From NCBI GenBank assembly GCA_030710605.1, contig CP092880.1:18413791-18477790 (forward strand): a stretch of 64,000 nt of DNA, written 5' to 3'. Under the pieces are notes generated by a model. It did no database searches and was not told the origin of the DNA. It worked only from the letters and a program-made list of their open reading frames with translations. The position numbers were made by a program, and so were the translations under genes. This DNA is from Cordylochernes scorpioides (lineage: Eukaryota > Arthropoda > Arachnida > Pseudoscorpiones > Chernetidae). Shown here one piece after another: positions 1 through 64,000 of the stretch (position 1 is the first letter of the stretch; each line of letters opens with the position of its first letter).

Positions 1-20
1 TAAAGCTTCAATTTCTTATA

Positions 21-173
21 CAGTTAAACCTGTCTATAGCGCCCTCTCTAAATAGCACCTCCTTCTCTATAGCGCCCGATTTTAAATACGTAGTATGATG
101 AGATTTACATTAAAAGTGACCTGTCCTTTATAGAGAGGTGTCTTCTAGCACAAGTGTCATGGAGGTTCTACTG
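21..173. mobile_element. Chimeric MITE (family A left end, family B right end)
   Basis: It starts TA-CAGTTAAACCTGTCTATAG and ends GGAGGTTCTACTG-TA. The left end is that of the copies at 336 and 28344; the right end is that of the 13735 family. TA on both sides suggests a Tc1/mariner-type target. The mix suggests recombination between two MITE families. Confidence 0.6.
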
Positions 174-335
174 TACTCGACATTTCAGTGACTCACTATC
201 ACTCACCTCAAGGAAATGATCATTTTGAATCCTATTTTCTACTTATTTATAGAATATATATACAGGGCGGCCCATAAGTCCTGAATCCTTCTATTTTTTT
301 ATTCAAAATTAAAAGACAAACTAGAGAATAACATA

Positions 336-514
336 CAGTTAAACCTGTCTATAGCGCCCCCTTTAAATAGCGCCTTCCTCTCTATAGCGCTTGATTTTAA
401 ATACATAGTACGATGCGATTTACATTAAAAGTGACCTGTCTATAGCACCCCCCCTCTCTATAGCACCCTATTTTGGTGAGTCCCAAGAGGGGGCGCTATA
501 GACAGGTTTAACTG
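336..514. mobile_element. MITE family A, complete copy
   Basis: The terminal inverted repeats CAGTTAAACCTGTCTATAGC and their complement lie at each end with TA duplications at 334-335 and 515-516. Repeated CTATAGCGCC blocks occur inside. It has no coding capacity, about 179 bp. Tc1/mariner-mobilised origin is inferred from the TA. Confidence 0.75.
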
Positions 515-738
515 TATATAGAGGGTACATTATCATCTTATAATAAATATTGAATATGTTATTATAGCTACTCTTTGTTCCACTTGTTTGTGTTCCTGGC
601 TTTGTTGAGTCATTCTCTGTTATCTGGGAGTCACTGATAGTTGTTATCATCTTACTGACTTGTTGGTTTAGTTGGTTAACTTTTGTTACTCTTGAATCAT
701 ACACCATGTAGTAGAGCAAAATGACAAACTATTACTCT

Positions 739-897
739 TTTGATAAGGCACAATTTGGATTATAGATTATAAACACAAGGGAATAAGACCAAATCCAAAT
801 AAATAAATAGTGTGTGACATTTCGGTAACAGTGTTGTTACCGACACGTCACACACTATTTATTTATATGGATTTGGTCTTATTCCCTTGTGTTTATT
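739..897. mobile_element. Foldback family FB1, near-perfect palindrome
   Basis: Two arms of about 75 bp are reverse complements with almost no spacer. They contain the FB1 end (ATTATAGATTATAAACACAA), the AATAAATAGTGTGTGAC block and part of the GGTAAC stem. See 42912-43108 for the family description. Confidence 0.7.
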
Positions 898-914
898 ACT
901 CTCTTCTTTCTTTT

Positions 915-1375
915 TGACTGGGTGAAGTAGAATGTGTCTGCCTTTGTCATTAAGACTGAGAGCACCACTCAATGGCAGGCCGAATTAGCTCCAAAAGAAA
1001 TGGCCGCCTCTGACATGAGGAATAGACACCGTGTACAGCCGCTCCTAACATGAAGTACAAACGCTGCTCATCCTGTATCCCTGGATTAGGAGCCCTTACA
1101 GGGTACTATCAGCCGGGCCAGCTGAGCCCAGGTTTTTTAGCGAGCTTGTTACTGCTCCCCCTCCCTCTTTTTCATCCGGGCTTGGGACCGTCAAAGGCGG
1201 AGTTTTCCCACTATGTACTAAGTGTCAACCTGGACCCCAAAGCACATTATTGACTGTATTGACTCACCATTGATGAGCTCTACTCTTCCTCGGCAGACAC
1301 CATCAAAAGTCTCAAGCTTTACAAACTTGATACCTTAATATGATTGAGTGGAGATAAGAATGAAGAAGAAGAAGA
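915..1375 (-). repeat. Dispersed repeat R-A joined to a LINE 3' tail
   Basis: The block with GGAGCCCTTACAGGGTACTA and TTTTTCATCCGGGCTTGGGA recurs at 18990-19275, 21390-21685, 32145-32440 and 45190-45515. Several copies end with the CTTCTTTCTTATCTCCACTC tail of the LINE family at 3300-4382, so it may be an internally deleted or non-autonomous relative read on the minus strand. The open frame on + ([15 protein letters not shown]) recurs in copies but no protein family is recognised. Confidence 0.5.
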
Positions 1376-1389
1376 CTCATTAATGTTTA

Positions 1390-1706
1390 TGCTTTTTTTT
1401 TTGCTTATCCCTAGTACACATGGTACAGGCCATGATAATCATGGTGGGTAGAAGTAGGTGACTGCTTTTACTGTAAGTACACCGCATTTCTACACACGTG
1501 AAAAGCAGTTCGAATTTGCACTTACAAATATTCCATCGTTTGGTTACTTGCACTTGCTGGTGGGGTTGGACTTTTGCAAGAATCAGGGGCCATTGGAGCA
1601 TTTTTTTTTTAATCAGGAAAAAGTGCCCAATGCGGGGATCAAACCCAGGTTGTAGCGGTTGAAAACCAACAGTTTGGACCATCCTTCCACCGACCCCCCA
1701 ATGTTT
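1390..1706 (-). mobile_element. tRNA-derived SINE
   Basis: Minus-strand copy: oligo-T at 1390, then TTATCCCTAGTACACATGG, ending at CCTTCCACCGACCCCCC. See 33690-34000 for the family. Confidence 0.8.
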
Positions 1707-1854
1707 ATGTATTTTGTACATGTGGTGGTGGTGGTGATAACCATGGTTAAACCAATTCCTGAAGTCCTCTCCAATTTTGCGATGGTGGTTATCGGCCTGG
1801 AAAATAGGTCCTCTATTGTCAGTTCTGAACATGGCAAGATATGTGTAGTTGAGT

Positions 1855-2083
1855 ATAAACACAAGGTAATAAGACCAAATCCAAATAAATAAATAGTGTG
1901 TGACGTTTCGATAACAGTGTTGTTACCATCTTCAGACAAAAGTACTGAACTGACTGTCATTCAGTAATTTTGTCTGAAGATGGTAACAACGCTGTTACTG
2001 AAACATCACACACTATTTATTTGGATTTGGTCTTATTACCTTGTGTTTATAATCTATAATCCAAATTGTGCCTTATCGTAGTT
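1855..2083. mobile_element. Foldback family FB1
   Basis: The left arm begins with AAACACAAGGTAATAAGACC. The right arm is its complement and continues to CAAATTGTGCCTTATC. The spacer around 1950 is short. It ends 20 bp before exon 1. Confidence 0.75.
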
Positions 2084-2102
2084 GAGTATTGTGATGGCGC
2101 AG

Positions 2103-2312
2103 GATGCCCATCATGCTCCGTGCCCAGAACTGCCACCTGTACGGCAAGTCCAGAGAGGAGATGATCCAGATGAAAGAATGCCCCCTGGACCCCGGTGGCT
2201 ACTTCATCATCAATGGTACAGAGAAGGTCATCTTGATGCAGGAGCAGCTGGCCAAGAACAGGTTCATCATTGAGGAAGATGCCAAGAATGCCATTGCCTG
2301 CCACGTCACCAG
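2103..2312 (+). CDS. POLR3B: POLR3B exon 1 of window
   Basis: The acceptor is ATGGCGCAG and the donor AG|GTGAGA. The exon enters with one base finishing a split codon, then reads [16 protein letters not shown] to NAIACHVT, and leaves two bases (AG). This is the region around [18 protein letters not shown], one of the best conserved stretches of second-largest polymerase subunits. The split Ser codon is completed by the C at 10960. Confidence 0.95.
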
Positions 2313-5300
2313 GTGAGATCTCCCCATACCTCTCCACATGGAACACTTTTTGGTCGTTATGTTTAGGATATTTCCAGAGATTTTCCTATAGAGTAATTAA
2401 TTAAAATTATGAATATATTTTTTTGGGGGTCAGTGGAAGGGTGATCTAAACTGCTGGTTTTGGACCGCTACTACTTGGGATCAAATCCCGCTTTGAGCAC
2501 TTTTTTCTAATAAAAAAAAAAAAATTCCAATAGCCTCCGATTCTTGCAAAAAATCAACCTCACCAGTGAGTGCAAGTAACCAAATGGGGCTCTAGCACAT
2601 TTGTAAGTGCAAAAGTCGAACTGCCTTTCACATGTGTAGACATATGGTGCACTTACAGTAAAAGCAGTTGCCAACTTCTACCCACCATGATTATCATGGC
2701 TTATATCACGTGTAATAGGGATAATAAAAAAAAACCCTATTTTTTAACACTTTTTATATATTCTAAAATATATATATAATTAAAACCTATTTCAACATCC
2801 CCCTTATCCTGAAATTAATAAAAATTTAAAGGAAGAGAGAGAGAGAGGGTATGGCTCATCAGTGTTGAACCCTTTCACCATTTTAATCTCCAGACTGCTT
2901 CACTATTGTATTGGACTGAGTTTCTTATATACCGTGTACTTGCTATTGAATACAGTAAATTGGTGTTTGGAACAAACTTCTAGGATTGTAGAAATGTAAT
3001 CTAAATTAAAGTGATAGGCTCGATGCATTATTCATTTAATTTCAATATACATTTCTACAGTTCTAGAAGCATATGTCATAGTATAAAAGGATGAATATTT
3101 CAATCTCACACAAAGGAAATTTATCCTGGTAGATTCATAGAATCCCAAATTTTTTAACAAAGACTGGCCCACTTTAGACACATAATGAGAGCAAATGGGT
3201 TAGAAAAGAAGTTGATGCTGGGAAAAATTAAGAGGAAAAAGGAAAAAAAAAAGGTGTGCAATGAACTGGCTACAAGGAATCTAAAAAGCTACAGGAAAAT
3301 TATAAGATGAAGTGTGAGTCTTCTTCTTCTTCTTTCTTATCTCCACTCAATCTTCTTCTTATCTCCACACAGCTCGAGGAGCATGAACTCATGGAATTCG
3401 TGTAATCTTTACACAAGGGGATAAGAAACAACAACAACAACAACAAGGTATCAAGCTTGTAGAGTTTGTTGATGGTGTCTGCTGGGGACGAGTAGAGCTC
3501 ATCAATGGATGAGTCAATACAGTCAATAATGTGTTTGCCAGTAGTCTTCTTCTTTCTTATCTCCACTCAATCATATTAGGGTATCAAGCTTGTAGAGTTT
3601 GTTGATGGTGTCTGCTGGGGACGAGTAGAGCTCTTCAATGGATGAGTCAATACAGTCAATAATGTGTTTGCCAGTAGTCTTCTTCTTTCTTATCTCCACT
3701 CAATCATATTAGGGTATCAAGCTTGTAGAGTTTGTTGATGGTGTCTGCTGGGGACGAGTAGAGCTCTTCAATGGATGAGTCAATACAGTCAATAATGTGT
3801 TTGCCAGTAGTCTTCTTCTTTCTTATCTCCACTCAATCATATTAGGGTATCAAGCTTGTAGAGTTTGTTGATGGTGTCTGCTGGGGACGAGTAGAGCTCT
3901 TCAATGGATGAGTCAATACAGTCAATAATGTGTTTGCCAGTAGTCTTCTTCTTTCTTATCTCCACTCAATCATATTAGGGTATCAAGCTTGTAGAGTTTG
4001 TTGATGGTGTCTGCTGGGGACGAGTAGAGCTCTTCAATGGATGAGTCAATACAGTCAATAATGTGTTTGCCAGTAGTCTTCTTCTTTCTTATCTCCACTC
4101 AATCATATTAAGGTATCAAGCTTGTAGAGTTTGTTGATGGTGTCTGCTGGGGACGAGTAGAGCTCTTCAATGGATGAGTCAATACAGTCAATAATGTGTT
4201 TGCCAGTAGTCTTCTTCTTTCTTATCTCCACTCAATCATATTAGGGTATCAAGCTTGTAGAGTTTGTTGATGGTGTCTGCTGGGGACGAGTAGAGCTCTT
4301 CAATGGATGAGTCAATACAGTCAATAATGTGTTTGCCAGTAGTCTTCTTCTTTCTTATCTCCACTCAATCATATTAGGGTATTGTTGGATCCTATAGTTA
4401 ATAATTTCCTTAAATTCAATTTTATATATGAAAATTAAGTAAAAATATTCTAAATTCAATTGTACAATATAAATCTTTAATATGTAAATTTTAAAGCAAT
4501 CAACATGTATGTAAATTTACAGTTTGGTTAATTAATTAATAGCTTTTTTGTTTTCTCTCTCTCTCTACCACTAGTATCAAAATCTAAGTAAAATTCATGT
4601 AACCTAAAATCATGTGGTAGCTACTCATAACTCTAAAACCCAAAGAAAATAAAACAATTAAAGACAAGTGGCAAAGTGCTTCTTAGTATCTTTTACTGAA
4701 CATTCATGCCACGAACAGTATGGTCCCTCGAGCCGGATACTTTAAAAAATTAAGGTAAGCCATTTGAAAACTTAAAATTCTTAAAATAAAGTCATGCCCA
4801 AATCTGAAGTTAAAATTCGGCACAAATTCAACTTTATTATTCAGGAAATAAAGGATCTGGAATCAAAGAATAAAGCTATTGTAGAATCCAAAAACATACA
4901 TAGATTAAAGCTATTCCAACAAAAGTTAATGAAAGTGAAATTAGCCTAAATCAAGTTATCAACACATTATTAGAATCAGAGTTAGATGATAAACAATATG
5001 ACGATTATTCAAAAGCCAAAGAGGATATTTTTAATATGTTGGTGTCTATTGAGGAAGCTTTATCTTTGATTGAAACCAAAGAAAATATTCATAGTGATAA
5101 ACAACTGCCCGAATCCAATGTTAATTTACCTAAGATAAATTTACCCATTTTCAATGGTGATTCAGCCAATTGGCTTAGTTTTAGAGAAATATTTAACTCC
5201 ACCATTAATTCAAATCAAACACTAACGGAAATACAAAAATTTCAATATCTAAATGCATCTGTTAAGGGTCCTGCGGAAAAGTTGATTCGGGGTTTTCCCA

Positions 5301-8300
5301 TTTCTGACAAAAACTACCAGCAAGCATGGGATACCTTATGCAATAGATTTAATAACAGAAGAGAATTGGCTTTTTCACAAATCAACAAAATATTCTCCAT
5401 AAGGCCATTAAAATCTATTTCGGCTGGTTCTCTCTATGAAATCCTTGATGTTTGCAATGAAGGCATTAGAAATCTCTCAGTGCTAGGACTTGAGAAAAAC
5501 ACATTAACAGATCTAATCCTGATCAATTTTTTTGAAAAAAGAATCGGTGAAGCCCTCAGGAAAGAATGGGAATTAACCCTTCAAAATGAAGAATATCCAA
5601 CATTTGAAAACTTTGTGAATTTTTTAGAAAAACATGCTAGAAGCCTGCAAGGTATGAGAATTCCTTTGTTCCAGGAACAAAAAACCTCTAGCAAAAATAT
5701 GATGGCTCACGGCCTTTATGTCAACAAAGGTCAAAATTGTATTTTATGTCATCAAATTCATAAACTAAATGACTGCCAGAGATTCATAAATCTTCCCTTG
5801 CCTAAAAAATGGGAATTAGTTAAAAAACATAGACTTTGTCAAAATTGCCTTAGAGCAAATCATGAGATATCCAAATGTCTCATCACATCAAGATGTAAAA
5901 ACTGCAAGCAGAACCATCATACTCTTCTGCATCAATACAACTCTGAACCATCCATTTCACAACCAACAACCTCTCAAGAGATGTTGATTTCAACAAATAC
6001 CATCTGTAATGCGATGCCTTTGGAAACGGAAACAAATATTCTACTGTCAACAGCCCTTATTAAAGTCAAGGCGAAGGATGGCTCATTTGTGCTATGTAGA
6101 GCATTAGTGGACAATGGGTCCCAAATAAGCCTAATTTCAGAACAATGTTGCCACAAGTTGGGACTTGAAAAAAGGAAAAATTCTTATACACTAAAAGGTG
6201 TAGGTGACATTGTTGTCAACAGGACAACATCGCAGGTTGAAATAGAGTTCACCCCACATCATAATGATCAATTATTTTCTGCCAGAGCATTTGTGGTTGG
6301 GAGGGTAACTGCAGACCTTCCAAACTTCCAAATTCAGTCAGCAGACTTTCCTCATTTAGAAAATTTGCTCTTGGCAGACCCAGAATTCTATGTCACCAAG
6401 CCCATAGACCTAATTTTGGGTGCAGATACCTTTGTAGAATTCATTATAGGTCATAAAACAGATTTAAAGCACCATCCGATAGCACTTAATACCAAGTTAG
6501 GTTGGCTTGTTTCTGGGAGAATCCATTCAACTATTAAGTCGAATACTTCGGTAATCAATCACTGTACCACTGAACTTGATTCCAGCATAAGAAAATTCTG
6601 GAAACTTGAAGATGTCCCAATTTCTAAGGCCCAGTTGGGTATAAAGAATGCCCCATCTCCAAGTCTACAAGAGTCCATTCAGAACTCTCCAAGTCTAAAG
6701 GAGTTCACTCAGAACTCTCCAAGTCTACAAGAGTCCATTCAGAACTCTCCAAGTCTAAAGGAGTTCACTCAGAACTTTCCAAGTCTGCCGGGGTCCATTC
6801 AGACCTCTCCAAGTCTACCAGACTCTGTTCAAGGGTCACCGTCTCTAACTTTGAGCCTACAGAGCTCCAAACACAACTCTCCAACCCCCTTACAAGTATC
6901 AGTTCACAGCCTGAAAGAGGCCATGTCCCCTTTGGTCGAAATGCCATCAAGCCCTGGGTGCTCCAAGCAGATTCCAATTCCTATAGAAGAAGACTCTATA
7001 GAGAGCCAGAACCGAGTTGATAATCTGCCATCCTACCCGATGAGCCCAGAGCAGAGTTACACTCTCTCATCGGCTTCTGTTGAAGATTTCAAGACCCAAA
7101 GTGGGCCCAAGTCCCCTACATCTCCCACCAGAGGTTCAGAGAGTTGCCGATGTTCTGGGGATTATACAGAGCCCCATATGTCTCAGAACTCCAATTTTTC
7201 ATGCTCCTCTATAGAAGAATCTGAAGATAATTCAAGTAAATCTGAAGAAAATCTAAGTAGATCCGAAGATAATTCAAGTAAATCTGAAGAAATTCCAAGT
7301 AAATCTAAAAAGTCACGTATCTCTAAGTTAACTCCACAAATTACTACTAAACAAAACCAATTACTTCCTTCTGAATCAAGTCAACCATCCACTCCAGAAC
7401 AACCTCTCGCTTCTCAGTCAAGTGAACCACTCTCATCTAAGAAAGAAACTTCGATTATTCCTAAGATAAAGCCACCACCCTATTATAGGCTAAAACGTCA
7501 ACTTCCTGCTGAGAAAACTTCATGGGATGAACCAATTGAATCAGATATAAAGTCAAATTGGAATAAATTCCAAACTCAACTATTGTGCCTAAAGGAAATC
7601 AAAATACCAAGATACCTGAACAGCTCATCTTCTGAAATAGAAGAATTACAACTACATGGATTTTGTGATGCATCCCTTATTGCTTATTCAGCAGTTTTTT
7701 ACTTGAAAACTAGATTCAAAATTCAAAAGATCAAAATCAATCTGATAACCTCAAAAACTAAGGTTGCACCATTAAAGACCATTACAATTCCAAGACTTGA
7801 ACTAAGTGCAGCATTGCTTTTGGCTCAACTGAATCAAGTCATTCTTGAATCATTTCCTTTTCAACCTGACAAAACCTTTTTATGGACTGATTCACAAATC
7901 TGCATAGATTGGATAAGATCAGATGCCAGCAGATGGAAAGCCTTTGTTTCGAACAGAGTGTCGTCAATTCAAAATTTGACTCAAATCACTGATTGGTTCC
8001 ATGTATCCAGTCAAGATAATCCAGCTGATTGCGCATCAAGAGGAATCATGCCTCAAGACTTGGTCAATCATAGAATTTGGTGGCGGGGTCCTATTTGGCT
8101 TCAAGAAAATAATGCTCGATATATTCCTTCTTCACCAACCCAAGTAAATCTCAATATCATTCAAGAAGAAGTCAGTGAGGGTCAAGTGTTGGATAAAACA
8201 ACCTTAATTCAAAATTCAGAAACTATGTTAAATCTAGAATTCATTGTAAGGTATTCCACAATGACCAAATTGATCCGAATCACAGCTTGGTGTTGGAGAT

Positions 8301-11300
8301 TCTACTACAATTGCCTCCTCTTTGATCCAATTCGTCAGAAAGGACCTTTGACAACAAGAGAATTAACAAAGGCAATTCAAGTCTTAGTCAAATCAATCCA
8401 GCAAGTTGAATTCTGCACGGAAATAAAATTACTGAAGTCAAACAAGCAACTACCTCTGTCCAACAAGCTAACTTCTCTAAATCCCTTTTTAGACACTCAA
8501 GGACTTCTAAGAGTTGGAGGTAGACTCAAGTATTCCTATTTAAATGAAAATCAAAACTTCCCTCTCTTACAACCGAAACCCCCATGCCAGGAATCACTTA
8601 TCAAAAGGCTCTTAACTGAGAATGCCGACATTCCTGAGGCTATTGATGAGAATCAAGAAGATTCTTCAATTTTAGAAACCACTTTTGTCATTGAAGACGA
8701 AGAGTCTAACAAAGATATCGGGACTCCAAAGATTGAAATCTCCGAAGTTTCGGTTATTGATAAATCGGAAGGCAAATATTCGAAAGAACCAGTGGTCAGT
8801 GTAGAAGCTCTGGATAAGAAAGAACTGTGCCATGATGACTCAGCTCACCTCAATGTAGTTGAAGCTGATCTTAATCGACCTAAAGAGGCTACCAGTGGCA
8901 TAATCAATGTTTATACAGAAGCTAATGAATCGTCAAGCAAAGAGAAAGTTGTACCTGTTGAAATTGTGGATACATCAACAAAGGATTATCTACAGAGCGG
9001 TGAAAAGGCAAAATTATCCCGCTGGAAGCCCATCGATTCTCTATGCTTAGAAGACGTCAAGGAATCTGAAGACTACGATGAAAAGTACAGTTCATCGGCA
9101 TATATAGAATGGCCAGAAATCTTGAAGAAAGAAGTCTTAAGACCCGAAGCTTTAGAAAAGGCAGTCAATCTGGAAGATTTTGAGAAGGCAGCAGTAAGTC
9201 GACAACTCTCTAAAGAACATTTAGAGGAATCGACCGAACAAGGCTCATGCATAAAGGCTGAATCAAAACCTTGGGAAGATCCTATTGAATCCGACTTAGC
9301 AGCCGCAGAGTCTGATAATCCAGCAGTTCCCGAAAGAGAACTGGCCAACGAATCTGAAAATCTCATCCAAGATTCACCTCAATCGGATACTCAAAGATGG
9401 AAGCTGATTCCATTACCTTTCAAACAATGAGAATTGTAATCTTAGCTACATAGTCGGAATCAATTAGTCCAGCATCTATACTATTGGAACTCTTTTTTTT
9501 TATTTTTATTTATTTTTTATTTTCTGGTCATCTCTTCCCAGCCGGGGGAGTATGTTGGATCCTATAGTTAATAATTTCCTTAAATTCAATTTTATATATG
9601 AAAATTAAGTCAAAATATTCTAAATTCAATTGTACAATATAAATCTTTAATATGTAAATTTTAAAGCAATCAACATGTATGTAAATTTACAGTTTGGTTA
9701 ATTAATTAATAGCTTTTTTGTTTTCTCTCTCTCTCTACCACTAGTATCAAAATCTAAGTAAAATTCATGTAACCTAAAATCATGTGGTAGCTACTCATAA
9801 CTCTAAAACCCAAAGAAAATAAAACACTTAAAGACAAGTGGCAAAGTGCTTCTTAGTATCTTTTACTGAACATTCATGCCACGAACAGGTATCAAGCTTG
9901 TAGAGCATGTTGATGGTGTCTGAGAATTGCACTTAGTACATAGTAGTTAAACCATGCATCCATTCTGGAAAGTCATTGTCTGTAGATGACCAGACTTAAG
10001 TCTGGAAATGAAAGACTTGAAGTGTGAGTCATGGTCACTAATAGATCAAATTAAAGAATATTTGTCCATATAGTTACCAAAAGTCGAACTCAACTTGATG
10101 GACACTAGCAACAAAGTAATCATTCTATAATTGTTTAAAGGACAGAAAGATCTTGGTTTTAAAACAAGGTAATAAGACCAAATCCAAAAAATAAATAGTG
10201 TGTGACGTTTCTGTAACAAAGTTGTTGTTTCTTCTTGTGTAAAGATTACACAAATTCAATGAGTTCATGCTCCTTGAGCTGTTTTATGATAAGCAACAGC
10301 CTCTCCCAAAGGTCCTGTTGAGTGCATCTAATGCAAGTCAAGATGTGTTCTGGAGCTGCAGATGCCAAGCTACATTTTGGGCAAGTGGGGTAGATTTTGT
10401 TATTATTTTTTTTTAATCTTCAATGGTTTGAGATGGCCTTCTGTAACAACATTGTTACCATCATCAAACAAAAGTACTGAATCTTGTTCAATCTTGATCT
10501 TTTTTTTTGCTTATCCCTAGTATATGTGGTACAGGCCATGATAATCATGGTAGATAAAAGAAGGCAACTGCTTTACTGTAAGTGCACCACATATCTACAC
10601 ATGTGAAAAGCAGTTTGACTTTGTACTTACAAATGTGCCATAGCCCCGTTTGTTTACTTGCTCTCGCTGGTGGGGTTGGACTTTTGCAAGAATTTGAGGC
10701 GATTGGAACATTATTATTTTTTAATCAGAAAAAAGTGCCCAATGCGAGAATCAAACCTGGGTCGTAGCGATTGAAAACCAACGTTTTGACCATCCTTCCA
10801 CCGACCCCCCCTCTTGGTCTTGAATGTGATTTGTTACTAAATTACACAAAAATTGACTGTAATTTTGATATTGAAATAAACACACAGAAACAAAGATGCA
10901 TAACGCTATCCCCAACAATCTCTTTGTGTGTGTTTGAAGCTGAGGTGTGGTGTGTGCAGCTCCACCCACGACCGGAAGACCAGAACCAGCATTGTGATGA
11001 AACATGGAGGTTTCTTCCTCAAACACAACAGCTTCACTGATGTGAGTTGGGCAGTCAACAACTTCCAATATAACTGGTGTACCAGGTGGCAGAGTGAGCT
11101 ACAGATAGACCTTTGGCATTCCCAAACCACAACAATATATTTATACAGTACAACCTCCATGAGAGGACACCTCTCTATACACCTATCCCCCGATTTACAC
11201 GGTACTTGTTTTACACGTTTTCGTTTTTACACGGTTTTCCAAATAAGTTTTTTTTAATGTTTTTATCGCACTATACTAAAATGCGATATTCTACTCTATA

Positions 11301-14300
11301 CTACCTATGTTGAAAATAATATTGGGAGGCTCTGATTCATGAGGGGGCGAACACCTATTCAGATTTGACAGTTTAATATACACCTATCCCTCGATTTACA
11401 CGTTTTTCTCAGGAACGTATCTACCGTGTAAATCGGGGGATAGGTGTATTATCCAGCAAGAGAACACCTCTTCCTAAAGGACACTTTGGCTAGGCAAATA
11501 GGTGTCCTTTACAGGGAGGTTCTACTGTATAGTGGTTAATAATTAAAAATGAATGATTAGTTGATATTTTTATTCTGACAGATGGCGCAAGCCATCAGCA
11601 ACTTTTAGTTACACGATCAGGAGATGCCTTTTTTTCTTAATTTACCCACCTGATCCCAGTACAATTTTGTTCTATTTTTTCACATTGTTTGGTCTTCTCA
11701 CGCCCTTCCAGATTAAATACCTGTTTTATAATTTTTCAGGATGCCCTAAAGATTAACTTTTTTGGTCGTTGAGGTACAGCTTGCACCACGCTGATGAGGG
11801 CCAAAAGCCTGAAATGGGTACGTGATTAGCTTTTCTTGATTAATAATGAAAGGGGTTTATGGCTAATTCTGGAATAGTTGAAAATCAATGATTAGTTGAT
11901 ATAGATTCCAACACAGGGCATAAGCCATCAGTAACCTTTAGTTGCACAATCAAGAGATGCCTTCTTTTCTTAATATTGCTTTGATTAAGTAATACTCTTT
12001 GCTTCTAAACATCGCCTCTATTGTATAGTTATTATTTAATTTATTAATTAAACATTACTCACCAGATGAAATTATTTTATTACAATTATATATATTTAAA
12101 AGGTTCCTTGTGTGGTGTTGCAGGATATCCCCATTGGGGTTGTATTCAAGGCCCTGGGGGTGGAAAGTGACAAGGAGCTCTTCCAGATCATCACAGGGGG
12201 AGAAGTAGACAAGGTGGACTACATCCTCAGGACTGTGCAGGACTACAAGACCATCAAAGTCCAGACTAAGAATCAAGTAAGTCCATTCAACTTCAAACCA
12301 TAATGGATCACAACAATAGTCCTCTCTACTTGTGCTTTATTGACTTGAATGGAGATTACAACAATGGTCCTCTCAACTTGTGCTTTATTGGCTTGGAGAT
12401 TACAACAATGGTCCTTTCAGCTCAGGCTTTATTGGCTTCAATGGAGATTACAACAATGATCCTTTCAGCTCATACTTTATTGGCTTGAATGGAGATCACA
12501 ACAATGGTCCTCTCAGCTCATGCTTTATCATGCTATTCATCACCAAATTGGACAATAGTTCAGATCCCTAGGGATGTTGAATTAAAAATATGAACTGTGT
12601 AAATTTTTTAGATTGAAATTTAATTTTATTGGAACACCATCCAATTTTTTTCAAATTCAGATAGTCTGTGGGTACTTTTCAGCCAAACCATGTAATCTTC
12701 ATTGTAGAACGACGTTTGGCAATTTTACCACAAATGTTTCTTTTGTTCGAAAAATCATAATTTATTTTTTAAGGAGAAATAACGACTATTTCTAACCTTA
12801 GGGATAAAGTATGAAAGGATGAATTGTGAAGAGTAATGATGAACGGAAAAATAAAAGTGTCCAGGGATGGGAATCGAACCCACAGTGTTCCACTTACTGC
12901 GCAGATGCCATGTCCACTAGGCTACCCTGGACATACTTTTCCGTTTGTAAATATTATATAAAGTTAATTTATAATACAATATAATGCGGCTTATGATTGT
13001 AGAACAACGGTTGACAATTTTACCGCAAATATTTCTTTTGAACGAAAAATCATAATTTATTTTAAGGAGAAATAACGATTATTTCTATCCTTAGGGATGA
13101 AGTATGAAAGGATGAATTGTGAAGAGTATTGATGAACAGAAAAATAAATCCCCAAGAGGAATTGAGATGTTTTGAATCCAGCCCCCAGTCATGGAATGTG
13201 CAGGCCCTTGTCTACATGAGCCAGAAGTTCCGGCCCAAGGCTTTCAACATCGGCAACCTCAACAAGGTTGAGGAAGTGAGGGAGTACTTCTTCTCCACCT
13301 TCATGGCCCACATCCCTGTAAGTATCCAATTTATGTCTGCTATAGAATACAATTTTATATACTGGTTTGATTGATTACAATGTACTATTGCCTTGCAGTG
13401 GATATCAACAACTAAACTAGGTCTATAAAGTTGCTGTGTGTGTTTGTGAACAAATATATATATTTAAATATTTTACTAGTTGGAAGTGCCGTTTGTAAAA
13501 TAAAATTTGGCCCTCATCATCTACATTTTGGGTTTTGGACATTTTAGTCTAAATTAGACAAGATCTTGGATGTTGTGCTCATAAAGAATCTCAAGAACTC
13601 TTCTCGGTTCTCTGTACAGGGATCTTTTGTCCTTTACAATGCAATTTAGTAAATGTTGGGGAGTGGTCTCTTCGGTTTTGCACCTAGTGCACATGGGAAA
13701 GCACCTCCCATAAGTAAACTCTGTGATGTATATACAGTAGAACCTCCCTGTAAAGGACAAAACCTAATTGCAGAATCAAAGTGTCCTTTAGGGATAGGTA
13801 TCCTTATATTGGAGAACAACTAATATAGTAAAAATGGTCATTTTGAAACTGAAAACTGTCCTTTGTAGAGAGGTGTCCACTAGTGTGAGTGTCCTCTCAT
13901 GGAGGTTCTACTCTCTGTGCCTTATGGGTTGATTGTGATGAGAAAATAGAGAGAAGTAGATGTAATCTGGGTTTCAGGGTAAACAAAAAAACACCTGGAG
14001 ACTTCAGGCCAAGTGAATGATCTAGTCACGGGTTGAACAACTTACCACATGGGAGCTAGTCTGGGAGAAGGTTAGTGCTAAGGAACATGCAGATTCACAG
14101 AACTGCCTACCTTCCCCTCTGTAATTAAGAACACTCTAATCTATATATAAAATGAAAGGATTTAAAAGCACGAATGTTTCTTTTATACATAATACAAACT
14201 TCTATATTAGCCTTTTTTTTTTACTTACCCCTAGTACACGTGGTACAGGCCATTATAATCATGGTGGGTTGAAGTAGGCGACTGCTTTTACTGTAAGTGC

Positions 14301-16880
14301 ACCACATGTCTACACATGTGAAAAGCAGTTCGACTTTGCACTTACCAATGTGCCAGATCTCCATTTGGTTACTTTCACTCGCTGGTGGGGTTGGACTTTT
14401 GCAAGAATTGGGGGCCACTGGAGCATTTTTTTTTTTATCAGAAAAAAAGTGCCCAATGCGGAAATCGAACCCGGGTCGTAGCGGTCGAAAACCAATGGTT
14501 TAGACCATCCTTCCACCAATCCCCATATATTAGCTTAATTGTCTTAAGTTTTCCTGTATATAATTTTCATATTATACCATTATATCTGATTAGTTTTAAA
14601 AATTATAATAATAACAATGTTTTTTTATTACTGGTATTATTACTGATAAGGCACAATTTGGATTATAGATTATAAACACAAGGTAATAAGACCAAATCCA
14701 AATAAATAAATAATGTGTGACATTTTGGTAACAGCGTCATGAATTTTATTCAGTACTTTTGTCTGAAGATGGTAAGAACGCTGTTACCGAAACGTCACAC
14801 ACTATTTATTTATTTGGATTTGGTCTTATTACTTTGGGGTATTATTACTGTTTTTCCCGCATGACCCCTACATTTCTGTTCAGAGAATCTGTATAAGACT
14901 AAAAGGTCTTAAAGCTTTTTGTTGTATTAAGAACACTCTGTGATCACTAGTTGTATTTGGTTGCTTGTATTGTACCTCAGTCTGAACTGACACTTCCTCT
15001 AGAACCATGGACAGATGGGACTCTTCTTCTTCTTTCTTATCCCCACTCAATCATATTAGGGCAAGCATGTCAAACTCGCGGCCCGCGGGCCTCATGCGGC
15101 CCACAACGAATAAATTTGCGGCCCACCAGACAATATATTTTAATAAAAAATTTTTTATAAATAAAAAAAAAATTAATAAAAATTTGTAGCCTAATTTTTA
15201 AAATTGTAATTATACATAATTTATTTATTAATAACGAACCACTGGTCGCCATACATAAGTCGTAAGTTTTGATAATATTATACCTACATACATAATGTAT
15301 GTACATCGCCATAAGTATTGTGTGCCTTAAAGTTTAAAGAAAATATTCTTTCGGAGTACTAGAAAAAAATATTTTTTTTAAGTTACGTTCAATAATTTGT
15401 GCAGTTATTCTGTGTCTGGTAAGTTAAAAAATATTAATTTTTAAAATATTAATTAAAACGTTTTATTATTTTGTGTTAGCGATTACTAATTTTTTTCAGA
15501 CCTTTGTATTCAATATGTCTTCATCAAAACCAAGTGGCAGTAAAACTAAACGAAAAATTGCTGACGAACATAGGAATTTTCAAGAAAAGTGGGAATTAGA
15601 GTATTTTTGCTCTGAAGTAAAAGATGAAATCATCTGCTTGATATGTAATAATGCTATAAGTGTACCAAAATTATATAACATTAAACGTCATTATAAACAA
15701 CATAAATCAAAATATGATACCTACGAAGGTTTAATGAGACAAGAAAAGTTAAAAGAGTTCAAGTTGGGAATGAAAAAACAACAGTTTATGTTTACTAAAG
15801 TATCACAAGAGAGTGAAGCGGCGGTGCATGCAAGCTACGTTTTATCGGAGATGATAGCTAAATACTCAAAACCTTTTACTGAAGGTGATTTCATCAAGGA
15901 ATGTTTAATTAAAGCTGCAGAAATTGTTTGTCCTGGAAGTATGAAAACGTTTCAAGCAATATCTTTGTCTCGAAATACCGTTGTGGAAAGAGTTACTGAT
16001 ATGGCCAGAAATTTAAATGATCAGATAAAAGAAAAATCATCTTGTTTCGAAGCATTTTCCATTGCCTGTGATGAGAGTACGGACATTGGGGGCATAGCTC
16101 AGTTAGCCGTTTTTTTCGAGCTTGCGATACGGATTTCAACATTTTTGAGGAATTATTGGAACTAGTACCAATGCATGGCACTACTACAGGAGAAGATATA
16201 TTTAATTGTGTTTATGATCTTCTGCAAAAATACAATTTACCTCAATCAAAATTGACTTCTGTAGCAACAGATGGAGCTCCTTCAATGACTGGAAAAACCA
16301 ACGGTTTCATAGCATTACTGCAAAAAAACTAAGTGAAATTTCTGATGGTTCCAATATTCATCATACGCATTGCATTATACATCAGGAAGTATTATGTACG
16401 AAGGTAATAATAATGGAAAATGTGTTGATACCTATAAAAAAATCATCAATTTCATATGATCTTGAGGTTTAAATCAGCAACAGTTCTCTCTGTTCTTAAC
16501 TGAATTAGAAAGCGAATATTCAGGTTTATCATACTATACCGAGGTACAAAAGGAAGATCAAGAGGAAAGTGGTGAGTTTCTTTATTGAGCTGTAAACAAG
16601 CTTTCGGACGTCACCCGTCCTTCATCAGGTGTTGACATAAATAAGAAGGAGATGCAACATTTATAAGCGACAGTTTAAAAGTATTAAAAATATTAAAAAC
16701 AATCTGATGCACGCCCGCGAGAGCACATGCTAATATCAAAATATTTTCAATTTTACTCTGTATAAATATTATTTTGAGTTTGTATAAAGAATATCAGCCC
16801 GTTGAAAATCTGTATACCTAAGACGAAGTGAGAAAGGCGGACAACGAGAGGCGAAGACAAAAGCAAGAAAAAACAACAAT

Positions 16881-16913
<33 letters not shown>

Positions 16914-19900
16914 CAGCAGAATAAAGATAAAGTTAAAAGTTACGAAGAAGGTGTATCTGAGGTAGAATAAAAAATAGAATATTGGGGCGGGAGGTCAATC
17001 TTTCTGTTGATGCTGGGGGTAGTATTAGAAACAAGGGCCTCAAGAACTAAGCGTTGATATTTGTTTGCTATATCGCTATAAATGGGGGTTGTGTTGTCGA
17101 GATTGAAGGAATGTCCGGACTCGGCGATATGTTGGTATATGAGCGATTTTTTGTCTTTCGAGCGGATGTTACGGGCGTGTTCACTGGCTCTGATGGCGAT
17201 TGTTCGGCCTGTTTCTCCAATGTAATGTAAATCGCAATCGTTACAGGGAATTTTGTAAATTTTTTGTCTTTCGAGCGGATGTTACGGGCGTGTTCACTCG
17301 CCCAATCAATGCACAATCGCCATCAGAGCCAGTGAACACGCCCGTAACATCCGCTCGAAAGACAAAAAATCGCTCATATACCAACATATCGCCGAGTCCG
17401 GACATTCCTTCAATCTCGACAACACAACCCCCATTTATAGCGATATAGCAAACAAATATCAACGCTTAGTTCTTGAGGCCCTTGTTTCTAATACTACCCC
17501 CAGCCTCAACAGAAAGATTGACCTCCCGCCCCAATATTCTGTTTTTTATTCTACCTCAGATACACCTTCTTCGTAACTTTTAACTTTATCTTTATTCTGC
17601 TGATTTTTTATTTTTTATTTTTATTTTTATTGTTGTTTTTTCTTGCTTTTGTCTTCGCCTCTCGTTGTCCGCCTTTCTCACTTCGTCTTAGGTATACAGA
17701 TTTTCAACGGGCTGATATTCTTTATACAAACTCAAAATAATATTTATACAGAGTAAAATTGAAAATATTTTGATATTAGCATGTGCTCTCGCGGGCGTGC
17801 ATCAGATTGTTTTTAATATTTTTAATACTTTTAAACTGTCGCTTATAAATGTTGCATCTCCTTCTTATTTATGTCAACACCTGATGAAGGACGGGTGACG
17901 TCCGAAAGCTTGTTTACAGCTCAATAAAGAAACTCACCACTTTCCTCTTGATCTTCCTTTTACACTTCAAACGTGGCTATATCTCTTCTACCATATACCG
18001 AGGTACGTTGGCTATCATGCTCCAAGGTTCTCAAACAATTTTGGGACTTGAAAGAAGAAATATGTCAGTTTTTAATAACCAAGAATCAAGACATCACTTT
18101 GTTTTCTGATCAAATATGGTTGCAAGATTTTTCCTTCATGGTTGACATAAAAAAACACTTGTCGGATTTAAATTTGAAACTGCAAGGAAAGGATCAGATC
18201 ATTACCAAAATGTGTGACCAAGTTAATGCATTCAAATGTAAGCTAGTTCTTTGGGAAAAGCAGTTGAAAAACAAAGATTTAATACACTTTCCGACATGCA
18301 ACATGTACAAATCAAGTTTAGGTGAAACTGCATCGTATCAAAAATATGTGGAAAAAATTTTAAGTCTTAGAAATGAATTTGAAACAAGGTTTTCTGATTT
18401 CAAATCTTTGGAAGGCAAGTTTACTTTGTTTTCTTCGATTTTCTCGATAAATATAGAATCAGTACCTAATCATATGCAAATGGAGGTAATAGATATCCAG
18501 TGCGATTCAGATTTAAAGGCAAAATTCATTGAAGTTGGCGTTTCTGAATTTTACAAATATTTGCCAGCCAGATTTGAAAACACTCGAAAATTAGCATATG
18601 AAATTATGTCCATGTTTGGAAGTACTTATCGGTGCGAGCAGTTATTTTCACTTATGAAAGGAAATAAGTCTCCAATCAGATCGAGAATTACTGACGTTCA
18701 CCTTGGGTCAGTTTTAAAATTAATCACTGCGAACAAGATTTCCCCCGAAGTAGGAAAGATGGTAGCAGAAAAGAGATGCCAAATATCAGGGAGAAAAATA
18801 TTAACTTTACTTTCTTTTTTCTTATTAGTATTTTTTAAAATAAACCTACATAAATGTTACTATAAAAATTTAATTACTTGTTTTCTTTTTTTGCGGCCCA
18901 CATAATCTTATTACTTTTTTATTTGGCCCGTGTTAGGATTTGAGTTTGACATGCTTGTATTAGGGTATCAAGCTTTGACAACCATCATGAAGGGTGAAGT
19001 AGAATGCCTTTGTCATTAAGACTGAGAGCACTACTCATTGGCAGGTCGACTTAACTCTAAAAGAAATGGCCGCCTCTGACATGGGGAACAGATACCATGT
19101 GCTGCAGCTCCTAACAAGGAGTACAAACGCTGCTCATCCTGTATCCCTGGAGCCCTTACAGGGTACTATCAGCCAGGCCAGCTGAACCCAGGTTTTTTAG
19201 TGAGCTTGTTACTGCTCCCCCACCTTTTTCATCCGGGCTTGGGACCGGCAAAGGCAGAGTTGGACTTACCTCGAATGGCAACCTGGGTTTGGCTCCCCAT
19301 CATACATCATGGAAAGTTGCCACATGATCTCCACATGATGAAATTGTGCTGTTGCTGCAGGTGCACGAGTTCAACCTCCACAACAAGGCAGTGTACCTGG
19401 CCATGATCATCCGCAGAATGATCCAGGCTCAGATAGACAAGAGGTACATAGACGACAGAGACTACTATGGAAATAAGAAACTGGAGGTTGCTGGGTCTCT
19501 TATGAGCATCCTCTTTGAGGATGTTTTTAAAAGACTCAACTTTGATGTAAGTATTTGGATTGAATTGCCTGCAATAGTCACTCAAGTGGCATTTATTCAC
19601 CCATTCTTTGGCCATAACTTGTGTCATTAAAGTGTGTATATTCTCTATATATCTTTATATGTGTAGAAAAGGCCTACCTATTATAATGAGGTTTAGTTAT
19701 ATATAGTTGATATATATACTCATGTACAAAACTTAAGGGAGTGGAAAGTCATCTGATTTTTTTTTTGAAGGAGACAGAGGCAATTTTCTTTACACTTTGT
19801 TATCTCGTGTGTCTTCAATAAAGGTCACTGTTAATCAAATGTCTTTCAGGGATATTGTCTGATTCTCAATATACATGCTAGAAGGTACAACTTCCTTAAG

Positions 19901-22900
19901 TTTTGTCCATGAGTGTATCTTTCAGAGTTATTGTCTGAATCCCTATATACATGCTAAAAGGTAAAACTTCCTTAAGTTTTGTCCATGAGTGTATCTTTCA
20001 GAGTTATTGTCTGAATCCCTATATACATGCTAAAAGGTAAAACTTCCTTAAGTTTTGTCCATGAGTGTATCTTTCAGAGTTATTGTCTGAATCCCTATAT
20101 ACATGCTAAAAGGTAAAACTTTCTTAAGTTTTGTCCATGAGTGTATCTTTCATTTTGCCCCTTCACAGTGTCCGTTTATAGGAATCCCTTTGCTATCAAT
20201 CTCTCCCCAATGTATCACAATGTGTCTGCCCCATTTGTTGTCACACAACAATAATTGGACCCCTCAAAGTGAAACATTTCTAATTTATCATCCACTTAGC
20301 AACCTCTATCAATAATGATGATATTTTGTCATGTTTAAATCTATATCTACATACATCTCTCTTGTGTTGTTGTTGTTTCTTATCCCTTTGTGTAAAGATT
20401 ACACGAATTCCATGAGTTCATGCTCCACAAGCTCATGGAATGAGATGTATGGGTGCAGCTTTTGTTGATCATGGCACTATATATATATATTTTTTTGCTT
20501 ATCCCTAGTACACGTGGTATAGGCCATGATAATCATAGTGGGTAGAAGAAGGCGAAAGCTTTTACTATAAGTGCACCACATGTCTACACAATTGAAAAGC
20601 AGTTTGACTTTGTACTTACAAATGTGCCAGGTGGTTACTTGCACTCACTGGTGGGCACTCGCTGGCACTATGATCCAGGCATACTTTGGTGAAAGTCTGA
20701 CTTTGCCTGTATTTTTAGGCTCCTAACATGGAAGAAGACATCTTTGCTGCCTACTCTCTTGTACTGCAATGATAATGGGTTGGCTCATCAGTAGTTTTGA
20801 CAAATTATCAGAAAGCTCTCTGTCCTATTGTATTAAACTGAATGTCTTATATTGCATTTCAAAAGGAATACCAGGGGTTGTTGTCTAAAGGATACTGGAC
20901 ATTAGCACCATACCTTTCTAGAAATCCATAGTTTTCTCAATCACTGTTACATTGTATTACCAATGCAGACTGTATAAGAAAGTTTGCCGCCTAATACAAT
21001 AAACACTCTCTAGAGACCACCTCTCCCTAAAAGACACTTTGGCTATGTAACTAGGTGGCTTTTACAGAGAGGTAGGTCTACTGTATAAGCTTTCTGTAAA
21101 AATGAGAAATCAAATGAAAGTCACTTTGAGCACACACAAGTTATATAAGTATTATGGGTTTTAACCAAAAGTCTTGGCAGAGGAAATAAATACCTACCTT
21201 ATCCCAGTACAATATCACATTTGTACTATTTTTTCATAATTCTGATTGTGCCTTATCATGTTGTCAGGTTGATTTAAAAATGGCAGACTTAGCTACTCTT
21301 CTTCTTCTTTCTTATCTCCACTCAATCATATTAAGGTATCAAGCTTGTAAAGCTTGAGACTTTTGATGGTGTCTGCCGGGGGACAATCATCATTATTGAG
21401 TGAAGTAAAATGCGTCTGCCTTTGTCATTAAGACTGGGACCACTACTCAGTGGCAGGCCGACTTAGCTCCAAAAGAAATAACCACCTCTGACATGAACAG
21501 ATGCCATGTGCAGCCGCTCCTAACATGGAGTACAAACACTGCTCATCCTGTATCCCTGGATCAGGAGCCCTTACAGGGTACTATCAGCCAGGCCAGCTGA
21601 GCCCAGGTTTTTTAGTGAGCTTGTTACTGCTCCCCCTCCTCCTTTTTCATCCGGGCTTGGGACCGGCAAAGGCGGAGTTAGACTTGAGCTGACTAAACTC
21701 CAGTATTGCTACCAGTCTAGACTTCATTGCTTCTTCACAATGTGTTCTCTTTGTGGTTGACTTATGTAATTATAGCTGTGAATACAAAACTCGAATCCAA
21801 CAGTTGATAGTTTAAACCAACTCGCACAGACTTCCTAGCATATTGATGACTTGCCGTTGTAGATATCTTGTTGTTTAGCACTGTAGGATGTGCTCCGAGG
21901 ATGTCTCACAAGCCAGATATTTTGTGCAGTTTTAAAGTGTGTTTGGTTTTGCCTTCAAAGAATATTTTCTTTTTGTGGCTTATGTGCCTTTTTATAAATA
22001 TATTATGATACATTAGCGCACCATCTGTTATGAAAATTCGAAACTATTATAGACACGTATGATTCTTTTAAAAATAAAATAATTTCTACTGCCTTTACTG
22101 CAATGGAAAAATTAATGGGAGGGCCTGGCTCATCAGTGGTGAACCCTCCCAGTGGTTTCGCCAGTTTAAAAGGTTCAACACTGATGAGCCAGGCCCTCCC
22201 ATTAATTTTTCCATTGTAGTAAGGGCAGTAGAAATTGTTTTATTTTTCAAAAGAATCATTCGCGCCTATAATAGTTTTGAATTTTGATAAATATATATCA
22301 TGTTGTTCTCTACACATCCTAGCATTGCTATTGGACTTGAATTCCTAACCATATTTATGTGGTATGTCCGGCTCACAGGGGGGATGTGCAGCTCAAGATG
22401 ATTGCAGACAAACTAGTGTCAAAGGTGGGCTGTGCTCCCTTCGACATTACCAAGCACATCAAGCAAGACACCATCTCCACAGCTCTCAACTCTGCCATCT
22501 CCACGGTTGGTACCTTGATAACACATTCATCTTCTTATTTCTTATCTCCACTCAATAATCATATTAGGGTATTAAGCTTGTAGAGCTTGTTGATGGTGTC
22601 TGCCGGGGAAGAGTAGAGCTCTTCAATGGATGGGCCAATACAGTCAATAATGTGGTTTGGGGTTGCAGGTTGACACTTAGTACATAGTGGGAAAACCTTG
22701 CAACCATTCTTGAAAGTCATTGTCTGTAGATGACCAGACTCAATTATGGAAATCAAAGAATGCTATTACAGTGAAAATTTTACTTTCATTTTTGCAGGGT
22801 GGTCTCTCGCTACTGTATTATCAGCCCTCAGAAACTGTTCTGTCCTATATTCTATGGAGTATTTCGAACTCCTAACAAGAGAAACCAAACATTTGTATTA

Positions 22901-25900
22901 CACACACAATGATGCTGCTGGGTGCAGGGCACTTGGAAGATCACAAGATTCCGCATGAGCAGGGAAGGCATCACGCAGGTTCTCTCCCGGCTCTCCTACA
23001 TTTCGGCTCTGGGTATGATGACCAGGATCCAGAGTCAGTTTGCCAAGATGCGCAAGATCGCAGGTCCTAGGTCACTCCATTCCTCCCAGTGGGGAATTAT
23101 CTGTCCTTCTGACACTCCTGAAGGAGAGGTGGGTGGAACTCAGGTTTCATGTATAACAGCAAGGCTTTCACTATCAGTGTTCAATGACATTCATCATTAT
23201 GGCATGTTCTTTAATGTGGACTCGCTGGGAAAGGAAAAATTAGCCCTATTTTTTTATTAGTAGTTCAATATATTGTTAAATAAAAATCATGGTATACTAA
23301 AGTTATTTGAAGTATTTTAGCCACATGATCTCAGTGAGTCCCAATTTTGATGCTAGTTGACACTACAGTTTAATAATTTGAATTTTAGTCTTGTTTCATG
23401 TTTTTACTTCCCCTACAAAACAAATTGTGCTGTTGTTTTTGTGGGCTGGGGAAGAACGCGGCCTTGATGTTCTATATCACAGTGGAGCACTAGTATGACT
23501 GATTGTGGTGTGGGCAGAGCTGTGGGCTGGTGAAGAACCTGGCCTTGATGTCCCACTGTAGTATGACTGACTGTGGTGTGGGCAGAGCTGTGGGCTGGTG
23601 AAGAACCTGGCCTTGATGTCCCACTGTAGTATGACTGACTGTGGTGTGGACAGAGCTGTAGGCTGGTGAAGAACCTGGCCTTGATGTCCCACTGTAGTAT
23701 GACTGACTGTGGTGTGGACAGAGCTGTGGGCTGGTGAAGAACCTGGCCTTGATGTCCCACTGTAGTATGACTGACTGTGGTGTGGACAGAGCTGTGGGCT
23801 GGTGAAGAACCTGGCCTTGACTGTAGTATGACTGACTGTGGTGTGGACAGAGCTGTGGACTGGTGAAGAACCCGGCCTTGATGTCCCACTGTAGTATGAC
23901 TGACTGTGGTGTGGACAGAGCTGTGGGCTGGTGAAGAACCCTGCCTTGATGTCCCACTGTAGTATGACTGACTGTGGTGTGGACAGAGCTGTGGGCTGGT
24001 GAAGAACCCTGCCTTGATGTCCCACTGTAGTATGACTGACTGTGGTGTGGACAGAGCTGTGGGCTGGTGAAGAACCCGGCCTTGATGTCCCACTGTAGTA
24101 TGACTGACTGTGGTGTGGACAGAGCTGTGGGCTGGTGAAGAACCCTGCCTTGATGTCCCACTGTAGTATGACTGACTGTGGTGTGGACAGAGCTGTGGGC
24201 TGGTGAAGAACCCGGCCTTGATGTCCCACTGTAGTATGACTGACTGTGGTGTGGGCAGAGCTGTGGGCTGGTGAAGAACCTGGCCTTGATGTCCCACTGT
24301 AGTATGACTGACTGTGGTGTGGACAGAGCTGTGGGCTGGTGAAGAACCCGGCCTTGATGTCCCACTGTAGTATGACTGACTGTGGTGTGGACAGAGCTGT
24401 GGGCTGGTGAAGAACCCTGCCTTGATGTCCCACTGTAGTATGACTGACTGTGGTGTGGGCAGAGCTGTGGGCTGGTGAAGAACCTGGCCTTGATGTCCCA
24501 CTGTAGTATGACTGACTGTGGTGTGGACAGAGCTGTGGGCTGGTGAAGAACCTGGCCTTGATGTCCCACTGTAGTATGACTGACTGTGGTGTGGACAGAG
24601 CTGTGGGCTGGTGAAGAACCCGGCCTTGATGTCCCACTGTAGTATGACTGACTGTGGTGTGGACAGAGCTGTGGGCTGGTGAAGAACCCGGCCTTGATGT
24701 CCCACTGTAGTATGACTGACTGTGGTGTGGGCAGAGCTGTGGGCTGGTGAAGAACCTGGCCTTGATGTCCCACTGTAGTATGACTGACTGTGGTGTGGAC
24801 AGAGCTGTGGGCTGGTGAAGAACCTGGCCTTGACTGTAGTATGACTGACTGTGGTGTGGACAGAGCTGTGGACTGGTGAAGAACCCGGCCTTGATATCCC
24901 ACTGTAGTATGACTGACTGTGGTGTGGGCAGAGCTGTGGGCTGGTGAAGAACCCGGCCTTGATATCCCACTGTAGTATGACTGACTGTGGTGTGGGCAGA
25001 ACTGTGGGCTGGTGAAGAACCTGGCCTTGACTGTAGTATGACTGACTGTGGTGTGGACAGAGCTGTGGACTGGTGAAGAACCCGGCCTTGATATTCCACT
25101 GTAGTATGACTGACTGTGGTGTGGGCAGAGCTGTTTGCTGGTGAAGAACCCGGCCTTGATGTCCCACTGTAGTATGACTGACTGTGGTGTGGACAGAGCT
25201 GTGGACTGGTGAAGAACCCGGCCTTGATATTCCACTGTAGTATGACTGACTGTGGTGTGGGCAGAGCTGTGGGCTGGTGAAGAACCCGGCCTTGATGTCC
25301 CACTGTAGTATGACTGACTGTGGTGTGGACAGAGCTGTGGGCTGGTGAAGAACCCGGCCTTGATGTCCCACTGTAGTATGACTGACTGTGGTGTGGACAG
25401 AGCTGTGGGCTGGTGAAGAACCTGGCCTTGATGTCCCACTGTAGTATGACTGACTGTGGTGTGGGCAGAGCTGTGGGCTGGTGAAGAACCCGGCCTTGAT
25501 GTCCCACTGTAGTATGACTGACTGTGGTGTGGGCAGAGCTGTGGGCTGGTGAAGAACCTGGCCTTGATGTCCCACTGTAGTATGACTGACTGTGGTGTGG
25601 ACAGAGCTGTGGGCTGGTGAAGAACCCGGCCTTGATGTCCCACTGTAGTATGACTGACTGTGGTGTGGACAGAGCTGTGGGCTGGTGAAGAACCCGGCCT
25701 TGATGTCCCACTGTAGTATGACTGACTGTGGTGTGGGCAGAGCTGTGGGCTGGTGAAGAACCTGGCCTTGATGTCCCACTGTAGTATGACTGACTGTGGT
25801 GTGGACAGAGCTGTGGGCTGGTGAAGAACCCGGCCTTGATGTCCCACTGTAGTATGACTGACTGTGGTGTGGGCAGAGCTGTGGGCTGGTGAAGAACCTG

Positions 25901-28900
25901 GCCTTGATGTCCCACTGTAGTATGACTGACTGTGGTGTGGACAGAGCTGTGGGCTGGTGAAGAACCCGGCCTTGATGTCCCACTGTAGTATGACTGACTG
26001 TGGTGTGGGCAGAGCTGTGGGCTGGTGAAGAACCTGGCCTTGATGTCCCACTGTAGTATGACTGACTGTGGTGTGGACAGAGCTGTGGGCTGGTGAAGAA
26101 CCTGGCCTTGATGTCCCACTGTAGTATGACTGACTGTGGTGTGGACAGAGCTGTGGGCTGGTGAAGAACCCGGCCTTGATGTCCCACTGTAGTATGACTG
26201 ACTGTGGTGTGGACAGAGCTGTGGGCTGGTGAAGAACCTGGCCTTGATGTCCCACTGTAGTATGACTGACTGTGGTGTGGACAGAGCTGTGGGCTGGTGA
26301 AGAACCTGGCCTTGATGTCCCACTGTAGTATGACTGACTGTGGTGTGGACAGAGCTGTGGGCTGATGAAGAACCCGGCCTTGATGTCCCACTGTAGTATG
26401 ACTGACTGTGGTGTGGACAGAGCTGTGGGCTGGTGAAGAACCCTGCCTTGATGTCCCACTGTAGTATGACTGACTGTGGTGTGGACAGAGCTGTGGGCTG
26501 GTGAAGAACCCGGCCTTGATGTCCCACTGTAGTATGACTGACTGTGGTGTGGACAGAGCTGTGGGCTGGTGAAGAACCTGGCCTTGACTGTAGTATGACT
26601 GACTGTGGTGTGGACAGAGCTGTGGACTGGTAAAGAACCCGGCCTTGATATCCCACTGTAGTATGACTGACTGTGGTGTGGGCAGAGCTGTGGGCTGGTG
26701 AAGAACCCGGCCTTGATATCCCACTGTAGTATGACTGACTGTGGTGTGGGCAGAGCTGTGGACTGGTGAAGAACCCGGCCTTGATATCCCACTGTAGTAT
26801 GACTGACTGTGGTGTGGGCAGAGCTGTGGGCTGGTGAAGAACCCGGCCTTGATGTCCCACTGTAGTATGACTGACTGTGGTGTGGACAGAGTTGTGGGCT
26901 GGTGAAGAACCTGGCCTTGATGTCCCACTGTAGTATGACTGACTGTGGTGTGGACAGAGCTGTGGGCTGGTGAAGAACCTGGCCTTGATGTCCCACTGTA
27001 GTATGACTGACTGTGGTGTGGGCAGAGCTGTGGGCTGGTGAAGAACCCGGCCTTGATGTCCCACTGTAGTATGACTGACTGTGGTGTGGGCAGAGCTGTG
27101 GGCTGGTGAAGAACCTGGCCTTGATGTCCCACTGTAGTATGACTGACTGTGGTGTGGGCAGAGCTGTGGGCTGGTGAAGAACCTGGCCTTGATGTCCCAC
27201 TGTAGTATGACTGACTGTGGTGTGGGCAGAGCTGTGGGCTGGTGAAGAACCTGGCCTTGATGTCCCACTGTAGTATGACTGACTGTGGTGTGGGCAGAGC
27301 TGTGGGCTGGTGAAGAACCTGGCCTTGATGTCCCATATCACAGTGGACGTGGAGGAAGAGAAGTACATCCAGCTGGCTCTCAACCTTGGGGTCTGGGGTC
27401 TCGGCATGTTGTCTCCCCTCGACCTCTGGAAGCATCCGATGGTCTTTGTAAATGGTTGGTCCACCTAACTCTCATATACACTACCTATATTCTCTAATCT
27501 ACCCAGCATCTCCATACAAATTGTAACATAGAAAATTAGGGAAGACAAATTTCAGGATGACACGGCAAGTTATTTAAGGCTAAACACAAAATCAACATTC
27601 TTCTTCTTCTTTCTTATCACCACTCAATCACACTAAGGTATCAAGCATGTAAAGCTTGAGATTTTTGATGATGTCTGCCGGGGAAGAGTAGAGCTTATCA
27701 ATGGATGAGTCAATACAGTCAATAATGTGTTTTGGGGTTGCAGGCTGAGAATTGCACTTAGTACATAGTAGGAAAACCTTGCAACCATTCTGGAAAGTCA
27801 TTGTCCTTAGATGACCAGACTTAAGTCTGGAAATCAAAGACTGTTGTTCTCTTGGGAGGACAGAACCGGTGCTTGTCCCTCCTGCTCTGTACCAGTCATT
27901 GATAAGCTACAATATATGCAATGAGGGAAGAGTTTCCATAGCACAATATAAAGAATATAAAAAATTAATAATCTGTACATATAATAAATACTTTGCTGCA
28001 ATATAATTGCCTTTTAAACTATTATTTCTCATTATATGGCTAATACTTATAATTTTTTAAAAAAAGAATAGCATGTAATATGGAATGAGAAGCTATTGCA
28101 GCTTCTCTTGGATTCTATCCCAGGGCTCCAAGGATGTATACAGTCTGGGATCTTCTTCCGTAGAGGCTGCATGGTATTGCAATCTGAGCACTCAACTCAG
28201 TTGGAATATAGTGTTGTTGTTGTTTCTTATCCCCTTGTGTAAAGATTACACAAATTCCATAAGTTCATGCTCCTCGAGCTGTTTTTATGATAAGCAGCGA
28301 CCTCTCCCAAAGGTCCTGTTTAGTGCATAGGGATATAGTGATACAGTTAAACCTGTCTATAGCACCCCCTCTTGGGACTCAACAAAATAGGGTGCTATAG
28401 AAAAGGGGGTGCTATTGACAGGTCACTTTTAATGTAAATTGTATCATACTATGTATTTAAAATTGGGCGCTATAGAGAGGGAGGCGCTATTTAGAGGGGG
28501 CGCTATAGACAGGTTTAACTGTATATGAATATAGAATATCTAGTTTTAGAGTAACAATTATTCTATACACCTTAATGTGAGTTCTTGGTTACTGATGGTG
28601 TGTGTTGCCAGGCCAGGTAATCGGCATCCACAAAGATTACAAGTATCTCATTGACACCTTCCGCTACATACGACGCAAGGGAAGGCTCAGTCCATTTGCA
28701 TCAATCTACTATAACAGCCTGCACCGCTCTGTGTACATCGCGTGTGACGGAGGCAGGCTGTGTAGACCCTTGATCATTGTGGAGAAAGGTCGACCTCTTC
28801 TGACTCAGGAACACATCAGAAAGATCCAGCGCAAGTTCTATGATTTCTCCGACCTTGTCAGACTGGGCTATGTGGAATACCTGGACGTCAATGAACTGAA

Positions 28901-31900
28901 CGACTGTCTGGTGGCTCTGGAGGAGAAGGACCTCACGTAAGTAGGACCACGTTACCTCAGTGTCGGTGGAAGGATGGTCTAAGCCGTTGGTTTTCGACCG
29001 CTACGACCCGGGTACATTTCCCGCATTGGACACTTTTTCTGAATAATAATAATATTAAAAAATTATACAATGGCCCCTGATTCTTGCAAAAGTCCAATCC
29101 CACCAACGAGTTCAAGTAATCAAATGGGGCTCTGGCACATTTGTATGTCCAAAGTCGAACTGCTTTTCACATGTGTAGACATGTGGTGCACTTACAATAA
29201 AAGTAGTCACCTACCATGATTATCATGGCCTTTACCACGTGTACTCGGGATAAGCAAAAAAAAAAAGTTACCTTATGATCAATTAAACACATGGTAATAA
29301 CACAAAATCCAAATAAATAGTGTATGACGTTTCAGTGTTGTTACCATCTTCAGACAAAAGTTCTGAATGAGAAAATATACCACAGCATGTTTTATCTTGT
29401 TTACACACTTGATAACATTAACTATTTAAAATATGCTGTGGTATAATTTCTCATTCAGTACTTTTGTCTGAAGATGGTAACAACACTGAAACGTCACACA
29501 CTATTTATTTATATGGATTTGGTCTTATATTACCTTATTTTTATAATCTCTCTCTCTGTCCTACACTGAAGTTAGATCCTGTCACTGTACCAGTGTAAGG
29601 AACCATAGAGATAGTTTCCTCCATTCTTGGTACCAAATAGAAAACCCCTAAAAAACAGACCCTCCAACTAAACAGAAGAAAATCAACACAGTTGGTCAGA
29701 TGGAAATCTGGTCACCTGCGCCCTTTAGTCTATAAAGAGGGAGCCAAAAGCTTCCCCATGTGCACTAGGTGCGAAAACGAAGAGGCCACTCCCCAACATA
29801 TACTAAATTGTATTGGAAAGGACAAAGGATCCCTGTACAGAGAACCAAGAAGAGTTCTTGAACTTCTTTATGAGCATGACCTCCAAGATCTTGTCTAATT
29901 TAGACTAATAGAAGGATAAGTAAAAAAAACTGTACCAGTGTGATGGGATGTCCAGGATGAACACCACCCACATGGAGATTGACAAGTTCCCCCTGCTGGG
30001 AGTATGTGCCGGACTCATTCCTTACCCCCACCATAACCAGAGTCCACGTAACACCTACCAGTGTGCCATGGGGAAGCAAGCTATGGGTAACTGGTTTTTC
30101 AAATTGGCAGCATTTAAATCCATATTTGATGATTGTCCTTTTCTCAAGGTTCAATTTCTGTTTTCTCACCTCTTTGACTTCTTTTACCCCGAATCAGTCT
30201 TTATTTCAAAAAGGTTCACAGTTTGGATTACAGGTTAAATCCCCATAAACAATTGAGTGAATGATAAAATAGTACAAAAGAGTGAAACTGTACTGGAATC
30301 TGATTGATAAATTTTAAGAGAAAGGCATTCCCTGATGTTGACTTTTGAAAATGTACAAGTGGCTACACCCAGGTAAACTAGGTGAGAGGCAGAGCTTCTT
30401 ACCCTTAACATCAGTTGTAAAAAGCATTTGACATGGTCACACTATACATGGTGACAATAACCTCCCTAAGTACACTCATGGACGAAACTTAAGGAAGTTG
30501 TACCTTTTATCATGTATATCGGGATTAGGACAATAACTCTGAAAGATATTTGATTCACAGTGACCTTTATTGAAGATACACCAGATAACCAAGTGTGAAC
30601 AACCTCTGTCTCCTTCAAAACTTAAGGATGTTGTACCTTTTAACATGTATATTGGGATTCAGATAATAACTCAAAGATATTACAGTTACCTTTATTGAAG
30701 ACACACGGGATAAATAAGTGTGAACAAAATTGTCTCTGTCTCCTTCAAAACTTAATGAAGTTGTACCTTTTACCATGTATATCAGGATTCAGACAATAAC
30801 TCTGAATGATATTTGATTCACAGTGACTTTTATTGGAAACACACGAGATAACCAAGTGTGAACAAAATTGCCTCCGTCTCCTTCAAAACTTAAGGATGTT
30901 GTACCTTTTAACATGTATATTGGGATTCAGATAATAACTCAAAGATATTACAGTTACCTTTATTGAAGACACACAAGATGAATAAGTGTGAACAAAATTG
31001 CTTCTCTTTAAAAAAAAAAAAAGATGGCCAGCAATATCAAAGACTTTCCATTTTCTCAAGTTTTGTTGATGATTGTATTATTGAATCTGAAGATTTAGAA
31101 GTAAAACAAGAAGTGAGGAATACTACTCTCTCAGGGCAAGTTGTGTTAACCAGCCACTAGGTACAAGCTGGCTGACCTGTGCAGGTACCATTGGCCTCAA
31201 CCAGGAACAGAGGATTGACACCCTGAGGTACAACTTGGTGAACCCCGAGCGGCCCCTAGCCAGCACCAAGGTAAGAACACCACTTAGCCAGCCTGCACTC
31301 TGCCTGCCATCAATGCCATTGTATTGCAGACCATACAGATGTGCAACTTTGAGTCCCTACCTGCTGGCATCAATGCTACTATTGCCGTCATGAGCTACAG
31401 TGGCTTTGATATTGAAGATGCCATTGTCCTTAACAAAGCTGCTGTTGAGCGAGGTGAGTGAAACCACATGTTGTTTGTTGTTGTTTCTTATTCCCTTATG
31501 TAAAGATTACACAAATTCCATGAGTTCATGCTCCTCGAGCTGTTTTATGACAAGCAGCGGCATCTCCCAAAGGTTCTGTTTAGTGCATCTAATGCAAGCC
31601 AAAATGTGTTCTGGAGCTGCAGGTGCGAAGCTACATTTTGGGTAAGTGGGGTAGATTTTGTTATTATTTTCTATCTTCAATGGCTTGAGATGGCCTGTTC
31701 TAAATCTTGTTAGTGTTGTTTGATGCTGTCTATTTCTGAGGTTCAGAGCTCCTCCTGGGTCCACTTCACTGTACCAGCTGTGCTTAGGTGGGATCCTCCA
31801 GTTCTTGTTTATTTTTGTTTTTGCTACTGTCTCTATTTCTTTAAAAGTAAGTTTACTTTTCTGGGGCAAGGGTTCGCTTGTGCCTTTTTTTCGCTAATGC

Positions 31901-34900
31901 TTCATTGCCTTCAATGCCAATCTGGGATGCTACATGCTAATGCATGTGGGACCACATTCAAATAGAATATTCTCTTTGAGAATCTCTAATGAATTCTCCT
32001 TGATTTAAAAAATAATTTATCAGCGGGTTGAATATAGGAATAAATATTTGTAAAAACATTTGCTGGTTGAGAGTTTCTTGTTCTTCTTCTTTCTTTTCTC
32101 CACTCATATTTGGGTATCAAGTTGTAATCCTTGATGGTGTCTGTTTGACAACCATCATGACTGGGTGAAGTAGAATGCATCTGCCTTTGTCATTAAGACT
32201 GAGAACAGGCAGGCCGACTTAGCTCCAAAAGAAATGACCGCCTCTGACATGAGGAAAAGACGCCATGTGCTGCGGCTCCTAACATGGAGTACAAATGGTG
32301 CCCAACCTGTATTCCTGGATCAGGAGCCCTTACAGGGTACTATCAGCCGGGCCAGCTGAGCCCAGGCTTTTTACCGAACTTGTTACTGCTCCCCCTCCTC
32401 CTTTTTCATCTGGGCTTGGGACTGGCAAAGGCGGAGTTTCTTGTTGAAAGAATATAGTTATATATCACACAACTGATATTCATTGTTTTTCTGACAACCA
32501 CCTTCCTCCCTCAGAAAAATGTGATCATGATTTCTAGATTTTACAAATTAACTTAAGAGTCCCAATCCTTCACTACAGAGAAGCACCGAAGTAGTCAAAT
32601 ATTTTGAATTCTTATCTAGTAGAACTACCTCTCTGTGAAGGACACCTAATTGCAGAGCCAAAGTGTTTTTTAGGGAGTTTCTAATTAGTAAAAATGGTAA
32701 AATTGGCAATTGAAACTGTCCTTTGTTGAGAGGTTTCCTCTAGCGGGAGTATCCTCTCGTGGAGGTTTCACTGTATACTGAGAGAGTTTCTAAATTTCAT
32801 TGATTCATAAACTGCTAATGGCTGAAATTTCCTTTTTTATCTTCCTTCCCTAATGAAGTTAATAATAATACAGCAAATGAAAACAATACGACGCAAATAT
32901 TTGATTTTCACATCAATCAAAGTTCTACTGTTCTTACAGTGATGAAAAATATATTGGGAGGGCTAAGCTCATCAGTGGTGAAACCTCCCAGTGGTTTCGC
33001 CAATTTTTAATCTACCAGACCGCTTCTTTAGCACTCTATTACTGTATTGGATCTTTCTGCTTATATATGCTACAATGAAGGGTGGAATCTCAGAAATGGT
33101 ATTTAAGTAAACTATAGATATAAGCTTTTAGGGCAGTAGAATTACTTATAAATATTTGCATCCGAGCAATACTCTTTTGCAAAGTGTGAAGTGATTGATG
33201 AAGTGTGATTCAAAGTGTTAAGAAACATCCACGTCTTAATGTTTTCATTTGCTTTATTTAAGTGGCGTGTTATTGCTTTATAATAGATAAGGCACAATTT
33301 GGATTATAGATTATAAGCACAAGGTAATAAGACCAAATCCAAATATATAAATAGTGTATGACGTTTCGGTAACAGCGTTGTTACCATCTTCAGACAAAAG
33401 TACTGAATGAGAAAATTTTACCACAGCATGTTTTTAAATAGTTACTGTTATCAAGTGTGTAAACAAGATAACAGATAAGAAGAAGATATTTATCTGATAA
33501 ACACATGATGAATAATATTTGGTCTTATTACCTTGTGCTTGCTTTATAATAATAATGACATCTATAGAGAAATGGCCTCTGAGATTTACCAACTTTAATG
33601 ACTAAGCTTTTAAAGTAAGAACCTGCCACATACTAGAATAGACCACACTACAACTGTTATAACTATCTGATAAGAATAGTTATATAAGGGGGTCGGTGGA
33701 AGGATGGTCTAAACCATTGGTTTTCGACCACAACGACCTGGGTTCGATTCCCGCACTGGGCATTTTTTTCTGATTAAAAAAAAAATGCTCCAATGATCCC
33801 CGTTTCTTACAAAAGTCCAACCCCACAAGCGAGTGCATGTAACCAAACAGGGCTATGACACATTTGTAAGTGCAAAGTCAAACTGCTTTTCACATGTGTA
33901 GACATGTGGTGCACTTACAGTAAAAGCTGTTGCCTACATCTATCCACAATGATTATCATGGCCTGTACCATGTGTACTAGAGTTAAACAAAAAAAAAAAA
34001 CATACTTAGAATAAAATGCAGATTACCTTTGTGTGTGCAGGCTTTGCGCGGTGCGTGGTGTATCGCTGTGAGAAGGAAATCATCAACAAGTACGCCAACA
34101 ATGTGATGGATGAAGTGAAGAGGCCGGTGGATGACGGCACCAATACCTTCAACAAGACTTTTGGCCATCTTGATGGGAGCGGCATCATATCTCCCGGTAA
34201 GTCAGCCATTTTGTCCCCGTCATTTACACAAGATTGTGTGAGATATACACAATGAGAAACCTCTCATGCGTAACCGACCTCTTGGAAAAATGACCGCTCT
34301 TATAAAATCAGCAATGAACAGTCCTGAATCAACCTAACATCAAATATAGGTCCGGAGGTATTCCTGCATATTTGGGCAGTCTCTCATGTAAGTTGTAATG
34401 AAAGTCCTCAGGTAACCAAATTCAGATCCCATCTCATGGAATGAGGTGTAGGTGTGCAGCTTTCATTGATCATGGCACCATGATCCAGGCAAGCTTTGAT
34501 GAAAGTCTGACTTTGTCTGTAATTTGAGGCCATTCCTAACATGTAAGCAGAAGCCTTTGCTGCATACTCTAACATGAGTACAAATGCAGCTCTTCCGTAT
34601 CCCTGGAGAGAAACCCTTGCTGAGGTCCATCAACTGGGTCAGTCGAACTCAGGATTTTTAAAGAGATCTTTCTCCTCTTTTGTTGGTTCGCGACTGTTTA
34701 TTCGTCAAAGTTATTCTGCTTATTTCACAGCTAGTCTTCATATCGGAAGGTCGTTCCTCTATCTGCCACCTGGGTATGCGCCCTGTAACAGTAATCTCTT
34801 TTTTTTTTTTTTGCTTATCCCAAGTACACGTGGTACAGGCCATGATAATCATGGTGGGTAGAAGTAGGCAACTGCTTTTACTGTAAGTACACCACATGTC

Positions 34901-37900
34901 TACAGATGTGAAAAGCAGTTAGACTTTGCACTTACAAATGTGCCAGAGCCCCATTTGGTTACTTGCACTCGCTGGTGGGGTTGGATTTTTTCAAGAAACG
35001 GGGACCATTGTAGCATTTTTTTTTTTTTTTTTTAATAAGAAAAAAGTGTCCAATGTGGGAATCAAACCCGGGTCGTAACGGTCGAAAACCAATGGTTTAG
35101 ACCATCCTTCCACAAACCCCCTATTTGAGATCTTTTGTAGGATTGGGTCATGTTTGGGAGAATCATCCTCAAGGAATGTGAAAGAACAAGATCTTCATAT
35201 TGATAACTAGCATTCCCAATAAAAGGAGCATGTTTCATGGTGTTGTGCAGGACAGAAGGTGAGTGAGCGGCAGATCATGGTGAACAAGTACATCCCGGTG
35301 GAGACCCGAGTGGAAGGAGGGGTCACAGGCATTGGTCTGCTTAACACCCAGTACACCTATGAACATCGACCTCTAGTGTGAGTCTCTTCTTAGTTGGCCA
35401 TGTTTGCATAATTGTTAAAATATGTAAATAATGATTTGTATTAAAAGAAGATGCAAGAAAATAAGACCTAATCCAAATAATTTAATAGTATATTAATATA
35501 ATTGGATTAGGTTTTATTTTCTTGTATCTATAATCTAAATTATGCTTTATCATTGTACTAGTAGAAAAGCCCGTCCAAGGACGGGATCGGCTAGAGCAGG
35601 TGGATTGAGAGGTTTGAATCGGTTCAAGTTAGACTTTTCCTTTGGAACAGCATTTATGAAAAGTTTTACTGTATGTCGTTTGTTCCAATTCGAAATACTT
35701 TGCACTACATTTTGGGCAAACTTGATCAAGTTGGCCACAAAAGTGCAGGGGAATTTGATCTTCCTCGAAACATGTCCCTGTTGGCAAAGGTAGATTATCT
35801 CCCTGTCGAATTCTTTGCATCCTCATCCTACTGTTTTCCCTTTGAAGGGCTCTTTGATTTTCGCTCATATTCATTCGGTATTGCCGTTGTTGTTCATTAT
35901 GCCGTTCTCTTACGGGTGAATTTAAACGTCTTTGTCGCTGCTGTTCAATACGACGTTGCTTTGCTTCGATGGCCTCAACAATAGAAAGGGCTCTTTTAGG
36001 ATACATTGTTTATAAAAATAAAATAATCAAGCTAAATTAAAAAATAAAATTATTTAAAAAATATTATTCCTCAAATATTCACCGAATAAATTGCCGACGT
36101 CACGTCACACGCCACGTGACACAGAATGGACCAATCCTATTCGGCTTCTACGAACAGACGCATTATTATCCCGTGCTCAGTCCCATCTCATCACGTAGTC
36201 AGTCCCATTTCATCCCGTGCTCAGTCCCATCTCATCCCATGCTCAGTCCCATCTCATCCCGTGGTCATTCCCATCTCATCCCGCTGTCAGTCCCATCTCA
36301 TCCCGTGCTCAGTCCCATCTCATCCCGTGGTCAGTCCCATCTCATCCCGTGTTCAGTCCCATCTCATCCCGTGATCATTCCCATCTCATCCCGTGATCAT
36401 TCCCATCTCATCCCGTGCTCAGTCCCATCTCATCCCGTGGTCAGTCCCATCTCATCCCGTGCTCAGTCCCATCTCATCCCGTGGTCAGTTTCATCTCATC
36501 CCGTGGTCAGTTTCATCTCATCCCGCTGTCAGTCCCATCTCATCCCGTGGTCAGTCCCATCTCATCACGCGGTCAGTCCCATCTCATCCCGTGGGCAGTC
36601 CCATCTCATCCCGTGCTCAGTCCTATCTCATCCCGTGCTCAGTCCCATCTCATCCCGTGCTCAGTCCCATCTCATCCCGTGCTCAGTCCCATCTCATCCC
36701 GTGATCATTCCCATCTCATCCCGTGATCATTCCCATCTCATCCCGTGCTCAGTCCCATCTCATCCCGTGCTCAGTCTCATCCCATCCCGTGCTCAGTCCC
36801 ATCTCATCCCGTGCTCAGTCCCAACTCATCCCGTGGTCAGTCCCATCTCATCCCGTGTTCAGTCCCATCTCATCCCGTGATCATTCCCATCTCATCCCGT
36901 GCTCAGTCCCATCTCATCCCGTGGTCAGTTTCATCTCATCCCGTGCTCAGTCCCATCTCATCCCGTGGTCAGTTTCATCTCATCCCGTGGTCAGTTTCAT
37001 CTCATCCCGCTGTCAGTCCCATCTCATCCCGTGGTCAGTCCCATCTCATCCCGCTGTCAGTCCCATCTCATCCCGTGGGCAGTCCCATCTCATCCCGTGC
37101 TCAGTCCCATCTCATTCCGTGCTCAGTCCCATCTCATCCCGTGCTCAGTCCCATCTCATCCCGTGATCATTCCCATCTCATCCCGTGATCATTCCCATCT
37201 CATCCCGTGCTCAGTCCCATCTCATCCCGTGCTCAGTCCCATCCCATCCCGTGCCTAGTCCCATCTCATCCCGTGCTCAGTCCCATCTCATCCCGTGGTC
37301 AGTCCCATCTCATCCCGCTGTCAGTCCCATCTCATCCCGTGCTCAGTCCCATCTCATCCCGTGCTCAGTCCCATCTCATCCCGTGTTCAGTCCCATCTCA
37401 TCCCGTGATCATTCCCATCTCATCCCGTGATCATTCCCATCTCATCCCGTGCTCAGTCCCATCTCATCCCGTGCTCAGTCCCATCTCATCCCGTGATCAT
37501 TCCCATCTCATCCCATGATCATTCCCATCTCATCCCGTGCTCAGTCCCATCTCATCCCGTGGTCAGTTTCATCTCATCCCGTGCTCAGTCCCATCTCATC
37601 CCGTGGTCAGTTTCATCTCATCCCGTGGTCAGTTTCATCTCATCCCGTGGTCAGTCCCATCTCATCCCTTGCTCAGTCCCATCTCATCCCGTGCACAGTC
37701 CCATCTCATCCCGTGGTCAGTCCCATCTCATCCCGCTGTCAGTCCCATCTCATCCCGTGCTCAGTCCCATCTCATCCCGCTGTCAGTCCCATCTCATCCC
37801 GTGCTCAGTCCCATCTCATCCCGTGCTCAGTACCATCTCATCCCGTGTTCAGTCCCATCTCATCCCGTGATCATTCCCATCTCATCCCGTGATCATTCCC

Positions 37901-40900
37901 ATCTCATCCCGTGCTCAGTCCCATCTCATCCCGTGGTCAGTTTCATCTCATCCCGTGCTCAGTCCCATCTCATCCCGTGGTCAGTTTCATCTCATCCCGT
38001 GGTCAGTTTCATCTCATCCCGTGGTCAGTCCCATCTCATCCCTTGCTCAGTCCCATCTCATCCCGTGCTCAGTCCCATCTCATCCCGTGGTCAGTCCCAT
38101 CTCATCCCGCTGTCAGTCCCATCTCATCCCGTGCTCAGTCCCATCTCATCCCGCTGTCAGTCCCATCTCATCCCGTGCTCAGTCCCATCTCATCCCGTGC
38201 TCAGTCCCATCTCATCCCGTGTTCAGTCCCATCTCATCCTGTGATCATTCCCATCTCATCCCGTGCTCAGTCCCATCTCATCCCGTGCTCAGTCCCATCC
38301 CATCCCGTGCTCAGCCCCATCCCATCCTGAGCTCAGTCCCATCTCATCCCGCTTTCAGTCCCATCTCATCCCGTGCTCAGTCCCATCTCATCCCGTGCTC
38401 AGTCCCATCTCAACCCGTGCTCAGTCCCATCTCATCCCGTGCTCAGTCCCATCTCATCCCGTGCTCAGTCCCATCTCATCCCGTGTTCAGTCCCATCTCA
38501 TCCCGTGATCATTCCCATCTCATCCCGTGCTCAGTCCCATCTCATCCCGTGGTCAGTCCCATCTCATCCCGTGCTCAGTCCCATCCCATCCCGTGCTCAG
38601 CCCCAACTCATCCCGTGCTCAGTCCCATCTCATCCCGCTGTCAGTCCCATCTCATCCCGTGCTCAGTCCCATCTCATCCCGTGCTCAGTCCCATCTCATC
38701 CCGTGCTCAGTCCCATCTCATCCCTTGCTCAGTCCCATCTCATCCCGTGCTCAGTCCCATCTCATCTCGTGGTCAGTCCCATCTCATCCCGTGTTCAGTC
38801 CCATCTCATCCCGTGATCATTCCCATCTCATCCCGTGATCATTCCCATCTCATCCCGTGATCATTCCCATCTCATCCCGTGCTTAGTCCCATCTCATCCC
38901 GTGCTCAGTCCCATCTCATCCCGTGCTCAGTCAGTATCTCATCCCGCTGTCAGTCCCATCTCAACCCGTGCTCAGTCCCATCTCATCCCGTGCTCAGTCC
39001 CATCTCATCCCGTGCTCAGTCCCATCTCATCCCGTGTTCAGTCCCATCTCATCCCGTGATCATTCCCATCTCATCCCGTGCTCAGTCCCATCTCATCCCG
39101 TGGTCAGTCCCATCTCATCCCGTGCTCAGTCCCATCCCATCCCGTGCTCAGCCCCATCTCATCCCGTGCTCAGTCCCATCTCATCCCGCTGTCAGTCCCA
39201 TCTCATCCCGTGCTCAGTCCCATCTCATCCCGTGCTCAGTCCCATCTCATCCCGTGCTCAGTCCCATCTCATCCCTTGCTCAGTCCCATCTCATCCCGTG
39301 CTCAGTCCCATTTCATCCCGTGGTCAGTCCCATCTCATCCCGTGTTCAGTCCCATCTCATCCCGTGATCATTCCCATCTCATCCCGTGATCGTTCCCATC
39401 TCATCCCGTGATCATTCCCATCTCATCCCGTGCTTAGTCCCATCTCATCCCGTGCTCAGTCCCATCTCATCCCGTGCTCAGTCCCATCTCATCCCGTGCT
39501 CAGTCAGTATCTCATCCCGCTGTCAGTCCCATCTCAACCCGTGCTCAGTCCCATCTCATCCCTTGCTCAGTCCCATCTCATCCCGTGCTCAGTCCCATCT
39601 CATCCCGTGCTCAGTCCCATCTCATCCCGCTGTCAGTCCCATCTCATCCCGTGCTCAGTCCCATCTCATCCCGTGTACAGTCCCATCTCATCCCGTGATC
39701 ATTCCCATCTCATCCCGTGATCATTCCCATCTCATCCCGTGCTCAGTCCCATCTCATCCCGTGCTCAGTCCCATCTCATCCCGTGCTCAGTCCCATCCCA
39801 TCCCGTGCTCAGTCCCATCTCATCCCGTGCTCAGTCCCATCTCATCCCGTGCTCAGTCCCATCTCATCCCGTGCTCAGTCCCATCTCATCCCGTGGTCAG
39901 TCCCATCTCATCCCGTGATCATTCCCATCTCATCCCGTGATCATTCCCATCTCATCCCGTGCTCAGTCCCATCTCATCCCGTGGTCAGTTTCATCTCATT
40001 CCGCTGTCAGTCCCATCTCATCCCGTGCTCAGTCCCATCTCATCCCGTGTTCAGTCCCATCTCATCCCGTGATCATTCCCATCTCATCCCGTGATCATTC
40101 CCATCTCATCCCGTGCTCAGTTCCATCTCATCCCGTGCTCAGTCCCATCTCATCCCGTGGTCAGTTTCATCTCATCCCGTGCTCAGTCCCATCTCATCCC
40201 GTGCTCAGTCCCATCTCATCCCGTGCTCAGTCCCATCTCATCCCGTGCTCAGTCCCATCTCATCCCGTGTTCAGTCCCATCTCATCCCGTGCTCAGTCCC
40301 ATCTCATCCCGTGCTCAGTCCCATCCCATCCCGTGTTCAGTCCCATCTCATCCCGTGCTCAGTCCCATCTCATCCCGTGCTCAGTCCCATCTCATCCCGT
40401 GCTCAGTCCCATCTCATCCCGTGTTCAGTCCCATCTCATCCCGTGCTCATTCCCATCTCATCCCGTGCTCAGTCCCATCTCATCCCGTGCTCAGTCCCAT
40501 CTCATCCCGTGCTCAGTCCCATCTCATCCCGTGTTCAGTCCCATCTCATCCCGTGATCATTCCCATCTCATCCCGTGATCATTCCCATCTCATCCCGTGC
40601 TCAGTCCCATCTCATCCCGTGCTCAGTCCCATCTCATCCCGTGCTCAGTCCCATCTCAACCCGTGATCAGTCCCATCTCATCCCGTGGTCAGTACCATTT
40701 CAGCCGGCCACGTCACTTAAGTGGGGGGGGGGGCGGCCAAGCCAATCAGGTTTGAACACGTCACACAGAATGGACCAATCCTATTCGGCTTCAACGAACA
40801 GACGCTTTATTATATGTGATAAAGGTATTTTCATTAATTTGTTATAGTGATACTCCTGTTGAAGGACTGACAAGTCTGAAAGCTTGAAAATAAAAGATTT

Positions 40901-43900
40901 GCACAAGAAACTTAGCTCTGGAAGCATTATTTTATTATAATTGTTCTGTGTTGTAGCACAATTTGCATAGTTTTTAATTTTACTTTTAGTGCTATAAATA
41001 GGATGTGTAAATTAGTTAAGCAGTCCAGAGTTAGGAGTTAAGTAGCCTTGTAACATTAGATGTTTATTGTAGTTTTAAGGGAGTCGGTGGAAGGATGGTC
41101 TAAACTGTTGGTTTGACACCGCTACAACCCAGGATCAAATCCCGCATTGGACACATTTGTCTAATTAAAAAAAAAAAAAAAAATGCTCCAATGGCCCTCG
41201 ATTTTTTCAAAATCCAACCCCACCAGCGAGTGCAAGTAGCCAAACAGGGCTCTGGAACATTTGTAAGTGCAAATGTCGAACTGCTTTTCACATGTGGGGC
41301 ACTTACAGTAAAAGCAGTCGTCAACTTCTAACCCACCATGATTATCATGGCCTGAATCAAGTGTACTAAGGATAAAAAAAAAAAAGTAGTTTTAACTTGG
41401 CAATAAAGCATAATTGCTCAAGAATTGTGAGGTACAGCTCGAGGAGCATGAACTCATGGAATTCGTGTAATCTTTACACAAGGGGATAAGAAACAACAAC
41501 AACAACAGAATTGTGTGGTACAGCTCGAGGAGCATGAACTCATGGAATTCGTGTAATCTTTACACAAGGGGATAAGAAACAACAACAACAGAATTGTGTG
41601 ATGGCTAAAGTGAAGCAGCCTGGCACAACAAGCCACACTATGTATGCACCAAACTTCAGTAAAAGTTATCAAACATCCCTAAAATCTTTCTCCCTAACTT
41701 GTTGATGTTCAGAAGCAGTCTCTCTCAAAGACCTTAATTAATGTGTTTATAAATCAATAAAATATGAAGTGGAGATAAAACGAAACTTACCAAGGGAAAT
41801 ATTTACAACAATTGGGCGAAGAGAAAGTAACATTATTATAATTATTTTGTATATCCATTTATAATGCTAACAATAAAATTCACACTATTTTCCCAAACGG
41901 AATTCCTATACAGCTCCATCCAAATTTTATTATCACTCAATTTGTCACATCACACGGAAAATTCCAGAAATAATTACATAAAAGAGGTAACGGTACACCA
42001 AAATTGTACCTGCGGAGAAACTGAACAAACTGCTCTTCACCTTATCTACGACTATCCGAACTTTACAGAAGTGAGACATCGATTGTTCCCTGATTTAAAT
42101 GATTTAACTCTCTTACATCAGCCACTTTATCTATATAAATTTTATGAACCTTTGCTTAATATATGTAAATTTGTAAATATTTAATTCTAAGTTTCAGTTT
42201 GTTTGTTTCCTCTGTAATAGGTGCAAATACTTCAATATGGCGCCTTGTTGGATAATAAATAGAATTAAAATGTATCTAAGCCAATCTATATTTTAGCATA
42301 GCAGATTCTTGTTTACTTGTTTGGCTAAGGGGCTACATTCTAATGATATTTTCGCTATTTTCAATTGAGTGAGATGCCCTTTTTTGAGTTTTTCCTTTAT
42401 TTTTTGTATATATTTTTTTAAGGTTTTAGCCTTGTGCACTTGGATTTATTCAGTGGTTTACTCAGGCGGATATTTTAGGCCATTTTTCAAACTTGGTTTC
42501 ATTTCCTCAATCAGGAATTATTTTGTGATAGAGGAAGGTGTTAAAATCTTAAAAACAAGGTAATTAGACCAAATAAATAAATATTGTGTGACGCTTCGGT
42601 AACAATGCTGTTGCCATCTTCAGACAAAAGTACTGGGTACTCAATACTTTTGTCTGAAGATGGTAACAACGCTGTGTTACTGAAATGTCACACACTATTT
42701 ATTTATTTGGCCTTATTACCTTGTGTTTATAATCTATAATCCAAATTGTGCCTTATCATGTTTAGACCTTCTTTCTACAGTGCATCAGCAGCCTCAATGG
42801 CAGCATGACATAGCATGGTAGATTAAACTGGCGAAACTGCTGGGAGGGTTCACCACTAATGAGCCAGACCCTCCCATTAATTTTTCCATTGCAGTAAGGG
42901 CAGTAGAAATTGATAAGGCACAATTTGGATTATAGATTATAAACACAAGGTAATAAGACCAAATCCAAATAAATAAATAGTGTGTGACGTTTCGGTAACA
43001 GAGTTGTTACCCTCTTCAGACAAAAGTACTGAATGTCTAAAGATGGTAACAACACTGTTACCGAAACGTCACACACTATTTATTTGGATTTGGTCTTATT
43101 ACCTTGTGGCAGTAGAAATTGTTTATTTTTAAAAAGAATCATACGCGTCTATAATAGTTTTGAATTTTGATAACAGATGGCATGCTAATGTATCATAACA
43201 TAGATGAGTGTTGTTCAGCTACCGCAATCCTGAGCCCAGCTACATCGACAAGGTCATGATGTCTTCCCACAATGGGATCCACACCATCAAGATCTCCCTG
43301 AGACAGACAAGAGAGCCCGAGGTTGGTGACAAGTTCTCCAGTCGTCACGGACAGAAAGGGCAAGTTGTTTTTTCTTCTCTGTTCCATCCATTCAACTCTG
43401 AGGACTTACTAATGTGTGACATTTTTAAGCTACACTCATGGACTTAAGGAAGTTGTACCTTCTATCATGTATATTGGTATTCAGACAATAACTCTGAAAG
43501 ATATTACAGTGACCTTTATTGAAGACACACTAGATAACCAAGTGTGAACAAAATTGTTGGGGGTCGGTGGAAGGATGGTCTAAACCAGTGATTCTCAACC
43601 ACTGTGCCGCGGTAATTTTGTGTGCCGCGAAATTCTAAAAATGTGCCGCCGAATTTTAGTCATATGATTATGTTCATGTTTGTATTGGTTTTTCTTTTTT
43701 TCTTTTTCATTTTTTTACTTTTTAAAATAACAAAATTAGCAAATTAAATGTTAGAGATGTATATTACTTATATTTTGCATAGAAATATTGATACATAATT
43801 TGAATTTTCTTGCATTCAAGTTAGCAAAAGTGTGCCGCGAAATTCTAAAATTGTGCCGCCAAATTTTCAAATCTTTAAAATAATGCCACAACAAAAAAAA

Positions 43901-46900
43901 GGTTGAGAATCACTGGTCTAAACCATTGGTTTTTGACCGCTACAACCCGGGTAAGATTCCTGCATTTGGCACTTTTTTCTGTTTTAAAAAAAATGCTAAA
44001 AGGCCCCTGATTCTTCCAAAAGTCCAACCCCACCAGTGAGTGCAATTGACCAAATGGGGCTCTGGGACATTTGTAAGTGCAAAGTCGACTTCTTTTCACA
44101 TGTGTAGACATATGGTGCACTTACAGTAAAAGGAGTCGCCTTCTTTTACCCACCATGATTATCATGGCCTGTACCACATTTACAAGGGATAAACAAAATG
44201 AAAATAAAATAAAATTGCTTCTGTCTCTTTCAAAAAAAAAGATGACCAGCAATATCAAAATATGAAACTTCACTAAGTTTTGTCCATAAGTGTATTGTAT
44301 TCAAGTGTTTATTCAATAAATATAGAAGGATATCATTTTAAATACGTGAGTATAGTTCTTTCTAAATTTCTAGTCAACATTAAAAAAAAAAAACATTTTT
44401 CAGTTATTTATTACAGTAAAACTTGGATAATTCAAATGTCTTTTAATTCAAAAACATCTTTGATTCAAATATTTATCTTGGTCCCTAGAATTTCCTATAA
44501 ATAGAATTTCAGTTTTTAATTCGAATTTTTTGATAATTTGAATTATTTTTTGGTCCCTTGGGCTTTGAATTATCCAAGTTCAACTATTATTATTTTTGTT
44601 GTTGTTGTTTCTTATCCCCTTGTGTAAAGATTACACAAATTCAATGAGTGATCTCATGGAATGGGGTATAGGGGTGCAGCTTTCTTTGATCATGGCACCA
44701 TGATCCAGGCACACTTTGGTGAAAGTCTGACTTTGCCTGTAGTTTGAGGCTGTTCCTAACATGGAAGCAGTTGCCCCTGCCGCCGACTCTAACATGAGTA
44801 CAGATGCAGCTCCTCTCTGCATCCCTGGAGTGGGACCCTTGCTGATGTCTATCAACTGGGTCAGTTGAATTGTTTTTTTAAAATTCAGATGTCACTAAAG
44901 CAGATGTTTTTGTTGGTCCATTGAATTAAAGAGGTAGTACTGTACTTAGTTTATCTCAGCTCTTTTACCTTGCATCTGTTCTCTCCCAGAACTTGACTGA
45001 ATCCATTGTTGTTATTGTAGAGTGGTTGGGAGGATTGTCCCGGAGGAAGATCTTCCCTTCAGCACCCAGGTATGTTGTTGTTTCTAACCTTGGGAAATGT
45101 TTTTTTTTTTTACCAATATGAAATTTGGCCATAAGGAACTTCTTCTTTCTTATCTCCACTCAATCATTTTAGGGTATCAAGTTGTGACCCTTGATGGTGT
45201 CTGTTTTACAACCATCATGACTGGGGGAAGTAGAATGCGTCTACCTTTGTCATTAAGACTGAGAACACTACTCAGTGGCACGCCTACTTAGCTCCAAAAG
45301 AAATGGCCGCCCTTGACATGAGGAACAGATGCCATGTGCACACAGCGGCTCCTAACATGGAGTACAAACACGGCTCATCCTGTATCCCTGGATTAGGAGC
45401 CCTTACAGGGTACTATCAGCCATGCCAGCTGAGACCAGGTTTTTTAGTGAAGCTTGTTACTGCTTCCCCTCCTCCTTTTTCATTCGCGCTTGGGACCGGC
45501 AAAGGCGGAGTTGGCCTTAAGGATAAATATGATAATTAACATCAGCATTTATTTTGTTGTTGTTTCTTATCCCCTTGTGTAAAAATTACACGAATTGCAT
45601 GAGTTCATGCTCCTCGAGCTGTTTTATGATAAGCAGCAGCCTCTCTTAAAGGTCCTGTTTAGTGCATCTAATACAAGCCAAAATGTGTTCTGGAGCTGCA
45701 GGTGCCAAGCTATATTTTGGACAAGTGGGGTAGATTTTGTTGTTATTTTCTATCTTCAATGGCTTGAGATGGCCTGTTCTAAATCTTGTTAGTGTTGTTT
45801 GATGCTGTCTATTTCTGAGGCTCAATCAGCATTATTAGTAGCGTGCAGTTTGTCCTCTAGGAAAGGCAACATTTGGGTTACAAATGAAAATCACAAAAGT
45901 AACAAACCCAATACAAATATAAAGAACCTCTGTAAAGGACACCTAGTTGCAGAGCCAAAGTGTCCTTTGTAGAGAAGTGTCTTCTTATCGAGGTTCTACT
46001 GTATAAAAAGTAGACTGTGATAAGGCACAATTTAGATTATAAACACAAGGTAATTAGACCAAATCCAAATAAATAAATAGTGTGTGACATTTCAGTAACA
46101 GCGTTATTACCATCTTCAGACAAAAGTATTTTATTCATTATTCATTACATCATTCAGTACTATTGTCTGAAAATGGTAACAACAAATGGTTACTGAAACA
46201 TCACACACTATTTATTCATTTTGATTTGTGGTCTTATTACCTTGTATTACCAACTTATGTTATTTCTCTATTTATGAGAATCAGTATATTTTAGCAGGGG
46301 GTCGGTGGAAGGATGGTCTAAACCGTTGGTTTTCGACTGCCATGACCTGCAATCCCGCTTTGGACACTTTTTTTTTCTAATAAAAAGAATGCTCCAATGG
46401 TCCCCGATTCTTGCAAAAGTTCAACCCCACCAACAAGTGCAAGTAACCAAATGGGGCTCTGGCACTTTTAAAAGTGCAATAATTGAACTGCTTTTCACAT
46501 GTGTAGACATGTGATGGACTTACAGTAAGAGTTTTCGCTAACTTCTACCCACCATGATTATCATGGCTTGTACCACATGTACTAGGGATAATAAAAAAAA
46601 AACATCTTCAAACAAAAGTGCTTTATTCATTACATTCATACATCATTCAGTACTTTTTTCTGATGATGGTAACAACGCTGTTACAGAAACGTCACACACT
46701 ATTTATTTATTTGGATTAGGTCTTATTTTCTTGTAGAATCAAAATTCAATGTTATAGTCAAAAATAAATTTTGAGAGGAGAAACCATCTTCTCAGACCAT
46801 TGTCTAAAAGTAAGGTTATAATCCTAGAATGAATACTTGGGTATATAGACATATCATAACAATTAGTAGTAATCTAGGTTTATGACTTTACTTTTAGATA

Positions 46901-49900
46901 GCAAATTGTAAAAGAATGATGATAAGACACGAATGCTCCATCTATTTACCAATCAATGAAACCAATTGCAATAGATCTAAATGACCTTGTGGGAATACAC
47001 TGAAACAGGTTGAAAATTTGGTAAATAATGAAAATACGAAGATTATTAGCCGGCCAATTGTGAAAAAAAAAAAAAAATCTAAATTTATTTGAGAATTATT
47101 CCAATAGATTACCTTGTCGGGGGTTCAGCGGAAGGATGGTCTAAACCAGGGGTGGCGAACGTGCGGCCTTTTCTTGCCCAAGTTGTGGCCTTTTCATAAA
47201 TTCAAAATTATAATTTTTGTTTCGCAGTTTTCGATTACTTTGATTATTTTATTGGAAATATCCAATACAAATGTCATATATTATATAATATATATAATAT
47301 TTATATAATATATATATATAAAAATGAATGTTTGTAAGTCTGTCTGTATGTCCGGTATACAAATTCGCAGTAGTTCACTAATTCAAACCAAAATTTCCAT
47401 ACATAGGTAAAAAAATACGGGGAAGACGATAGGCTATTTTTAAAAATATATAAATCAATTATTAAAACTATATATTTTTATTCAGAAAATGATGATGACG
47501 ATATTGCTGTATCATGTTTGATTATCAGATACAAAATTATATCGGGAAAAATTCCAAAAAGCAGAGACCACGGGTGAAACCAGTTCATTATTTTGTACGC
47601 AGGAACAAAATTCTAACAGAAAAACATTCATTCGAGCAGAAAACAAAAGCTAGATCATCTTTCTATAAAAATATCGCTTCTCAGACACAAAGTTTGGAGC
47701 GGGACGTTTCACAAGAGTGACATCCACGGCGCCAATTTATAATTGTAACGAATAGTATTTGAATAAAAACATTTAATCGGGTAAAACCCGGGCGTTGCCC
47801 GGGTCATTCGGCTAGTAATATATATAATATAGTAAATGTAAGTATTTAAATTTCTAAAAGTAATTCAAGTGTCGTGCTAAAAATGAAGTACATAACTATA
47901 CCACTATATTGGCAGCGCCGATTTGCGGTCAACACTAGTACTAAAACTAAACGTATCGTCGAGGCAACGCTGGTGTGTAACTGTATCAACTTTACTAAAT
48001 GGTTGTTTATTTTTTGAATAAGGTAAGTTGTAAGATAATACATATTACAAACATCGAACAATGTTTTTTATTGTAATGTAGTAAAATACGGGTAAATTAA
48101 TTTTAAATTTTAATAAACATTGCATAGTTTAAAAAAATTTATCAGTTGAACAATTATTAATATAACTAATTTTCTGTGAAAGTAAACTTTTGTAAAAAAA
48201 ATATATGGATTTTGATTTCAGTCCATTTCTACCGTATTTTCAAAATACAATTTTATATGTGGCATGGTCTTTTTATGTATAAATTTTCATATATCTTTTA
48301 ATTTTAGAATCATGTCTGAAAAACAAAAAAGGACTCTAAAGGACGAGAATCGATTATTTAATGAAGAATGGGAGCAAACTTTCAATAAGTTCTTTCAACA
48401 AAATAATAATGCCACGGAAGCAACATACAAAGTAGCGTACATTCTTGGAAAACGGGGAAAACCATTTAGCGACGTTGAAATGATAAAAGAATGTATTGTG
48501 GAAGTGGTCAAATGCTTACATCCAGAAAAAGTAGATAAATACAAACAATTACCTCTTTCAAGAGGAACTAACACCAAACAACAACACGAATTAGCTACAA
48601 ATATAAAACAACAGTTCTGAAAGATTATTAAAGAAAAAATATATATTTCTCCATAGCATTGGATGAATCCACAGACAATACCGATTCAGCACAGGTTCTA
48701 TTTTTTATTCGAGCTATTACTGAGGATTTTCGATGTTTTGAAGAGTTGCTTGCATTAGGAACACTTTCAGGCAGGACACGAGGAATAGACATCTTGGAGA
48801 ACTTCTCAAAATAAAAATTTGCGAAGCAGGGTTTAACATAAATAATTTAGTAAGTGTGTGTATCGATGTTGCATCAGCAATGGTAGGAAAGCGAGAAGGT
48901 TTCATTTTGTTATTAAAAAAAGAATATGCTAATTTAGAAAACTTGATTTTTTTTCATTGTATTTTGCACCAACAAAACCTATGTGCTAAGTCGGCTAGTT
49001 TGAACGATACTTTAGAAAATAATATTGGTATTGAAATTTTATTCGATCAAATTCAATGCGTCATCGTCAATTTCGAGATATAATAATGTCAGATAATGAC
49101 ACAATCAATGGAGATTTACCATATCATAGCAAAATACGTTGGTTATCAAGCGGACAAGTTTTGCTAAAAATATTCACCCTGCGTCAACAAATAATAAAAT
49201 TTTTTGAAGAACAAAAGAAATATTGCGATTTATCAGATAAAAAATTTTGTAGAAATTTTTTATGTGACATGACAATGAAGCAAAATAAATTGAATTTAAA
49301 CTTTTACTGGGAAAAACTAAATATATATACGAAATGTGGCAAAAAATTCAAGCTTTTTGAAAAAAACTTTTATTCTTTAAATCTTTACTGGGTCGATTAG
49401 AAATTTCTAAAGAACATTTCCCACAGTTATCGGAAATTATGATGGAGCAAAATTATTCCCCTCAAAATTTGGATGAGTATGTTTCTGTTCTGGATATATT
49501 AATTGAAGAAAATAATAAAAGGTTCTCAGATTTTGAAAAACATGTTCTCATACTTAAATTAACTTTCGAACCACACCTTGTTGATATCGACGTAGCGCCC
49601 AAAGAATATCAAATGGAATTATTTGAGATAGGAGAAGATAATATCTGTAGCGGCTCCCAAATATTAACTTTTCCTATTTTCATTATAAGTTTTAATTTGT
49701 CTAATAACTATTCAATTCAAATATTAAATTATTCATCTTATAAATATATGATGCTTATAAAATATACTTTATTAAAATTATATATGAATTAACATTAATA
49801 TCATATTAATTGTTGTCATATCAATATAATAAAATAATTATACATCATTCTAAATATAAATCATAAATAATATGAAATGTAAATATTTATCTATAATATA

Positions 49901-52900
49901 TCAAGCACATATGTCTAACATTATATAATCTAGAATTGATATTTGACCACACACAAATATAAACAAAAATAACTTCAACATGTAGTATACACCAATTTAA
50001 CCCTTCTGATAATTTGTATAAATAAATGTAATTAAAAGTTGATTTTACAATAAATAATTTGTTATCTGACTCCGCCTAGAATTCCATGCCACCCACAAAA
50101 TGGTGAGCCGGTAAACTTTAACGAACATTTGCAAGCAATCAAACAAGAATTTCAATTCGATCAAAAGTGAAAAATAAATATACTCATAATATCAAATTAT
50201 AAATATTTAAGAAATACATATTAAATATTTATATTTAAAATAAAAATTATAACATATTTCGCAATATTTAAAAACTACGAAAACGTACATCGTTTGGTAT
50301 TTAATTCAAGGCAAATTTTCAACTTAAAGACAAATCAGATATCAAATATAATTTTAAGAAATAAATATATATATATATTAAATAAATTCAAATACACATT
50401 AAATTGGCAATTAAAAAATAATATATAGAAAACTTACAATTTAAAAATTATAACTTGATAATATATTCAAATATTTTTTCTTATCAAATAAAAAAATCAA
50501 ATATAAAATTTTAATTCTGAATTTTAATAATTATAATAATCAGAATTTTAATATCTCTTAAGGACATATAATTTTTTAAATACAATATATTCTCAAAATG
50601 GATTCAATTAAAGCACCCGAATTTTGGCCAAACGATCCAGAATTGTGGTTCATAACATTGGAATCACAATTTTTATTGAACAAGCCAAGTCCAATTACAA
50701 ATGATGACACCAAATTTTCTTATCTAATTTCACTTTTACCTCCATCAACTGCCATAGAGGTACGTGAATTCATTATGTCATCTCCACCAGACAATAAATA
50801 CGACGCGCTAAAGAAGGCCATAATTAAATGTACCGCTGACAGCGAATTTAAAAAACTACAGCAATTGTTGACTCAAGAAGAACTTGGAGACAGACTGCCT
50901 AGCCAATTATTACGCCACTTAAGACAATTAATTGGAGAAAGCAAAGCCGTCAGTGACACAACATTAAAAATGCTCTGGATGCAACGTTTACCTAAAAACA
51001 TCCAAATAATTCTGACAACGCAAGAGCAAGCATCACTAAAGTCTCTAGCAGATTTAGCTGATAGAGTGACGGAGATTACTTCTTCACCATCTTCAAGTAC
51101 TTCGACTTTAGAAAAGGAACTGGCATCTTTGCGTGCGGAAATTTCAGGATTGAAAATTGACCTTAACAAGAAGGAAGAAAGAATACCTCGTTCAAGATCC
51201 AGAAGCTCATCTTCATCTCGAAAATATTCCCCAAACAGTTATAGAATGTACAATCCAAATGGCTTTTGGTGCTGGTATCATTTTCGATTCAAGCACCATG
51301 CAAGAAAATGCATCTCACCTTGTACTTTCAACAAAAAAAGCAAAGAACCAGCAGGAAAACTCCAACAACAATCAGTAAGCCCGGTGGTTACTGATTGTAG
51401 CAATAATAAAGGCCACCGTCTATTTATCACTGACTACCGCAACAAAATTAGTTTTCTCCTTGACACAGGTGCAGAGATCAGTGTCCTGCCTCCTCGTCCT
51501 GAAGATAGACGGCGTGGTCCAACAAAATTTACTCTCACAGCAGCAAACAATTCACCTATCAAGACTTATGGCGAAAGATTCCTTAATCTTGATCTAGGTC
51601 TTCGTAGAGATTTCAAATGGAGATTCATAATAGCAGACACAAACAAAGCCATTCTAGGAGCTGATTTTATGGAACACTTTGGAATAATTCCAGATATCAA
51701 AGGAAAGTTTATAATTGATTCTTTAACGAAGCTACGCAAGCGTGCATCAATTACAAATTTCAACTCACTTTCTCCAAAGTGCTCAATAAACAGCTATGAA
51801 GACAAATTTTTGAACATTCTCTCTCATTATCCCTCTCTAACTAAGCCTCCATCATATTCCACACCAGTCAAGCATTCAGTCACTCATCATATTACTACAA
51901 AAGGGCAACCAACATTCTCCAAACCAAGACGGCTGAATCCAGAAAAATTTAAAATTGTCAAATCAGAATTTGAGCACATGATGGAACTAGGTTTATGCAA
52001 GAGAGGAGACGGAGCATGGGCATCACCTTTACATCTAGTCCCTAAGAAAAATTCTATAGACTGGAGACCATGCGGCGACTACAGAAGACTAAATGCTGTG
52101 ACCCAACCTGATTGTTACCCCATTCCGCACATTCAGGATTTCACCCAAAGCCTTCATGGCTGTACAATTTTCAGCAAAATAGATCTCGTGAAGGCGTACC
52201 ACCATATTCCAATTAACCAAGAAGACATACCCAAAACGGCAATAACTACGCCATTTGGTCTATTTGAATTCACACGCATGAACTTTGGTTTGAAAAACGC
52301 AAGCCAAACATTTCAAAGATTCATGGATGAAGTAACAAAAGGTCTAGATTTTGTCTTCGTTTACATTGATGACGTTTTGATCGCCAGTAAAAATGAAAAT
52401 GATCACATTCAACATCTACATATAATCTTCAAAAGACTTTCCGATCATGGACTAACAATCAATATATCTAAAAGCGTTTTCGGAAAACCTTCACTAGAAT
52501 TTCTTGGACACATCATTGACAACAAAGGAATAAAACCTCTTCCTGAGAAAATAAGAATCGTTAAAGATTTTCCTCAACCTAATTCGACCCGTCAACTCCA
52601 AAGATTTATTGGTCTTGTAAATTTTTATCACAGGTTCATAAAAAATTCAAGTCATATTTTAGCTCCGCTTTATTCACTTTTAAAAACTAAATCTCCCAAT
52701 GCATCATTAAATTGGATTTCAGACACATTAGAAGCTTTTCAAAACATCAAAAATGCTCTTGCAGAAAACACACTTTTAAACTACCCTCAACCCAATTCTA
52801 CATTAAGTGTACTGGTTGATGCCTCCAACGTTGCTGTTGGTGGTGTCCTCCAACAACTGAATGACACTGCATGGGAACCAATTTCATTTTTTTCAAAAAA

Positions 52901-55900
52901 GCTATCCCCAGCAGAAACGAAATACTCAGCATTCGACCGGGAACTCCTAGCTGCATTCCTCTCTGTTAAGCATTTCTCATACTTTCTTGATGGAAAAACA
53001 TTCATGCTTTTTACAGACCACAAGCCTCTAACGTATGCCTTCACATCAAAATCTGAACGTTCACCTCGTCAAGAACGTCATCTCAACTATCTTTCACAAT
53101 TCTCCATGGACATACGCTATGTTAAGGGAAGTGAAAACATTGTGGCTGATACCCTTTCAAGAATTGAAATCGAAACTTTCAATCACACGAAGGTTAATCT
53201 AGATCTTAATGCATTCCCTGAAATTCAAGAAAAGGACAAAGAACTAAAAACTCTCATTGATAATTCAAATTCTTCACAAACAATCAAATTAATAAAACAA
53301 CAAGTTCCTTTTTGCAATAAATTAATTTACTGCGATATTTCTACTGGAAGTCCCAGACCTTTCGTGCCTGAAAATTTCCGACGACAAATTTTTAATTCTC
53401 TCCATAATTTGTCTCATCCAGGAATTCGTGCAACAAGAAAACTAATAACTCAAAAATACTTTTGGCCCAAAATGAATCAAACAATAAATCATTGGTCAAA
53501 GTCCTGTTTAGATTGTCAGAAAAGCAAAATTCACAGGCATACAATTACAAAACACGGAATTTTTCCTCTCCCATCAACTCGCTTTGAACACGTTCATCTT
53601 GATTTAATAGGCCCCTTACCCCATTCTGAAAATTGTACCCACATTTTGACTGCTATAGACAGATTATCAAAATGGCCTGAAGCCTTTCCGATTTCGGACA
53701 AAACTGCAATAAGCGTAGCAAAAGCTTTTTTTCGCGGTTGGATTTCTAGATACGGAGTTCCAGCAACAATAACTACTGACTGTTCTACCGCGTTAGGGTA
53801 AAGGTTCGAGCTGCAGTGAGAACTATAAATTAATAATTTATATTTTAATAAGTGTCCAAAAATTACATACAATTATAAGAGGCAGGTGGAGTACAGTTTT
53901 TACTCCACCAGCGCCTAGAGTATCATATAATGGAAGGAACCGCCGCAGGTTGTAGCGACGCGCGGTAAACAGCCGGTGACATCAGGCGGTGTTCGAAAAG
54001 TGCGCGCGCAGGCCGGTTGGCCAGCCGCCGTCCCAAGCCAGTGTCGCCCGCTGGCATCCTCTTATCTCATATTTCCCCTGGAGATTGGGACTTGGGACCG
54101 ATCCAACGTAGTTGCTATAACGCGGGTTCGGTTCTCGGGTTCGAGGGGATAAGGTCTGCTGATGTTGAGCTGAGTTGGGTGGGGTGGTGTACGGTGGAGG
54201 CACGAAAGGTCGTAAGAATCTGCGATTACGGCGAAGAAGGCGTCCGGCGTCGGTCCGGATGAGGTAGCTGCGACCGCGTGGAAGTTGTTCGAGAACCTCA
54301 GCAAGGAGGGTCCAATGTTTTGTGCGGTGATCCTGGACAAGGACTATTGCTCCCACTTCCAAATGTGAGAGTGGCTTGGCGTTGCGATTGTATCGCTTCC
54401 GGAAGGAATGTTCTCTTACATTTTGCTGCAAGAGGTACTGGGCCATCTGGATCTGCTGGGGCGTGCCAGAGATGGTGATGACCCGTTCGTTGCTACCAGG
54501 TTGAGACTCATCTATGGTGATCCCCGCACCAGACTCGCGCCGGATCTTCCTGATGCGTTGACCACCTTTCCCAATGATGGCACCGGCGAGATCATTTGGT
54601 ATAGTGACTTGTGATGAGCCTTTTTTCGGGACGACTACCATAGGATGGCACCAATCGATGGCTTCGCCGACGGGTACCTGTTCGATTATCCCTTTCGCCA
54701 ACATGGTATCGAGTTGAGTTTTGACGGGGTCTCTCCAGTGAAAGGGAACGTTGTATGCCCGGTAGCGTTTGCAAGGAACGGCATCTTTAACTAGTTCGAT
54801 AGACATGGGGGGTCCTTGCATGGGTTTTAACACTGTGTCGTCGAACGCTCTAGCATAATGGGTAAGGATAGACTGCTTATCGATCTCATTGGCTCTCACC
54901 GGGGTCGGCGGGAACGTTAGAACTTGTCTGTTGGTTATGGCATTGACGATCATTGAATGGGGCCAGTTATCCAGCAGAAGTCCTAAGCGGGGCGACACTG
55001 GCCTGGGACGGCGGCTGGCCAACCGGCCTGCGCGCGCAGCCTGCGCGCGCACTTTTCGAACACCGCCTGATGTCACCGGCTGTTTACCGCGCGTCGCTAC
55101 AACCTGCGGCGGTTCCTTCTTGAGGGCATCTTGATTACTAATTGTCACTGAGCTGTCACTTAAAAAACGGCTATAATTAACCGAATGTCGACTGCGCCAT
55201 GTTCTACCGCGTTAGGGTAAAGGTTCGAGCTGCAGTGAGAACTATAAATTAATAATTTATATTTTAATAAGTGTCCAAAAATTACATACAATTATAAGAG
55301 GCAGGTGGAGTACAGTTTTTACTCCACCAGCGCCTAGAGTATCATATAATGGAAGGAACCGCCGCAGGTTGTAGCGACGCGCGGTAAACAGCCGGTGACA
55401 TCAGGCGGTGTTCGAAAAGTGCGCGCGCAGGCCGGTTGGCCAGCCACCGTCCCAGGCCAGTGTCGCCCGCTGGCATCCTCTTATCTCACTGACCAAGGTC
55501 GTGAATTTGAATCACATCTTTTCAAGGATCTCACTTCACTCATTGGCACCAACAGAATACGAACAACGGCATACAACCCTGCAGCAAACGGTCTCGTCGA
55601 ACGCTTGCATCGTCAAATTAAAGCTGTAGTCATGGCAAGCGGAAATACTATTAATTGGATAGATGCTTTGCCTCTAGTACTGCTAGGCATCAGAACATCC
55701 TACAAAGAAGACCTGAAATGCACTGCTGCAGAAATGGTTTTCGGGACAACTTTAAATCTTCCAGCTGATTTACTAACCAATTCAGAATTTAAAAACCCCG
55801 ATCCATCAAATTTTGCCACTCAATTAAAGAATTATATGAGTAGAATTCGACCTCAACCAACAAGACAAACAAAGCAAAATAATATTTTTTCTCATAAAGA

Positions 55901-58900
55901 CTTAGACACCTGCTCACACGTCTTTGTAAGAAAAGATTTTGTAAAAAGAGCATTATCTCCACCATACGAAGGTCCATTTCCAGTGGTATCAAGATCTTCG
56001 AAGACTTTTACAGTTAAAATCAATGACCAAAACAAAGTCATTTCTGTCAACAGACTAAAGCCTGCATTCATAGAAAACACCCCTCAAAGTTTCCAAGATT
56101 CTTCAATTCTGCCACCTATGCCCGACGGTGCTGAGGAAACTACACCGAAGACAAGTAGCTACACCACTCGCTATGGACGCCACGTACGTTTTCGACTTTA
56201 AGTCTTCACTGGCGGGGGAGTGATGTAGCGGCTCCCAAATATTAACTTTTCCTATTTTCATTATAAGTTTTAATTTGTCTAATAACTATTCAATTCAAAT
56301 ATTAAATTATTCATCTTATAAATATATGATGCTTATAAAATATACTTTATTAAAATTATATATGAATTAACATTAATATCATATTAATTGTTGTCATATC
56401 AATATAATAAAATAATTATACATCATTCTAAATATAAATCATAAATAATATGAAATGTAAATATTTATCTATAATATATCAAGCACATATGTCTAACATT
56501 ATATAATCTAGAATTGATATTTGACCACACACAAATATAAACAAAAATAACTTCAACATGTAGTATACACCAATTTAACCCTTCTGATAATTTGTATAAA
56601 TAAATGTAATTAAAAGTTGATTTTACAATAAATAATTTGTTATCTGACTCCGCCTAGAATTCCATGCCACCCACATATCTTTAAATCACAATTCGATTCA
56701 AAAAAAGATCCTATTGAAATATGGAAGACTACAGTTATTTATCCTAGTCTAAGACAACACGCACGAAGAATTCTTTCATGTTTTGGAAATACATATTGCT
56801 GCGAGGCAACATTTTCATACATGACTCAAATTAAAACCCGCCTAAGAAGTCAAATAAGTGATGTTCATTTGGAAGATCAACTTAAATTACGTACCACGTC
56901 AATTGAACCAAATATTTCTTTTTTGTCATCCAATAAACAACCACAGAAATCCCATTAAATTTTCTGGATTGTAAAATTAAATGTCCAATTTTTTGGAATT
57001 TATTAATTGTATGTCATTTTGAAAAAATAAACTATTCAATTGCAAAGAAAATTATGTATTTTAATTTTGTATTGTTTAGTTTCTTCAAAGAATCGGTCTA
57101 CGATGGTGAACACTTCTTTATTTAAGAACGGAACTTTCTAACTAAACTGACAACATCCAATTGTCTCTATTTATAACCTAACTCGAGCGTCTATATGCAA
57201 AACCATATTTACATCTGAATATGTACAATTACATCACATCTCCCCTCTTAGAGATTAGCTCTAGTCCTCTCCAAAACGTCTGGGCGGACGAACTGTTCTT
57301 CCAGGAGATGTTGATGATCCGGCCACATCCGCAGCAGCATCCGAAGTGTGTGGGTTGGCCTCCGGGCAATTCACATATGGCTCCCCGTTAAGGTCCGTCA
57401 GCCAAACTCGATCCTTTACTTCCAATGGAGGCAGTTCTCGTACTCCTGCGCCCTTAGGCTTCGCATCAGAATCCTTTAATCCGTCGCCCTTTGGCTTCGC
57501 TTCAGAATCCTTTACTCCTTTTCATCAATAGCATTCACAACACCTATTATAGAGGGAGTAGAACAAGCTTCCTTTGATTTGCCATAGTGATCCGAATTGT
57601 CACTCCGCACCTTCAAAGGAATTCCACAGGAATTACAATTCCACTTTTGTACAATTTTCACTTTTGTACTATTTTACTTTTGTACAATTTTACTTTTGTA
57701 CAATTTTACTTTTGTACAATTTTCACTTTTGTACAATTTTCACTTTTGTACAATTTTCACTTTTGTACAATTTTACTTTTGTACAATTTCATTTTTGTAC
57801 AATTTTCACTTTTGTACAATTTTACTTTTGTACAATTTTACTTTTGTACAATTTTCACTTTTGTACAATTTTCACTTTTGTACAATTTTCACTTTTTTAC
57901 TTTTGTACAATTTCATTTTTGTACAATTTTACTTTTGTACAATTTTACTTTTGTACAATTTTCACTTTTGTACAATTTTCACTTTTGTACAATTTTCACT
58001 TCTGTACAATTTTACTTTTGTACAATTTTACTTTTGTACAATTTTACTTTTGTACTATTTCCAGTACATGTGCGAGATTTTAGTGCGACATTTTGAACAT
58101 ATCGTTGTTTTACATTCGCATTGAATTGGGTGAAGACTTTGAATACTTGCATTATATTTTCTTCCATATCCAAAACATTTGGAAATTCTTGGATTTCTGT
58201 AAATGTAATATTCCAAAATCAAACTGGTTCCTTTGCAGAGATCACTTATACATTTTGTTTGTTCAGAATTCAAAGTTTCTTTGCATTCTTCATTTGGACA
58301 CGTTATAGAATCTTCAAGTTTCTCAGAAGATAGATGTTCACTCACATGACCGATCCAGCAGGTCTTACATAGCCTGTGACATGGCAAACCAATTTCTTCC
58401 TTGTTTAACTTGCATTTTCTACAATATTTCGTATCCTTGTATTTCACCTTTCCTACTTCATTATTGAGTAATTCAAGAATTCCTTTGGAAATGTCATCAA
58501 AATTAAATCCTTCTGAGCTATATGCTGCATACAAATAGGATGCATACTTATTTGCATCATTTTTAGCCACCATTACAAATTTGCATACCTCCGTATCAGA
58601 GATTTTGTAACAATTACTTAAACGGCCACGTCCTTTCAATTCAATTTTATCATACTTATCTTCCAAAATAGATCGAAAAGTAAATAGAATTTTAACCGTG
58701 CTTAATTCTAAACAGCTTTCTAAATAAGGTAGATCGAGCTCCACTTGGTTTTCCATTTCAATAATTTCAGGTATTTCTTCGATAGTTTCCTGGTCTGTGA
58801 AAGGCCTTAGTATAATATTAGAATAGTCTGGTGTATACACGTACTGCTTGTTAACTTGAATATTTCCATCAGATCCTTCGGCCAACTCCTTGCTAGAACT

Positions 58901-60434: not shown

Positions 60435-60497
60435 GTATCTTACAACCTACCGAAATCTTTTATTGTTGAATCTAACTCCCTTTAAAAAATATATATA

Positions 60498-61586
60498 CAG
60501 TAAAACCCCGCTAATACGAACCCTGGATATAGCGAACCTTCCCTTATAACGAACCCACGGTGATTCCCAATTCCATTCCATTGAAAATACCATTGTTATA
60601 ACGAACTTTGCGATTTTTAAAATAACGAACTACCCCTATAGCGAACCTATTTTCGGTTCCATAATGATAAAATCTATTAAAACATTGAAACATTACCAAA
60701 TTCTCTTTGTGTATATACTCTATCTTATGAGAACTTTGTTAAGTTTAGAACTATTTGTACAATAATTTACAAAACAATACTAATCCATCGTGTAAATAAT
60801 TAATCATATATATGTAAATAATACTAGCACAGCACAATAGTCCTTTGGACTTCGTGCTTTTGTAACAATAAATAAATGCTTATAACGAACTTAAAATTGT
60901 GAATTAAAAAAAAAAATTAAAACAACAAAATTTTGAGCATGTTTCAGCTCACGGATCGCGATTTCAAAACAAAAAATTAGAGGCATCGTTTGTTTTCATT
61001 TCCATTCTATTTTTGCTGTATATTGTATAAATTTTTACACATTATACTTTTATTTAATAGAATATCTTTGCATTCGACAATTTTGAAATAGAAGAAAAAT
61101 ACAAATGGCTTCTAAAATAAAGAAACAAAGAATGGCGTTCTAAAAAAAAAACAGTGGTAGCATGCCCTTTTAGAAGCCTTCTATATCATTCAAAATTGTC
61201 GAATGCAAAGATATTCTATTAAATAAAAGTATAATGTGTAAAAATGTACACAGCATACAGCAAAAATAGAATGGAAATGAAAACAAACAATGCCTCTAAT
61301 GTTTTGAAATCGCGATCCGTGAGCTGAAACATGCTCAAAATTTTGTTGTTTTAATTTTTTTTTTTTAATTCACAATTTTAAGTTTGTTATAAGCATAGTA
61401 TTTTTAATAGATTTTATCATTATGGGACCGAAAATAGGTTCGTTTTAGGGGTAGTTCGTTATTTTAAAAATCACAAAGTTCGTTATAACGATGATATTTT
61501 CAATGGAATGGAATCGGGAATCGCCGTGGGTTCGTTATAAGGGAAGGTTCGCTATATCCAGGGTTCGTATTAGCGGGGTTTTACTG
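60498..61586. mobile_element. Palindromic pogo/Tigger-like element
   Basis: TA (60496-60497 and 61587-61588) flanks CAGTAAAACCCCGCTAATAC and its complement. The two arms (about 60498-61140 and 61165-61586) are near-perfect inverted copies, one with a deletion. Each arm holds GAGCATGTTTCAGCTCACGG and the ATG region of a transposase (MASKIKKQRMAF, about 61105 in the left arm), ending at once in a stop. Thus two 5' ends of a pogo-like transposon are joined head to head. Confidence 0.75.
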
Positions 61587-61924
61587 TATTTGGTTTGATC
61601 TTATTAACTTTTGTTTCCAATCACACACACAAAGCTTTATTAAGACCACTGGTCTTATACAGATTCACCACAGGAAGAAATAATAGATAAAGCTCCTATA
61701 CTCCAGGCAGCGCAGCACCCAACAACAGCCTCCTGGTCCGACTTTTGTTTCTAATCTATATAATCCAAATTGTACCTAAACAGGAAAATTATATACCATT
61801 GGATAAATTTACAAATTCAAATTTTCAAAATGATCCCCTGAAATTCACATCAGTGACAACTTAGTGTATAAATCAACAAATGATATAATCAAGAATTTCA
61901 TTTATGATTTTTATGAGAACTTAC

Positions 61925-62212
61925 TTAAACCGTTTGGTTTTCAACCACTAGGACCCGGGTTTGATTCCCGCATTGGACACTTTTTTCTGTTAAAAAAAAA
62001 AAGATGCTCCAATGGCCCCCCGAGTCTTGCAAAAGTCAAACCCCACCAGCGAGTGCAAGTAACCAAACGGGGCTCTGGCACATTTGTAAGTGCAAAGTCG
62101 AACTGCTTTCACATGTGTAGACATGTGGTGCGCTTACAGTAAAAGCAGTCGCTAACTACCCACCATGATTATTATGGCCTGTACCACGTGTACTAGGGAT
62201 AAGCAAAAAAAA
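61925..62212 (+). mobile_element. tRNA-derived SINE, 5'-truncated
   Basis: It starts within the head (TTAAACCGTTTGGTTTTCAA) and is complete to the oligo-A tail. Confidence 0.75.
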
Positions 62213-62540
62213 AAAAGAGAGAACTCTAAACAATCCCTATAGAATTGTCAGCTGTTAAACCAAACACCATGTAAGTGAATAGATGTGAGTGTTTATTTGG
62301 AAAATTAGTTTGAAATATTAAATTTTTGTATTTTATTTCCTCAATTGGTATGGGGTAGAGATGGTTGGTTGAGTTGATTCTTGAAATTTAATGGAATTTG
62401 ACAAATGGCAATTTTAAGAACCTTCCTGTAACTTGAAGGTGGATGGCAGAGACTGGGTGAAGAAGATGGATCAGATTCCAAGATGATAGAGTTGGAAGTA
62501 GGTGAATGTTTGGCCAAGAGTCAGCCTTTGAGGAAATCAG

Positions 62541-63070
62541 ATGGCAGTTTTCATATCCTCCCTGTGAATTGTATGTGGAGAAGACAGTGGAGAGTAGACT
62601 GGGAGAAAGAGCAAGGGACCAGTTTGATGAAGAAGAAGATGATATGGTGGGTAGACATCATAGATCAGGGTGATGATTGCTTGGTCATGAGAGTCATCAG
62701 ACAGCAGTTTTCATATCCTCCCTGTGAATTGTATGTGGAGAAGACAGCCAGGCAGTGGAGAGTAGACTGGGAGAAAGAGCAAGGGACCAGTTTGATGAAG
62801 AAGAAGATGATATGGTGGGTAGACATCATAGATCAGGGTGATGATTGCTTGGTCATGAGAGTCATCAGACGGCAGTTTTCATATCCTCCCTGTGAATTGA
62901 TCGCTGAGAAGCCAGCCAGGCAGTGGAGAACAGACTGGAAGCAAGAGCAAGGGACCAGTTTTGATGAAGATGATATTGTGGGTAGATCAATAGAGCAAGG
63001 TAATGATTGTTTGGTCAGGAGATTCAGCCTTTGGGATAGAGGAGTAGGTGATGACACCAGAATATTGCGG
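62541..63070 (+). repeat. 168-bp tandem repeat with coding-like look, three units
   Basis: GGCAGTTTTCATATCCTCCC starts units at 62543, 62703 and 62871; the first lacks 8 bp. The + frame is open through all (RQFSYPPCELYVEKTARQWR, DIIDQGDDCLVMRVIR), and a second frame reads FDEEEDDMVGRH, so the true frame is unclear. No family is recognised. It lies in the intron after exon 18. Confidence 0.6.
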
Positions 63071-63073
63071 TAA

Positions 63074-64000
63074 TCACGAGTTCAAAGATAACCACAGGAA
63101 TATATAAACTTTGTTTCCAGGGTTTATCAGCAAGAGCTGGGGTTACAAATCAGAAGATTGGATACTCAGAGGTAATAATAATAGAAGGAGCTTGAGTTCC
63201 AAACACCCAGACAGAAATGTAGCAGGTTTCAAGATTATCAGAGTTATAGAGGAGAATGAGGGATCATGAGTATAGAAAAAACTTGATTTGTTGATGCTCG
63301 GAAGTAAGAGCAAGATCTTGAGTTCCACATTTCCAGGAGGGAGAGTAAAAGTTGGGTCCCAGGTGTTCAGAGGGAGATCAGGTCGTTCAATGAGCGCATC
63401 ATGAGCATGGACTGCCTGGCTTCAGGGAGGAATAGCGGCCGTCAGAATGAGGTTGGCTAATGGGGGAGATGAATTTTGATAAAATATGCCAGTCCTTAAT
63501 TAAAAAAAAGAATTTTGATTAAATATGCCAGTCCTTAATTAAAAAAAGAATTTTGATTAAATATGCCAAACCTCTAAAAAATAATTTTGATATAAAACAT
63601 GCCAATCATTTAACATAAAAAAGCCAATAATATAAAACAATTTAGATAAAGAATCCAATAAATTAAAAATAAGAAACTAAAAAAAAATCACAAGCAAAAT
63701 GAACAAGCCAAAAAAGACAAAACCCTCAACCCCCCCTATGCTATCCCTGTCTGTAAAATACACTCTGAACCTACGATAATACCACAACCCCCCCGTCACT
63801 AACCCAAACAGACTATGAGCTCGATACACACTGTAAGGGTTAGCAACACACCATCCAGCGAAATCACACGCTAACGGGACAAGGAACACGGTTAGTTTGA
63901 ACAAAGTCACAAGGACAAAGACAACACAAGAAAACAAAGAAAGGACAAGCCACCAACACACTGTGACTAAAAGTGAAATCAAATAAAGCGCCATCATCTC
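63074..64000. other. Intron end of the window, unassigned
   Basis: GA-rich sequence (63110-63470) without a recognised exon, a short tandem repeat (AATTTTGATTAAATATGCCA, about 47 bp, three units, 63475-63590), then AC-rich sequence. A 106-codon minus-strand frame at 63677-63997 is hydrophobic but matches nothing known and has no supporting features. Confidence 0.4.

Follow-up and report, generated by a model that had tools for sequence, protein, structure and literature searches.

A minisatellite of 57 units built on the exon 8 acceptor of POLR3B in Cordylochernes scorpioides, a very large case of the 'mirage' class

The window, the whole 64,000-nucleotide stretch of Cordylochernes scorpioides DNA analysed here, carries on its plus strand the RNA polymerase III subunit gene POLR3B (RPC2), and one intron of that gene is occupied by a tandem array. 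Exons are counted as recognised in the window, where 'exon 8' is the eighth, and the gene's earlier exons lie outside it. Single-exon matches to human RPC2 range from 36 to 88% identity, and Rpb2 domains 3, 4 and 5 are carried by two of nine POLR3B exons together with part of the next. These nine exons (1480 nt) contain zero in-frame stops, and each has AG before it and GT after it. The exon 7 to exon 8 junction (22928-23128 joined to 27298-27454) is in phase 0, and the joined translation matches human RPC2 residues 422-537 (E = 9e-46), which upholds the proposal in the initial annotation that the final unit of the array is the real exon. The start of exon 8 at 27298 is a placement that rests on this homology and on the reading frame. 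By these coordinates, the introns flanking exon 8 measure 4169 nt (array-bearing) and 1157 nt. Splice sites were scored with matrices taken from the gene itself, comprising 15 other acceptors for the acceptor matrix and 12 sites for the donor matrix. The features of the locus are as follows.

22928 to 23128, plus strand: exon 7, the seventh recognised POLR3B exon, lying 5' of the array; 201 nt, free of stops and matching human RPC2, ending PSDTPEGE in phase 0
23129 to 23134, plus strand: donor GTGGGT of the array-bearing intron, matrix score 10.1
23440 to 23486, plus strand: D0, a decayed first copy of the exon start, 42 of 47 bases identical to exon 8, lacking an acceptor AG at the 5' edge
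23487 to 23517, plus strand: intron half before the first decoy acceptor, slightly diverged (ACTGATTG versus ACTGACTG) and two bases shorter by alignment
23518 to 27297, plus strand: 56 decoy units of 17 types, 52 being 68 bp long and four 61 bp, from TRF and the acceptor-tail scan
27268 to 27297, plus strand: intron end serving the true exon, CTGTAGTATGACTGACTGTGGTGTGGGCAG, matrix score tied with 19 decoys
27298 to 27454, plus strand: true exon 8, 157 nt, whose first 38 nt (27298-27335) equal the exon half of the unit
27455 to 27460, plus strand: exon 8 donor GTTGGT, score 6.5, the nearest good donor 3' of any array acceptor
28612 to 28936, plus strand: exon after exon 8, reading frame kept

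TRF reports a single array of 57.0 copies with period 68 at 23491-27335, with 96% matches and a score of 6962. A scan for the acceptor tail GTGTGG[A/G]CAG, in which a missed unit would appear as a double spacing, returned 57 acceptors; of the 56 spacings between them, 52 are 68 bp and four 61 bp. Each full unit joins 38 bp of exon start to 30 bp of intron end, and the intron half contains a branch-point-like CTGAC and the CAG acceptor; the 61-bp units keep the 30-bp intron end and have an exon part of 31 bp. Seventeen distinct unit sequences are present. Exon-like sequence starts at 23518 in the first decoy and at 27230 in the last, and the final copy is the authentic exon 8 start, which continues into the remainder of the exon at 27336. 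Both methods agree with the initial annotation's description of a 68-bp unit in about 56 copies, comprising intron end and exon start with the AG; its estimate of 39 or so exon bases is replaced by 38 bp. Boundary-spanning extra copies were found only at the exon 8 acceptor among 34 windows covering both ends of 17 exons, for which donors 12277 and 43360 were checked at their exact place, with no extra copy, and four outer edges are approximate.

Upstream of the array, D0 extends to ...CACAGTGGA, which is 12 bases deeper into the exon than the array units reach. A diverged first unit with deeper exon sequence had been noted previously and is seen here in its 42/47 identity and additional 12 bases. 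The further claim of a founding duplication that included more of the exon stands as regards the longer exon content of the founding copy, whereas it is less certain that the duplication was a simple one, given that the 5' flank of D0 is unlike the intron half of the unit. That flank showed no resemblance to the intron half, with 879 of 5000 mononucleotide shuffles scoring equally well, and its reading as a decayed intron half is unsupported. A 14-base word is common to the D0 flank and the acceptor tail at 19361; we leave this unexplained. From this anatomy we infer an order of events in which a short tandem duplication at the exon start, of about 80 bp with some 50 bp of exon, may have come first, a deletion would then have shortened the duplicated piece, and slippage or unequal exchange could have amplified the unit to its present 56 decoys and true copy. 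An orthologous intron of a sister species with a single-copy tail like TAGTATGACTGACTGTGGTGTGGGCAG would favour duplication of the present boundary, and a tail resembling the D0 flank would mark D0 as the original acceptor.

The acceptor matrix does not single out the true acceptor. Among the 57 sites, 20 score 8.8 (the true one included), one scores 9.3, one 10.2 and 35 score 4.3, so that 19 of the 56 decoys tie with the true acceptor and two beat it. The earlier statement that splicing has to pass over dozens of closely similar acceptors can thus be sharpened to 21 of 56 decoys scoring at least as high as the true site. The top score belongs to the first decoy (23518), which lies 389 nt from the upstream donor. 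The true acceptor is set apart instead by its distance to a good donor: an exon ending at the exon 8 donor would be 157 nt long if started at the true acceptor, and 225, 293, 361, 429 and 497 nt if started at the nearest five decoys. Within 23440-27297, the best of 444 scored GT sites reaches 3.8, below the 5.2-11.5 of the gene's 12 donors, GTGGGT included.

RNA structure was rejected as a discriminator, as the predicted fold gives the true site no clear advantage. A stem pairing the intron end with the exon is predicted at the true site, with a z of -2.58 and an equally good result in 2 of 200 shuffles. Across four longer predicted fold contexts, with 3, 6, 10 and 6 scored acceptors, the unpaired fraction of the acceptor tail was 0.14-0.23 at the true site versus 0.25-0.30 at every decoy, and that of the first branch-region A was 0.53-0.86 versus 0.75-1.00. 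The acceptor A was slightly more open at the true site (0.13-0.15 versus 0.03-0.12). The tail and branch-A differences if anything disfavour the true site, and all of the differences are small.

Use of any decoy leads to a stop codon. An in-frame stop precedes the exon 8 donor from 56 of the 57 acceptors, and only the last, true acceptor is without one; the stop falls after 27 codons for 51 decoys, after 26 for one and after 13 for the four belonging to 61-bp units. The initial annotation had predicted that earlier acceptors run into TGA, and every decoy does meet a stop in frame. These stops are unsurprising because 68 is not a multiple of 3 and the 68-bp unit holds five plus-strand stop words summed over all frames.

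Taken together, we consider it probable that the array is a mirage amplified by slippage or unequal exchange, that its decoys are passively tolerated and that the last acceptor is chosen by exon definition. The decoys reside in the intron, and the spliceosome would take the last acceptor as the one closest across the exon to a good donor, rather than for any signal or fold of its own. Exon definition is the likely chooser because donor distance separates the true acceptor from the decoys and local score does not; where flanking introns are large, the splice sites closest across the exon are reported to be chosen, in the available portion of PMC9225289. Leakage would be expected chiefly at the last two or three decoys, and leaked transcripts would hit a stop codon and probably enter nonsense-mediated decay. 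Intron definition, by contrast, predicts use of 23518 and its neighbours, and co-transcriptional splicing could favour 23518, given its top score, its 389-nt distance to the donor and its transcription about 3.8 kb before the true site. The locus is a natural competition among 57 acceptors in cis, 20 of them equal in local score, with one donor ahead of them and a single good one behind; it can reveal whether an acceptor is chosen for its nearness across the exon or across the intron, as well as the extent of leakage. It also shows that a boundary minisatellite of nearly 4 kb can arise in a conserved gene with the coding frame unbroken. The first 38 coding bases of the exon belong to the amplified array, so conversion from decoys could alter the protein.

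Instead of being tolerated, the decoys might poison the transcript, with a fixed rate of decoy use, destruction of the resulting transcripts and a copy number that tunes RNA polymerase III output. Both the stop met from 56 of 56 decoys and the equal or higher scores of 21 of them fit such an array. However, the stops are expected from the unit length and its stop words, and published mirages are reported with normal splicing (PMC3087553 and PMC3902484, in the parts available), and we regard this reading as unlikely. The initial annotation's suggestion that copy number could tune the gene finds no support in this analysis.

Passive tolerance as preferred above does not explain why variation is uneven between the halves of the unit. 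In the 52 full-length units, one of 30 intron sites is variable versus 10 of 38 exon sites (Fisher p = 0.017). Adding position 2 of a 61-bp unit brings the contrast to p = 0.0085, and with D0 and the first intron half added, 14 of 38 exon sites versus 2 of 30 intron sites are substituted (p = 0.004, with columns counted by eye). The six changes confined to one unit each are all in exon halves (p = 0.03, with a two-base change treated as one). Selection could produce this pattern if branch points and acceptors in the intron halves were retained as a reservoir that jointly recruits the spliceosome, while the exon halves drift. Yet the contrast was spotted post hoc, the p values are modest and take no account of mutation rates that differ by base, and the sites are non-independent, as one change can spread through amplification. 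The two-base length difference of the first intron half was moreover left out of the site counts, and we know of no reason why single decoys should be kept; we therefore consider the reservoir very unlikely. Similarly low is the probability we assign to a kept device in which intron halves stay near constant against drifting exon halves and the frequency of pre-mRNA wastage depends on decoy number. If it were true, the length of the array would act as a dial, heritable and quick to change, on an essential subunit of RNA polymerase III.

The copy number was read from one assembled haplotype, and it might partly be a product of collapse or false expansion of a larger or smaller real array. Units that are 96% alike invite such errors, and the BflGb6 mirage of amphioxus had a reportedly aberrant draft assembly (available text of PMC3087553). 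The 17 unit types, with a longest exact repeat of types of four units, and the single-copy flanks would nevertheless be natural for spanning reads, and we consider an assembly origin very improbable. That the POLR3B copy is decaying or non-functional is extremely improbable, as the Ser at residue 1 of exon 8, where three aligned PDB chains have Ala, is set against 1480 nt of stop-free exons with intact AG and GT flanks. A minus-strand coding gene, suggested by three overlapping ORFs of 1286-1352 aa, was also rejected as ordinary by dinucleotide shuffles: no frame of the unit's minus strand contains a stop, and the same holds for 471 of 2000 shuffles. Rfam at gathering thresholds detected no known RNA in the array, and its only match in the window is a tRNA at 12859-12931.

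Several known systems resemble the array in part, as far as the available excerpts of their sources describe them. Polyubiquitin UBC likewise has a tandem array with a splice site per unit, but there AGGT serves as both donor and acceptor and the repeats are coding (PMC10809524). AGGT occurs 0 times in 23491-27335, which excludes dual-specific sites of the UBC type and recursive splice sites. In human segmental duplications, boundary minisatellites are reported to shift intron limits, with 27 intron modifications; those repeats average 30 bp x 4 in recent paralogues, whereas here 56 decoys lie in a conserved housekeeping gene (PMC2812944). The title of Turri 1995 (cited in PMC4526556) describes a minisatellite with multiple splice donor sites in human IFI6 (6-16), which is alike in repeating a splice site of its host gene. 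IFI6 differs in that donors are repeated, two downstream units are used and three mRNA species result (PMC4526556), whereas acceptors are repeated here; an IFI6-type array was rejected, as a good donor per unit is absent by the donor scores above. The closest likeness is to the mirages of amphioxus, described in Adh3, troponin C, the globins BflGb6 and BflGb9, and PGBD5, which reportedly leave regular splicing undisturbed (PMC3087553, PMC3902484). Those are minisatellite-like arrays whose unit crosses an intron-exon boundary with adjoining exon sequence. The BflGb6 unit is reported to comprise an intron 3' end and the 5' part of the following exon, with splice signals in many, not all, repeats (PMC3087553, PMC3902484). 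The present array likewise adjoins an authentic exon that is itself one copy, and has 57 copies at period 68 of a unit of 38 bp exon and 30 bp intron with AG. The Adh3 units of 10-72 bp compare with 61-68 bp here, in a different gene. In number, the two haplotypes of BflGb6 carry 6 and 3 units of 150-160 bp, and two assemblies of PGBD5 show a 60-bp unit 2 or 7 times and a 108-bp unit 3 or 6 times, as against 56 decoys here. The POLR3B array is a very large new case of the published mirage class, much larger than the amphioxus ones.

Part of the eukaryotic POLR3B (RPC2) gene lies on the plus strand of the window, where tblastn with human RPC2 and inspection of exon ends located 17 exons, from about 2101 to 60433. 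Nine consecutive exons, 19361 to 34196, join into a 1480-nt reading frame with no stops, each preceded by AG and followed by GT. The two exons flanking the array, numbered 7 and 8 among the exons recognized, match human RPC2 residues 422-537 (PDB chain 7a6h_B; E=9e-46), and Rpb2 domains 3, 4 and 5 are present in the translation running from exon 7 to exon 9. Most of the 4169-nt intron between exon 7 (end, 23128) and exon 8 (start, 27298) is occupied by the array, which is preceded by D0, a decayed first copy of the exon start:

23491-27335, plus strand: array (TRF: period 68, 57.0 copies, 96% matches)
23440-23486, plus strand: D0, sharing 42 of 47 positions with exon 8

The acceptor tail GTGTGG[A/G]CAG occurs 57 times at spacings of only 68 bp (52) or 61 bp (4), which indicates that no unit was overlooked. 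The last of these acceptors opens exon 8, and the other 56 are decoys. The array and its anatomy are confirmed as first noted, with tandem units that carry an acceptor and the exon start, except that the exon half of a full unit is 38 bp (AGCTGTGGG...GTCCCA) rather than about 39. The 30-bp intron half (CTGTAGTATGACTGACTGTGGTGTGGGCAG) contains a branch-point-like CTGAC ending 14 bases from the exon and has a G/T-rich tail. The decoy units comprise 17 types, and the longest exact repeat of type order is four units. Acceptor tracts are usually C/T-rich. The G/T-rich tail is normal for this gene, whose 15 other acceptors average 38% T, 33% G, 15% C and 15% A at -20 to -4; G/T-rich, C-poor tails are seen at acceptors 10960, 12124, 27298, 28612, 34041 and 35251. 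By inspection, 43360-45020 is a probable GC-AG intron (AAAGG/GCAAGT ... TATTGTAG/AGTGG), a reading that would give back the frame KGVVGRIVP.

The initial annotation held that earlier acceptors truncate the product. When exon 7 is read in phase 0, 56 of the 57 acceptors run into an in-frame stop ahead of the exon 8 donor (after 27 codons for 51 acceptors, 26 for one and 13 for four), and the last alone leaves the frame open. From the penultimate acceptor, the stop starts 144 nt ahead of the exon 8 end, which by the general 50-nt rule would trigger nonsense-mediated decay.

Using an acceptor weight matrix built on the gene's 15 other acceptors, we obtained scores of 4.3 (35 sites), 8.8 (20), 9.3 (1) and 10.2 (1) across the array; among 1423 AGs upstream of 23400, including six true acceptors, 0.7% reach at least 8.8. 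The true acceptor is among the 20 scoring 8.8 and the first decoy, 23518, scores 10.2, which bears out the claim of near-identical competitors and rejects acceptor sequence as the discriminator, as 19 decoys tie with it and two score higher. Predicted folding in four contexts was also rejected as a clear discriminator: relative to every scored decoy, the true site has a slightly more open acceptor A and slightly more pairing in the tail and at the first branch-region A, and these last two differences would disfavor it. Position is the remaining feature. The true acceptor yields an exon of 157 nt, the nearest five decoys exons of 225, 293, 361, 429 and 497 nt, and decoy exon length rises to 3937 nt. 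With the donor matrix, the 444 GT sites in 23440-27297 reach 3.8 at most; the gene's 12 donors score 5.2-11.5, and that of exon 8 scores 6.5. A published survey describes a preference, where flanking introns are large, for sites nearest across the exon (PMC9225289). Because position remains, the array holds no good donor and the survey points the same way, we infer that exon definition picks the true acceptor and that splicing would leak a little to the final few decoys. Subtracting 3780 from 4169 puts the intron at about 390 nt before the array grew, and its lengthening to more than 4 kb would itself favor exon definition. The locus would serve best as a natural assay of competition between acceptors.

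D0 extends to ...CACAGTGGA, 12 bases past the exon part retained in the units, which upholds the view that a diverged first copy carries deeper exon sequence. Next come GCAC and the first decoy's intron half. From this reach and order, the unit would once have measured about 80 bp, including about 50 bp of exon, and would have lost 13 bp before amplification, perhaps (by inspection) through a deletion bordered by CA on either side. Likeness of D0's 5' flank to the intron half was not found (879 of 5000 shuffles were equally good). Two histories are possible: D0's intron half has been replaced, or D0 marks where the original acceptor lay and the intron tail seen today arose later. An exact 14-base word, AAATTGTGCTGTTG, occurs at 19341-19354 (the tail of acceptor 19361) and at 23422-23435, shortly before D0; in this comparison, 35 of 100 shuffled windows had at least 2 matches allowing up to 2 mismatches.

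Of the 38 exon positions, 10 vary among the 52 full-length units, versus 1 of the 30 intron positions (Fisher p=0.017), or 11 versus 1 once position 2 of a 61-bp unit is counted (p=0.0085). Both counts omit D0 and the intron half preceding the first decoy; that half is two bases shorter and carries one substitution. Including D0 and this half, substituted sites counted by eye number 14/38 versus 2/30 (p=0.004). The 7 bp that the 61-bp units lack also belong to the exon half. Because this asymmetry was spotted post hoc and common ancestry makes sites dependent, we treat it as a lead only. The first codon of exon 8 (27298-27300) is Ser (AGC), and Ala stands there in all three PDB alignments shown (human and yeast RPC2, one Pol II). 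Decoys encode Ser in 55 of 56 cases (54 AGC, one AGT) and Asn in one, so the Ala-to-Ser change may either have spread through the array or have predated it.

Other repeats and elements were also observed:

36168-40702: second large minisatellite, 22 bp x 206 copies, in the POLR3B intron between exons near 35251 and 43219
49646-56675: Gypsy-type element (RVT, RNase H, DUF7041) with 452-bp flanking repeats
53781-55488: insertion inside the Gypsy-type element, bounded by 289-bp direct repeats of 99.3% identity
4904-9430: BEL/Pao-type element in a POLR3B intron, with a long open frame (1508 aa; Peptidase_A17, DUF1759)

The Gypsy flanking repeats are 100% identical, which suggests a probably recent insertion. 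The nested insert encodes a KH domain on the minus strand (E=2.1e-21), flanked by sequence that resembles a retrotransposon on visual inspection.

The architecture of the array has a published name, 'mirages', in amphioxus (PMC3087553). As described in parts of that paper, the BflGb6 repeat joins an intron 3' end to the 5' part of the next exon, with 6 units in one haplotype and 3 in another, each of 150-160 bp, and the Adh3 mirage is somatically unstable and has 10-72 bp units; data from Adh3, together with RT-PCR of globins, suggested undisturbed regular splicing. Excerpts of other reports add mirages in PGBD5 and troponin C (PMC3902484) and boundary repeats in human genes (PMC2812944), including IFI6 (PMC4526556). 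The initial interpretation is partly supported; its proposal that copy number could tune POLR3B is, judged on precedent, unlikely. The 22-bp minisatellite does not look like a mirage, as no boundary-spanning extra copies occur in the windows tested on either side (donor end near 35330, approximate). The POLR3B array shows all three anatomical features tested, which suggests that it is a further case of the mirage architecture. Like the amphioxus mirages, it repeats an intron end and exon start, but with far more copies than those whose copy number is stated in the excerpts.
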